Shown in pieces: positions 1-64,000 of a stretch of DNA of 64,000 nt. The notes below the pieces were generated by a model. That model did no database searches, was not told where the DNA came from, and was given only the letters and a program-made list of their open reading frames with translations. The translations under genes and the position numbers were made by a program. Source of the DNA: Ascaphus truei (Eukaryota > Chordata > Amphibia > Anura > Ascaphidae); contig CM071570.1 in the NCBI GenBank assembly GCA_036426205.1, forward strand, positions 57,456,926 to 57,520,925. Direction: 5' to 3'. Each line of letters begins with the position of its first letter. Positions within the stretch are counted from its first letter, which is position 1.

Positions 1-1310
1 GTGCCAAGACCGGGGGTCCGTTCTTCTCCAAGTCAGCAACAGATCAGTAGCTAGTGGGCCCGGCAGGGCCCGATACAGGAATGGTTTCAGGTATAGATGG
101 GAGGTCCTTCGCGGAAATCTGGGTCTTGGCTGTGGGTGTGGAGGGTCCCCGTGGCAGAGGGATGGTGAGAGGACGGAGATGGGGTATGGAGGGGTAGTGA
201 ATTAATTAAACAATTACCCAATCAAACCAATTAATTCCTAAACCAAATCAAAATGAATAGTAACACTAACCAATCAAAACAATTAATTACTACAACATTA
301 ATTAATTTAAACAGTAAAATAGAAAGAAACAAATTCTAACAATATCTGAAATAACCATAAAACGCACTAGCTAACATAATACAACATAAACTACAAACGA
401 ACACCAATCGCAAATATTTTATTAGCATTAAGCATGAAAAAACAAACAATCACATCCACATAATAAACTGAAATGGAAAAAAAGCAACAGCAATACCAAG
501 CAAGAAATGCCCCCCAAATATTGTCATAATAATGTATTAATCTGTACCCTAAAGTGGTACAGATTAATATATTATCAGTCAATGTGCCTCCCCCAAAAAT
601 CAAAAAACACATCCAATGAATTACCCTGTAAAAAGAGACATTTACAAACATTCAATATATTACTTACCATTAGAAGCGGTGGCCCTCTGACTCCCGGGGT
701 AACAGGAAGCTCACGTACCTTGAAGCCCTCCAACAGCATCCGATGCCATCCGCCATGAAGATGCAGATCAGGTACCCAAATCTTCTTTTTTCTTTCTTTA
801 ATCACCTTCTTCTATCTTCATCTGTAACCATTTCTTGATCTTTTTAATCTTCTATCTTCTTGCTGTAATCCAAAAAGCCCCATGGTAGATCCCAACCGAT
901 GTTGTCTTGTCATCTTCTTGGGCTCAAATGAGGCGTCACAGCCTTAAATAGGGCTTGTGACATCACATTTAGCCTCCAAATGGTTAACAGCCACCTGATT
1001 GGCTGTTAAAACCATGTTCCAACTTTTTTTTTTTGACATGACGTCACTTAAAGGGAATGATGCCAGCCATAAGTGAAAAAATCTAACAATAGCGCTCTAA
1101 CACACCCTAAATGTGACAATATACAATTCAACCGCATATGTGTTAATAATAAAGCAATGTGATAATAATAACAATCAAGTGATCTAATGAAAAAATTAAG
1201 AAACTTAGAAACAAACTGCATCCCTTGATAAAGACTGTTCCACTCGTCTTGCACCAGGTGATCCTCCAACAAATCAGGGGAGCTTGTCTCGTAGTTATGA
1301 AATAAAGAAA
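1..1310. repeat. Left copy of a 2.3 kb direct repeat, AT-rich part
   Basis: This stretch is nearly identical to the start of the block at 8811-11105. Shared landmarks include the phrase gtccgttcttctccaagtca, the AATTAATTAA-rich stretch near 200-330 and the TGACATGACGTCACT region near 1033. The copies differ by many one-base insertions and deletions, often in homopolymers. The left copy probably starts upstream of the window. I see no coding potential. Confidence 0.75.
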
Positions 1311-2334
1311 CACTCCATAGTGTAATACTGTTGTGAATAAATTTGTGCAAACAAAGCTCAAAAATGACTACTTCACAACAAGCAGTCAATTCAGGCAGTC
1401 ATCACAAGCTTAAGGGGGGATGTTCCTCATTGTGGGTAGATTAAATCATATTCGACATAGCTAGGCGCCCGATAACGAGTGAGAGCCACCCAGACCAGAA
1501 AGACACCTCTAAGGGGAGAAAAAAAGAGAAAAGAGACCATATAGTGCAGATGGTATTTAGTATTTAAAGGATTCAAAAAATGCGGCTTACATTCATATGA
1601 TCGAGTAGGCAGTATGATATCATGTTTCGCCGTGTTACGTTGTTAGAGGTGTTTTTATCATATGTGCGATGTTAGGCAAAAATTGTATGTAAACAGAGCC
1701 CTTTTTTAAATGAATGGAGGTGTATGCCCTAATCAACGCCCACTACTCTGTTTGCCTGTGAGGTCATAATGTTTGGCCAATAGAATGTTACAGAGAGGGA
1801 GGGCCTTAGAGTATTTAAAACCCAGTTTAGCAGCCAACAGATATCCTGATGTGAAGCCGTAACAACGGGAAAACATGTAGAGGTTTCAGCCCATACCAAA
1901 GAGGAGAAGAACAACTGAGGTCCACCCTGTCATCAGATCCGAAGTCGCTAACAACCGGAAGTGACGCAAAGGGAGTTGGCGTGACGGGGACGCGGGAGGT
2001 ATTGCGGTGGAGCCAGTGGATAGTGAGGAAATCAAAGGGATCGCGACCAGATGAGCAACCCACTACTATAATATATACCTACTTCGATTCAATGAAGTGA
2101 GGCCTGCCATTTTGAATCCTTTTTAATACTAAATACCATCTGCACTATATGGTCTCTTTTCTTCTTTTTTTCTCCTTGGAGGTTGGGGGCTGGTGGCTGC
2201 TGTATACAGTACACAGGGAACATCCACCCCTTAAGTTGGATGACTGCCTGAATTTGACTGCTTTATTGTGAGTAGTCATTTTTGAGCTTTGTTTGCACAA
2301 ATTTATTCACAACAGTATTACACTATGGATTAGT
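1311..2334. mobile_element. Foldback (inverted-repeat) PLE-like unit
   Basis: The left arm from about 1312 (tccatagtgtaatactgttg) reappears reverse-complemented up to 2333 (cagtattacactatgga). A second inner pair matches near 1531-1580 and 2105-2160 (ctgcactatatggtctcttt). The centre contains a decayed hammerhead-like core at 1844-1883. Long arms around hammerhead-like sequence recur in this window at clear PLE elements, so I assign this unit to that class by analogy. It encodes no protein and is repeated at about 10085-11105. Confidence 0.6.
1844..1883 (+). ncRNA. Decayed hammerhead ribozyme-like motif
   Basis: The order is CTGATG, a two-base insertion, GA, a short stem II (CCGT/ACGG), then AAAAC and the palindrome ACATGT followed by AGAGG. 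It matches the layout of the better-preserved motifs in this window. ACATGT can derive from ACGCGT by decay of both CpGs. The disrupted core makes self-cleavage unlikely. Confidence 0.4.
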
Positions 2335-5167
2335 AATGTCAGTTGCTGCGGCTACTGATTCAGTGGAATCGTGAGTCTGGGATTTGTAGTTTGTAAAGAA
2401 GGGCAGTGGCCGATAGTTGACAATGAAAGGATTCTTAGTCGATGAATCTAATGTATTGAATTGTAACCTGATAAAAAACGGCCATCCAATAAATTTTTTA
2501 AGACGAGATGTATAAGTGGTCATCAGACTAAGGCCAAAAATTAAGAAGTGCTGTATTTTATTGAACACGGCTTTTTCATATTATATATTCAAATGTGTCC
2601 TAAAATAAAGGTATGTTTTTAGGCTTCTGTTTATGCTGGGCAATTGGGAGGCTTATTGACCAAAATACCATAATTTGCCATAATATCATTTGTAATATAG
2701 CAAGAGAAAGTATTTTTTTTGGATAGCAGACTGTGCTAAGCGACCAGTAGCAAAGTCACATTATGTTATGGTTTTAATTAAAGGAACGGATACTTGAACA
2801 AATGAAGATAACATCTGAAAGAACCTGAATAATACAATGCTGGAAAAAGGCCATAATTGTCATTTCTATGTGGCTATGACGTAAATATGGGTACGGATAA
2901 AGGCTCCTATACTTGGAAGTCCACCAGTAATAGAGAACAGAGATACTTGGGGCTCAGTTTGCATTGTGTGGCTTTTACATCACTTATGTTGCAATATTTG
3001 GTGTAGTGTTGTGTTTTTGTTTTTAACCATCTTTGTCCTTTATTGGAGAACTGAAGGCTGGTACAGAAAAGGAAATAACATGAGAGAATTGGCAATAAAT
3101 GTCATAGGCAATGACGGCGGGTACGGTTATCCACAATAAAAACCATTTTCTTTTTGCCTTTTAGAAGGTAGGTTGAAGAAGACAGAGGAAGGGGTGGATT
3201 ATGGGGAACGACACAGAAGAAAGGATGGGCGAGGGAGGGGGAGGAACGGGAGGAGGAAGGGAGAGGGAAAGGGGGGAACTGAGTGAGAGAAGATTGTTTG
3301 GGGGCACCAATCAACGCTCACTGGGGAGGGCAGTTTGGGGCTAGGACCTGTAGGAGGGAAGGGGCTCCAGCGCATAGGCCATGGTTCCCAAGTGTTAGAG
3401 ATGTAATATGTAGAAGTTCATGTTTTTTAACATGGCTGTGGCTTCCATGTATAACTGTTTTGTATTCTGCTAATATGTTCTTTGGAAGGTTGCTTTGTAC
3501 ATTGTTCCAAGCCGAAATCCTAGCACCTAGCCGGGGACTGTCAGGATAGCGGAGATGAGCATGGAAGTGGGGCGGGTAGCTCTTTAGTGGTTTCCCAACA
3601 CATAGGTCAGAGGGTCCAAAGGGACCTACTAGTCCTAGGGTTCAATAAAGAGTCTTGAAATGCGTCCAGAACCTCGGATTCCGTGACAGTGACAACAATT
3701 GGGCCATCGTCCCCTCTTTGACCAACCATACCTCAGCACAAGTCTGGTAGTGCAGGGGAAGAATTGGACTCAGTTGCGGGTCAGGTACCAGGAATAGAAT
3801 TATAGAGATTTTCTTTGTTATGGTACAAATCGAGGTGTTGGTAAGCTGATTCCAAGATATCCTCCCAGTCCTCACCCCCCCCCCCCTGAGTGTCCATTGT
3901 AGGTTAAGGTCAGCGTTCCATTTGCATGAGGAGTGGTATGGGGGAGGACTCGGAGCAACGTCTTCTCGGTGTGAAATTAGGAAATCAATCCTCTCTGGGT
4001 ATTGCCTTTGAGCAGCAGAAGAGACTCAAATTGAGGGCAGGGGGGCGAAATGATTAGAGGTTTTGGATAGAGCTCGAAGGATAAAGTCCTATTGTAAAAT
4101 TAATTTAATAGGTGGACGGCGGGGAGGGTGCGGGTGTACTTAGACTGGTTGCTTCTGGAAGGAAGTCAGAACTTCCTCCTTCTTCAGCACAGGTTCTGCA
4201 AAACATCCTATATTTAGGTCCGAAATGACCCAAATTGTGTAGGGCACCCAGGCGGGATTCTGGGTTTCGAAATGGGGGTGAAGTTCTGACGGGGGCTGGA
4301 TATAAGGCCATACTTCCACTGTTTAAGCCAGACCAGGGAACCATGTGCACTCTCGCTACCCAAGTTGAATTTCGTGGGCGCTTTTCTTGGTGCGTGGGAC
4401 CATAGGAGGATGGGAGGGGGGGGTGGGGCGGGGATTCGTGGTGGATTCACTCAACCAGCAATTTGGAAGTCGGGAGGATTTATTCCAGGACTATTGCTTG
4501 GTGGAGGTGGGCCTGCCTTGCATAGTACCTGATACGTAAGGGCCCCCAGACCCCTCTTGCCTTTGAGGATAGCATGACCGACTCGGGACCCTGGGTTTGC
4601 GCTGTTCCAAATAAATCGGAAAATATGGGACTGTTGTTCTCAATTCTGATAATGGTATCAGGGACTGGGAGGGTTGGAAGAAGTAAAGCAGTCGGGGGCG
4701 GATATTAATTTCAGACGAAACAATTTGCAAAGCAAGGAGATTTGGTGGTTATTCCACGAGTCACAGATCTTTTTAATTGGTCAAATAGGGGGGGGTAGTG
4801 TTAGTTCGGATAATGATTGTACGAGTTGGTTATCTTACTCCTAAAATACTTTATGTGGGAGGAGTTCCATCTATATTAAATTAGACTGTAGTAGTCTCCA
4901 TATGGGTCGGGAGGGAGAGGTATAGCGCTTCCGATTTGTCCATATTGACCTTGTCAGCAGAGGAACTGGCTAAATGTTCTAGTAGTTTGTAAGTGAAACA
5001 CAAGGTAAGACAGAAGGGTTAACCAAAGTCAACACACACATCAAACAAAAAGGTGCTCGAAGTATGAAATGAGTGCTGAGTCTAGCAAAGTTCAAATGCA
5101 TATGTTGAGGTCTAGGCAAAGCTGGACACAGGTAGATGAGTCTCTCCAGCAATGGCTCCCCTGGAGC
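2335..5167 (-). pseudogene. Probable 3' part of a decayed L1-like LINE
   Basis: This region is poor in ORFs. Minus-strand frames near 4540-4610 read KPRVPSRSCYPQ followed shortly by GSGGPYVSGT. That resembles the L1-type segment downstream of the reverse transcriptase (KPRI...L...GGLG.P). It would be the continuation of the remnant at 7236-8050, separated from it by the decayed PLE at 5168-7235. The parts below about 4000 and near 2335-2900 show nothing I can assign. A short CTGGGATTTGTAGTTT motif lies near 2377. The identification rests on weak, frameshifted similarity. Confidence 0.35.
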
Positions 5168-5469
5168 ACTGTTTATAATTGAGTTAGAGGGGACTCCATA
5201 GTGTCGCAGATGGCGGCCAAGCCTGTGTAGAATCCTCTTTATAAAGTTTGCACGTCAACCTCGAACGACTCATCCGTCGTGATGGGTGGTCATACCGGCG
5301 GTGAAGAAATGTACAGACGTCAGCAGAATCCCAGCTGCAACACGAAGGTAAGGAGCAGGACAGGAACACCTCAAAGCAGAGGAAAAACTGCGATGCACCG
5401 CGTAAGGAAGGAATGAAGGCGTGTCACGTGACTAATAAAATTATTGCCAACAAGTGGAAGCAGACAAGA

Positions 5470-5509
5470 ACCTTTGACTCGTTCAAGCCGATTGGCCTTT
5501 GTCAAAAGT
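5470..5509 (-). ncRNA. Decayed hammerhead-like motif in the PLE terminal region
   Basis: The minus strand reads CTTTTGACAAAGGCC, a small loop, GGCTTGAAC, then GAGTCAAAGG. The AAGGCC/GGCTT pair forms a stem II and the flanks CTTTTGAC/GTCAAAGG can pair. CUGANGA and GAAAC are both degenerate. It lies where a PLE terminal repeat is expected. It is probably inactive. Confidence 0.35.
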
Positions 5510-5989
5510 GATCTGTCTAACATCAAATGTCTTAATATAGCGAGTCTCAACCACAACACCTGGAATGCCAATCATCAAGATGAGTGGCCGGGTGTCAGGA
5601 GTGTCTCCAAGCATCAAGACAAGATGAAAACAATATAAACATTGACCAGGAATGATCACTTGTGTAAACATATGTACAGAGAAATAAGCATTTAAAATGT
5701 AAAACTGTGGAGTATAAACAAGGTCATTAGACTGGTGCACAATTAAAACAATATAGCCATAGATACACTTGTACTATGAAGGCATGTTATATATATATCA
5801 TATGATGACAGTATACAATCCCAAAGAATGGAAGATAAATGACAAAAACAGCGAATGATATATATATAAAATGTTGATATGAGATAAAACATACAAATGC
5901 AAATATATTAATAATATCAATATAATGAAATCAAACGGAGGGAAATTAAATAATAAGGGGCAACAATGAAATAAATAATGAAAGAACCT

Positions 5990-6165
5990 GAAAGGGGGGG
6001 GTGAGGAAAGGGGGGGGGGGTGAGTGGCAGGGGCGTGGTGAGTGGCAGGGGGGGGTGAGTGGCAGGGGGGTGGAGTGGAGGGGGGGGGAGGCAAGGGAGG
6101 GGAGGAAGGGATGGAAAGGGTGATGGGGGGGGTGGGAGCTGTGGGGGGGGGAAATGAAAATGAAC
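5990..6165 (+). repeat. G-run low-complexity tract
   Basis: About 175 bases of repeated runs of four to ten G separated by short spacers such as TGAGTGGCA. It has strong G-quadruplex potential on the plus strand. The proline/histidine-rich minus-strand frames here come from composition, not a gene. Confidence 0.8.
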
Positions 6166-6419
6166 AACTTAATTATGAAGGAAGTGTGTAACTCCCATTA
6201 ATGTTTAACTGGAACGGGTGTAAAGAGTATTGAGGCAAATATCATCCATTTCTTTTTATTGAGGCGCGATTAAGTCCTTCTCCACCCAACAGCCAAGGGA
6301 ATGTGACAACACCAAAAAAATCTGAAATTTGTTAACCACTCCGTGGACACTCAAAAAGTGTTTGGACACGGAGGTGGCATGTCTTTGTTCTTATTAATCT
6401 AGTGTGTTCTGAAATTCTG

Positions 6420-7123
6420 ATATGTAAAAGGACTGATTGTCCTACCGACATATTTCAGAGGCACACACAACTAATAACATAAAGAATTGACTAGAATGCC
6501 AATTGATGAAAGTTTAATCCTATATTTGGTCTTAGGATATGTTGTGAGTACCCTTTTGGTTGGTGATTGATGATGCAAACTGACCTGATCTACAGAGCCG
6601 CATTTAAAAAAACATTGTGGTTATGTGGTAGTGATGACTGATGCCTGATTGAAAACACTCTTAGAAATTGAAGTGGCCAAAGATTCGCCCTTCGAATGCA
6701 AATTTAGGTCCTGTTTGGTTATTGTCATTTAAGTCAGATCCATTTCAAGATGTTCCAGTGTTGGAACAATGCTCCATATTTGTGAAGCATGTCTACTGTG
6801 TTAGTATGAAATAACGGACTATCCCCAAATTATTTCTGTTACATTTTTTGTAGTGGACTAAAGTGGTCAGATCAACAAGACTCTGCATTCTCGTATGCCT
6901 GATGGACATCTGTTCAGAATATCCCTAGCTAAAAATGTAGAAGTAGAATCTTTGGAATGCAATTGGAATGTTTTTGGTTGGAAACACAGGCGCTGTACAT
7001 CAGAAACTGGCCCTTAGGGATCCCACGAATAAGGGATCTTGGGTGACAACTTCTGGCATGAAGAAAATAATTTTTGGAAGTGGTTTGGAAAGATATCTGT
7101 TTCAATTCAGTCTGGAACACCAT
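6420..7123 (-). pseudogene. PLE coding remnant: RT thumb and GIY-YIG fragments
   Basis: The 64-codon frame at 6929-7123 contains RGIPKGQFL, matching the IPRGQFLRLRRNC signature in the better-preserved PLE copies at 41570 and 43350. Further downstream on the same strand, around 6430-6475, another frame reads LKYVGRTISPF, matching the YVGRT part of the GIY-YIG endonuclease (compare GLQYVGRTIRP at 21870). Stops and frameshifts separate the pieces, so no functional protein is possible. The catalytic YIDD motif is not visible here. Confidence 0.5.
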
Positions 7124-7235
7124 GGAGTGTCAGTGTCCAAATAATAATCATACTGATATCCGTCAAAAAGGGAATTTTCAATGAACATCATTAGTGGTTT
7201 AATATGTGAATAAAAGAGTGTAAATTATCTAAATA

Positions 7236-8050
7236 CCATACCAAATGAAAATCAGTAGTAGTAGTTTTGTAGATTGGGGAGAGATATATGTGGGGTCGGG
7301 AGGGTCAAGATTAAGTCATTGCAAAGTGGTAGATTTAATTCTGTGTCTGCGATGGGGGATACCTTGTATGCTTGGTTCGCTCTGATTTGGGCCGCTAATG
7401 GCTCGATGAGATGAGCGAATAGCAATGGGGATAGTGGGGGCAACCTGACTGGTTCGTTTTTGATTGGGATTGGGTTTGAGTGTCCGCCTGGAAGTTTAAG
7501 ATATGCTGTGGGTTTTGATAGAGGGGCCGAATTCCTCAAGGAAAGTGCCTGTAAAGCGAATTTATGCAAGGTTTGGTCGAGGAAGGACCATTTGATCGAT
7601 CCAAAACAATTTGCTTTTCAGCACGAGGCTTAATTTCATGGCTTCGAGTTTATTGTGAGAGCACATGGTCTATAATGTCAATAATTGGCGGGTGTTGTCA
7701 GAGGCCTGTCTTCTGACAAAAAAAGCCCAATGTTGAATAAGTTGGGGAGAATCGGGTTAGTCTGTTGCTAGGATCTTGCTGAAGAGTTAAGATCTGTATT
7801 AAGTAGGGAGATCGGTCTGTACTACCGCATTTGTAGCGGGTCCCTTCCTCCTTGTGGATGATAGCAAGGGTGGAGGCCGAAATTGTGTTGGGTCAATTTG
7901 AGAAAATATATGCAGCGTTTGCAGATATTAAAACATGTAAGAGCGTCAATCATGAATTTTTATTTTTGAGGTCGTGCGATCAGAGAGACCTATTACCGTA
8001 TTTTTAAAACCATATATTTAAAAACAGTAGCAGGAGGGAACCGTGTAGAC
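7236..8050 (-). pseudogene. L1-like LINE reverse transcriptase remnant
   Basis: Minus-strand frames carry successive L1-type RT signatures. Near 7790-7890 the frame reads AIIHKEEGTRYKCGSTDRSP, resembling the PKEGKDP...YRPISLLN block. Near 7580-7620 it reads IKWSFLDQTLHKF, the FDRV.W.FL.TL block. Near 7395-7440 it reads PPLSPLLFAHLIEPLA, the GCPLSPLLF block. Near 7290-7320 the expected ADDV catalytic box appears as CNDLIL, so the first catalytic Asp is lost. Several frameshifts separate these blocks. The family call (L1/Tx1-like) is from recalled motif order. Confidence 0.6.
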
Positions 8051-8084
8051 ATCTATTTTCTACCTCTTTTAGTGTGGGGGGTTT

Positions 8085-8310
8085 CTGGGAGGAACGAGAG
8101 GGCTCCCAAAAGGATGGGGGTGGGGAGGGAGAGGGGGGGAGGTTGGGGGACAGGGGGGGAGGGGAAGGGGGGGGGGAGAGGGGGGGATAGGGGAGGGGGA
8201 GGGGGAGGGAGGGGGGGGAGGTAGGGGAGGGATGGGGGGGGGGAGAGGGGGGGAGGAGGGGGGAGGGGGGAGGGGGGAGGGGGGAGGGGGGGAGGGGAGG
8301 GACAGGGGAG
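8085..8310 (+). repeat. G-rich low-complexity tract
   Basis: About 225 bases are almost purely G with interspersed A, giving dozens of G3+ runs. The plus strand could form stacked G-quadruplexes. The proline-rich 124-codon frame on the minus strand is an artefact of this composition. Homopolymer lengths here are likely to be poorly assembled. Confidence 0.85.
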
Positions 8311-8810
8311 TGCGCTTGTCATGGTATGGATATAGGTATAGTTGATAATGCAGGAGCTGAGAAACATACGACTGCCTTTGGAAGTATTTGTATTAGGATC
8401 GTGGTTGAACGTCATGGTGTGTGGCAAGTTGGGTTACAAGGGGGGGCGGTCCGTGATAAAAATGGGGTGCTAGGGTATCGCCTCGGATCTCGCTCTACTG
8501 TGGCGTCAAAAGAGAGGAACGGAGTCGGTGGCGGAGCCATGCTGGTATGTTCCGAAGGGGAGCGGTTGCAGAAACGGGTTGCAGAACAAGCAAAAGTTCT
8601 CAAGGAGCGCTGAGGCTGGAGGATGGTATGAGGGATTTTTGCGGGAGAGGGTTGGGTGGGGCGCCAAGTCCAGGGACGGTGAGGAGGGGACGTTGTTTGT
8701 AGTGGTGGGACAGGTGGAGTGGGGCTGGGTTGTTCGGCAGGAATGAGAACAGGGGGCGCGGGGGGTTAGGGGGCTCGCTCGGAGGATGAGGAAGGGAGGT
8801 GTGCCTGTGC
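8311..8810. other. No feature recognised
   Basis: Moderately GC-rich sequence between the G-tract and the second repeat copy. Short frames on both strands overlap and look random. I see no motif, tandem repeat or inverted repeat. Confidence 0.5.
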
Positions 8811-10597
8811 AAGGACGGGGGTCCGTTCTTCTCCAAGTCAGACAACAGATCAGTAGCTAGTGGGCCGGAGGGCCACGATACAGGAATGGTTCAGGTATAG
8901 ATGGGAGGCCCTTCGCGGAAATCTGGGTCTGGATGGTGTGGGTGTGGAGGGTCCCGTGGCGAGGGGATGGTGAGGAGGACGGAGATGGGGTTAGGAGGGA
9001 TGTGAAGTTAATTAAACAATTACCCAATCAAACCAATAATTCCTAAACAAATGCAAAATGAATAGTAAAACTAACAATCAAAACAATCTAATTACTAAAC
9101 ATTAATTAATTTAAACAGTAAAATAGAAAGAACACAAATTCTAACAATATCTGAAAATAACATTTTAAAAACGCACTAGCTAACATAATACAACATAAAC
9201 TACAACGAACACCAACTCGCAAATATTTTATTAGCATTAAGCATAAAAACAAAAACACATCACATCCACATAATAAACTGAAATGGAAAAAAAGCAACAG
9301 CAATACCAAGCAAGAAAATGCCCCCCAAATATGTCTAATAATGTATTAATCTGTACCCTAAAGTGGTACAGATTAAATTATCAGTCAATGTGCCTCCCAC
9401 AAAATCAAAAAACAATCCCAATGAATTACCACTGTAAAAAGAGACATTTACAAAAATTCAATTATACTTACCATTAGAAGCGGGGACTCTGACTCCCGGG
9501 GTGGTAACAGAATCAGTCCTTGAAGCCTCAACAGCATCCGATGCCATCGCCATGAAGAGCAGATCAGGTGGGGGGACCCAAATCTTCCTTTTTCTTTCTT
9601 TATCACCTTTCTATCTTACTGTAACCATTTCTTGATCTTTTTAATTCTTCTATCTTCTGCTTGTATCCAAAAAGCCCCATGGAGATCACCAAACGATGTG
9701 TCTTGTCAATCTTCTTGGGCTCAAAGAGGAGTCTCACGCTCCTTAAATAGGGCTTGTGACAATCACATTTAGCCTCCAAATGGTTAAACAGCCACACTGA
9801 TTGGCTGTTTAAACCATGTTCCAACTTTTTTTTTTTTGACATGACGTCACTAAAGGGAATGATGCAGCCATAAGTGAAAAAATTCAACAATAGGCTCTAA
9901 CACCACCTAAATGTGACATATAACAATTCAACCGCCATGTGTTATAAAAGCAATGTGATAATAATAACAATCAAGTGATCTCATGAAAATTAAAAAAAAT
10001 TAGAAACACAAACTGCATCCCTTGATAAAGACTGTTCCACTGTCTTGCACCAGGTGATCCTCCAACAAATCAGGGTGAGCTTGTCTCGTAGTTATGAAAT
10101 AAAGAAGAACACTCAAGTTGTAATACTGTTGTGAATAAATTTGTGCAACAAAGCTCAAAAATGACTACTCACAAAAGCAGTCAATTCAGGCAGTCATCAC
10201 TAAGGGGGATGTTCCAGGTAGAATCTATTCACATAGCAGGGCCGTCTAGAGCACCAGCCAGAACCTCCAAGAGAAAAAAAGAAGAAAAGAGACCATATGT
10301 GCAGATGGTATTTAGTATTTAAAGGATTCAAAAAATGCGGCTTACATTCATATGATCGAGGTAGGCAGTATGATATCATGTTTCGCCGTGTTACGTTGTT
10401 AGAGGTTGTTTTTATCATATGTGCGATTAGGCAAAAATTGTATGAAACAAGCCCTTTTTTAAATGAATGGAGGTGTATGCACCTAATCAACGCCCACTAT
10501 CTCTGTTTGCTGTGAGTCATAATGTTTGGCCAATAGAATGTTACAGAGAGGGAGGGCCTTAGAGTATTTAAAACCCAGTTTAGCAGCCAACAGATAC

Positions 10598-10637
10598 TCC
10601 TGATGTGAAGCCGTAACAACGGGAAAACATGTAGAGT
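10598..10637 (+). ncRNA. Second copy of the decayed hammerhead-like motif
   Basis: Same sequence as 1844-1883, within the right copy of the direct repeat: CTGATGTGAAG, the CCGT/ACGG stem, AAAACATGTAGAG. The shared two-base core insertion shows that it arose before the duplication. Confidence 0.4.
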
Positions 10638-11031
10638 GTTTCAGCCCATACCAAAGAGGGGAAGAACAACTGAGGTCCACCCTGTTCATCAGATCCGAAG
10701 TCGCTAACAACCGGAAGTGACGCAAAGGAGTTGGCTGCGGGGACGCGGAGGTATTGCGGTGGAGCAGTGGATAGTGAGGAAATCAAAGGATCGCGACCAG
10801 ATGAGAACCCACTACTATAATATCATACTGCTACCTCGATCATATGAAGTGTAAGCCTGCATTTTTGAATCCTTTTAATACTAAATACCATCGCACTATA
10901 TGTCTCTTTTCTTCTTTTTTTCCTGGAGGGTTGGGGGCTGGTGGCTGCTGTATTACAGACACAGGGAACTCACCCTTAAGTTGGATGGAATGCCCTGAAT
11001 TTGACTGCTTTTATTGAGTATATGTTCATTT

Positions 11032-11050
11032 NNNNNNNNNNNNNNNNNNN
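11032..11050. other. Assembly gap (19 N)
   Basis: A run of 19 N interrupts the right foldback arm. The sequence on either side is continuous with the left copy (..GTTCATTT / TGAGCTTTG..), so little appears to be missing. Confidence 1.
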
Positions 11051-11137
11051 TGAGCTTTGTTTGCACAAATTTATTCACAACAGTATTACACTATGGAATG
11101 AATGATGCCAGCCAATCAGAATGGCTGTGCTTGATTT

Positions 11138-11275
11138 GCCTTTAAGATGATGTCACTAAGCTGGCGTCACATGGTATTTCAGCCAATCAGATCGTGGGAA
11201 CCAATTCCACACTCTGATTGGCTGAAATACCTTGTGACACCGGCCATCTTGGATTTAGTGACGTCATCTTAAAGG
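11138..11275. repeat. Small palindromic MITE-like element
   Basis: The left arm (TTTAAGATGATGTCACTAAG, then a segment including GGTATTTCAGCCAATCAGA) is mirrored by the right arm (TCTGATTGGCTGAAATACC through TTTAGTGACGTCATCTTAAA). The loop is about 20 bases near 11195-11215. It has no coding content. GATGCCAGCCAATCAGA occurs on both sides (11104 and 11281) and may be part of the termini or a target duplication. Confidence 0.65.
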
Positions 11276-11303
11276 GAATGATGCCAGCCAATCAGAAGGC
11301 ACA

Positions 11304-11350
11304 TCCCTGAAGAAGGTCACATGTAGCTGACCGAAACGTCAGATGTAGTG
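11304..11350 (+). ncRNA. Hammerhead ribozyme-like motif
   Basis: CTGAAGA (11307-11313) fits the CUGANGA core. It is followed by a strong stem II (GGTCA/TGACC around CATGTAGC), then CGAAACGTCAGATGTAG. The stem III element is ACGT rather than ACGCGT. Hammerheads of this minimal type are known from Penelope-like elements. Whether it cleaves is untested. Confidence 0.55.
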
Positions 11351-11537
11351 CCTTGGTTTTTGTCACCTCAATATATTGTCATTTCAACTTGGCTGTGTGC
11401 TGTCTCTTCTTTCCGGATGAAGATCTGGTAATATCTGCTGTATATATATATATATATCTGTAAGGATCCAATTTACCGGCACAGCACAAGTGATAATCAC
11501 AAAAGATGGTTTATTGGGTCCAAAATGCACACATATA

Positions 11538-11576
11538 CCTGACATTTCGGTCCCCAGGGGGACATTCTTCACTCCT
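11538..11576 (-). ncRNA. Hammerhead-like motif, opposite orientation
   Basis: The minus strand reads GTGAAGAATGTCCCC, a two-base loop, GGGGACCGAAATGTCAG. Stem II (GTCCCC/GGGGAC) is strong, but CTGAAGA has become GTGAAGA. It faces the plus-strand motif at 11304-11350, giving the inverted arrangement seen in other PLE foldbacks here. Confidence 0.45.
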
Positions 11577-12304
11577 GATCCGGTATATTGGATCTCTAGG
11601 GATCCTTACAAACTGCAACTATTTACCCTTTACCGTGCACCACACCTGTCTCTACTAGGGCCTTTTTTTTGCAGTATGTGTTGCCATTCTCACTCTCTCT
11701 CGATCTCTCTCTCTATGTTATTTTTATGAGTTTGTTTTGAAGTAAAGTGACAGTGTTTAAAAATGTGTAGTGTCACTAATGGAGAAATAAACCGCTGAAG
11801 GTTGAAGGCTTAGAGCCCCTTGTGTGTATACACGTGTTTGTCCCCTTTTGTACAAAACAAACCCTAGAACACTATGTCAGGAAGAGCCTGGGCAAGTGGC
11901 AGCGCTACATAAAGGGAGCAGTTTGCCACATATGGTGGATGAGTGCGGGCAGACACTGAAAGGTCTGTGGGTTTGAGGAAAAAACATGGGGATTTAAAAT
12001 GGCCGCCCGGCCGAAGTAAACTGCAGGGTCTGTGAGTGAAGTCTGTCCCACTGTGCATGACCAGTTGTGCTTACAGCGTACACAGAGAATGTGTGACGTG
12101 TGGATGCAATAGCACCCAGAGGTCAGTAGATGAATATATGATAAGGCCCAAGCAGAAAACTAAACAAAATTGCTGAAGGAAGTGCAAATGGCATCTAGCA
12201 AGTGCTGAGTGTAAAGTCTGCCCCATCGGGTATGAAAAGAGTGCTGTGTAAAGCTAACGCCATAAGCAAAGTGCTGAGTGTCAAGTTTCCCTGACGGTTT
12301 TTTA
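11577..12304. other. Unassigned, with simple-sequence patches
   Basis: The stretch contains a CT-rich patch near 11690-11715 and loosely repeated GTGCTGAGTGTAAAGT-like phrases at about 12200-12290. The latter may be degenerate tandem repeats upstream of the broken gene that follows. I see no gene. Confidence 0.4.
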
Positions 12305-14790
12305 AATGGCCAACGTGAAATGTTTGTTTTGCAATGTACGTAATCATACAAAACGGTGTCCCTTTAGACCATATGATGATAACGACTCGTATGTGGCCCC
12401 AGGAAAGAGCTGTACTCGCAGATAAATTTAGTATGCTGGGCCTGTCGTGAAATAGGTCACATGGAAGATGTGTGTCCCCAAATTTTCAAAGACAAACAGC
12501 TGCAAAAGCAAGCAAAGTGTTGTGAGCACAAACAAGATGTGGAAGCTGATACCAGTGAGTGGGTGCCCAGTAATACTGATGTCTCTGGAGCTAATAAAGC
12601 AAAGAGTAAGAAGAAAAAGAAAAGTATTTCTCAAGTCACAGAGGAAGTGACCGAACCACTTGAGCCTGCGATGTCAAGACATCATGCATCAGAAAGACGC
12701 CAAGATGTGCTGCAGACCGGAATGACTGGCGGAATCGTCTCAGGAACGGTGGCAAAGAAAAAGGAGGAGCAAAGGGAAGCTGAATACTTGATCCAGGATT
12801 AAGAAACCTTAATTTCTGCACTCCAAACTGCTCGCCATGATTATGATGTCCTGCAGGAACGACTGGATAAGGAGCGAGAGATTAACGCCCAGTTGCAGGA
12901 GGCTAACGCTGAGGTACAGAGGTGTATACTCCCATTTATACATGAGTACGAGGCCTGGAAGAAAACAGAGAATCTCGTATGGATTGAGTTGGAGGAGGTA
13001 ACGACAAGTTTAGAAAGTGCCAACACCCCAATTGCTGCCATGGATGGAAAGCAGAATAAGTCGGACGGACTAATTGCTAACCTGAAACAGAAATATGGGG
13101 AGGCTCTGCAAGAGATTCGCAATTGCTATAGAGAGTTTGAAGTGTCTCAGAAAGAGGTTCATGTTCGCAGCACATTTCTTTATTTATTTATAAAATGTTT
13201 TACTAGGAAGTAATACATTGAGAGTTACCTCTCGTTTTCAAGTATGTCCTGGGCACATAGCTGGAACATTCTCGCCAAGAGGGCCATGGTCTAAACACAG
13301 AGCTGTGTACAATGAAGGAAGCCTGTGAGAATGCCCTGAGTGGTTTAGAGACCGTAAAGAGAGAGAATGTAAGTCTGAAAGAAGAAAATTCAATTTTGTC
13401 TGACCAGGCTAGTGAAGGAAAAGAGAAGCTTCACCAAGCAGAAAAAGTGACGGAACAATTGTCCCAGGAAAATGTAAAAGTACAGGCAGCACTGCAGAGC
13501 CAGCTACCAGAGCTGCATATTCATCTACGGGAGGCCAAGGAGATGCAGTGGGTCCTGAAGGAAGAACGTACCCTGGCTGTTAACAAAGTAAAAGCTCTGC
13601 AGGAGCATCTGAATACCCAGTGTGTCCCCGCAGAACAGCATGAGCAGCTGAAGGTCATGTTGAGCATCACAAGAGCATCACAGGAGGCGGAGCTTAGAAG
13701 TCAGGTGACTCTGTATGAGAGGATGCACGAGAAGGTCCAGAAACTAGAGCAAGAGATGGAGAAGCAGAGAGGCTGTTCCATCCCCAAAAGAAGTCAGTAG
13801 ACTCAGGAGAAAGAGGCATGGTAGACAGAAGCAGTAGCAACCCTGGTGATGAAATCTGCAGAGCTCCAAAATATGAAGGATGCGCTGACGCAAACTTAGA
13901 GCAAGCACAAGGAAGAGGTGAAGGCCTTGAGAGGAGGCTTGTAGAATCAAATTGCAGAGCTGCAGACGCAGATTGCTGAGCTCAAGCTACAGCTCACGAA
14001 ATAGGACAAAAGGGAGGAGGTGTCCTTCCGTCAAGTGGCCGACCTGACATGGTGCTATGAAGCCAAAATAGCCGATGCCTGCGACTTGCGGAACCACATG
14101 GTCAATGAGAGGCCTGGCTGCAGCTGGAGCTGGACAAGGTTTGGAAGGAGCACCGGCAGCTGCAGGTCAAAAATAAAGAAAAGGAAAAATATTTAAGCCT
14201 TGCTCTGAGTCAGCTGGGAGATGTGGATTCGCGACTCAACTCCAAAGAAGTTGAACTAGCAGCCGTACAGAGTGAAAAAAGAAATAGAGAGGACAGCTTC
14301 AAGAACTGAGGAAGGACCTGGAGTCTAAGTGTACTGGCCGCAAGATGGCAGAGAAACAAAAGCATGACCTGGGCGTGGAACTCGAGGCTCTGAAGACTGA
14401 GCGGGACACTACATTGGACTCTACTGCTGCCCAGCAGGAGGTTCCTCAGATGAAGTTGGAGAAAAAGGTTACAAACCTAAGACAGACACTTGGGTCACAG
14501 AAGCAGTACATAGAAAAGATGGCAGTAGAGTTAAGACAAAAGAAAGGTATGCAGAACAGTAATGTACAGGTATCTTCATTACAGGAAAAGGTATTGGCCC
14601 AGCCCAAGTGTCTGTATCCTACAGAAACTAATGCCCATGAAGACACCCAGGCCACCACAGAAGATGTTTTTGCCAAGTGATTGGAAGTTCCTGAAAACAC
14701 AAAGGGGATGGAAAATCCTGATGACATTGTTAATATGGACTGCGTTTATACAGAGGCAATTAGGTCTCCCAAACCCGAAGGCCTAGTAAT
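12305..14790 (+). pseudogene. Broken gene: two CCHC knuckles plus long coiled coil
   Basis: A frame from ATG 12306 reads CLFCNVRNHTKRC, a near-CCHC knuckle (C-x2-C-x4-H-x3-C). After a frameshift the next frame reads CWACREIGHMEDVC, a perfect C-x2-C-x4-H-x4-C knuckle (about 12438-12480). A lysine-rich linker (SKKKKKS) follows. Then there are over 600 codons of Glu/Lys/Leu/Gln-rich heptad sequence in at least six fragments (12461-12802, 12893-13165, 13312-13800, pieces to 14340, 14345-14680), separated by stops and frameshifts. A short interspersed repeat sits inside at 13172-13300. Zinc knuckles suggest nucleic-acid binding, as in retroelement gag or ORF1 proteins. A coiled-coil host protein of the UACA/ankycorbin kind was considered but I cannot confirm it. 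Function unknown. Confidence 0.55.
13172..13300 (+). repeat. Short interspersed repeat inside the coiled-coil pseudogene
   Basis: TTTATTTATAAAATGTTTTA, CTAGGAAGTAATACATTGAG, AGTTACCTCTCGTTTTCAAG and TATGTCCTGGGCACA run in order. The same string occurs at 29322-29415 and in reverse at 57812-57890, with a partial copy near 27031. I recall this as an abundant anuran repeat. Its position shows that the coiled-coil gene was already non-functional or intronic here. Confidence 0.7.
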
Positions 14791-14817
14791 TGCCCAATAG
14801 ATTTGGAAAAGGGTTGC

Positions 14818-16230
14818 GATTTATTAATTACAACGATACATACGACTTACTCAGGGGGACACTACGTTAGACTTCCAATCTGACCTGCATGCAATGCTCA
14901 GTGAAGCACTTACAGTAGGTAAATTGAACAAAAAAAGAGTTTGGATCTCTCAATGTATGTAATACATCCCAAGATTCCATTCATATATCATCTCCATGAA
15001 ATCCATAAAGATTTAATCAAACCCCCCGGTAGGCCAATTGTCAGCAGAATAGATTGTCTCATGGCCAATCTGTCCAAATATGTGGATTTCTTTTTACAGG
15101 ATGATGTTCTAACTCCCCCCTCACATCTGAAGGATACAACCCATGTCTTAAAATTATTAGAGGAAATAGAATGGACAAATGAATACATTTGGGTATCCTG
15201 TGATGTAGAATCACTATATACGAATATTCTACACAAGGCGGGCATACAGGCTATAGAATACTATTTACAGAAAGACACTTTATTAACCACACAACAAGGA
15301 GAGTTTATTTTAGATTGTGTAAAATTCAATTTAACAAAAAAACTATTTCAAATTCCAAGATGACTTTTATTTACAAAAAAAAGGGATGGCAATGGGGACA
15401 ACGTTCGCTCCAAGCTATGCCAATTTGATGATGGGATATTGGGAGCAATTTTACATATGGAATAACAATCCCCATATTGCTAATTTAATATTTTTTAGAA
15501 GATTAATTGATGATATTATAATCATATGGAAGGGGATGTGATAGAATTAAAAAGATTTATAGAATACATTAATTTTAATCCTTTTAATTTAAAATTCACA
15601 TATGAATATAACCAATCAAGTATTACTTTTTTAGATTTAGTTATCTCAAGCAATGAATTCAATCAGATTACAACCAAAACCCATTATAAGGAGGTAGATT
15701 GCAATAGATATTTAGATGCAGCAAGCAATCACCATCCAAGATGGATATCTAATATGGCATATAGGCAGTTTTTAAGAATAAGACGCAATTGTAACAGGGG
15801 TGAAGATTTTTTTAGTCTGTCAGCAACACTCAAAACTAAATTATTAAATAAAGGACATCAGGTGAGGAATATTGACAAAGCTTATGCTAAAGCTTTTTTT
15901 ACTGAAAGAGCAAACACACTAATAAATAAAAAAGAGAGAACAAATACAGTACATATACTAATACCAATCCAAATGAAGTCCTTTTTATTACAAAGTATAA
16001 TGCTGCATCAAAACAAATTAATAGTATAATAGGTAAACATTGGAATATCATCCAATAGGATCCCATTTTAGCACCTATTATTAATGAAAAACCCAAGGTG
16101 ATTTATAGACGAGCCAGAGCTCTTAAAAATGAGTTAGCACCATCTAAATTAAAAAAGGTCACTAGTGTCCCAGGAACAAACCAAGTTTTCAGGCCCATAG
16201 TAGGTCTTTTGTGGTTTACTTTCAGTATGT
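14818..16230 (+). pseudogene. Penelope-like element reverse transcriptase, 5'- and 3'-truncated
   Basis: The frames carry PLE RT landmarks in order: LLRGTL/TQGDTTLDFQSDLHAML-type N-terminal residues near 14850, HLHEIHKDLIKPPGRPIVS (14996-15053), GMAMGTTFAPSYANLMMGYW around 15385-15440, and LIDDIIIIWKG (about 15503-15536), the catalytic box with Tyr changed to Leu. RQFLRIRRNC lies at 15760-15792. A linker-like region (RRARALKNELAPSKL) follows near 16110-16150. Frameshifts at about 15361 and 15540 and a stop at 16027 break it. The GIY-YIG domain that should follow is absent. In the family this RT copies RNA at nicked target DNA. Confidence 0.75.
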
Positions 16231-16740
16231 TTATGCCCACTACACCTAAAAATAACAAACAAAAAAATAAACAAAACAATAATTGACCATTTATCTTGTT
16301 CATACATTATATCTTTTAGTTATGAACATTATTAAACATGGGAGCACTATCTGGAATATACATGTATGACAATATGTATTTTTTCTTCTCTTCAATTGGT
16401 CCAGATATGTTTTGTTCATCTCAGATGAATACTGTGTTGCATTAATTTACATGCAAACTGCAACCATGTAAACTTTAATGATTCACTACAATGATGTTCA
16501 GTATATTTTTGAAATACTTGTCCACAATGAATCATTATCATTATCATTTCGATTTCACTAAAACATCTTTCCGCTAACCTATAGATTGCTCTATCTTAGA
16601 CGTTATATGTTAGTTATATATCTGGGAAATATATTTATATTGGGATGTATGTTTCTAGGTATATTTAGATAGATAGATATTTTTTTTCCAGGCTTGGTTA
16701 CTGGATGGCAATCAATATACTTTTGAAAAGTGTATAACTG
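16231..16740. other. AT-rich, nothing recognised
   Basis: Sequence between the PLE remnant and the truncated gypsy element. It contains a small (GATA)n patch near 16665-16678 and otherwise no repeat structure or coding signal that I can see. Confidence 0.5.
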
Positions 16741-18037
16741 TCAAGTTAGTGCTTTACACTCCCTAAAAGAATTGCATGGTATTCTGTATATAGGTACACT
16801 TGTATGTTCTTTTCTTCTGATTGCACATACTACAGTATGAATAGAGACCGCTGCATCTTCCATTGTTTCAGCAAGTTCACATGGTAAATTTGTTTTCCCT
16901 TCCTGACCCTGGTTGAGCGATCTCGTAATCCACATCACCCGTGCGGTGGAGTACTTTGAATGGGCCCTGCCATTTAGCTAGGAATTTGCTCTCACAACTG
17001 GGTAACAACAACATCACCTGATCTCCTGGGTGAAACACTCTCATACGAGCATTTTGATTGTAATGTCTCTCCTGACTGTCCTGGGCTGATCTAAGATTCT
17101 CCCTAGCAAAATGCCCGACCACATATAGGCGCTTCCTAAGGTCCAATACATATTGCAGGGTATTCTTAGAAGGGGGCCGCTGTTCCTCCCAGGACTCCTT
17201 TAGGAAGTCTAGGATACCCCGAGGTTGGCGGCCATACAGCAGTTAGAATCCCGTGGAGGCCTGGGGAACTTCCCGCACTGCAAACAGCAGAAAAGGGAGA
17301 AATTCATCCCAGGCTCTCTTCTCTGAATCTACAAATTTTCACAGCATCCCTTTTAGAGTTCGGTTAAATCTTTCCACCAATCCGTCAGTCTGTGGATGGT
17401 AGACCGATATCCGAACAGACTTGATCTCTAGTAATTTTAAGACATCCTGCATCAGTTTAGCCATAAAATTTGTACCTTGGTCTGTCAACATAACCTGGGG
17501 AAGTCCAACCCGTGAGAACAGCTCCAACAACTTGTTGGCTACTTGCTTCGCCGTTGCTGTTCTCAGGGGGAACGCCTCAGGATATCTTGTTGCATAGTCA
17601 ACTATTACAAGAATAAACCTGTGTCCTTTCACAGAAGGTTCTAGAGGTCCTACCAAGTCTACCCCAAGCCTCTCAAAGGGAACTGACACCAAGGGTAGAG
17701 GAACCAAAGGGGCTGGTTTTTGTCCCTTCGGACTAGTTAGCTGGCACTCCGGACATGCCGCACATAACTTAGCAATATCACTATGCATCCCTGGCCAATA
17801 GAATTGGGATGAAATACGGTCCAATGTTTTATCCCTGCCAAGGTGACCACCCCAAGGGACAGTATGGGCTAGAGTGAACACAGATTTAACTAACACCTTG
17901 GAAACCAATATCTGTCTGGTGACCTGCCCTGTTTGTGTCTGCTTATTCACCCTATACAGGATATCATTTGATAAATCAAAATGGGGGAATACTATCACCC
18001 CCTGTGCATTCAATATCTGCTCATCAATTTTTACCAC
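16741..18037 (-). pseudogene. Integrase of the Gmr1-like element
   Basis: It would catalyse insertion of the cDNA copy. The frame 18037-17339 holds an HHCC zinc-binding domain (HTVPWGGH, then CAACPEC) and all three catalytic residues of the core: Asp in GVDLVGPL, Asp in MLTDQGTNF and Glu in TDGLVERFNR. A TGA at 17336-17338 (KGML stop KFVDSE) and a TAA near 17246 (TGF stop LLYGRQP, also lacking a few residues) break the frame. The C-terminal domain continues at 17146-16877 (HPGDQVMLLLP, KWQGPF) and reaches KQIYHVNLLKQW near 16870. In Gmr1 elements the polyprotein would continue into RT; here it ends. Confidence 0.85.
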
Positions 18038-18560
18038 CTTTTCATACTGTCTAGCAAGGACCAGTCCTGTTTGTCAGAGCGTCTTTGCTTCCGAGTCTTT
18101 GGAACCTGGTGTCTACTGGGAAAAAGGTCTGCCAAGAAGGGGAACAGTTTGCCAGGGTTCTCCTGAGCCATAGAATAAGGCTCCTCGTGAGAGATTGGAG
18201 CCATTAGGTCCGAAAAGGAAGGCCAGTCCCGGCCGAGCACAGTGGGGGCAGGGAGCCAAGGAGCGACTCCTACTTCGAGGTAGGCCTCCTGACCTTTTAC
18301 CTGTAGCCGGATTTTGGCCGTCGGATACCGTTTTACATCGCCGTGTATACAATCTATACTCCATGGAGAGTCAAAAGAACACACGTTAGGCGGTAGCAGC
18401 TCCTGGAAGACCAGAGTTTTCCCAGAGCCCAATCTACAAGGGCCTGGATGGGTTTTCCCCGAACCTGGGCTGGAAGTAGCCAGGGCTTGTAATTTTCTCC
18501 AGTGAAGGCCGAGGCGAAAGTCCTGATGAAGGAACAATCCATCTTCGGACAGTCCACATG
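18031..18560 (-). pseudogene. Aspartic protease region of the Gmr1-like element
   Basis: The retroviral-type active site appears as IQALVDW in one frame and LGSGKTLV in the next, about 18430-18445. A one-base shift inside the DSG triad explains the split. Downstream, VGVAPWLPAPTVLGRDW (about 18205-18260) matches the flap and C-terminal GRDW pattern of these proteases. The protein would process the Gag-Pol polyprotein. It overlaps the 5' end of the integrase frame by seven bases. Confidence 0.7.
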
Positions 18561-19670
18561 CCGGTGGCCTTGTTATCCGCAGGTGGAACATGGAGAGGGT
18601 TCCCTCGCAGGAGGGTGCTGCAGATAGCGCTCCGCTGGACCGGATACTGGAGACCAAGCATCTGGTGGGTCCTGTGGGCGACGTCCTCTGAAGTTCCTCT
18701 CATTTGGCGACAAGCCGACATCAGGAAGGGGATGAGGGTCTCGGCGGTGCCCGGCGTTTTGACTTCTTCCTTGTTGGAAGAACTGCTCCTTTCGTGGCAG
18801 TTGGCGGTTGCGTATGGAGGGGCCGTAGTTTCCCCGTTGGTCCGGTCTCCCTCTTTGGGCGTCCGCAATCACCGGTAAAGCCGGATCCGTTGGGTCCAAG
18901 ACACTCTCCTGGTCCTCGGCCCCAAGGAAGTTCTCAACGAGTCGGACCGCCAAAGCTAGGGTATCAGCAGCATGGCGTTTTACCCAAGAGCGTGCGGAAG
19001 GGGTTATTACTTGTAGGAATTGTTCCAAGACAACTTGTTCAAGAACAGTTTCCTTAGTGTGTTGCTCAGGTTGTATCCAGCGGTTACACAAGTCCAATAA
19101 CCGCTGAGCTAGGACCCGAGGTCTCATCTTAGAGGTGTACTTCAGGGTCCGGAGCTGCTGCCGGTAGGTCTCTGGGGTCAGACCTAAGAGATCCAGTATG
19201 GTGGCTTTTACTTGTTTGTAATCCATTGCCTGGTCCGCTGTGATGCCCTGATATGAGGCCTGGGCTTCTCCTATGAGGAGCGGGGCCAAAGTGATTGCCC
19301 AGCGGTCTGCAGACCAGCCCTGGGCTTCGGCAACCCTTTCAAACGTCAGTAGAAAAGCCTCTGGATCCTCGTTCAGAGCCATTTTCCTCAGGAGGACCGG
19401 GGGTTTGTTCGCAAGTTCTGAACTGGCAGAATCCTGGAATTGGGTCAGCAGCTTGGCCATCCGCTCATCCTGTGCTGCCTGCTGCTGGGTTAGGAGCTGG
19501 GTTTGCTGCTGCAATAGTCTTTCATCTCTCTTTGCTTGTAGTTGTGCCTGTTGTTTGGTCTGCTCCTGCATTAACAGTCCGTGCTGTTTGGTCTGCTCCT
19601 GCATTAACAGTCCCTGCTGTCTGGTCTTCTCGCACAGAAACTCTTTTAAAAATTCTTCCATTGCTCTCAT
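18555..19670 (-). pseudogene. Gag with SCAN-like domain, Gmr1-like element
   Basis: The frame opens with Met at 19670 and runs 365 codons. Residues about 1-80 are Gln/Leu-rich with repeated MQEQTKQ units (coiled-coil-like). Residues about 95-245 form a capsid region related to the SCAN domain: TYRQQLRTLKY, then CNRWIQPEQHTKE, LEQVVLEQFL and ADTLALAVRLVENFL. SCAN domains of tetrapod zinc-finger proteins are known to derive from Gmr1-type gag. The frame ends at a TAA inside a CCHC knuckle (CSTCG stop QGHRHVDC, about 18555-18596). Read through, the knuckle is complete. Confidence 0.8.
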
Positions 19671-20515
19671 TTTTGTGTGTGTGTGTGTGGCCCTTCAACT
19701 GCAGGGGCCTCTCAAAATTCCAGCACTTCTGACACCATATGTTGCAGGGTACATGCAACCACACACGCAGGTTCTCTTGATAAGGCTTATTTATTGAGCC
19801 TTAAAAACATACAGCACACAAAGACAGAAAAGACGGTGCAAAACAGCGCTAAATATACAGTATTATAATAATAATTATAATAATAATAATAAGATGAATT
19901 GGCAGCCAGACAAAAACTGACTGTACAGTCAGTAACTAGACAAAGAAAAAAGATAAGCCGGCGCCAGTCCAAACCGTGACGTGTAAAGTCCAAATCAAGT
20001 CCTTTAGTAATGGTGATGAGCAAAGTGCAGATTTCTTCCAAAACGTGACGTGATATGTGGAAAAATAAATGAAAAAGAATTATGGTGCAGTATGTCAGAT
20101 TGAGGACATAAAAACATATAACACTAACAACATTAAACAAACAAGACAGACTCACAACATTAACTAGCCAGACAAAAATTAATAAAAAGCTATTTAATAA
20201 CTACTAATGCAGATTCTGGATAATATCACACACTAATCCGGGGGGGCAAAATCGTTGCCCTACTCACAGGATGCAGGATATTTGAAAGCAGTAGGACTGG
20301 AAGCACTTTCTGTAGATCCAAGATGGCGACCGGAGCTCACTCTCTGGCGTCCCCACGTGTGGCAGATGCTGTATGGAGCTCCTAAAGGGTCTGGATCAGT
20401 GATGCTGCAACGTGTGTCTCTCGTGCCTCTCTCCCTCTGCCGGTTTCAAATTCTCCTTCTCTCCTGTACCCAGCTGTGCGGTGTACTTCCAAGAAAATCA
20501 GTTCTAAAAAAGAGT

Positions 20516-20559
20516 CTTCCCAACGCGTTTCATGCGCATGCGCTCACTTTTTCAAGGGG
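20516..20559 (-). ncRNA. Hammerhead-like motif, left of a pair
   Basis: The minus strand reads CCCCTTGAAAAAG, stem II GCGCATGCGC, TGAAACGCGTTGGGAAG. GAAAC and the stem III palindrome ACGCGT are intact and CCC/GGG can form stem I. CUGANGA is replaced by CTTGAAAA. It is probably a diverged or inactive relative of the canonical motifs. Confidence 0.5.
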
Positions 20560-20568
20560 ATGTTGACA

Positions 20569-20612
20569 TCCCTTGAAAAAGTGCGCGCAGCGCATGAAAC
20601 GCGTTGGGAAGA
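20569..20612 (+). ncRNA. Hammerhead-like motif, right of a pair
   Basis: Mirror copy of the motif at 20516-20559: CCCTTGAAAAAG, stem II TGCGC/GCGCA, TGAAACGCGTTGGGAAG. The two are separated by the 12-bp palindrome GATGTTGACATC (20559-20570), exactly at the centre of the foldback. Confidence 0.5.
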
Positions 20613-21189
20613 CTCGTTTTAGAAGCTGATTATTCGGTGGAGAGTACACCGCACAGCTGGGTACAGGAGAGAAGGAGAATTTGAACCGGCAGAGGAGAGG
20701 GAGAGAGAGGCACGAGAGCACAGCGTTGCACATCACTGATCCAGACCCTTTGGGCTCCATACACCATCTGCACACGTGGGGACGCCAGAGAGTGAGCTCC
20801 GGTCGCCATCTTGGATCTACAGACAGTGCTTCCAGTCCTACTGCTTTCAAATATCCTGCATCCTGTGAGTAGGGCAACGATTTTTGCCCCCCCGGATTAG
20901 TGTGTGATTTTATCCAGAATCTGCATTAGTAGTTATTAATAGCTTTATTAATTTTGTCTGGCTAGTTAATGTTGTGAGTCTGTCTTGTTTGTTTAATGTT
21001 GTTAGGTTATATGTTTTTTATTCCTCAATCTGACATACTGCACCATAATTCTTTTTCATTTATTTTTCACATTCACGTACGTTTTGGAAGAAATCTGCAC
21101 TTTGCTCATCACATTACTAAAGGACTTGATTTGGACTTTACACGTCACGGTTTGGACTGGCGCCGGCTTATCTTTTTTCTTTATACAGC

Positions 21190-21305
21190 ACACAAAAACA
21201 AAGTAGCTTCTCTTCAGCATACAAAAACAAAATAGCTTCTCTTCAGCAGACAAAAACAAAATAGCTTCTCTTCAGCATAGAAAACAAGACAGCTTCTCTT
21301 CAGCA
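21190..21305. repeat. Four tandem 30-bp units in the LTR U3
   Basis: The unit is ACAAAAACAAAATAGCTTCT followed by CTTCAGCAT, repeated four times with small changes; the last copy is the most diverged. Tandem units in U3 are often enhancer repeats; here that is inference. Confidence 0.8.
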
Positions 21306-21577
21306 TGCAGGACACAGACAGCTCATCACGTGTACTTTGAAAACAGACCTTATAGCAGTAATCTCTTCAGTATTTCTGAAGTATCTGTCTCCGTGACCAG
21401 CTAGCCTGCATGTGTGTACAGCCTGGGGATTTTAAAACACCTTGATTATGCAGCTGGGGTTAGACTAATTAAGCAGCCCTTCTCAACTGAAACTTAACCT
21501 CGTCACTGCTGCACTGCAAGCCTAAACATAGGTTTGCCAGGTATATGGCTGGTGATGTTCATTCACCCTGTCACAGG

Positions 21578-22167
21578 GACACAGTTATGAAGGATTTTCT
21601 TCCATATCAGCCTCAGGTGGTATTCACAATGGCAAAAAATTTGAAGGACACTCTCGCACCAAGCGCTCTAAAAAGAATAAATAATAAAAAAGAGACATGG
21701 TTAGCAGATAAACCTAAGGGCTTTCATAGATGCACAACCTGAAGGCATGCAAAAATGGTCACAAAAAAACTGATTCGTTTACATTAATTATTACAGGCAA
21801 TACATTTAAGATTAACAAATTTATTAACTGCAGAAGTATGTATGTAGTGTATATTCTTGTCTGCCCTTGCGGATTACAATATGTAGGGAGGACCATTCGG
21901 CCTCTAAGAACGAGGATATTAGAACACATTAGAAATATTTCTTTAGGGGTAGAAAACCATAGTGCCCCTCTGCATTTTAAGAAATACCACAGTTCAGATC
22001 CAAAAAAAATACTATATTTAGGGATTGAGCAAGTGTTGCCCCACTGGATAGGGGGCAATAGGTTACAGCTATTTTCACAGAGAGAATCTTTTTGGGTCTT
22101 TAAGCTTAATACATTGCAACCTAAAGGACTGGATGTGGATTTCGATTTTAATGCTTTTTTAATATGA
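21578..22167 (+). pseudogene. PLE GIY-YIG endonuclease region
   Basis: A linker frame (PYQPQVVFTMAKNLK, then SALKRI) starts at about 21590. It runs into a Cys-rich stretch (HRCTTC and KACKNGH, split by one frameshift near 21740). The endonuclease follows: MYVVYILVCPCGLQYVGRT (21838-21894), Arg-rich helix LRTRILEHIRN, and RESFWVFKLNTLQPKGLD near the end, with a stop at 22165. These are the conserved blocks of the PLE-type GIY-YIG nuclease, which nicks target DNA. The RT half is missing: the sequence begins at the gypsy LTR boundary. It may be the part of a PLE left after the gypsy insertion and a deletion. Confidence 0.75.
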
Positions 22168-23450
22168 TCAGTTTTTTTATAATGATCAGTTTTTTACATG
22201 GTTTTTTCAAGTTTCTATGTCTTTTATTGTGATGTATGCCTTTTAATGGGATCAGTGTCTTTTGATATAATTATGTTGTTTTATGAATCTGTTAAAGTAT
22301 GTTCTTTGCTGGTCTGTATTAGGTTCATTTACTGTGTTATGTACAGTAGTGATCAAAGGATCTATACATCTTAGCATGAAAGGAAGGTATTAAGAACATA
22401 TTAGCTATTCTTGCACATAATATGGAAGCTTATTACTATGGCACATATTCTGTCTGTATGCCACCCACTTATGTCTCTGCCAGATTGTGCGCGCTTCCCC
22501 ATTCAGCGGTGGCGTTATGAGTCTCCTGTGTGGATTTAGCTAGTGGAGTGGTGCATTGAATCAATGTAAACAGAGAGCTACGGACAACTAGCACGCCCAT
22601 TGGATGGGAGATAGTGGGCGGGCATAGTGACATCACACGCTCTTGGAATGCACACGACGACGGAGGTAATACAGTGAGTGACACGCATACATTTTAGGAG
22701 GCGAGAAAGGCGCCAATTTCAAGTACGTAAAGGAGAAGACTTTAGGGTTTGGACTACTATGCCCCTTGAGGAATTCTACTATGACGAAACGCGTAGGGTG
22801 GCACCAATCAAGCTGGAAACAAGATGACAGAGCAAAGGTAGCAGTGGAGGATTACCAAGGATGTCTGAACTCCTGTACAGTGTTTTTTTGTGGATGGCCA
22901 CCACAGGAATTTGCTGTTAGAAGAGTTCTCCAGGACTTTATCCCCCACTCCATGACCCAGGGGGTCCCGCTGCTCAAGATACTAATTTTACTTGTAAGTG
23001 TTTACTGTTTTTATTACATTCTGCGTATAACGTTTGCTTCATTATCCCTTCTGCCTTGTTCTTCTGGGAGTATCCTGCCCCTTCAGTGGATGATCTACTA
23101 CACCATATGAGTTGGTTACTCGGGATTAACCGAAACGCCTATATTTCTCACTGAAAATGTGAAAAATATTATTATAATATTATATTATTTTCATTTATTT
23201 TTGTGGAATCCTGACAGTACTACACTATTTTTCTTCTTTTTGTTCTCTGCTTATTTTTCATACGTACCTGGATGAGAGTGAGCTTCGGTCTCTGTTACTG
23301 CTACTCCGATAGTGAATCAGGATCAAATTCATCCTACGGCAGCACCCATCACAGGACAGTACACTTATATATAATTTTTTATAATTTTTTCTGTTTTATT
23401 TATATTCAGTATTTTGCGCTCTACTCTTTGTCTTCATGTTGTTACTGATT
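22168..23450 (+). mobile_element. PLE 3' terminal region downstream of the endonuclease
   Basis: Non-coding sequence following the GIY-YIG stop, with a hammerhead-like motif at 22760-22800. It ends near TATTTTGCGCTCTACTCTTTG (about 23411). Other PLE units in the window also have a GCGC-containing tail near one end (AGCGCTAAA at 19845, AGCGCTCG at 32466, AGCGCTTTT at 45349). I infer the element ends near here. No target duplication was identified. Confidence 0.45.
22760..22800 (+). ncRNA. Hammerhead-like motif, partly degenerate
   Basis: CCCCTTGAGGA, then ATTCTACTATGA, then CGAAACGCGTAGGGTGG. GAAAC, ACGCGT and the CCC/GGG stem I are intact. CUGAGGA has an extra base (CTTGAGGA) and stem II is weak. 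Confidence 0.45.
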
Positions 23451-23699
23451 GAACGTTTTTAGGTAGGTCTGCAAAGAATGACAAACATAGTGCTATGGAG
23501 ACGTTCATTAGTCAAAGCATCATGGAGAGAACACGTGTCAACATATCAATGTGCTTTGTATCAATTGTGATTATGTAAAGTTCATTTATATCTCCAAGTA
23601 ACATGGAGTGGTTATGTACTGTACAGATGTAGCCAAGGTAGCACCTGCACTTAACGCAGAATACCACATTATAACGGATAATATCACAGATTTTTTATA

Positions 23700-24640
23700 G
23701 GATTTGAAGGCAGAGATAACACAGAATATGAACAAAATACAGTGAGCGCAAATAACAAAGAATGAGAAAAAGGAAAATGATTAAACTAGATAAATGATAA
23801 TCAAACAAGGGTCAATTGGTAGTCCAGATAGACAGGGTGGGTTGGGGGGAAAGGGATGGATGGCGAGGAAAAGATGTACTTGTGCGGATGGGGGATGAAT
23901 TGTAGATATAATAATGATAATAATATTAACACTCACACGGCAATGTGTGAGTGACTGCACATAAAGAGATTAATCTTCTCTGTAGCTCCTCAGACTGCTT
24001 CTCTGGTTCTGGAACACTTGGTTCTCTCAAGAATAGAGAAAATGCCAGGGTTGGTGCCAGTATGGAGTGAATACAGGATGCCAAATATATGCTATTAAAT
24101 GTAAATACACTCACATGGTACATGTGAGTGGAAGACACTCAGAGGGTTCCCAATCCTAGCACGGCTCACAATGATTAGCGGTGGGTTAGATGGTCACCTG
24201 GTGTCTTTATCCCATCACTCGTTAGGGTGGCATGCGACAATAGATACTAAGGTTCAAACAATAGATACCAAGGTTAAAACATAATATTTATTAACAAATA
24301 ACAACTCAAATAAACACTTACAAAAAAGAAAATGCACGTGTGGGCTCACAGCAGCATCCCTCAGTGTCCTGTTTGGGGTTGGTTCCTACTTCCGCGTCCG
24401 GAGGATGGGGCCACAAACAGCTGCTTCGGTGGGCTACGGTGGCCGACAGCATGCAAAATACCTCCACAGAACTACGCGTTTCGCTAAACAGCTTCGTCAG
24501 GTTCTTGTGGAGGTGTGGATTTGTAGGGATCACTATCCTTCTAATTTATTTAGGCAGCGCCCCAGTCCCTCCCTTATCAATAACACAGAATATCACAGAA
24601 AAACCCACCCTAATGCACCAGCGAGTGCAATAACCTGGAC
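23700..24640 (-). mobile_element. PLE terminal-repeat fragment, minus strand
   Basis: A minus-strand hammerhead (24460-24514) is followed downstream, toward lower coordinates, by sequence ending in TTATTTGCGCTCACTG (near 23740), comparable with the GCGC tails of the other PLEs. ACTCACACGGCAATGTGTGAGT (near 23931) and CACTCACATGGTACATGTGAGT (near 24109) are two small related palindromes inside it. No coding region is attached. The boundaries are approximate. Confidence 0.45.
24460..24514 (-). ncRNA. Well-formed hammerhead ribozyme
   Basis: On the minus strand a 13-bp stem I (ACCTCCAC-A-AGAAC against GTTCTGTGGAGGT, one bulged A) encloses CTGACGA, stem II GCT/AGC with loop GTTT, CGAAAC and the stem III palindrome ACGCGT. 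Predicted cleavage is after GTA. N7 of CUGANGA is tolerant in hammerheads, so all core positions are satisfied. PLE hammerheads with a palindromic minimal stem III are thought to work as dimers. This is the best ribozyme candidate in the window. Confidence 0.7.
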
Positions 24641-24999
24641 TCCATGTATGTGAAAAACTCTAATGGTACATTAAAAGGTAACACAACCTGAAACAAAATA
24701 CACTTCTCTTAAACCTATACCAGTACTAATATTGTGCACTACTACATCGTGATATTTTTTATTTCTAATATATCTTATCAGGAAAAAAAACATTTTGAGT
24801 TACTGTATCTGTTGTTTTAAAGCAGCAATACTAAATCCCCGCGCCCTTTTTTTCTACTTATTTTTTATTTGTAAAGCATGTGATAATATATAATTCTACA
24901 TTCTTACCTAAGCTGGCAATCATTTGGTGCTCCTGTTAAAAATTGGTAGAAATCTTGATTGTGTGACTAACATAATGGCTGTTTCAGTCGGCGTAACTC

Positions 25000-26700
25000 A
25001 GCAGCTACAACGTATCCTTATACAGGGTATTCCCCCCCCAATCGCAGATATAGTGTGGGGTGCAAGGGAACATTCAAGGTTACCATAGGTGTGGTGCATT
25101 ACCTGTTGGCTCGCAGGAGGGCTGAGCTTCCGCCACAGGGAACCTGGGGCAATTATACTAGTGGTACTCACTTACAATGCTGCAGCGCCTCCACCTGCGA
25201 TGGCTCCCACCAGAGGGGGAGTGGTTCCTCGCAGGACAATCAATAATACCATACACAGTGATTTATATATTAACTAATACCATTTACTGGGAACAGCATA
25301 TAACACATCATCACATCAATACCATAACATATCAGAACAGGTGTCCCTCTCTCGAGGAGACACTTACTGCGACGTCCAGCAGGACGCTTCCCCAACACCA
25401 GGTGATCCCACCCAGTGTCCAAAGAACCCCACCCAATGTCCCGCACTCTTGCAGAGAGAGGCAATGGGTGACTGCGCAGTCACTATTTATACTAAGGGCC
25501 CGTTGGTGCACTTGTGTGTTAGATAGTACCTGCCGAGCACTCCCGTGCTCGGATCTCCAACTGGCTTCACAAAGGATCCGTCGTGTGATGGTTCCTTCTG
25601 ATCCTACACCGGACTCCTTGCACGCGGACCGCCGAGGGCGATCCCACCCTGGTGACAGTCTCTGAGGACTCCAACTTGGATCCGAACCTCTTAGCAGGAA
25701 CCGCAGCGTCCGCTGTGTCCCTGTCTAATCTACCCTACCGTGACAGGATCCCTAACATAGGACCTGTCCCTACAGCACTAAATGACACTCCCCTAACTCT
25801 TCCCAGCCCTGACTGTTACTAAACTAATCCCAGCGCCTGCAGCAACAAGCTGTGACCCACTTGATGTGTGCAGCCAACGTGCTACACAACAAGGTGCCTG
25901 CCTGTCAGACCTCACAGCACTGACAGCCGTGACTCTGACAAGGCAGCACTACACTAAGGGCAGCGTCCCTATCTTGGGCCTCCCTCAGCACTTACCCACT
26001 AATCTAGTGGGGAGTTGGGGCCTACCTGGGGTGTGGGTACCTATATGGGTGCAGGAACTGCACTCGCTCCACGCACCCTTCCTTCCCTCACAGCTCCCTG
26101 ACTCCAACTCACTTAACTGATAACTATCAGCGCATGCAGCAACACCCTGCAACTTAACACTAAGTCCGCTGCTGCCTTTCTTCCCTTCTGTTCCCCAGCT
26201 CCCACTAATGCAAGTGACAGGGTCCCTAACCTGAGGGCTGTCCCTGGCAACACTCACTTTACTGGGGAGCTGAGCTATCTTGGGCCCTGGGGATACTGGC
26301 CTAGTACAGGGAGTCCCTGACTCCTGTACCCTACCTCCTTCCCTGGGCTGCTCCGGTCTCTGACTGACTAGCCTGCTCCAACTGACAAAAACCCTGTCTG
26401 CACACAACATTGTTGCAACTCTGCAGCATGAGAAGCTGCCAGCTCTATTGGCTTCAATGCTGCCTGTGACAAGGGTGAAAGTGCAGTCCCCAGAGGCTGC
26501 TGGGAATTGTAGTCCTTGGCAAAGCTCTTTTCTATGGTGACCGCGTGCGCGATCTTTCTTGCGCATAGGCGAAGCACGCACCATAACGAAGAGGGCGGGG
26601 CCCGCCGGGAGAAGTCGCCGTCCCCTTCCTCCACTGCCACAGGGGTAAGGCAGGGGCAAAGGAAGATCAGGGGAACCGGGGATGACCCACTTACACTAAG
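25000..26700. other. GC-richer repeat-like region, possible LTR on the minus strand
   Basis: The phrases GGATCCCTAACATAGGACCTGTCCCT (25747 on, shortened match at 26219) and other short segments recur loosely. The minus strand contains a consensus-like TATAAATAGTGACTG at about 25477-25491. The right border reads TGTAAGTGGGTCATCCCC on the minus strand, which could be an LTR start, but I found no matching end or target duplication. The 162- and 224-codon frames have low-complexity Pro/Ser composition and no domain. Confidence 0.3.
26496..26515 (-). promoter_or_regulatory. ZNF143/THAP11-type motif
   Basis: GCTGGGAATTGTAGTCC (minus strand GGACTACAATTCCCAGC) matches the ACTACAATTCCC core bound by ZNF143/THAP11 in vertebrate promoters. 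A CpG-rich stretch follows at 26540-26640. No gene is visible beside it, and repeats can carry this motif by chance. Confidence 0.35.
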
Positions 26701-26879
26701 ATAACATTATCTATTATTACAATTTACAGCTCAAACTGCTGGGAATATCGGCAACAAATGATCCCAAACAGGAAGTGTTAAAAAGATCCTGCACTGCTTG
26801 GGAGGTGTGTTAAAATCTACTATAGAAATCAAAGGAGGCTTTAAAACGCATTTAAAATTGCACGAAGAGTATAATACTT

Positions 26880-26928
26880 CTACTACTACTACTACTACTA
26901 CTACTAATAATAATAATAATAATAATAT
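26880..26928. repeat. Microsatellite (CTA)n then (ATA)n
   Basis: About eight ACT/CTA units pass directly into about seven AAT/ATA units. Confidence 0.95.
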
Positions 26929-27758
26929 AATTTTTTTTAAATCCGCAGGAAGTATTACCTAATACTACAGAACTGATTTATTAAAAAAACAAAAAAAAAA
27001 CCCATAAGATTTCACATGTTTTGCTGCTTTCAAGTATGTCCTGGGAACAAAATAATGTTGACAACATTACAAGTTATCAGATATGTCAAATTTATTAACC
27101 CATTAACCTTTCAATTCTCATTATCTGTTTTCTCACAAGTTGTTCCCAGTAGGAGGGTTTTAAACTTTGTTAGGGTGTAGAAGCATTATGCTGGCCTGCA
27201 TATGGAATTCTGTTTTCTCAGTATTGCAAGGATTCAAGTGTTTGAACTAATATTGTAAGTAGATAGACCTATTTCTAAGGACAGCTCAAGGTCTTTTTCA
27301 ATAAGAAAATTGCTTCATGTTGCATTAGGACTCTTAATTTAAACAAACAAGATTAAACTACCAGTAATGATACTATTACTGTAATGTAATATTACATATT
27401 GTATATTGTATCCGCACAGAACCAAAATGAACGTTATAATATTTAACTGTCTAAACAGATGAATAGATAGATCTGCTTATTTGGATGCTAAACTGTAAAC
27501 TCGGAAAAACAGTATTTTCTTGTGGTTGTAGAGAAATTGATATAAGCATTGACTGGCTTCAACGCCATGCTATAAATTCTATGTTTCCATCTCCAAATAT
27601 CATACAGTATGTCCTTAAAGCAGCAATGCCCCCAGAAGACTGCATGAGTTTAACTCATACAGTATGTTAGCATCTTGCCCCCTGAGCATGTTCTGCTCTC
27701 TTTTTTTTAATGCTTTGTTGGTGTTAAACATGCTGATTTTCTTAATCTCTCGCTTCTG

Positions 27759-27777
27759 AGGTTACCATGGTAACCTT
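27759..27777. promoter_or_regulatory. Perfect palindromic X-box-like (RFX) site
   Basis: AGGTTACCATGGTAACCTT is a perfect inverted repeat matching the RFX consensus GTTRCCATGGYAAC. RFX factors bind such sites in cilia genes and enhancers. No promoter or exon is recognised nearby, so its role is unknown. Confidence 0.5.
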
Positions 27778-29321
27778 AAAAGTGCACTAGGCTCTGGGGA
27801 GAGCTCTAGTTTAACATCACGGACACACATATTACAAACGTTTATATCGCCTAAACAAGAGAATCAAATATTAAAAATACAAATAGAATTGGAAAGGGCA
27901 AGAAAATATCCCTTAAAGTATGCTCAAAATAAAGTGCAAGAAAGGCAATCGGTATGTATTGCTGCTTTAATGCAGACACCCCAGCTCCTGTGATTCTGTA
28001 GTTACCAGTTAAGGTACAGTTCTTTCATTCCCCACTAAGGGAAACAAAATGGTGGTTTTAATCTTCTGCAGAAGAAATAGTTTAGAAAGGCGAAATGTAA
28101 TCTGTTGGAAGTGATACTGTCACCGTCACTAGTAATTTTCTTGGGAACCGGGGGATCACTGGAGTTCAAAATAGCCCTTTACAGTTCCAGGGACTCCTCT
28201 ATTCCAATCATGGGGAAATGGCATGATTGTTGTTTAAGTGTTAAAATCACTAAGCACTAAATATATAAAAAGAGAGGGCAAGTTAACCTAGCTACTGTAA
28301 TTCCGAAAAACTTTGCATGTGCTATCCATGATTAGCTAAACTAGGATCCCATTGTGGGATGAGCGAGTAAACTTTGCTTTGATTATGTGTGCATGGTCAG
28401 AGTTCTGCTTTATCCGAACAGCACAAACCGAGTTCTAAACACAATTAGCAGCTTTTAGCAAGAAACTAAATTATATAATAAATATTGTCAACATTATGAA
28501 TTTAGAAAAATTGTAACAGTCACCGAAACAGAATAAGTTAAAATGCAATTTCTCACCCGCCATTTTCTTATCACTTCCACCAAGATATACAAGTAAATCT
28601 ACAAGTTGTTGTTGTTGTTACACAGTGTTGTTTGTTACCGTAGTGGTTACCAATTTATTTTAATTTTAAATATTTAATTTCTCTTAAACGGTTCAAGCAA
28701 ATGAATTTCATGTTTTGTATCAAGAATCTGGTTGATGACATGTAGCATTTAATTTTTTTTATTCACTTAAAAAAATAATAATAATTCCAAGATGGGAGTT
28801 GCGCTAATTTAGTTCAAACTTATGTTAGATTTTAGTTAGGATGGCATAAAGGTACCCTCAAAATGTCACCGGAATCAGTCAAAGCGTTTGCCCAGTGGAG
28901 AGAAAACACAAACAAGAAAATTGACAAAAAAAACCCCGCAAATCGTCCATGAAGTCTAATTGATGTCTTCGCTTCTCTTGCATGCTCAGCAAACTACTGT
29001 AGATCAGAGCATAAATATGTTTTGTAGCACTATTTGTATTGTTTAGTGTTGACCTACACATTGGCTATAAATAGCATGAAGCTATGACCTAAAGATACTA
29101 AACAGTGATAAAAGCCATCGCAGATGGAGAATAATTCCCATTTAAAACCTGCACTTTCTAAAATGTAAAACATCCATTTTTATGGATGTATAAGTATTTT
29201 TTTTTTACATTTTTTATCCTTTAATGTTTTTATTATGAACAAATACAGTACTTTGGAGACTTTTTGCAATCTCTACATGATCTCCTTGTGATAAAACTAT
29301 TTGTCAATCCCAGAATCTACC

Positions 29322-29440
29322 ATTTATTTATTTATTTATAAAAATATTTTACCAGGAAGTAATACATTGAGAGTTACCTCTCGTTTTCATGTATGTCCTG
29401 GGCACAGAGTTAGGACAAATAATACATGGTTACAAATACA
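29322..29440 (+). repeat. Short interspersed repeat
   Basis: Contains ATTTATTTATAAAAATATTT, TACCAGGAAGTAATACATTG, AGAGTTACCTCTCGTTTTCA and TGTATGTCCTGGGCACAGAG in order, matching the copy at 13172. It continues into AGGACAAATAATACATGGTTAC, which the 13172 copy lacks. Confidence 0.75.
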
Positions 29441-30123
29441 GTTACATAAATGAACAGGGTATACATTACATTATATACAAGACATTGCATGCACAGTTAA
29501 AGAAAATATATATTTTATAACAAGGCCTGTTAAAAAAAAAGATTTCTCTTTTTCTTTTTGTTTGCCCCATTATTATGATGTTGTCATTAGTGGAACACCC
29601 AAAAACAAAAAGTATGTGATAAGCAAGCATACATTTCAATTGACTTAAGCAAACTGAATATATATTAATTTGCCACTGCACACATACTGTACAATAACTT
29701 ATTTATTTTAATATAGAGTTAAAGGGATTAGCTAATGTAGTACTCTGGTTAGCTATTTCAGGATTGTTGGCCCAGTATATTTTGTTCTTCTGTTGAGTCC
29801 TGTTGATGGGCGCAGTACCCATTTAAGGATTGTATACAGTATAAGGGTTTTATTTTTCAGCCATTTCTGAATGCATTATTTAGATGTGTATAATACATTA
29901 ATATTTTATAACAAATCAGTTTATTATGAAGATTTAACAGGTCTACTATAGACCCTGAATTTTAAAGATTGTTTAGATTCAGTTGTTATTAAAATTATGC
30001 TCATTTAGTATGCCAATGTTTATAATTTATGTGCCCTTCGCTCGCACATTGTGTTAATTGTCGGCTCTCCCAGCTGTTTTGCCTGATATGTAAGGCTCCC
30101 TATTAGCTGCTGATGGACAATAA

Positions 30124-30442
30124 GGCTATGGCCCAGCTGTCGGCGCTGCACACGCGCCTGCCAGGCTGGTAGCGCATGCAGCCGAGTTCCCCGGTCTGCA
30201 GTGAGCTGCAGAGAGAAAGACAGTTGGGCGTGACGGGGGAGGGACGAGGGGAACAGCCATGCCGTCACCCGGCAGGTTCGTCCTCATTGGCTGAACCACC
30301 AGGGGCATGGCCTAGCGCTCGGTCACTAGTATGCATCACAATTTTCCTGTGCAGGAGAAACTGCAGCCACCCCTTGCAGTGGGCCCGGCCTCATTGAGGG
30401 GCGGCTCTTGTCCCCGCAGTGCCCGCCAGCGGGGACCTAGCC
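30124..30442. repeat. Harbinger-like MITE candidate
   Basis: The left end TAAGGCTATGGCCC and right end GGGGACCTAGCCTTA are imperfect inverted repeats. The right end closely matches that of the better-defined MITE at 59157-59432. A 3-bp TWA-type flank is possible (TAA/TTA). GC-rich, no coding. Confidence 0.4.
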
Positions 30443-30500
30443 TTACATTGTTGGATGAGGACACACGAGCAGTTTCTTTTAGAAATTGTTCTTTTTGTTC

Positions 30501-30546
30501 GCCCTGATGAAGTGGCTATAGGTGTGGCCACGAAACACATAGGATT
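30501..30546 (+). ncRNA. Hammerhead ribozyme-like motif with CpG-decayed stem III
   Basis: CTGATGA (30504-30510) is the canonical core. Stem II is GTGGC/GCCAC, followed by GAAAC, then ACACAT in place of ACGCGT, then AGG. ACACAT is what decay of both CpGs to CA gives, so the self-complementary stem III is lost. Stem I is short (CC/GG). It suggests an old PLE terminal fragment at about 30450-30830. Confidence 0.55.
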
Positions 30547-30769
30547 TATTTTGCCTCACTGTTTGTGACTGTTGGACTTTGTATACTGCTAAGTCCTAAT
30601 GCTCTATGTATACTGAGAGCATATATAACACACATTTGCTGTGAGTATTGAGGTCCGGAAGACAAGCCCCCTCCCCCATCTGTGGATGGAAAAACTGGAT
30701 GGACGACATCAATGTGTGCCACTGCACCAGTCGGAGAAATCCACTGTTTGTTTGTAATCTGGTGACCCC

Positions 30770-31250
30770 CCCCCCCCCACCCCCTCCATCAGCTTAGACT
30801 GTGGGGAGTGAATATCGTAAAGAGCTGCAGTCCTGGACGAGTGTCATACACCGTGGTTAATAGGGATATTGAGCATTAGTCTAGATGGGGGTGAGTTTGT
30901 TCAGGGAATGGGGCGGGGGTATGGGTAAAGGGGGGAAGTTGTCCCAGGGAGACCTCCTGGATGGATGGCAGGAGGGGTTAACCCTATAATTACTTTAGTA
31001 GCTAGTAAAGCATGCTTTACTGGACATTAAGGTGGAGAAGGAGGGTAGGTAGTGTAGTTTTATGTTTATTTTAACCACTTTGTAGACCTTTGTAGCCATC
31101 TAATCATGGAAAATCATGACTGACACGTGGGCTGCTAAGTGGTTAATATGTACTGCAATGTATTTTAAATAATATTTTATTATTTATTTTAGGTTGATTT
31201 AGCTTATCTTTCTTATGTATATAATGGCCAGTATATTGGCCAATATATAA
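30770..31250. other. No gene recognised; C-run at the start
   Basis: A homopolymer of about ten C near 30768-30778 and otherwise AT-rich sequence with no clear repeat structure. Confidence 0.4.
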
Positions 31251-31495
31251 CAGTGGTGTGAAAAAGAAAGTACATCCTCTTTGAATTCCATGGTTTTACA
31301 TACCAGGACATAATAACAATCATCTGTTCCGTAGCAGGCCTTAAAATTAGGTAAATACAACCTCAGTTGAACAACAACACATGACATATTAAACTGTGTC
31401 ATGATTTATTTAACAAAAATAAAGCCAAAATGGAAAAGCCATGTGTGAAAAACTAAGTATACCTTATGATTCAATAGCTTGTAGAACCACCTTTA
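31251..31495. repeat. DNA-transposon-like repeat beginning CAGTGGTGTGAAAAAG
   Basis: The segment starts CAGTGGTGTGAAAAAGAAAG after a TATA-rich flank. It contains phrases such as CAACCTCAGTTGAACAACAAC and TGTGTGAAAAACTAAGTATA. I recall similar non-autonomous DNA elements in fish and amphibians, but I cannot place it in a family. No coding. Confidence 0.35.
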
Positions 31496-31690
31496 GCAGC
31501 AACCCTCTGCCTGCCTCTATTAACCCCTGACTGCCTCTGTTAACATCTCCCTGCCACTATTAATTCCTTTCTGCCTGCCACTGTTAACCTGCTCCTTGTC
31601 TGCCACTGTTTGCCCCGGCCTGCCTAACACTGTTAACCCCACCCCCGCCCTGTCTGCCAATGTTAAGCCCCTCCCCCCAGGTTCCTCACC
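31495..31690. repeat. Degenerate minisatellite, CTGCC...CTGTTAACC units
   Basis: Six to seven units of about 25-33 bases, each containing CTGCC, then C-A-CTGTTAA, then a C-rich linker. Confidence 0.7.
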
Positions 31691-31869
31691 TTTTTCCTTA
31701 ACACCTCTGCCCCTTACCTCAAGCCCTTTCTTGCCAACCTTTTATTAACCCTTTCACTGCCAAAGAGGCAGCAGGGCATTCCAGGGAACTTTGATGCAAA
31801 TCTCTTGTGTGACAAAAGGTTTAATCCTTTCATTCCGAAAACCTTTTCCATGTCTGTGCTTCACATTTT

Positions 31870-31963
31870 CTCACCGTCACTTCTGGTAGCCCGTCATCCA
31901 TCCACCCCTCATCCTTAGATATTCCCTCCATCTAAAAACATGTTTCATTTATAACATGTTAAA
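31870..31963. repeat. Left arm of a palindromic repeat split by the LTR element
   Basis: The sequence (for example CACCCCTCATCCTTAGATA, then TTTCATTTATAACATGTTAA) is the reverse complement of 55370-55530 (TTAACATTTTATAAATGAAA, then GATGAGGGGTG). The two arms were one hairpin before the LTR element inserted near its loop. The left arm may extend further out to about 31830. Confidence 0.7.
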
Positions 31964-33099
31964 AATATGTAGCCCTGTGTAATTTTGGGTTTACATACCT
32001 CTCTCATTCTGTGCAGTAATCCCTGTTAAGAGGGCAGGTTTGCTAGAAGTCATCATGGAGGTTTGCCCTCAACCCCTGTGATGTTTAAGGTGTAGCAAAG
32101 GAAGTGACAGCATGCTCTGTGTCCACTGTTTGTGACACAGGGGTGGGCCTTCTGGAAACTATATATTACGCATCACTTCCTAAAGTTAGTGTGTCAGATC
32201 AGATCCAGACAGTGCAAGTGTCTAGTGCAAGGGCTGTGAGTCTGTGCAGCTCAAGTGGCAGAGTGACAAGCTGACCCCACACTGTGTCCAGGGCTCTGGC
32301 ACACCTGGTAGCCTCCCTTAAGGGAGAGGTGTCAGGAGTATCCCTGGCTCTATTACAGAGTCAGGAGGGACTTCCTTGAGATGTGCAGCTATATGATGTG
32401 TGGCTAAGTACTGGCTGCTATGATGGGCAGTCTGCCATGCATAGTGGTGAAATAATAAGTGCAAATAGCGCTCGTGCAGACAAAATACAGTGATATACAA
32501 AATAAAACCTGTGATACAGAGTTCGATGAAGGTAGTCCTTTAGCTGCCTGGAAGGTAAATCTGGTATCTCCCAATCAGATAAGAAGTCTGTGGAAAGGAA
32601 CCTCCTATGGCGCTGAGGAATGAATGGAAGTGAGATCTTGTGCAAAAGTTCTTGTCTTGTGCTATTAACCTCAGGAAAAGAAGACAAAAAAGCGAAAAAC
32701 ACTACAATAGTGTATTACCCAGGGACATAGTATGGTTAATATAATGAGAGCAATTTATTCTATAAAACAATTGATATAAAACAATTAATATAAAACAATT
32801 AATCAAACAGATATGAATGCATATAAAACTTCCAAGCGCTTGTGCTTGAGGAAGATGAACTGCTCCGCCGTGGTAAAATTGAAATCCTACTCACCAGACA
32901 TGAGTAGGACATGCGCAATGGTTAAATGGTCTTTAACATCAGAAGACACCGCCCGCCGTGGGGTGAAACAGCCAGTTGATGCGGGAGGATCGCCTTCAAT
33001 GCTCGTAGTCTCTTTGCCAACAGAGTCCGGTCGATCGGCTCCACCGCTGACGTCACCGCCTGGATAGCACTGCTACGGTGTCCCTGAGAGGCCAAAAAA

Positions 33100-33151
33100 C
33101 CTTCCAACGCATTTCGAAACTCCTATTGATGGGTTTCTTCGTCAGGGATGG
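33100..33151 (-). ncRNA. Hammerhead ribozyme in the left arm
   Basis: The minus strand reads CCCTGACGA, stem II GAAAC with partner GTTTC across a loop containing CCCATCAATAGGA, CGAAATGCGTTGG. CUGACGA and GAAA are intact. Stem III is ATGCGT, one CpG-decay step from ACGCGT. Stem I is short. Confidence 0.6.
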
Positions 33152-34015
33152 TTGCTGCATGGGGCTTTACTTCTATATATACCCCAGATAGTTCAATTAG
33201 GATGATTATTTTGATTGAATTTGGGAAACACCCTATGAAAAGTCCTCTAATTGTACATAAATATGAGATGTGATGACATGGAGCAGTGGATTACATCAAA
33301 CATAAACAGATGAATGTAATACATTATATAAACATAAATTAAAGAAAATGCATATTGTTACAACAATCGCAATACTTATAGAGAAATTACATGTGATTAT
33401 AATTCATATACAAATCTATGGACATATGTCCAAATGTTGGACTGGGGATTCAAAAAGGGGGAAAGATAAATAAATCCCTCCTTATATATTAAATGAAACA
33501 TATGTCCTCAATATCTATGCAGATGGAACAATGAATTACAGCATTTACAAAATGATACACAAATTTGCATAAAACAGAAAATGTCTGATGCTTGAATCAA
33601 ATTTGACAAACACAAGGAGCCTGATGGTCAGCAAGCACTTATGTGGATGTTAAATAACACCCATTGAAGATATAATATATTAAGAGACTATTTTGGAGAG
33701 ACACACTTCCAAGGAATGGAAAAACTCAGGGTGTATTATGGTTATACTGTTGGTTGATGGTATTATAACTTAGTCAAAATGAATTTACTACTAACAATCA
33801 ATATATATTATAAACATGAATAGGTGATAGTGATAATAAATAATAATAGTATATTACAGTGATAGACTACATTTTTTAATAGGTGTAATTCATTAAAAGT
33901 TAATAATATTGAATTGAGTTTTTCCATTCCTTGGAAGTGTGTCTCTCCAAAATAGTCTCTTAATATATTATATCTTCAATGGGTGTTATTTAACATCCAC
34001 ATAAGTGCTTGCTGA

Positions 34016-34045
34016 CCATCAATAGGAGTTTCGAAACGCGTTGGA
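34016..34045 (+). ncRNA. 3' half of a hammerhead at the inversion junction
   Basis: Holds CCATCAATAGGAGTTTCGAAACGCGTTGG, matching the motif at 33100-33151 from its stem II loop onward but lacking CTGACGA. The sequence upstream of CCATC switches to the inner inverted pair. Here ACGCGT is intact. Confidence 0.55.
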
Positions 34046-34898
34046 AGATTTTTTGGCCTCTCAGGGACACCGTAGCAGTGCTATCCAGGCGGTGACGTCA
34101 GCGGTGGAGCCGATCGACCGGACTCTGTTGGCAAAGAGACTACGAGCATTGAAGGCGATCCTCCCGCATCAACTGGCTGTTTCACACCACGGCGAGCGGT
34201 GTCTTCTGATGTTAAAGACCATTTAACCATTGCGCATGTCCTACTCATGTCCGGTGAGTAGGATTTCAATTTTACCACGGCGGAGCAGTTCATCTTCCTC
34301 AAGCACAAGCGCTTGGAAGTTTTATATGCATTCATATCTGTTTGATTAATTGTTTTATATTAATTGTTTTATATCAATTGTTTTATAAAATAAATTGCTC
34401 TCATTATATTAACCATACTATGTCCCTGGGTAATACACTATTGTAGTGTTTTTCGCTTTTTTGTCTTCTTTTCCTGAGGTTAATAGCACAAGACAAGAAC
34501 TTTTGCACAAGATCTCACTTCCATTCATTCCTCAGCGCCATAGGAGGTTCCTTTCCACAGTCTGCCATGCATGATGCAAATAAAGATGCCCTTGATTCAA
34601 AGACCCTTCTTGCCTGTGACTGGAGCTAATCAGGAAGAAGATGCACCCAGGAGTTCTCTTCCAGAGACTCCTCCCTGCTATCGTGGGGATCTGGAAGGGA
34701 TGGAGGCGCTGTACCAACTGTGAGTAGAACTCAGCACTACCTCATACACCTGTCATGGTGAAATCCCCACTACCAACGAGCGGGAGACTCAGGAGATCTG
34801 TGAGCCAGCAGGTGCTCCACACTACACTGACATGTAACGGAGGGCAGTTTCTACACCTAGGGGCCCATATGAGATTGGGTAGGGGTTGAACCATTACA

Positions 34899-36084
34899 TT
34901 TTTGGAGGCGCTGCTGAGATCATCAGGACTGGCTTTTGCTAGGCTGACTAGGAAACAGGGAATGTATGCTGCCAGGAGGTGCTGTGGAATGGACGGGAGC
35001 CTAGGGGTAGTCAGGGGTGGGAGGTCCGCTCGCAAAGTACACTTAGGGCCTTGAATGGAGTAAGGTAGATCTGGAGACAGGGCTATAGCTGTTCTAGTCA
35101 CCTTGAGGCAGCTAGTCGTTGGATGCCTTAGGGGGTAGCCTGGTTAACATGGGTCAGGAACTCCTGGGAGGGTCTGCGCTAGGTGTAGTCAAAAGTAGGT
35201 GACGCCCTAGTACTGCATGGGAGAAGCCAGAGTACTCTTGCAAGTAACCAGACTACTTACCACAGAGCACATACTGGAGAATAGTGTGTACAGCATACAG
35301 TGAGAGAGTTAGCCTAGCCTGAGGTAGTGCATACATGAGTAAGACACACATGAGATACATGTAGAGATGCACTGGCATACTTTATTGCATCGAAATGGCA
35401 ACTGCCCAGTAGAGAGGAGCACCATGTGCGATCGCAATCAAAGTGTTAAAATGGCGACCCTAAGTAATGATGTCCCATGCGGTGTGGAGAGTCCAAGATG
35501 GCGGCTCGCGCCTGATGGAGAAAGCGCACGTGGTGTGTGTACCACGGAGGAACAAACTACAAAAGTGACTTTTACTAGTTTGCTGTGGAGTGACGCTAAA
35601 GTAGTGGCTGCGCCGTTCTTGTCCTGCCTAGGTTCCCGGGGTGCTATCCTGGAGGAAAGTTGTGAGGAGATTGTTATTATGTGCGGAAATAATGGAGTAT
35701 CTGATTGCCAGATGGTGATCACTACACAAGTAACCCCTGCTGCTAACCCCTGCTGCAAAATGGCGGCTCCCTCTTCCCTGGGAGACTGCGTAGGCTGTGT
35801 ACAGAAGAAACTTTTGCAAGAAGTTGGCCGGGAGAGGCGCGAAAGAAAGGACCCCACCCTGATGGGGGAAGTGGCGCGAAACCTGTGGCCATGCCCTCCT
35901 GGACTGTGACAGGCTCAGAACCAATTCTGGGTCATGATGTGCAGCTTTGAGACCCTCCTCTAATATCCACCAGGGGGAGGGGTCCTTGCATCTGCCAATG
36001 AAAGACGGAGCTGACTCAGGGAGGAGCTAGATGTGCGCTTCCTGTCCCTCAGTTGCGAGGAGCTGGTGAACAAGAGAGACTGCT
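34899..36084 (+). other. Leader region of the LTR element, coding potential unclear
   Basis: Sequence from the 5' LTR to the first gag-like frame. A 180-codon plus frame at 35367-35909 (opposite a 139-codon minus frame) has no domain I recognise. Its three AAAATGGCG / CAAGATGGCGGC-like phrases are features of frog repeats rather than a protein signature. It may be untranslated leader. Confidence 0.4.
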
Positions 36085-37002
36085 GTGCCGTGTGTCTCCC
36101 TTGTCAAACACCACTACCAATTGTGCATGGACATTGCCATACACCCCAACCAACTGCCAGGAGGCTTCCTGGTAGTGAAGGCGGGTGGAAAAGAGACCCT
36201 ACGGTGCCTGTGCATGCAGTGCAGGTTACCCAGCGGAGAAGCCAGCACCACGGCGCGATGCCCGCATTGCGGGATCCACTACTTGTGGGCCATGGAGTCG
36301 TTCGTGCCTGGGCACGTCGCGGAGGTGGGAGGAGAAGCGGCCACGCTGACGGCTGGAGCCTCGCCTAGAGTGAAGAAGGAGAAGGTCGCTCCCGGATAAT
36401 GGGGATCCCTTCTAATGACGGTACCTGACAAGAGTGAAACTGGGGCCTGCAACCGCAGCGAGAACCCGGAACCTCGCTGTCGGTCCCCTGCAGAGGTACC
36501 CTTACTGGCATCAGAGTCTGCTTCGTCGGACGACGAGCAAGGAAGTCCTACATCGGTGGTGATGTGTCTACCGGTGGGCCACTGCAGCGGTGCTGTAAAA
36601 GACAAACAACTTTCCGGTGACCTGGCGGAGCTGAGCCTCGAGATCCCGCGACAACCTGCGCTGGTGCGGCCGGAGCAGCGGAAGAGTCCCACGGCCGTGG
36701 CGACCCCCAGCGTGAAAGGAGAAGAGGACCTCATCGCAAGCCAGCGGAGTGGTGAGATGCCCTCTTACCTCCCACAGGCTCCGATGGAGGCGGCGGAGAA
36801 GACAGGCCATACCAAGGCCCAAGCGGAGCAGAGGAGCGAACCATCGTATCCGGCGCCGAATGTTGAAATGGAGGAAGAGGTTCTAGTGGGGGACCCCACC
36901 CAAGATGGCGCCTCGTCCCGCGAGATCGATGACGTCACTTCAGGTGGCCGCAGCAGAGCCGACCTGAAGCAGCCGTCGCCGCCATTCAGCACTTCCGGGT
37001 AG
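36085..37002 (+). pseudogene. Gag-like frame 1 of the LTR element (Cys-rich N-terminus)
   Basis: One continuous frame broken by a single TAA at 36397-36399. Residues about 40-70 contain CLCMQC then CPHCGIHYLW, a paired CxxC arrangement suggestive of a zinc-binding fold. The rest is Pro/Ser/Glu-rich and low complexity. Its position downstream of the LTR and primer-binding site suggests a structural protein. I recognise no retroviral protease, RT or integrase motif. It could be a captured or unusual gag; the function is unknown. Confidence 0.45.
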
Positions 37003-37004
37003 CT

Positions 37005-37858
37005 GTGAAGAGCAGAGGAAGTCAGAAGATGGATGAGCCTGATCTGCCCAGCGTTGCCACCGGCCGGGGCATCGCCAAATTGCGTATCATCATACCGCAG
37101 CGTAAGAACACTTCCCCCTTCCCTCTGCCCAAGGCCACTGCCCAAACCCCTGCCCCTGTCACATCTTCCTCTGGGTCCCAATCTAGCCCTGGGTGGTCTG
37201 GGGAGTCCCGGGACACGTCTGAAGAAAGGACTGGGTCAGCTATGGACTGGGGTGAATGCTTTACTTCTGATGAGGGTTCGGGGATGGAAATGATTCCTGC
37301 TAGGACATCTCCGAGAATGAGTCCTACCGGTTATGATACCACTGTGAGGGGAAGGTCTAAACGTTATGGGTCCGCCTCTAGATCCACTGGTACATCGGGT
37401 GTCTCTTCTGGGAGAGAGACTGAGGAGAGTGAGACAGCAATGGCAGTAAAAGAGCATGCTGTGGAGCAAAGCACCAAGTGGTGGGCTCCCATGTTTGAGG
37501 GGTATGAAGCCTGGCTAGATCACACCCGATTCATATTATTAAGAGGAGAGGTGGTTGACCACTGTGAGATGTGGGCGAATACTCTGAGGAGGAATGCCAG
37601 GAAGAGTTAGTGAGACGGTGGTACGAAATACAGAAGGGACTAGTCAGTCCAAGGGGATCCTCTATACTATATGATGTAATTGCTCCTGAAGAGCCACTAT
37701 CTTGGGTTCTGCCAGGCAAGGCAGGCAATAAGAAATTGATCAGAATCAGCAGGGCTGAGAGGGCCATAGTTGCACGCTACAAGCGGTCCCATGGATTAGA
37801 ATACCCCTACAGAGGCGGCCGCCTTTATCCTAATGTGTCTGGATCCATGACGCTCTGA
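37005..37858 (+). pseudogene. Gag-like frame 2 of the LTR element, frameshifted
   Basis: The frame 37005-37610 is Ser/Thr/Pro-rich (residues 1-140) and ends in a more ordered region (KWWAPMFEGYEAWLDHTRF). A frameshift near 37590 moves the reading to 37571-37858 (EECQEELVRRWYEIQKG, then RISRAERAIVARYKRS). This looks like a capsid-type helical region, possibly continuing at 54070-54363 across a large insertion. No pol motifs were seen. Evidence for gag is positional and compositional. Confidence 0.45.
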
Positions 37859-38559
37859 TAATCTCGGTCAGATGCGTTTTTTTTTTGGTCCGGAGTGAAT
37901 TGCGTTATTTTAGCGCTCATGAAATTAGCATTTTATTCTCGCTGTCTGCAATACTGCAATACCGTCTAAAAACTCAGGGGGGCATTCGCGAGCTGTTGTC
38001 TTGGAAGTCTAATACCTTAGCAGTTCAACCTACGTCAGTACACAGTCTGCGTGTGTGCGCGCGCAGTAATTGTAAATTTGCATATTTACTGAATACATGC
38101 ATTTGCAGTGCTGTATGTCTTATTTGAAAATTGTTGAAACGCATAGGCGTGTACAGTACTGTAACAGTGTCACATTTCGGCATATACTGTACAGCGCTCT
38201 CCCCTCGCTCGCCCCCGCACACACACAGGATAATATACTGCACTGCAGGGTATTTCAACTTCTTATCTTATCTACAGTGCAGTACATCTCTCCCATACCA
38301 TTCCTTTGGACGCGTGGCTTTCTGGTTTCAATCACATTCCTGCTTGACAGCAGATGATTACTGCGCATGCGCCTGTAACTTCACCCACCACTGCTTGCTT
38401 GAGTGAGTGAAAAAAAATTCTCCTCAATTTTTAATGTTTATTTTCTCCACAAGCCTGCAAAAACAATCTTGATATTACGATATTCAATCTGTGCTGTAGC
38501 ATTTGACTGCACATGGTTTGATTTGTGTGCTTTTTATGTACTGTATTTGGGAGTGTAGG
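37859..38559. repeat. Left part of the inserted block, start of tandem repeat array
   Basis: Non-coding sequence following the gag-like frame, from a T-run (TGCGTTTTTTTTTTGG) onward. From about 38340 it matches units at 45630-47060 (TTACTGCGCATGCGCCTGTAA, CTGCACATGGTTTGATTTGT, TTTGGGAGTGTAGGGATCAT). The array is then interrupted by the PLE at 38572. Confidence 0.55.
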
Positions 38560-39234
38560 GATCATATTATTATAAACAAAAAGAGATACCGGCGCCTAAT
38601 GAGTCCAAAATAGATGGAAGTCCAATTATGATAATCCCAGTCCCAAGATGATCTACAGTCACTAAATCCTTGGGTGCTCCGTTAGGAATTCATGCAGTGG
38701 AAGTGGAATAAAAGAAGAGAGATAATTAGTGCAACACAGCTATACAGATTACACAGACATATAAATGCAAACTGGCTGTCACAAGGAGACAAGACAAACA
38801 GACACAACTAGACAAACAACATTAAAGCAAAGCTAATGATAAAAGTTAATTTATAATAACTAAAAATAAAGGTAGGACAAGTTCCTGGTGTGCCGCTCCG
38901 GTGGGTTAAAATCTAGATAACACTCACAGGACGGCAAATGTAAAATCGCATTAGACCAATGTGAGCTGCTGTCCACGTGTAGGGGGTTCGCGGGGTGTTC
39001 AGGATGCCATGCACTCCTTCCTCCTTGCTGGCAATGACCGGAACTGGCGTCTCCGTCGTGCCGAAACCGGAAATGATGTCGCCGGATGTGACATCAAGGA
39101 CTGGCAATCTCCAGTGAAGCCTCAGGAAAACGGCAATCCACACCTCCTTGCCCCTCTATCGCTCAACCAAGGCACTCAGCGATTGTACTGCTTGTAATTC
39201 TACTCAGCAAATGTGTCCAAAATCGAAATAAAAT

Positions 39235-39278
39235 AGCCCTACGCGTTTCATGTGTCTAAACACACTTCCTCAGGGGAT
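39235..39278 (-). ncRNA. Hammerhead ribozyme, left outer segment
   Basis: The minus strand reads CCCCTGAGGA, stem II TGTGT/ACACA with loop TTAG, TGAAACGCGTAGGGC. CUGAGGA fits CUGANGA, GAAAC and ACGCGT are intact and CCC/GGG forms stem I. Mirror of the motif at 44536-44579. Confidence 0.65.
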
Positions 39279-39593
39279 ATGAAGTGATGGCAGTGAGGCC
39301 AGGTATATATATCCTCAGCTTGGCTCCGATTGGTCTGTCAATCAGGGCAATCATGAGGATACACCAATTGGCATATTAAATCACTGACATTTGATTCAGC
39401 TTTGCATGACAAAGACATAGAAAACTTAACACAACATTTAACATGACATAAAACAGATAAAAATAGTGAATTGATATAATCAATGGCATTTGGCAATACA
39501 CAGTAGAGTATAAAAATACATAAAAAACATATATATATATAAAAATTCCCCTATTTAAAGGGTGGAAGAATAAAAGAAAACGTACACCTGATG

Positions 39594-40860
39594 TTATAAG
39601 AACGCTCCTTGCTCAAAGTCTATATCTAACCCTCTTGGGGATAATGTTTTAAGCTCGTATATCCAGTATGCCTCACGCATACTGGATCTTTTTAATCTGT
39701 CACCACCTCTTGCACTAGCAGGAATTGTCTCAATGGCTTGGCATTTAAGACCGCTAGGATTTTTATCATGATGTGTGAGGAAATGATGGGATACGCTATG
39801 GGTTGTCAGTCCTCTTTTTATATTGTATATGTTTTCATATACTCTCCTCTGATATGTTCTTCCGGTCCTTCCCACATATTGCAGGCCACAAGGACATTGG
39901 AGCAGATATATGACAAAACACATATGACAGTTAATATGTCACTTGATAGGATGTTCTTTCTTGGTAACGTTAGATTTAAAACTCTTAGCATTGTTACTGT
40001 ATGCACACGCCATACACTTTGAACATTTAAAAAAAACCTTTATCTATCATAGCTCTATTCTATTTTAGATGAATGAGTGGACAACTAGGAAGCATCCTGG
40101 ATTTTAGATTTGACGCCCAGTAAATATAATTTGCGGTTTCATAGGTAGAAATCCTGCTAGAACATTATCCCTCAATAAGTTGGCCAGTGTTTGTTGATTA
40201 TTTTTTTGATTTTTGGTGCCATGCCATTATATTGGGTAATGAATGGTACCTTTCAAAGAAATTGTTTTTTAGATCTTTTTCTTGTAGACAGAAGATCCTC
40301 TCTTCTCATATTGGTAACATGATTGATAACCTCATCAAGAGGATGCTCTGGGTAATTCCTACTGAGAAACTTGACATTCAGTTCCTCTGCCTGTGACGCA
40401 AAGTCGCTAATGTCAGAACAATTGCGTCTTAGGCGGAGAAATTGACCCCTCGGTATGTTCTTTATCCACAAGGGATCATGCGAATATCGGCTCTTAGATA
40501 GGTATTAGCCTGCCACTGGCTTGAAATTGTTTTGGTATGTAAAGTGTGATTAGTGATTAAATATTCAAATCCAAAAAATCAATGTGCTCTGTACTGTGAT
40601 GGAAAGTAAACTCAAGATTTTTATCGTTATTATTTAAATAAGAAAAAAAGTGTGGTAATTGAGCTTCGCCGCCGGACCAGATGAATAAACGTCATCATAT
40701 AACGTTTCCAGAGCACCAGGTCTGCCCATATGGACAGTTGTTCAAAATCGAACCTTCCTCCCAACTGTCCATTAAAAGATTTGCATAACTTGGGCAAACC
40801 TGGTGCCCATTGCGGTTCCACATACCTGGTTATAAAATTGGGAATAAAAATGAAATAATT
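39594..40860 (-). pseudogene. PLE RT thumb plus GIY-YIG endonuclease (segment 1)
   Basis: Reading the minus strand from 40860: RT pieces (NGQLGGRFDFEQ, VLWKRYMMTFIHLV in place of YIDDVIFIW), IPRGQFLRLRRNC near 40430-40470, then the linker (HWPILLRDNVLAG-like, disrupted near 40150). The complete 109-codon endonuclease end at 39923-39594 follows: MCFVIYLLQCPCGLQYVGRT, Arg-rich helix, MREAYWIYELKTLSPRGLD. The catalytic box is altered and several frameshifts are present. Confidence 0.75.
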
Positions 40861-41122
40861 ATGGGTAAAATAAAAAAAATGCTATCAATAAAATTGTTTT
40901 TTAGCAGATGTTAGTTGAGGTGGGATTCAATTTTTGAGATATTGCCCTGCAGCCCAATTGATGGTCTATAATCGTATACAGTGACTTAACGTCCGCTATC
41001 CAACGGGTGGTAACAGCAGACGTTAAGTGCAATGTATACGATTATAGACCATCAATTGGGCGTAGGGCAATTTCTCAAAAATTGGATTCCACCAATCAAC
41101 TAACATCTGCTAAAAACAATTT

Positions 41123-41960
41123 TTGATTGATAGCATTTTTTTTATTTTAACCCATAATTATTTCATTTTTAATTCCCAATTTTATAACCAGGTATGTGGA
41201 ACCGCAATGGGCACCAGGTTTGCCCCAAGTTATGCAAATCTTTTAATGGACAGTTGGGAGGAAGGTTCGATTTTGAACAACTGTCCATATGGGGCAGACC
41301 TGGTGCTCTGGAAACGTTATATAGATGACGTTATATTCATCTGGTCTGGCGGCGAAGCTCAATTACAACACTTTTTTTCTTATTTAAATAATAACGATAA
41401 AAATCTTGAGTTTACTTTCCATCACAGTACAGAGCACATTGATTTTTTGGATTTGAATATTTATATCACTAATCACACTTTACATACCAAAACATATTTC
41501 AAGCCAGTGCAGGCTAATACCTATCTAAGAGCCGATAGTTCGCATGATCCATTGTGGATAAAGAACATACCGAGGGGTCAATTTCTCCGCCTAAGACGCA
41601 ATTGTTCTGACATTAGCGACTTTGCGTCACAGGCAGAGGAACTGAAGTGCAAGTTTCTCAGTAGGAATTACCCAGAGCATCCTCTTGATGAGGTTATCAA
41701 TCATGTTACCAATATGAGAAGAGAGGATCTTCTTGTCTACAAGAAAAAAGATCTAAAAAACAATTTCTTTGAAAAGGTACTGTACCATTCATTACCCAAT
41801 ATAATGGCATGGCACCAAAAATCAAAAAAATAATCAACAAACACTGGCCAATCTTATTGAGGGATAATGTTCTAGCAGGAGTTCTACCTATGAAACCGCA
41901 AATTATATTTACTAGGGCGTCAAATCTAAAATCCAGGATAGCTCCTAGTTGTCCACTCAT
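41123..41960 (+). pseudogene. PLE reverse transcriptase (segment 2, best-preserved RT)
   Basis: A 236-codon frame (41123-41833) holds the RT palm and thumb: GTAMGTRFAPSYANLLMDSW, then the catalytic YIDDVIFIW (about 41318-41345), EFTFHHSTEHIDFLDL, and IPRGQFLRLRRNC (about 41567-41605). A frameshift near 41790 moves reading to the linker (KHWPILLRDNVLAG). The frame stops at the junction with segment 3 at 41970, where the zinc and endonuclease part should follow. No upstream RT motifs precede the palindrome centre. Confidence 0.8.
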
Positions 41961-41970
41961 TCATCTAAAA

Positions 41971-42700
41971 TTTAGCCGTTGTTTGTTGATTATTTTTTTG
42001 ATTTTTGGTGCCATGCCATTATATTGGGTAATGAATGGTACCTTTCAAAGAAATTGTTTTTTAGATCTTTTTTCTTGTAGACAAGAAGATCCTCTCTTCT
42101 CATATTGGTAACTTGATTGAATAACCTCATCAGAGGATGCTCTGGGTAATTCCTACTGGAAACTTGCACTTCAGTTCCTCTGCCTGTGACGCAAAGTCGC
42201 TAATGTCAGAACAATTGCGTCTTAGGCGGAGAAATTGACCCCTCGTATGTTCTTTATCCACAATGGATCATCGAACTATCGGCTCTTAGATAGGTATTAG
42301 CCTGCACTGGCTGAAATATGTTTTGGTATGTAAGTGTGATTAGTGATATAAATATTCAAATCCAAAAATCAATGTGCTCTGTACTGTGAGGGAAAGTAAA
42401 CTCAAGATTTTTATCGTTATTATTAAATAGAAAAAAAGTGTTGTATTGAGCTTCGCCGCCGGACCAGATGTATAACGTCATCTATATAACGTTTCCAGAG
42501 CACCAGTTCTGCCCCATATGGACAGTTGTTCAAAATCGAACCTTCCTCCCAACTGTCCATAAAAGATTTGCATAACTTGGGGCAACCTGGTGCCCATTGC
42601 GGTTCCACACCCTGGTTATAAAATTGGGAATTAAATGAAATAATTATGGTTAATAAAAAAAATGCATCAAATCAAAAATGTTTTTTAGCAGATGTTAGTT
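41971..42700 (-). pseudogene. PLE RT fragment (segment 3, reversed)
   Basis: Mirror image of segment 2. The minus strand again carries the linker, IPRGQ-type thumb and RYIDDVIHLV near 42480-42500, but with frequent one-base deletions. The join at 41970 is a direct hairpin turn from the linker of segment 2 into the linker of segment 3. Confidence 0.7.
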
Positions 42701-42959
42701 GAGTGGTGGATTCAATTTTTGAGATATTGCCCTGCAGCCCAATTGATGGTCTATAATCTAATACAGTGACTTAACGTCCGCTATTACCAACGGGTTAACA
42801 GCAGACGTAAGTCACTGTATACGATTATAGACCATCAATTGGGCTGTAGGGCAATTTCTCAAAAATTGGATTCCACCACTCAACTAACATCTGCTAAAAA
42901 CAATTTTGATTGATAGCATTTTTTTATTTTAACCCTAATTATTTCACTTTTATTCCAAT

Positions 42960-44180
42960 TTTATAACCAGTATGTGAACCGCAATGGGCACCAGGTTTGC
43001 CCCCCCAATTATGCAAATCTTTTTATGGACAGTTGGGAGGAAGGTTCGATTTTGAACAACTGTCCATATGGGCAGACCTGGTGCTCTGGAAACGTTTATA
43101 GATGACTTATCTATTCATCTGGTCTGGCGGCGAAGCTCAATTACAACCTTTTTTTCTTATTTAAATAATAACGATAAAAATCTTGAGTTTACTTTCCATC
43201 ACAGTACAGAGCACATTGATTTTTTGGATTTTGAATATTTAATATCACTACTACACTTTACATACCAAAACATATTTCAAGCCAGTGCAGCTAATACCTA
43301 TCTAAGAGCCGATAGTTTCGCATGATCCATTGTGGATAAAGAACATACCGAGGGGTCAATTTCTCCGCCTAAGACGCAATTGTTCTGACATTAGCGACTT
43401 TGCGTCACAGGCAGAGGAACTGAGTGTCAAGTTTCTCAGTAGGAATTACCCAGAGCATCCTCTTGATGAGGTTATCAATCATGTTACCAATATGAGAAGA
43501 GAGATCTTCTTGTCTACAAGAAAAAGATCTAAAAAACAATTTCTTTGAAAAGGTACTGTACCATTCTTACCCAATATAATGGCATGGCACCAAAAATCAA
43601 AAAAATAATCAACAAACACTGGCCAATCTTATTGAGGGATAATGTTCTAGCAGGAGTTCTACCTATGAAACCGCAAATTATATTTACTGGGCGTCAAAAT
43701 CTAAAATCCAGGATAGCTCCTAGTTGTCCACTCATTCATCTAAAAGAGAATAGAGCTATGATAGATAAAGGTTTTTTTAAATGTTCAAAGTGTATGGCGT
43801 GTGCATACAGTAACAATGCTAAGAGTTTTAAATTTAACGTTACCAAGAAAGAACATCCTATCAAGTCACATATTAACTGTCATATGTGTTTTGTCATATA
43901 TCTGCTCCAATGTCCTTGTGGCCTGCAATATGTGGGAAGGACCGGAAGAACATATCAGAGGAGAGTATATGAAAACATATACAATATAAAAAGAGGACTG
44001 ACAACCCATAGCGTATCCCATCATTTCCTCACACATCATGATACAAATCTTAGCGGTCTTAAATGCCAAGCCATTGAGACAATTCCTGCTAGTGCAAGAG
44101 GTGGTGACAGATTAAAAAGATCCAGTATGCGTGAGGCATACTGGATATACGAGCTTAAACATTATCCCCAAGAGGGTTAA
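42960..44180 (+). pseudogene. PLE RT to GIY-YIG (segment 4)
   Basis: Covers MGTRFAPPNYANLF-like RT, thumb IPRGQFLRLRRNC (43340-43380), a 211-codon frame (43545-44180) with linker, Cys pair KCSKCMAC (about 43785), and endonuclease CFVIYLLQCPCGLQYVGRT (43887-43943) and MREAYWIYELK. The catalytic region near 43090-43120 is frameshifted. A stop follows the C-terminal HYPQEG where segment 1 has LSPRGLDIDF. It is the most complete C-terminal half of this family here. Confidence 0.8.
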
Positions 44181-44535
44181 ATATAGACTTTGAGCAAGGA
44201 GCGTTCTTATAATATCAGGTGTAAGTTTTCTTTTATTCTTGCACCCTTTAAATAGGGGACTTTTTATATATATATATATATATATATTTTATGTATTTTT
44301 ATATACTCTACTGTGTATTGCCAAATGCCATTGATTATATCAATTCACTATTTTTATCTGTTTTATGTCATGTTAAATGTTGTGTTAAGTTTTCTATGTC
44401 TTTGTCATGCAAAGCTGAATCAAATGTCAGTGATTTAATATGCCAATTGGTGTATCCTCATGATTTCCCTGATTGACAGACCAATCGGAGCCAAGCTGAG
44501 GATATATATACCTGGCCTCACTGCCATCACTTCAT

Positions 44536-44579
44536 ATCCCCTGAGGAAGTGTGTTTAGACACATGAAACGCGTAGGGCT
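44536..44579 (+). ncRNA. Hammerhead ribozyme, right outer segment
   Basis: CCCCTGAGGA, stem II TGTGT/ACACA, TGAAACGCGTAGGGC. All core positions fit CUGANGA...GAAA with predicted cleavage after GTA. Palindromic ACGCGT as minimal stem III suggests pairing between two ribozymes. It lies 3' of the endonuclease gene, as in known PLE terminal repeats. Confidence 0.7.
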
Positions 44580-45387
44580 ATTTTATTTCGATTTTGGATA
44601 CATTTGCAGAGTAGAATTACAAGCAGTACAATCGCTGAGTGCCCTGGTTGAGCGATAGAGGGGCAAGGAGGTGTGGATTGCCATTTTCCTGAGGCTTCAC
44701 TGGAGATTGCCAGTCCTTGACGTCACATCCGGCGACATCATTTCCGGTTTCGGCACGATGGAGACGCCAGTTCCGGTCATTGCCAGCAAGGAGGAAGGAG
44801 TGCACGGCATCCTGAACACCCCGCGAACCCCCTACACTTGGACACCAGCTCACATTGGTCTAATGCGATTTTACATTTGCCGTCCTGTGAGTTTTATCTA
44901 GATTTTAACCCACCGGAGCGGCACACCAGCAACTTGTCCTACCTTTATTTTTAGTTATTATAAATTAACTTTTATCATTTGCTTTGCTTTAATGTTGTTT
45001 GTCTAGTTGTGTCTGTTTGTCTTTTCTCCTTGTGACAGCCAGTTTGCATTTATATGTCTGTGTAATCTGTATAGCTGTGTTGCACTAATTATCTCTCTTC
45101 TTTTATTCCATGTTCCACTTCCCTTGCATGAATTCCTAATGGAGCACCCAAGGATTTAGTGACTGTAGATCATCTTGGGACTGGGACTATCATTATTGGA
45201 CTTCCATCTATTTTGGACTCATTAGGTGCCGGTATCTCTTTTTGTTTATGCTGTCTTTTCTGATTGTACCATCAGTTTTCCACCAGGCTGCCTTTCTACC
45301 AATAGGGCTCCCCCTCATAGCAGGGTTCATTGTCTTTATTCCCATTAGCGCTTTTTTGCATCACTTTTTCTTTCTGATCATATTATT

Positions 45388-47060
45388 TTGATAAACTGCC
45401 TTTTGAAATGAAAATATGTCATTATCTTTTAACTTCATGCAGCTGTACCCTGTAGCCCCCTCCCCCATGCACACACACAAGGCTCGCTCAAGGATTTGAA
45501 ACTCTTATCGACAGACACCTCCACAGAGTCATTCATTTTCTGAAGTTTGCCATTGTGTTCTTAATCCGTCCCTAGCCGAGCGTCACCTCACTGCACCTGC
45601 GAGTAATCCTCTTTGAGATGGGAGCCAGCTGATTACTGCGCATGCGCCTGTAAATTCACCACAGCTTGCTTGAGTGAGTGTCCAAAAAAAAATAATAATA
45701 ATAATTATTCTCTTCATTTTGTATTTTTATTTTCTCCACAAGCTTGCAAAAACCATCTTGATATTACGATATTCAATCTGTGCTGTAGCTTTTGACTGCG
45801 ACCCTGTGCGTTTGACTGCACATGGTTGATTTGTGTGCTTTTTATGTACTGTATTTGGGGGTGTAGGGATCATATTTTATGATGAACTGCCTTTTGAAAT
45901 TATGTCATTTCTTTGAACTGCAGTTCTACTGATCTTGAGTATTTCAACTTCTTATCTTATCTACAGTGCAGTACACCTCTCTCACACCATTCCATTGAAT
46001 GTGTGTCTTTCTGGTTTCAATCACATTCCTGCTTGCTTGTGAAGTTCAAGAGTGATTTTTTATTTTTATTTTCTATCTCTGTGCTGTAGCTTTTGACTGC
46101 GACCCTGTGCGTTTGACTGGACATGGTTGATTTGTGTGCTTTTTATGTACAGTACTGTATTTGGGAGTGTAGGGATCATATTATTATGATGAACTGCCTT
46201 TTGAAATTATAGTATGTCATTTTCTTTGAACTTCATGCAACTGTACATTGTATCCCCCTCCCCCACGCACACACACAAGGCTTGCTCAAGGATTTTAAAC
46301 TCTTATCGACAGACACCTCTACAGAGTCATTCATTTTCTGAAGCTTGCCATTGTGTTTTTAATCCGTCCCCAGCCGAGCAGCACCTCACTGCACCTGCGT
46401 GTAATCCTCTTTGAGATGGGAGCTAGCTAATTACTGATAACATGATAACATGAATGTAAATAAATATTTATTTTATCAGGAAGAAAATAAATAAATATAA
46501 AACGCTTGTCATTGTGTTTTTAATCCGTCCCTAGCAGAGCATCACCTCTCTGTAAATTCACCACGGCTTGCTTGAGGGAATGTCCAAAAAAAAAAAAAAG
46601 AACATTTTTTTCTCCTCATTTTGTATTTTTATTTTCTCCACAAGCCTGCAAAAACCATCTTGATATTACAATATTCAATCTTTGCTGTTGCTTTTGACTG
46701 CAACCCTGTGCGTTTGACTGCACATGGTTGATTTGTGTGCTTTTTATGTACTGTATTTGGGGGTGCAGGGATCAAATTATTATGATGACCTGCCTTTTAA
46801 AATTATGTCATTTCTTTGAACTGCTGCACAGCTAATCCTTCATGCAGCTGTACCGTGTAGCCCCCTCCTCCACGCACACACACAAGGCTCGCTCAAGGAT
46901 TTGAAACTCTTATCGACAGACACCTCCACCTCCACAGAGTCATTCATTTTCTGAAGCTTGCCATTGTGTTCTTAATCCGTCCCTAGTCGAGCGTCACCTC
47001 ACTGCGCCTGCGTGTAATCCTCTCTGAGATGGGAGCTAGCTGATTACTGCGCATGACTCA
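45388..47060. repeat. Tandem repeat array, units of roughly 500-800 bp
   Basis: Recurring blocks: ACTGCCTTTTGAAAT (45397, 45888, 46193; variant at 46791), ACACACACAAGGCTCGCTCA (45473, 46876; variant at 46271), TTCTGAAGCTTGCCATTGTG (three places) and ATTACTGCGCATGCGCCTGT (45631, partial 47044). It continues the array broken by the PLE at 38572. Such arrays can be subterminal repeats of a large DNA transposon; that is inference. Confidence 0.7.
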
Positions 47061-47449
47061 CCCACCCCCCCCCAACCTTTTGAGGCTTTGTTTATGGTAA
47101 CGCTTTGGAAAAATCCATTCTCGAATTTGATATGTAAATCTGATTTGCACAGCACTGTGAGAATTGAGAGTTAAAAAAACCATTAACTGATTCATGTTGT
47201 TTTGTCATTCATTCTTTTTCTTTGGTGTACTGTAGGTGTGGGGGGGGGGGGGTTGTTGTCAATGATTATGATTATGTAAATAAATAATTATTTTATTTTA
47301 TCAGGAACCAAAAAAAACAAATAGAAAAATAATCATGAATAATACATAATGCGGTCTTTATTAAGTTCTTCTGTTTGATGGAAATTGATGGCCGGTGGAG
47401 AAACATGAATAATGCACATTGATAATAATATTAATTAATAATATATAAT

Positions 47450-47492
<43 letters not shown>

Positions 47493-47708
47493 ATATAATT
47501 TTTTCCGTCTTTATCTTCTTCCTCATTCTGTGTACAGTACAGTAGTTCATTGAGAGAGGAGAGGTTTTGTATACATCATTACTGCTGTTTAGATACTGTA
47601 CACTTAACTGTACAAACAGTTCACAGACTGTACACGACACCCCCCCCCCTCTCTCCCAGTTCATTCTTTTTTCCTGAAAAGACAAGAAAACAAAAAATTA
47701 GTGCAGTT
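47061..47708. other. Spacer with simple repeats
   Basis: Contains a G-run near 47240-47252, a (TA)n run at about 47455-47489 and a C-run near 47641. No gene. Short TATTTATTTTATCAGGAA phrases at 46460 and 47290 resemble part of the interspersed repeat family. Confidence 0.5.
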
Positions 47709-48178
47709 ATGTGCATTCTGTATTATGGCATTGTGTGCTGTGTAGTACTGTTAAACTAGTCTATTCTGGAACTACTGTATACTGTGACTACTGTTAAATA
47801 GTTTGGAACCAGATGGCTGGTGCTGCTCTCTCTGGAAATAAATAAATTGAGCAGTTAGGTGCATACTGTACTGTATTATGGCATTGTGTACTGTATACTG
47901 TATCTACTCTATATTGGACTATAGTACACTGTTAGCACTGTCAAACAAGTCCATACTGGAACTACTGTATACTCTGACTACTGTTAAATATTTTGTAACC
48001 AGATGGCTGGTGCTGCTCTCTCTGGAAATAAATAAATTGAGCAGTTACTGTACTTTAGGTGCATACTGTATTATGGCATTGTGTACTGTATAGCTACTCA
48101 ATATTGGACTACGGTATGCAGTTACCGTAGTACTGTCAAACTAGTCTATACTGGAACTACTGTATACTCTGACTACTA
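47709..48178. repeat. Three tandem units, about 150-200 bp each
   Basis: Each unit contains TGTATTATGGCATTGTGT, then CTGGAACTACTGTATACT, GACTACTGTTAAATA and, in the first two, CCAGATGGCTGGTGCTGCTC. They lie immediately beyond the 3' end of the transposase gene. Confidence 0.8.
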
Positions 48179-48258
48179 GGAAAGAAAAAGTATGTGCCAT
48201 ACTTATCTGTATCATACTGTACTTACAATACTACAGTACAGTACTTCAGTATACCATA

Positions 48259-50000
48259 CTACCTTCCTGATGCTTGCCCAATGCGCGCGATCACAATGGG
48301 CAACACAGTCGCAATATGGTCAATATATTTATTGCATCGTTCCACGGTGAGTACATCGTTCCAAAAACTCAGTATGCTTTTCGCCAACTCATCCTTATTG
48401 GAGGGTTTCACGACTTTTCGGATATGGTCCTTCAGCTGATGCCAGACCATTTCGATCGGATTGAAATCTGGCGATCTGTCATTGGAAAAAAAGGACAATT
48501 AGTTTAAGAGATACAGTACACAGTAAAAACAGTGGGCAAAAAATGAGACACGGTTACCGCACTTACTCCGCTAGCGTCTTCACCCAGTCGATACCGCGCT
48601 CAAGGATATGCGCTGTTAACGCGGTGTGCTTCGGATCGTTGCCTTGGTAGAAACGGTGACCATCCAGGAACTCATGTGTGATGTATTCCACAATCTCAGG
48701 CACAATTTTCTCTTGGAAGAAAGCTTTATTCATGATTCCTATAACAAAAAAAGAAAAGTGCTCAAAAAACTGCACACTAGTACAGTACAGTGCGTAAGGC
48801 AAAAGCGTGTGACATACATTTTACTGTACCTTCAAAGATGTCGATGCATCCTGGTCCACGCCTAGAGATGGCACCCCACACATGCATCTTCAAATGGGTG
48901 TTTTGGACGCGGCTTCATAGATATGCGACCTTTTTTGTGGAATGCAAAGGTGGCAAATCTCTCCAGCGAAACAGTAGACTCGTCAGTGAAGATGCAATCC
49001 TGGAAAGTTTCTCCACTGTCGATCCATGCCTGGGCCTGGACCACTCTCTTGATTTTGTTAACGTCCCTTATCATGGGGTACGCTCTGTAATGACAAGGAA
49101 TAAACAATTTTAGAGGTACAGTACAGTTTCTTAAACAACACTTTTACCTCCTGTACTGTCCAGTACTAACCTCATACACCCATATTTCCATCCAATTCTG
49201 CGTCTCATATTCTTTATGCTGGTCTCGGATACAGTCAGATTGTGATTTTCCTGCAGAGTGTATTTGACCCTTAATGCACTCTTCTCATCATTCTCCTCAC
49301 TTATTTTGTCGACCAGAAGAGTTGTCTCCCTACAATGTACAGAAAAACAACAATCCGGTAAGTTACAGTGCAGTAGGCCACAAGCACAGCACATCATTTG
49401 CAGTAAAAATAGTATACAATGAGATATTGGTCTATTAATATGCAGCAATGTAAAAAATATACATACTGTATACTGTTGTTATATAAATATACCGAAATAA
49501 CTATAAAATTAGATACAGTAGATCTACTGTACACAATATATTGTTCTATTAATATGCAGCAATGTAAAAAAATATACATATACTGTTGTTATATAAATAT
49601 ACTGAAATAACTATAAAATTAGATACAGTAGATCTACAGTACACAATATATTGTTCTATTAATATGCAGCAATGTAAAAAATATACATACTGTATACTGT
49701 TATATAAATATACCGAAATAACTATAACTATATAACTATAAAAAAGATACAGTAGATCTACAGTACACTATTACAGTACACTAGTAGATCTACATTACAA
49801 TATTTTATAAATAAATAAATAAATGTAGTTATATAAATATACTTACGCGTTAGTTACCGTTGGTGTCCTCGTGCGTTGTCTGGTTATTCCGTGTGCATGA
49901 TAGCTCACGTGGTTGCTGGCACAACGAGGCCAGAAGCAGCTAACCAGCGTTGGATATCTGCAATTCGGTGTCCGCTCGTGTACATCTCCTTAATTCGCAT
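48259..50000 (-). pseudogene. Tc1/mariner-type transposase with introns
   Basis: Exons, minus strand: 50000-49847 (N-terminal helix-turn-helix, MRIKEMYTSGHRIADIQRWL; one frameshift near 49905), 49329-49171 (second DNA-binding part, ending RRIGWKYGCMR), 49084-48830 (first catalytic Asp in FTDESTV), 48738-48567 and 48475-48259 (Glu in SPDFNPIEMVW). Introns 49330-49846, 49085-49170, 48739-48829 and 48476-48566 have GT-AG borders and keep the frame, for example TLA-E-SPDF across the last. The second catalytic Asp, in the family motif QDNDPKH, is Gly here (QGNDPKH), and a one-base shift lies near 48887. It is therefore probably inactive. Family members cut and paste DNA at TA sites. Vertebrate Tc1 elements are usually intronless, so this structure is unusual. 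Confidence 0.75.
48476..48566 (-). other. Intron in the transposase gene (91 nt)
   Basis: Donor GGA/GTAAGT, acceptor AATGACAG/ATCGCC. Splicing joins GCG-GA to A-TCG-CCA, giving A-E-S-P. This restores the family-typical residues before DFNPIE. Intron 48739-48829 is also 91 nt (GAAG/GTACAG ... TTATAG/GAATC). Confidence 0.75.
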
Positions 50001-50186
50001 GCTGAGATCCTTTGAAATCTAACAGGAATTGCTGCGAGTAGAAAGAAATACAAACACAAGAATGTATATTCGATGTTTAGTCGCTGTGTATTCAATGTGC
50101 AGTGAATCCACAAAATGGATGGTGTATTTATACGTTAATGACTCACATTAGAGTATGCCCACTTTCAACACCTGTACCTCGTCGCC
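50001..50186. promoter_or_regulatory. Divergent intergenic region between transposase and BEN gene
   Basis: A 186-base space separates the first coding Met of the minus-strand transposase (50000) from the plus-strand start at 50187. GTATTTATACG near 50126 is TATA-like for the plus gene. CCTGTTAG/ATTTC near 50022 on the minus strand could be an acceptor for a further 5' exon. Shared regulation is inferred from layout only. Confidence 0.4.
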
Positions 50187-51713
50187 ATGCATAAAAGGTT
50201 ACACACTTTGCAAAGCCCACCACTCGATGATCTTTATCTGAACTTGCCCTTGTCCAGATACTGCATTGTGCCATCTGCTTCGATGGATCAACCCCGATTC
50301 TACAGACGCAGGAAGCCACTCGCCTCTGCCGTGCCTGTCACGCAGAAAAAGCGAAAGGCGGCAGCCGTTTCCAAGCATAGGCCAAAGCGACAGGCTAAGG
50401 CCAATAAAGAAAACCTTCTGCTGACCCCAAAGGCTAAGGGTTTTAATAGACGTCAGTCTTATTATGTCAAGAAGAAATACAGTGAAGTACACTCAATGCA
50501 AAACAAATGGCAGCAAACCCATCGAACCCGCAGACCACTTCCTCCAATACGCTTTGACGATTCTGCTGCCGCTCTCCCGGATATCTTCAGCCCATCTTCT
50601 CCACTACTCGTCCTCGACGCTGCTGCTGCCCTCCCGGAAACCCACAGGCCATCTTCGCCACTGCTCTTTGACGACGCTGCCGCTGGTGCCCCTGAAATCC
50701 ACGGGTCATTTTCTCCTTTGCGCTTAGACGACTCTGACGCTTCTCGCCTGGAAATCCAGAGGTTACTTTCTCCATCCCTCTTCGATGACGCTGCCGGTTC
50801 TCCTCTCCCGGATATCCACAGGTCACCTCCTCCACCCTTCTTCGGCGACGCTGCCGCTTCTCTCTATGGAACCCCCATCTCATCCTCCATAGCACCCATC
50901 CACTCAGATGTCCACAGCACGCCATGCACAAGAAGCATCTCGTTAGACGGGATGCTGAATGGGATAAGTGTGGATATCCCCGGGAACTCTATTGTGCTGG
51001 CAAAGATAGATCTGCTTCTGGAGACCATGCTAAATATGGATCAACGGATGCTAAATATGGATCAATGGATGCAGAAGATGAATCAACAGATGGAGAAGAT
51101 GGATCGACGGATGGAGAAGTTAGAGACTGAAATAGCGGGGATACATAATTTGCTCGGTATTCATGTCCCTGTATCCCCGACGCCAGAGCAGGAGGGTGGT
51201 ATGGATGTGATGAATGGGACCTTCGAACACCTTCCATCACCAAGCGCACCCCCTCCACCAGAAGATTTTGTGTACATGTATGCCGTTGAGGAGGAGTATA
51301 ACATGACAACCCCGTCAAGACCACGCCAGGAGACAACACGGTGACCAAGACAGGAGGAAAGCTTCCTCCCAGACAACCTACCCTCGCCCGCCGCCACAAG
51401 CACACCCGCTCACGGAAGAACACCCGCTTCCAGAACCCAGCCTACATTCGCTTGCATTGATACGGTGCCCGACATCATCCTGCGCGATCTGCCACCAGCA
51501 CTCAGGGAGAAGTATAGGGTGATGAGTGCTGGTGTACCCCACAAGTATGCCTTGTTAATTTTTAAGCAGCACGTGTCCTACTTGATGTACTGCGAGTGGG
51601 CCTTCAAAGTGAACTACGAAGGAAATCGCGAAAAAAAGGCTCTTCCTGACAATTTAAGAAAGACCATTCTGGAGGAATTAAAGCGCTTTTTTTTTCAATT
51701 ACAGATCCTTTAA
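50187..51713 (+). pseudogene. BEN-domain protein with tandem acidic repeats and coiled coil
   Basis: One frame of about 508 codons with a single in-frame TGA at 51342-51344. Residues 30-100 are basic (RRRKPL, KKRKAAAV, RPKRQAKANKEN), a likely nuclear-localisation and DNA-contacting tail. Residues about 120-233 are six imperfect 20-residue repeats with FDDAAA-x-PEIHR-x-SPLL pattern. Residues about 278-315 form a Met-rich heptad coiled coil (MLNMDQRMLNMDQWMQKM). After the TGA the frame runs on to a C-terminal BEN-like domain (about 51485-51700): LREKYRV, then FKVNYEGNREKKALPDNLRK and TILEELKRFF. BEN domains bind DNA and chromatin partners. It lies head to head with the transposase. The BEN call is by eye from the KKALP...LR..I....RRFF pattern. 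Confidence 0.65.
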
Positions 51714-52616
51714 TGAAAGGCGTTTGAGACTGCATTAATGGCATTTTGCGCCATGCAAGTCATCAGCCATAGAAGGACAATCTGGTGGAGTACGCATTTG
51801 CGTGAGTGTTCAACTGTTGTAAATTTTTTGTAAATGTTTTGTTCCAGTCCCCAAGGGCCGCAAACAGGCCTGGTTTTCAAAGGTTATCCTGAAAACCGGG
51901 CCTTTTTGCGGCCCTCAAGGACTGGAGTTGTGCAGGCCTGACTGACTGCTCTGCACACCATCCTACTGTAAATGTTTTGACTTGCTGTACTTTAATAAAG
52001 GAGATGTTGCTTTTTGTATATTTTATGAATAAAGAATTTTTTTTAATAACAGGTAAGACCATACTGTTGTGCTGTACAGTACATGTTTTGACCTGCTGTA
52101 CTTAAATAAAGGAGATGTTGTGTGTTTTAACTTGAATTAATAAATAAATGTTTTTATTTACTGTACACAAGACCTGCACAATTCCAGTACCCGAGGGCCG
52201 CAAACAGTCCCGGTTTTCAAAGGTTATTTGCGGCCCTCGAGGCCTGGAGTTGTGCAGGCCTGACTGACTGCTCTGCACACCATCCTACTGTAAATGTTTT
52301 GACTTGCTGTACTTTAATAAAAGAAAATGTAGATTTGTTTTAAATTGTTCCATTGTCTCCTTTGATACTGTAACAAAATACAGTGTTTCTAGAGTGTACT
52401 GTCCAAGCATACTGTACTGTATACTGTAGGCATGCTCAGTACTGTATATCCCAAGAGTATTAAATAAAATACAAGACACATACTGTACTGTATGCACTGG
52501 TATAGAAGACATGCATACTTTTTATTTTCTCGGGTTTATTATACAGTATACTGTATATAAAAAAAAGCATTGTATACAGTACGGTCTGAAAACATCAGCA
52601 TACTGTTTCAGGTATT
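51714..52616. other. 3' flanks of the BEN and forkhead genes
   Basis: Two related hairpin repeats (about 51843-51924 and 52193-52248) with GGGCCGCAAACAG, GGTTTTCAAAGG and GCGGCCCTC lie in tandem, each followed by TGTGCAGGCCTGACTGACTG and CACCATCCTACTGTAAATG. AATAAAGGAGATG at about 51997 could be the polyadenylation signal of the BEN gene. AATAAA-like sequences on the minus strand near 52520-52545 could serve the forkhead gene. Otherwise TACTGTA-rich sequence. Confidence 0.55.
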
Positions 52617-52743
52617 CTATCCTAATCCATAACAATGGCCACTAAACTGTAGACTCCGTACGTGGTTTTTTAAATCCGATTCAGCAATGTGCAGGCATTG
52701 CGATATTATCCATCGATATCCCTCCATTTGCCGTTTTCTTTTC
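52617..52743 (-). other. Possible second exon of the forkhead-like gene
   Basis: Minus-strand acceptor TTTTTTCCTCAG at 52744-52755 opens a 41-codon frame (KRKRQMEGYRWIISQCLHIA ... GHCYGLG, stop at 52617). The upstream exon ends with a perfect donor, CTATG/GTGAGT, near 53070. Direct joining creates TGA at the junction, so either this is untranslated or a base error or frameshift lies upstream. Confidence 0.35.
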
Positions 52744-52755
52744 TGAGGAAAAAAT

Positions 52756-53067
52756 AAATAAAAGTTTTACTGTAATGGTCAGTCCCCTAAAGAAGTTCCC
52801 AGTTAGTCCCCCCAATAATTTTCTCGGGGGGCGTCTCCTGTTCACATGTGCATGCGCCTACCATTGATGTGATGACACGCATATGCGTTTCAAGAAGGTT
52901 CCAATGCACATGCGCCTAGCGTTCCACCATTTGTTCAGTATCTGCAGTACTGTAGAAGCCGCTCAGCCAATGATATTGGTTACAGGAGAATCGCTTGACT
53001 TTTGAATCGCACTGATATTGATATTTTCAAAATAAAAAAAAAACAGAATAAAATACGGCAACATTAC
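52756..53067. other. Spacer or intron with inverted CATGCGC repeats
   Basis: GTGCATGCGCCTACC (52848) and GCACATGCGCCTAGC (52906) flank ACGCATATGCGTTTC. The region would be the intron of the forkhead gene if 52617-52743 is an exon. No other feature. Confidence 0.4.
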
Positions 53068-53670
53068 TCACCATAGAATTTCCCATTCAGCTGGCGCCGG
53101 GCCACTGCCAGTCCAGTATTCTTGATCATACATGTTGACAGTTGACAGCGGGACTACTACACCTGTAGTCAGTTGATGAGGCTGGATATCGCTTAGGTAC
53201 ATGCAGGCTTGCTCGAAACTGCACGTGAAATCTGGCTCAGGCTGCAAGTATCCGTGCGTGGACAGACAGCAAGGGTTGTCACTGACGGTCGGACCGTTAT
53301 TGGAAGCCGGTGCTGGTGCATTGCTTGCCAGTGACTGTCGTTTCTTAGTTGGTTTTAACATGACCTTTTGCCTTTTGCCATCTGCATGATCATAGATACA
53401 GGAAAAACTCGGTGATACACACCAATACCCTCCAATAAATTCGGGATCAATACGATAAAAACATGGATCGCTACATAACTTTTTCCTTATTGCACGCTTC
53501 CACACATGAGGAGCTGGCGAAAATTTGTAAAAGTCATAGTTTTCGATAAAATACTGATAAATTTGAACAACTGTTGCCATCTTATCATCTGTTGCATTAA
53601 TTGCGGCCCATATTAAATAAGCGCACGTTCTGTTGGGTTTTTGGAACACGGGCTGGACTTGTACACTCAT
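53068..53670 (-). CDS. Forkhead (winged-helix)-like protein
   Basis: 200 codons from ATG 53670, uninterrupted. Residues about 12-90 follow the forkhead fold: RTCAYLIWAAINATDDKMAT for helix 1 and the turn, VVQIYQYFIENYDFY for helix 2, then VWKRAIRKKLCSDPCFYRI for recognition helix 3 (family W-x-x-SIRHxLSxxxCF), and GGYWCVSPSF for the wing strand (family GxYWxLxP). The usual SIRHNLS is AIRKKLC, so DNA specificity may differ. A basic stretch (KRQKVMLKPTKKRQ) follows at about 105-118. Forkhead proteins are transcription factors and are not known as standard transposon genes. It sits inside an LTR retroelement, 1.35 kb from the BEN gene. Reading to TGA at 53068 overlaps a good splice donor. Confidence 0.7.
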   Translation of the reverse strand: MSVQVQPVFQKPNRTCAYLIWAAINATDDKMATVVQIYQYFIENYDFYKFSPAPHVWKRAIRKKLCSDPCFYRIDPEFIGGYWCVSPSFSCIYDHADGKRQKVMLKPTKKRQSLASNAPAPASNNGPTVSDNPCCLSTHGYLQPEPDFTCSFEQACMYLSDIQPHQLTTGVVVPLSTVNMYDQEYWTGSGPAPAEWEILW

Positions 53671-54069
53671 GGCGGGACTCTCTGGACAATAACCAGAAAC
53701 TGGTGCTTGTCTTTCTTTAATGTGAAAAGCCTAAATTGATACATTATTGTAACCTCTTCCTTCAGTCCCAAGGCCAATTTACAATAGCCCACTGTGGTAT
53801 CTTTTTTAAACGAAACACCTGCAAGTCGACACATTACTGAAGTGCATGCGCATTACAATTCATGAAAATCTGCCATCTGGCGGACACGCGAAGAATTGCA
53901 ACCTAGTAAATCTGAACCATTCTCAATAAACGCATCAACCGCGCATCAACCGCGCATCAACCGCGCATCAACCACGCATCAACCGCGGCTGAGAATGCGG
54001 CATGCACCCGGTGAAGTGCGTAGCATTCGAAAACAAATCCAGGAAAAATGCGGTGATGTTGTAGAATAA
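53671..54069. other. Upstream region of the forkhead-like gene and right edge of the inserted block
   Basis: Non-coding. Contains a tract of five 11-bp units (next entry), followed by GGCTGAGAATGCGGCATGC and GAAGTGCGTAGCATTCG. Somewhere between here and 54070 sequence resembling the LTR element resumes. No clear inverted terminal repeat with 37875 could be established. Confidence 0.4.
53931..53985. repeat. Five tandem 11-bp units CGCATCAACCG
   Basis: Units are contiguous with one variant (CGCATCAACCA), with no spacers, so this is a minisatellite. It could serve as a subterminal protein-binding array; that is speculative. Confidence 0.9.
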
Positions 54070-54363
54070 AAGGGGCCACGACAGTATGTACCAGAACCTC
54101 TTATGCAGGAAATAGAGGACAATAGGGATGCTTGGTTAAGGGAGTCTGTGGAGGACTACATCAAGTTTAAGTCTAGTCATGTGGAGCATAGGACAGAGGC
54201 TAGAATTTGCTATCTAATGAGAATCTGGAGTATTGGGCGCAATATCTATATGCACAAGATGGAGTACCGGCCTGGGAACGGGCAGTCTAGATGCTATAGC
54301 ATATCAGTGCTAGATGCTAATGGGAGGGAGGTAAAGAAGCCTGATCCCAGGCATTACTACTGA
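54070..54363 (+). pseudogene. C-terminal gag-like fragment before the 3' LTR
   Basis: Frame KGPRQYVPEPLMQEIEDNRD ... ending RHYY stop at 54361-54363. The first Met is at 54103, but the frame is open from a TAA near 54064, so it may be the continuation of the split reading at 37571-37858. It contains a helix-rich segment (WLRESVEDYIKFKSSHVEHR). I recognise no known domain. It lies 190 bases before the 3' LTR. Confidence 0.45.
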
Positions 54364-54540
54364 GGCTTAGATTCTCCTCAGGAGTAGTCCATAAGTGTAA
54401 GGCTGTATACCATAATGTCTTATGCAATTATGTACAGTGTGGGAAGATGTATTCCTGTATTGATATTCTTGTTTTGTGTTTTGCAGTGCTATTTAAATAA
54501 GGTTCCGCAAATTTAGGTCCAAGCAGGGTCATTGGATTCC

Positions 54541-54553
54541 ACCAGGGGGAGAT
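54541..54553 (+). promoter_or_regulatory. Polypurine tract of the LTR element
   Basis: ACCAGGGGGAGAT abuts the TGTAG start of the 3' LTR. This is the expected place and composition for the plus-strand primer. Confidence 0.65.
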
Positions 54554-55353
54554 TGTAGCCCTGTATAATTTTGGGTTTACATACCTCTCTCATTCTGTGC
54601 AGTAATCCCTATTAAGAGGGCAGGTTTGCCAGAATTCATCATGGAGGTTTGCCCTTAACCCCTGTGATGTGTAAGGTGTAGCAAAGGAAGTGACAGCATG
54701 CTCTGTGTCCACTGTTAGTGACACAGGGGGTGGGCCTTCTGGAAACTATATATTATGCATCGCTTCCTAAAGTTAGTGTGTCAGATCAGATCCAGACAGT
54801 GCAAGTGTCTGGTGCAAGGGCTGTGAGTCTGTGCAGCTCAAGTGGCAGAGTGACAAGCTGACCCCACACTGTGTCCAGGGCTCTGGCACAGCTGGTAGCC
54901 TCCCTTAGGGGAGAGGTGGCAGGAATATCCCTGGCTCTATTACAGAGTCAGGAGGGACTTCCTTGAGATGTGCAGCTATATGATGTGCGGCTAAGTACCG
55001 GCCGCTATGATGGGTAGTCTGCCATGCATGATGCAAATAAAGATGCCCTTGAATCAAGACCCTTCTTGCCTGTGACTGGAGCTAATCAGGAAGAAGATGC
55101 ACCCAGAAGTTCTCTTCCAGAGACTCCTCCTTGCTATCGTGGGGATCTGGAAGGGATGGAGGCGCTGTACCAACTGTGAGTAGAACTCAGCATTACCTCA
55201 TACGCCTGTCATGGTGAAATCCCCACTACCAACGAGTGGGAGACTCAGGAGTCCTGTGAGCCAGCAGGTGCACCACACTACACTGACATGTAACGGGGGC
55301 AGTTTCTACACCTAGGGGCCCATATGAGATTGGTTAGGGGTCGAACCGTTACA
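54554..55353 (+). repeat. 3' LTR, 800 bp, intact
   Basis: Starts TGTAGCCCTGTA and ends GAACCGTTACA. TATATAT at 54747-54753 and AATAAA at 55036-55041 give plausible U3/R/U5 borders. Followed by AATA (55354-55357), matching the 4 bases before the 5' LTR. It differs from the 5' LTR at a modest number of substitutions, so the insertion is not very recent. It contains the unoccupied version of the PLE target site (AGTCTGCCATGCATGATG). Confidence 0.9.
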
Positions 55354-55357
55354 AATA

Positions 55358-55530
55358 CATAAAACACATTTGATGTATTTTTAACATTTTATAAATGAAA
55401 TGTGTTTTTAAATGGATGGAGTATCTAAGGGTGAGAGTGATGGGATGAGGGGTGAACAGATGATTGGGATGTTAAGATGATGGGAGCAGTGTATGTGAGA
55501 AAAGGTGCAATGCAGACATGGAAAGGATTT
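55358..55530. repeat. Right arm of the palindromic repeat split by the LTR element
   Basis: Reverse complement of 31870-31963 (TTAACATTTTATAAATGAAA; GATGAGGGGTG; ATGGAAAGGATT). The loop was close to ACACATTTGATGTATTT. Confidence 0.7.
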
Positions 55531-55835
55531 GGGAATAAAGGTCCCTTAGCTCTAGTAAATCTAAAGAAAATGTATTTTCTTTGAACACTTTTTAATTAGA
55601 TTTGCTAGAACATTTTTGGGCATTTAAAAAATAAAAATGCTTATCGCGATATATCGTTATATAGCGATAAATTTATTGATATTATCATGGGATTTTTTTT
55701 CTCTTATGGCCCAACCCTAAACTAAAAAAATATGGCCGTTTTTACATAAAAATTAGGTATTATTCCAATTGTTTTCTCGGATCCGATACTTAACGGATCT
55801 AATAAAAAGTGCTTTTTTTGGGTGTTGATGTATTG
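55531..55835. other. AT-rich, nothing recognised
   Basis: Includes a small palindromic stretch (ATCGCGATATATCGTTATATAGCGAT near 55642). No gene or repeat family recognised. Confidence 0.5.
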
Positions 55836-55851
55836 CATTTTAAAAATGAGG

Positions 55852-57534
55852 TTATAACAAGGTGAACCCCGCTTCAGCTAAATACTAGATAAGTATAGAG
55901 GGGTAAGGTGCTATGGGTAATATAGTAGGTAAACAGCAAAGAGGCAAGAACCCAATAGTAGCATTCAATACCCTCAAGATAATAGTAATATGACAATATT
56001 AAAATACAATCTTTAATGTTAAACTGATTAAAATAATGAGTGTAAAAATCCAGCAAAAGACACACATATATATTAACCCTAAGATGAGTGTATACGACAC
56101 TCCGGGTTCTAGAAGGATATGAACAGATGAGGTGAATTAGATCAAATGTTCAAAAGGGAGCTGATATGCAGTATGCCCTAGGTATAGTTACTTTGGTGCG
56201 AGCAAGGGTGAGGGAGTGCTGCAGACCTGTCTGGAGTGACAGGTATGACCCAAGGCAACTAGGGGTTAAGTGCAATTGAGGCGTGGAACAGATAACAGGT
56301 ACCAGGTGGCGGTGTGGCAATTGGGTATGCCTATGCACATATTAATGAATGTGCTCAACCGCCAGGTACTGTGCTTCCACAAGTGTCGGTAGTTGAAACA
56401 ATAATCATGCACATCCCTAGGTACAGGTAGACTTCACTGAACACTGCCCATGAAAGGCTAATGTAACCTTGATAGTAAGAGGCTAGCTACATGGATAAAT
56501 GTCAGTGGTAAAAGTGGCTGTCTAATCCCTGTAGACGGTGTGGCTGTGGGTATGCCTAGGCACATATTCATGAATGTGCTCCACCTTCAGGGATAGTATT
56601 GCCACTTAATGAACCCAGTGAATGGGAAAACAAACGAGCACTGCCCTCACCGTATGCTCCCGAGTGAAGTACCAAACTCCAGCTCAGTTTAGAAGGGGGT
56701 GCACGCGTGCGGTCTGGCAGCTACTCGCTCTGCGAGGTAGGAGGCTGCCACGTCAGTGCTGACCGTGTGCGTGCACGTGACGGGTGCCGACACGCGCGTT
56801 TAACGAAAGAAACGCTTTCTCAAGGCTTAGGTATGTGGGGGGGATTCATTAAGTGGCAATACTATCCCTGACGGTGGAGCACATTCATGAATATGTGCAT
56901 ACTGTAGGCATACCCACAGCCACACCGTCTACAGGGATTAGACAGCCACTTTTACCACTGACATTTATCCATGTAGCTAGCCTCTTACTATCAAGGTTAC
57001 ATTAGCCTTTCATGGGCAGTGTTCAGTGAAGTTACCTGTACCTAGGGGTGTGCATGATTATTGTTTCAACTACCGACACTTGTGGAAGCACAGTACCTGG
57101 CGGTTGAGCACAATCATTAATATGTGCATAGGCATACCCAATTGCCACACCGCCACCTGGTACCTGTTATCTGTTCCACGCCTCAATTGCACTTAACCCC
57201 TAGTTGCCTTGGGTCATACCTGTCACTCCAGACAGGTCTGCAGCACTCCCTCACCCTTGCTCGCACCAAAGTAACTATACCTAGGGCATACTGCATATCA
57301 GCTCCCTTTTGAACATTTGATCTAATTCACCTCATCTGTTCATATCCTTCTAGAACCCGGAGTGTCGTATACACTCATTTTAGGGTTAATATATATGTGT
57401 GTCTTTTGCTGGATTTTTACACTCATTATTTTAATCAGTTTAACATTAAAGATTGTATTTTAATATTGTCATATTACTATTATCTTGAGGGTATTGAGTG
57501 CTACTATTGGGTTCTTGCCTCTTTGCTGTTTACC
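55852..57534. mobile_element. PLE-like foldback with 16-bp target duplication
   Basis: Arms at about 55928-56640 and 56850-57534 are reverse complements (TAAACAGCAAAGAGGCAAGA against TCTTGCCTCTTTGCTGTTTA). CATTTTAAAAATGAGG occurs at 55836-55851 and 57535-57550. About 75 bases at the left end have no partner on the right. The centre is GC-rich and includes a decayed hammerhead-like motif. Identical 62-codon frames in both arms are mirror images, not genes. Confidence 0.8.
56790..56829 (-). ncRNA. Decayed hammerhead-like motif at the foldback centre
   Basis: The minus strand reads GCCTTGAGAAAGCG, loop TTTCTTT, CGTTAAACGCGCGTG. It keeps the general order but both core boxes are altered (CTTGAGAA; TTAAAC). 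Confidence 0.35.
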
Positions 57535-57811
57535 CATTTTAAAAATGAGGCAATTTTTTGGCGTTAATACCATATTTTTGGTCAACGCAGTTTGATGTAT
57601 CCGGCCTATCAGTGGCCATGCATTCTCTTTTTCTTTCCTTTTCCTTTATTTTAACAGTACTCTTATTTTATACAGTTTTTTTTTACTGAAATGTTTTCTT
57701 TAACTTAATCTGATAAATTCGTAAAAGCATCAATTTTCACGCCTTTATTTTCTATTGAGCTTCATTCTTTTTCAGTTCTCTCTATATGTATGTATGTACA
57801 GTATATATATG

Positions 57812-57890
57812 CCCAGGACATACTTGAAAGCGAAAGGTAACTCTCAATGTTTTACTTCCTGTCAAAACATTTTATAAATAAATAAATATA
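57812..57890 (-). repeat. Short interspersed repeat, reverse orientation
   Basis: GCCCAGGACATACTTGAAAG, CGAAAGGTAACTCTCAATG and TTTTACTTCCTG then CATTTTATAAATAAATAAAT are the reverse complement of the copies at 13172 and 29322. Confidence 0.75.
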
Positions 57891-57899
57891 TCAGTGTGT

Positions 57900-59153
57900 T
57901 AACTTTAACGCCGGATTAAATGGGTCAAATTCCTCCTCTGTTTCATTTGTTTAAACTCCGTACTAAACTCTGTACAACATGTTTTACAAAGATACTGCAG
58001 GAACATGTTACTGGTCAGATTGTATCAATACAAAAACAAGTTAAATCAACAGAATCATTGGTTTAGAAATATGATTGTAAGTGGAGATATGTTGGCTTGG
58101 GGACTATTTGCCATTACAAATAATCACTTCAAGAGCATGGGATGATTTGTTTCCTGACCAGAAAAGACATAGCTGATCAATAGCATGCAATGCATTAAAT
58201 TGATAAAAACCATTACCTCTCTCTAGTCCTCTAGGTGAAGTGATTTTCATTGCTATTGATCAAGTAATTCTCTTCTTGAGAGGCGCTTGAAGTAAGACAT
58301 TCAGCCATCATGTTAGAGCCTTAACTACAAACCATAAGTCAAAAGCTTCTACAAATATAACATTTACAAATTAAATTGGCACTTTTAATTCATTTCATCT
58401 AAAAAAAAAACTGCTTTTGTTATAACATTTGAATGTTTGTAAAATGGTTTGTGACAAACTAAAAAGAATAAATACTATTGGCCTATTTGTGTGCATCAAT
58501 ACAGGCTCTCAAATACCTCTACTGCACCAATAAGGTCTTTACATGAGAAAATCATTTTTCATAGAGCAAGGAACTGTGCAAAAAAATGTCATGATTTGAA
58601 GCTAGAGTATGGTAGATTCAGGGGAAACTTAAGATAGCACTTGATACGGAAATAGTAGTCAATGCAAAGTACATCCATCTAACAGAAGTGGTGGTGGGGC
58701 AAATACAATCAATGAATGTCACAGTGCATGGTACAAACATAAAAAAATAAATTTCAGAATAAGCAATACACAATAAAAGACCCAAATCTTGTAGATAGCA
58801 TCATTTTGTAGCTGTGGATAGCATCATTTTGTAGCTGTGGATAACATTATTTTGTACCAGGAAAGATACATTGAGATACCAGCCTTGTTTTCACATACTG
58901 TAGTGAACGCCCTGCAAATCAAAAAAGATAAATGGCACACTATTACCATTTCTTCAAAAATAAATAAAGCAATAAATACATCCTGTACAAATTTATTTTA
59001 GAAATAAAATCTAAATTATTTTGAAAAAAAGAAAATTATTAGATAATTGGGCAATCTAAAAGATGAGGTATATCTCAAAGGAAAATTATATGTAACACCC
59101 CTTCCCCCCCCCACAGAGAGAACTGATGGTACTTGTAGTTGCATACAGTAGTG
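57900..59153. other. AT-rich unassigned; triplicated 26-bp unit
   Basis: No gene. TAGATAGCATCATTTTGTAG followed by CTGTGGA is repeated three times at about 58793-58857, the last copy diverged. The following CCAGGAAAGATACATTGAGA resembles part of the short interspersed repeat. Confidence 0.5.
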
Positions 59154-59156
59154 TTA

Positions 59157-59432
59157 GGCTGATTCCCCGCTGGTGCTGAGCTCGCTGAGCAGGCGGCTCT
59201 TGGCGCGATTGCTTGCATATATACTGTACATATATGCAAGTTCCCGCATGAGCGCATGCGTGGGCACACACGCTCGACACTTTTGTAAATAAATTTTTTT
59301 AAACTTTCCCGCTTGCTCAGATAGCCCGCAATTGCACCCCCCTCCTCCCCCCTGCGCTCGCGCGCAAGTTGCAGGACACCCAACGCTCATGCTCTAAGCA
59401 TGAGCACGCTCAGCGCCAGCGGGGACTCAGCC
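59157..59432. repeat. Harbinger-like MITE, 276 bp, TTA target duplication
   Basis: Terminal inverted repeats: GGCTGATTCCCCGCTGGTGC at the left and GCGCCAGCGGGGACTCAGCC at the right (18 of 20 complementary by eye). TTA flanks both sides (59154-59156, 59433-59435), as expected for PIF/Harbinger elements. GC-rich interior without coding. Confidence 0.65.
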
Positions 59433-59438
59433 TTACTG

Positions 59439-60081
59439 TGGTGCCTTGTAGCTCACCTGTAGGTTTCCAGGAGGTCTGAGCCTCCGCAGATAGTAGAGGG
59501 AGTAGGCAACAGGACAGGTTTTCAGTACGTTGGTGCAGCGCCTCCATCCTCCAGAGCTCTGCCTTGGGCAGGGGTATTCTCCACAGGAACCCTCCCAGTA
59601 ATAAACTCCAGACAGGGAAACAGTTCAACTATTTATTGGTAGACCAGCTCAGATCCTTTCATCTCATGCAAGAGAGGTGCTCATCACACAGCATTTCTCA
59701 TAGAATATTTCCCCTCGCAGCTTGCATCTTGTCATTTCCTTTGACTAGGCCCCCAGGAGCTTGAGGCCCCTGGCCTAGTCTGAACCCCCTTACCCCCTTA
59801 TGGGGTAAGGTAGAAACAACACCCACTCCCTAAGGGGCATGCTAAACTGGAACACACCTCAATTTGATAGGGAGCCATCTTTTGTACCAGGGGAGGGTCC
59901 CACTCCTAAGCTCCTGTAACTGGCAGCACTCCTCTACGGAAACCGATACAAGTTAACACCTTGCTGAGGAAACTCACATGCTGGCCCATGTGAGATAGAT
60001 TTAACCCTCACACAGCCTGCTCCTTACCAGGACTTACAGTGCTAGGGCCAGGAAACACATAGCCAGGGGCACTGGGCTACA
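59439..60081 (-). repeat. Solo LTR, 643 bp, with perfect 5-bp target duplication
   Basis: On the minus strand it starts TGTAGCCCAGTGCCCC (60081) and ends GGCACCA (59439). TACTG flanks both ends on the plus strand (59434-59438, 60082-60086). CCAATAAATAG near 59636 is the polyadenylation signal candidate. The first bases, TGTAGCCC, match the start of the LTR at 54554, but the body differs. The duplication overlaps the edge of the MITE, so it inserted later. Confidence 0.8.
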
Positions 60082-60086
60082 TACTG

Positions 60087-63000
60087 TATATAAGTGCATA
60101 TATATTTTTTATCTCTCACCTAGGACTTGAACTGAACTTTCTCACATGCAAAATTATTTTCTTTACTACACAATTAGAGATAGGCAAAACTAAATGGAGG
60201 GCACATAGAGATGTGCACTCACCAAGAATCACTTAGTTTCACACCACCTAATTAAAACATAACCTTTAATATGAAACTCATAAAACTGTAATTAAAAAGT
60301 ATTAAAGTGGGATAGTGTGGCCAGGGGGTTGCCAAAGATCCTGAAGGCTCAAAATGTGCAAGTATAGCACTCGTAAGTCAAACAAAATAGTAAAGCCATA
60401 ATGAGGATTTGCTCAAAATGTGTAATTAATGGCAAAAAGTGCAGCACAATTAGAGATGTGTGATCTTTATGCACTTGCTGTCTTTTTTGGTCTGGCGAAA
60501 AACTTTTCTGCAATCTTAGCGTTTGCAACAAGTTCAATTAACACTAGAATGTGTTACTGCATGTTCGATTAATTTAAATTACAAAGATACTATATATCTC
60601 AAATGGTTTCAACTACAGTATATCTAGTGCTTACAATGTGATTGAACTCATCATAATGATGAAAATATATACTATATGAACAAAATTAACTGCCTCACTG
60701 TTAGTTTCAGATGTCAATTTTGTAATGTCAGTTTCATTATTGTTAAATATAATATTGTGAAATGGTATGGCTACTGTATGTTCTGCAAAATACAGTACAC
60801 ATATGTATATCTTGTTTTGTTTGTTCCCTCCTTAAATAAAATAAGAACTTTTAACAATGAATACCATATTTGTAGTTTTCCAGAAAGAGTTGTCTTTGAC
60901 TTTTTATGCTGATTCTGCATTTTCTTAAAACAAACTTGAAATGTGAATATTGTAGGATATATAGTTGCATTCCTTAGCTTTTTGATTCTGTTGATTTGTA
61001 GAACATGTTTTTCATTCTTTACTTAACAAATCAGTAACATTACACTTTTAGCATATAATAATGTTGGCTTATTGTGAGAAATAGTGTAAGGCATTCACTT
61101 TAATGAATACATGCACTGGATTTTACCCATGACCAAATTGATAAACCAATTACTTAAACTAGATATTAGTTCAAATTCACATGAACTGATTGGGCATATA
61201 AACTCTCACATTCGGTGAGATTGCGATGTACATATTTATTTAACCAATTATTTTAAAATGTGCAAAGAACTATCAAGATAGGAAAGGATATAAAAAGTTA
61301 CATTTGTACAAATAACGTATGATAACATAGACAAACTTCAACAAATCCAGCTTTGAAATCTGAAGAGGAGGATGGCTACTTTACTATTTCAGTAGAAAGC
61401 CCAGAGATTTATATATCCCCCAAACCATCCATTTTATACAAATCGTGGAGAGATACAGGTGGGCAAACCTTAGATAACTGGGAAATGGGCTACTTTGAAA
61501 ATTCAAGTATTTTCAAATGATTTAACATAGCATTGTATATAAGTCAATAGTCGCTTCCTCTTCCAGACTCTGAATGGGAGTAAATCCTATATAACATGAC
61601 GCAGACCCTCCAACATTTTGTGGGTATAAAATAGGTATCACTGCTCTTCCTCTACTCGTGCTGGATGCATGTTTTTCCAAGTAATCCCAATGGAAGTCAA
61701 ATAACGTATTGAGCATAACACGCACGCGCGCACGCACGCACACACACACACACACACACACACCTATCTGTGTTATAGGCACAGCTGGTCTTACAGGAGC
61801 CGATAACATGTAGTGTACCTGCTTAATAGGTACAGTTGGAGTATATGATGACATTATTGAAAGCCAAATGCAACGTTGTGCTACAATACGTGACGTTAGG
61901 CCTATGTTAAAGAGATATACAATGGCCGTTGTTTTTGCATATAATTAACTTTGTGGATATGCATTAGCTCAGGAAAATTAACATCCTTTTCTGCTTTAGG
62001 TAACATTACATCAGTTATTTGTACTTATTTAATAGAGCTTAGTGTACAGTATCTGCCCAAATGTTACCATGTACCAGTTGTTGACCAAACCAAATGTTTG
62101 GTCAACATGGGTAACGTTTGTCTTTGGGGCTTATATCCCCTTGGATGAGAGTTTCTCAAACCTATCCTTTTGCAGACCTATTAATTGTTAATTAACTCAT
62201 GAACCTATATACATACAGTACCTGTAAAATGAAAAATAAAATCTGCTTCACTGATATAGTGGAACATATACTGTAGAGTGATAGAAAAGCTACAGACTAG
62301 TGGACAGCTGCATGATGATGATTGTGAAGGGTTTCTGGGACCCTCAGTTCCCCAGGATCCACAGCTGGAAAACCACTTGATCTAAATGGTGAGCTTTTCT
62401 CTTTCCTTTCCATTATATATTTGTTACCTAGGCACATGAAAGGAAACATGGCTTGTAAATCCAGTCTCCAGTTGATGAATTAATTGTTTAATGGCAACAT
62501 TGTATCAGATTTGCCCTGAAAGTATCTACCATAAATAAAGAATGTCAGCTACCTTTAAATGAATGGAACATTCATTTCCTATGGGCTAATTACCCTATTT
62601 GGGAATGATGTTACCGTTGCACTGTTTATCAAACGATAGGAAAGGGCTGCATTCTGTGTGCTATGTGACATATGTTTGTAAGGAAAAATCCATGCCGGAA
62701 AATCGAAGTAAGTCATAGCCCTAACCAAAACAGCATGATCGATAGATTTCACAGTACAAAAAACTGTGCGCTGCAGCCCTGATAAAAAAAAAATGGGATT
62801 TGTGTACTGTGGTCACAGGGCATAAAGAAAATGTTTCTAAATGAGCCACAAATTTATTTTACACTATAACAGTTTTCAACAAAATAAAAAAAAATATGTG
62901 ACATTAGAAAATCATACTAATTTAATATATGTATAGAGCAAGGGGGAGAAGGAGAGCAATAAATAAGATAAAATGATTAAAAAAAAGAGCCCCATCTGTG

Positions 63001-64000
63001 CTTGACAAATGTAATTGAACAAGTGTGATGCAGTATCCCTGCTAGTTAAAAATAGCATCATTTCAAGAAGCTGTATGCTTTTTGAAGCACAATTTTCTGA
63101 TTTCAATTCCATATACTTAGATTGACATCACAGAGCATGACATTGCCATATTATCTCCATGGTAACATATTAATCTTTATACTTACTTAAGTGACTAGGG
63201 AAAATGGTACTATACCTGTGCATACCAAGCTTTCATTTAAAAGCTTGTCCATCTGTGTTCTGTGTCTCATCTTCTGAGGCATATACTGAAATTGAAAAAC
63301 TGTGACCTTCAGACTTGAGAGGAAATGTAAACTGGAGACTATAATTTCACTTTTAGTTGTCGAAACTCTAGTATTTCTGTAATTTGTTTCCTGCTACCAG
63401 CAATAAAGTATATAGTCTGTCTTGTCTCTGTTAAACAGGAATCTGTTATCTGCCAGATATATGGCATACAGTATATTATTGCTTTTGTGGGTAATTAAGC
63501 TCCAGCGAAAATGGTTTACCCGCCTGATAATGCCGAATTGCAGGTTATTATTGGTATTATAATTAGCTCCAATAATGTAATAACTCCAAATAAAGGTCTC
63601 TTTTATGCTTTTAGTGTATTGATCAGCTGGGTTACCATACTATAGAAGAGGCACTTTGTCTGAGAACTGGCACCAGAGTTTAGATGGACTTACATATCAA
63701 TACATTTACAGGTTGTTTAATCTTGATTTCCTGCAGGTCCAAGTCACAATCAGTTAAGGATATATGAAACACAGAGTTGTCTTACACCAATAGCAATCAT
63801 GGGCTGTAAATATTAAATTGGGATCCTTTACTGCAATTCAGAGAATCAAAGCAGGGTGCACTTTTGTAGAATTCTTTGTTTCTGTAATTCTGCATAGTAA
63901 AATAGTCAAATAGGGAGACAATAGTCAAAAACCAACAACGGTACAAGAACAACAAGCCCATGATCCTTGATGGTTAAGGCTTAGCCAGTAAGGAGAGACG
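60087..64000. other. AT-rich host-like sequence without recognised genes
   Basis: Short frames look random. One microsatellite at 61721-61764. GGTTTCTGGGACCCTCAGTT then CCCCAGGATCCACAGCTGG near 62329-62370 looks like part of a dispersed repeat. No splice-linked coding blocks or conserved protein motifs were noticed. Confidence 0.5.
61721..61764. repeat. Microsatellite (CACG/CA)n
   Basis: ACACGCACGCGCGCACGCAC passes into about ten CA units. Confidence 0.95.

What the first reader, a model, noticed from the sequence alone, without database searches (positions are those of the whole stretch)
48259..53670. Transposase, BEN-domain and forkhead-like genes clustered in one inserted block: a candidate undescribed large DNA transposon
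Seen: an intron-bearing Tc1/mariner-type transposase (minus), a BEN-like gene in divergent orientation 186 bp away, and a forkhead-like gene 1.35 kb further on. All lie in a non-coding block (about 37860-54069) that interrupts the gag-like region of an LTR element. Known: Tc1/mariner elements are normally 1-2 kb with a single gene; BEN and forkhead are DNA-binding domains of host regulators. Inference: the block is one transposon that has captured or evolved two DNA-binding accessory proteins, perhaps recognising its own subterminal arrays (45388-48178, 53931-53985). Terminal inverted repeats were not found, so the three genes could also belong to different elements.
Basis: partly seen in the sequence, partly recalled or inferred. 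Interest (0 to 1): 0.85.

Follow-up and report, generated by a model that had tools for sequence, protein, structure and literature searches.

The report
Frog transposon carrying a forkhead gene
A large jumping gene, present many times over in a frog genome, carries its own copy of a forkhead-type DNA-binding gene (a domain otherwise known from animal gene regulators) beside its transposase and a third gene, and the forkhead gene shows signs of having been kept working while the element was spreading.

Summary
The unit recurs across the 2.8-Gb genome: of 20 fetched transposase copies 20 have the second gene, and of the 16 whose stretch reaches that far 12 show forkhead sequence; of 14 forkhead copies 11 have the second gene alongside; an exact left end occurs 509 times, its reversed control 0. 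The transposase is Tc1/mariner-type, five exons, 32 residues between the last two catalytic positions. The forkhead domain is real (Pfam 1.1e-13) with an altered recognition helix, and shows constraint in shared but not private substitutions (p=0.0105; p=0.145 at a stricter cut). The 'BEN' label failed its tests; that gene shows no constraint. Function is inferred: an element-encoded DNA-binding helper, perhaps for the TACTGTA words that fill the element (50-54 per copy, 1.2-1.5 expected). Ten paper searches listed no transposon with a forkhead gene.

The parts
37808..37809 (.). TA target-site duplication, left
   Evidence: Window sequence; TA precedes the end in 11 of 11 left ends found among 20 copies; of two further left ends L041 has TA and L033 has TT.
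37810..37827 (+). left terminal inverted repeat (majority of 10 left ends: CAGTGGCGGCCGCCTTTA)
   Evidence: TA plus this end plus NCCTAA occurs 509 times exactly in the genome, reversed control 0.
37810..54084 (.). whole DNA transposon (9,598 bp without the Penelope-like insertion)
   Evidence: Left edge 37806-37808 and right edge 54076-54088 in BLAST of copies; exact ends; length.
38573..45249 (.). later insertion: palindromic Penelope-like retroelement, not part of the transposon
   Evidence: Self-inverted at 94%; weak RT match (0.0052) and GIY-YIG-like frames by eye; in the nine copies whose left arm is listed, 38573 runs straight into the arm repeats (best nine pieces per copy shown).
45250..48258 (.). 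left arm: tandem repeats rich in TACTGTA/TACAGTA
   Evidence: 21 motifs, shuffled mean 0.7.
48259..50018 (-). Tc1/mariner-type transposase gene, exons 50018-49847, 49329-49171, 49084-48830, 48738-48567, 48475-48259; this copy dead (2 frameshifts, second catalytic D is G)
   Evidence: (DDE_3 7.5e-12).
50187..51712 (+). second gene: about 19-20-aa S/P-rich repeats, heptad-like stretch, conserved C-terminal domain; not shown to be BEN; frame broken here at 51342 and near 51692
51761..53067 (.). spacer rich in TACTGTA/TACAGTA (16 motifs, shuffled mean 0.3)
53068..53730 (-). forkhead-domain gene, one open frame
   Evidence: Pfam Forkhead 1.1e-13; 150 of 150 scored genome matches at E<1e-124.
53931..53985 (.). 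11-bp tandem array near the right end
   Evidence: D12.
54067..54084 (-). right terminal inverted repeat; read inward it starts CTG here and in 6 of 10 copies, CAG in 4 of 10
54085..54086 (.). TA target-site duplication, right
   Evidence: TA follows the right end in 10 of 10 right ends read (6, 4 more).

Best explanation
SHOWN: a DNA transposon of the Tc1/mariner (IS630) superfamily, 8.2-9.6 kb in the copies measured, with short inverted ends and TA duplications, carrying a five-exon transposase, a forkhead gene and a third gene, amplified to high copy in a frog genome. SHOWN STATISTICALLY, modestly: transposase and forkhead were under purifying selection while the family was active; the third gene was not detectably so. 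INFERRED: the transposase binds the short ends, cuts and inserts at TA; the forkhead protein is an element-encoded DNA-binding helper that acts on the element itself, either by driving transcription of its divergent genes in the germ line or by binding internal sites so that two ends 9 kb apart are brought together. The TACTGTA words that fill most of the non-coding DNA are candidate sites for it or for the transposase. The window copy can no longer make an active transposase.
For: Same ends, gene order and (with exceptions told below) orientation in independent copies; empty-site frame restored; exact left ends 509 against 0; 6 of 31 forkhead matches on C1 and on C2 below 174.2 Mb have an exact left end within 20 kb, 6 in the expected orientation, 0 in the other, 0 on the other side. 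DDE_3 7.5e-12 and Tc1-type relatives. Shared against private substitutions: forkhead w=0.53 against 1.14, p=0.0105; transposase 0.43 against 0.95, p=0.002; forkhead in a wrong frame 1.45 against 1.44. One internally deleted copy among 14 forkhead loci (L033) lost the other two genes and kept forkhead. TACTGTA 50-54 per element in three copies, shuffled 1.2-1.5.
Against: Forkhead constraint is not significant when 'shared' means three copies or more (0.58 against 0.99, p=0.145), and pairwise dN/dS is 0.675 for the frame and 0.83 for the domain alone. The strict forkhead site GTAAACA is not enriched (0-2 per element, about 2 expected); the loose site RYAAAYA is only mildly in excess (27-31 against 19-20, about 2 sd, within the shuffles' range). 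4 of the 16 transposase copies that reach so far lack forkhead and a fifth, L018, keeps 32 bases of it. In L028 forkhead and right end are inverted. No binding or transposition assay exists.
Confidence: 0.8

Rival explanations
1. The forkhead gene is a passenger: a host or foreign gene caught between the ends and copied along with the element without helping it.
For: The second gene shows no constraint though carried in 20 of 20 transposase copies; 4 of 16 assessable copies lack forkhead; forkhead constraint fades at the stricter cut; strict forkhead sites are not enriched.
Against: Shared substitutions in forkhead are depleted of amino-acid changes (p=0.0105) while the wrong frame is not; about 85 of the 150 scored genome copies show no stop in frame (my count, a list biased to the best preserved); a deleted derivative kept forkhead alone.
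Confidence: 0.25
2. The forkhead protein acts on the host rather than on the element, for example by altering host transcription so that the element escapes silencing or is expressed in germ cells.
For: Forkhead proteins are host transcription regulators (established knowledge); constraint on the gene.
Against: The recognition helix reads HVWKRAIRKKL in place of the usual WxNSIRHNL (role of these residues recalled), so host forkhead sites may not be bound.
Confidence: 0.2
3. Three different elements nested by chance in one block.
For: The window alone could not exclude it; a Penelope-like element is indeed nested inside.
Against: Fixed ends and the same gene order in independent copies.
Confidence: 0.01
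4. Forkhead is an ordinary single-copy host gene beside a transposon.
For: None found.
Against: 150 of 150 scored matches at 85-100% identity spread over the genome.
Confidence: 0.005

Closest known systems
Tc1/mariner (IS630) superfamily, vertebrate Tc1-like elements
   Same: DDE_3 transposase, TA duplication, short inverted ends, the left one starting CAGT; relatives such as a Latimeria 'Tcb1' transposase at 48%.
Ciliate TBE and Tec elements
   Same: Tc1/mariner-related elements with three open frames, one in complement (passages of PMC7325037).
   Different: Their inverted ends are about 700 bp and the second frame of Tec is a site-specific recombinase; here ends are 18 bp and an accessory gene is forkhead.
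Metazoan forkhead (FOX) proteins
   Same: Forkhead domain above Pfam's cut-off; best solved matches FOXL2, FOXN3, FOXP3 at 35-36 bits.
   Different: Low similarity to all matched FOX chains, altered recognition helix, encoded by a transposon in many copies.
Harbinger, Kolobok and similar two-gene DNA transposons (recalled, no call)
   Same: Transposase plus a separate DNA-binding accessory protein.
   Different: Other transposase superfamilies and Myb- or THAP-type domains, not forkhead.

Membership tests
Tc1/mariner superfamily | TA target-site duplication | tested here: met
   12 of 13 left ends preceded by TA (11, L041; L033 has TT); 10 of 10 right ends followed by TA; empty-site frame restored.
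Tc1/mariner superfamily | DDE transposase of the DDE_3 / IS630 type | tested here: met
   PF13358 7.5e-12; 103 relatives at E<=1e-20, most listed with PF13358.
Tc1/mariner superfamily | terminal inverted repeats | tested here: met
   18 bp; left majority against the right end of L012 and L029 15 of 18, the window's own two ends 13 of 18 (counted by eye). Read inward the right end starts CAG in 4 of 10 copies, CTG in 6 of 10.
Tc1 family proper (DD34E) | 34 residues between second D and E | tested here: not met
   32 in copy L010; among 103 relatives 68 have 34, 12 have 35, 5 have 32, 1 has 31, 17 not readable. Filed in the superfamily only.
Tc1/mariner superfamily | N-terminal helix-turn-helix end-binding domain | tested here: inconclusive
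   Pfam finds none in the window transposase; many relatives carry PF13565 or PF01498.
Tc1/mariner superfamily | transposition activity | not testable with these tools
   Needs an assay.
Forkhead domain family | match above Pfam gathering score | tested here: met
   51.5 (window) and 54.4 bits (L031) against 27; the two A. truei proteins, partial gene models, fall below it (14.7, 17.9).
Forkhead domain family | canonical base-contacting helix NSxRHxLS (recalled) | tested here: not met
   RAIRKKLC in the window copy; the two A. truei relatives keep RKKLC. Domain membership rests on the profile; DNA specificity is probably changed.
BEN domain family | match above Pfam gathering score | tested here: not met
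   No BEN hit at E<=10 for window or L032 protein.
BEN domain family | BEN fold | tested here: inconclusive
   Model pLDDT 61.8; fold searches inconclusive; hhalign probability 0.1%.

The most novel reading that the evidence does not exclude
A transposon has captured a host forkhead gene, changed its DNA specificity, and seeded its own non-coding DNA with a matching word (TACTGTA), so that it carries a private transcription or end-bridging factor; internally deleted derivatives that keep forkhead may act as carriers of it.
Probability: 0.3. Interest if true: 0.9.

Novelty: new variant of a known kind. Interest (0 to 1): 0.8.

Why it matters
Host transcription factors born from transposases are well known (recalled); here a transposon carries a developmental-regulator domain as a gene of its own, with signs of selection. 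It gives a tractable case of gene capture by a cut-and-paste element in a vertebrate, a possible answer to how a Tc1-type element can be about five times the usual size, and a directly testable DNA-binding partner and motif.

Tried and rejected
BEN identity: Pfam on window, read-through and L032 proteins; an HMM of four solved BEN domains (neither form of the query appears in the hit table, whose best rows are shuffles); PDB sequence and profile searches (no match); profile-profile comparison (no better than the transposase control); single-sequence model (pLDDT 51.6); ten-row model and fold searches (no BEN entry among the rows). Kept only as 'looks BEN-like by eye'.

First boundary guesses were wrong: I read the right-hand gag frame as starting near 53985 and considered an 8-bp repeat at 37753/53987 as a duplication; the genome copies replaced both. 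Degenerate 11-bp units at the left edge are at chance level (18 of 33, as at many other places). The pair 48147/52485 as inverted ends was dropped likewise. In viral contigs no relative of forkhead or of a 116-residue piece of the transposase was confirmed. Rfam found nothing at its gathering scores. The A. truei protein P0003 ends where the window has its TGA, which first suggested a real stop; 13 of 17 aligned copies have CGA there, so recurrent decay is likelier. Species of the genome: not settled; the check with P0001 did not complete. Literature: 10 searches, read as listings, and passages of one paper.
Full report
WHAT IS THERE. Between 48259 and 53730 lie three genes as described: a minus-strand transposase with five exons and canonical splice sites, a divergent plus-strand gene from 50187, and a minus-strand 220-aa forkhead frame (Pfam 1.1e-13). 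The transposase exons joined give DDE_3 at 7.5e-12 and 103 relatives at E<=1e-20, three of them Ascaphus truei proteins at 88, 81 and 64% identity, one from Latimeria at 48%. In the 5.8-billion-protein set the forkhead frame found 2 proteins and the second gene 1 (where only the 7,997 candidates sharing most words were scored), all A. truei. The window is therefore frog DNA, of or near Ascaphus; the species was not settled.

ONE ELEMENT. When the genome search answered (query 48259-50259, which includes the first 73 bases of the second gene), it gave 81 matches from 40 scored candidates out of 6,429 of a loose first look. I fetched the 20 highest-ranked copies after the window's own, with flanks. 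BLAST of the window block against them put the left edge at 37806-37808 and the right edge at 54076-54088 again and again. The edges read TA|CAGTGGCGGCCGCCTTTA on the left and, in two forms...GCGGCTG|TA or ...CAG|TA on the right. Of the 20, 11 show the left end, 11 of 11 next to TA; of two more left ends, L041 has TA and L033 TT. Ten right ends were read, 10 of 10 followed by TA (6, 4 more); read inward 4 start CAG and 6 CTG. In the window the element is 37810-54084; the joined flanks read ...KRSHGLEYPYVPEPLMQEIEDN... in one open frame, so it sits in the gag-like frame of an LTR element with a TA duplication. A palindromic Penelope-like insertion (about 38573-45249) is missing from the nine copies whose left arm is listed; without it the window element is 9,598 bp. 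Copies L009 and L011 measure about 8.24 and 8.62 kb.

CO-OCCURRENCE. Of the 20 transposase-anchored copies, 20 have the second gene (L021 only 21% of it). For forkhead, four stretches end before the place (L013, L014, L023, L025; that of L023 lies where expected). Of the other 16, 12 show forkhead sequence, three of them only 5-24% (L018 32 bases, truncated; L020 and L024 cut by the stretch end), and 4 lack it (L010, L015, L016, L021); L015 has both element ends and has lost it. L028 has forkhead and right end inverted, and L017 carries a second, inverted transposase copy beside it. Starting from forkhead, 4 of 4 (L029-L032) and 7 of 10 (L033-L042) copies have the second gene alongside; of the three without, L033 is an internal deletion that joins the left arm to forkhead, L041 holds pieces of another copy, L038 shows none in the stretch. 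Two of the first four reach into the transposase; the other stretches were too short to tell. These forkhead loci come from the 150 best matches, so they favour well-kept copies. Of 31 forkhead matches on C1 and on C2 below 174.2 Mb (the range in which left ends are listed), 6 have an exact left end within 20 kb, all 6 in the expected orientation, at 9.1-9.4 kb (four) and about 14 kb (two); none lies on the other side.

COPY NUMBER. The exact 26-base left end (25 bases specified) occurs 509 times (255+254), the reversed control 0. Two of 13 sampled left ends match it exactly (L009, L027), so thousands of left ends are likely, with wide error. Forkhead gave 150 matches out of 150 scored, all at E<1e-124; 17,951 first-look candidates is not a copy count.

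ACTIVITY AND SELECTION. Of 19 copies in which all five exons were found, one (L010) has an uninterrupted transposase frame, but its first catalytic D is N. In the window the second D is G; in the 11 of 20 copies where that site could be read it is D. Substitutions private to one copy mostly arose after insertion; shared ones mostly while lineages were active. For the transposase w is 0.43 shared against 0.95 private (p=0.002; 0.29 against 0.88, p=0.0017, if shared means three copies), for forkhead 0.53 against 1.14 (p=0.0105; 0.58 against 0.99, p=0.145, at three copies), for the second gene 1.36 against 1.10 (p=0.375), and for forkhead in a wrong frame 1.45 against 1.44. An earlier run with 11-13 forkhead copies gave p=0.049 for the frame and 0.08 for the domain alone, and single transposase exons were significant in two of five. 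Simple pairwise dN/dS gives 0.675 for the forkhead frame (wrong frames 0.98 and 1.04), 0.83 for the domain alone, 0.44-0.49 for three transposase exons, and 0.84 and 1.18 for two parts of the second gene. The second gene may evolve fast, be misread because of indels, or be dispensable.

MOTIF. TACTGTA/TACAGTA occurs 5.6-14 times per kb in four non-coding parts of the element (both pieces of the left arm, the transposase introns with 5' flank, the spacer before forkhead), but not in the last 0.35 kb at the right end. It occurs 0 times in the transposase exons and in the other two coding bins, 0.6 per kb in the Penelope insertion, 0.46 and 1.3 per kb elsewhere in the window, which is itself above the shuffled mean (17 against 4.7; 13 against 1.8). 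Copies L009 and L011 have 50 and 51 per element, 1.2-1.4 expected from shuffles, and 1 and 3 in 1.8 and 1.4 kb of flank. This was an independent sign of unity before the copies were seen. Strict forkhead sites are not enriched; the loose consensus RYAAAYA is about 2 sd above shuffles. That the word is bound by an element protein is a guess; TA-CAGT is also how the left end begins.

THE SECOND GENE. It encodes S/P-rich repeats of about 19-20 residues, a heptad-like stretch and a conserved C-terminal domain, open to its end in L015, L020, L022, L030 and L031. By eye it resembles BEN; the tests failed or were inconclusive.

MECHANISM. Cut-and-paste at TA by the transposase follows from family knowledge. 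What forkhead does is inferred; helper binding to the element is my first choice (about half of my belief), passenger and host-directed action the rivals.

KNOWN AND NEW. The nearest multi-gene relatives of the superfamily that I could read about are the ciliate TBE/Tec elements (passages of PMC7325037). Ten paper searches, seen as listings, showed nothing with forkhead on a transposon; the most direct returned 0 papers. The library lacks most subscription journals, and Repbase could not be searched, so absence from print is not shown.

Noticed in passing
window 38572-45249: Penelope-like element pair (RT and GIY-YIG-like frames) arranged as a 6.7-kb near-perfect palindrome, 94% self-complementary, inside the transposon.
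   Followed up: partly
L033 (1-2900): Internally deleted derivative: left end and arm repeats joined directly to the forkhead gene, transposase and second gene gone, forkhead kept.
   Followed up: partly
P0006, P0007, P0008, P0010, P0013: A minority of Tc1-type relatives (5 of 103), from coelacanth, zebrafish and unnamed contigs, share the 32-residue D-E spacing, perhaps a small DD32E lineage; one paper search for DD32E with transposon returned 0 papers.
   Followed up: partly
window 27000-30000 and 60000-64000: Milder excess of TACTGTA/TACAGTA (8 each, shuffled means 0.6 and 0.9), perhaps remnants of related elements.
   Followed up: no
window 17339-19694 (-) and 14923-22193: Frames that look like Ty3/gypsy integrase and gag (minus) and another Penelope-like element; recognised by eye only.
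   Followed up: no
G000:C1:33925805 and 33928238: Two exact left ends facing opposite ways 2.4 kb apart, as if two copies or a rearranged one lie back to back.
   Followed up: no
window 51842-52261: Hairpin-forming inverted repeats of 35-50 bases, in two related copies, in the spacer between the second gene and forkhead.
   Followed up: no
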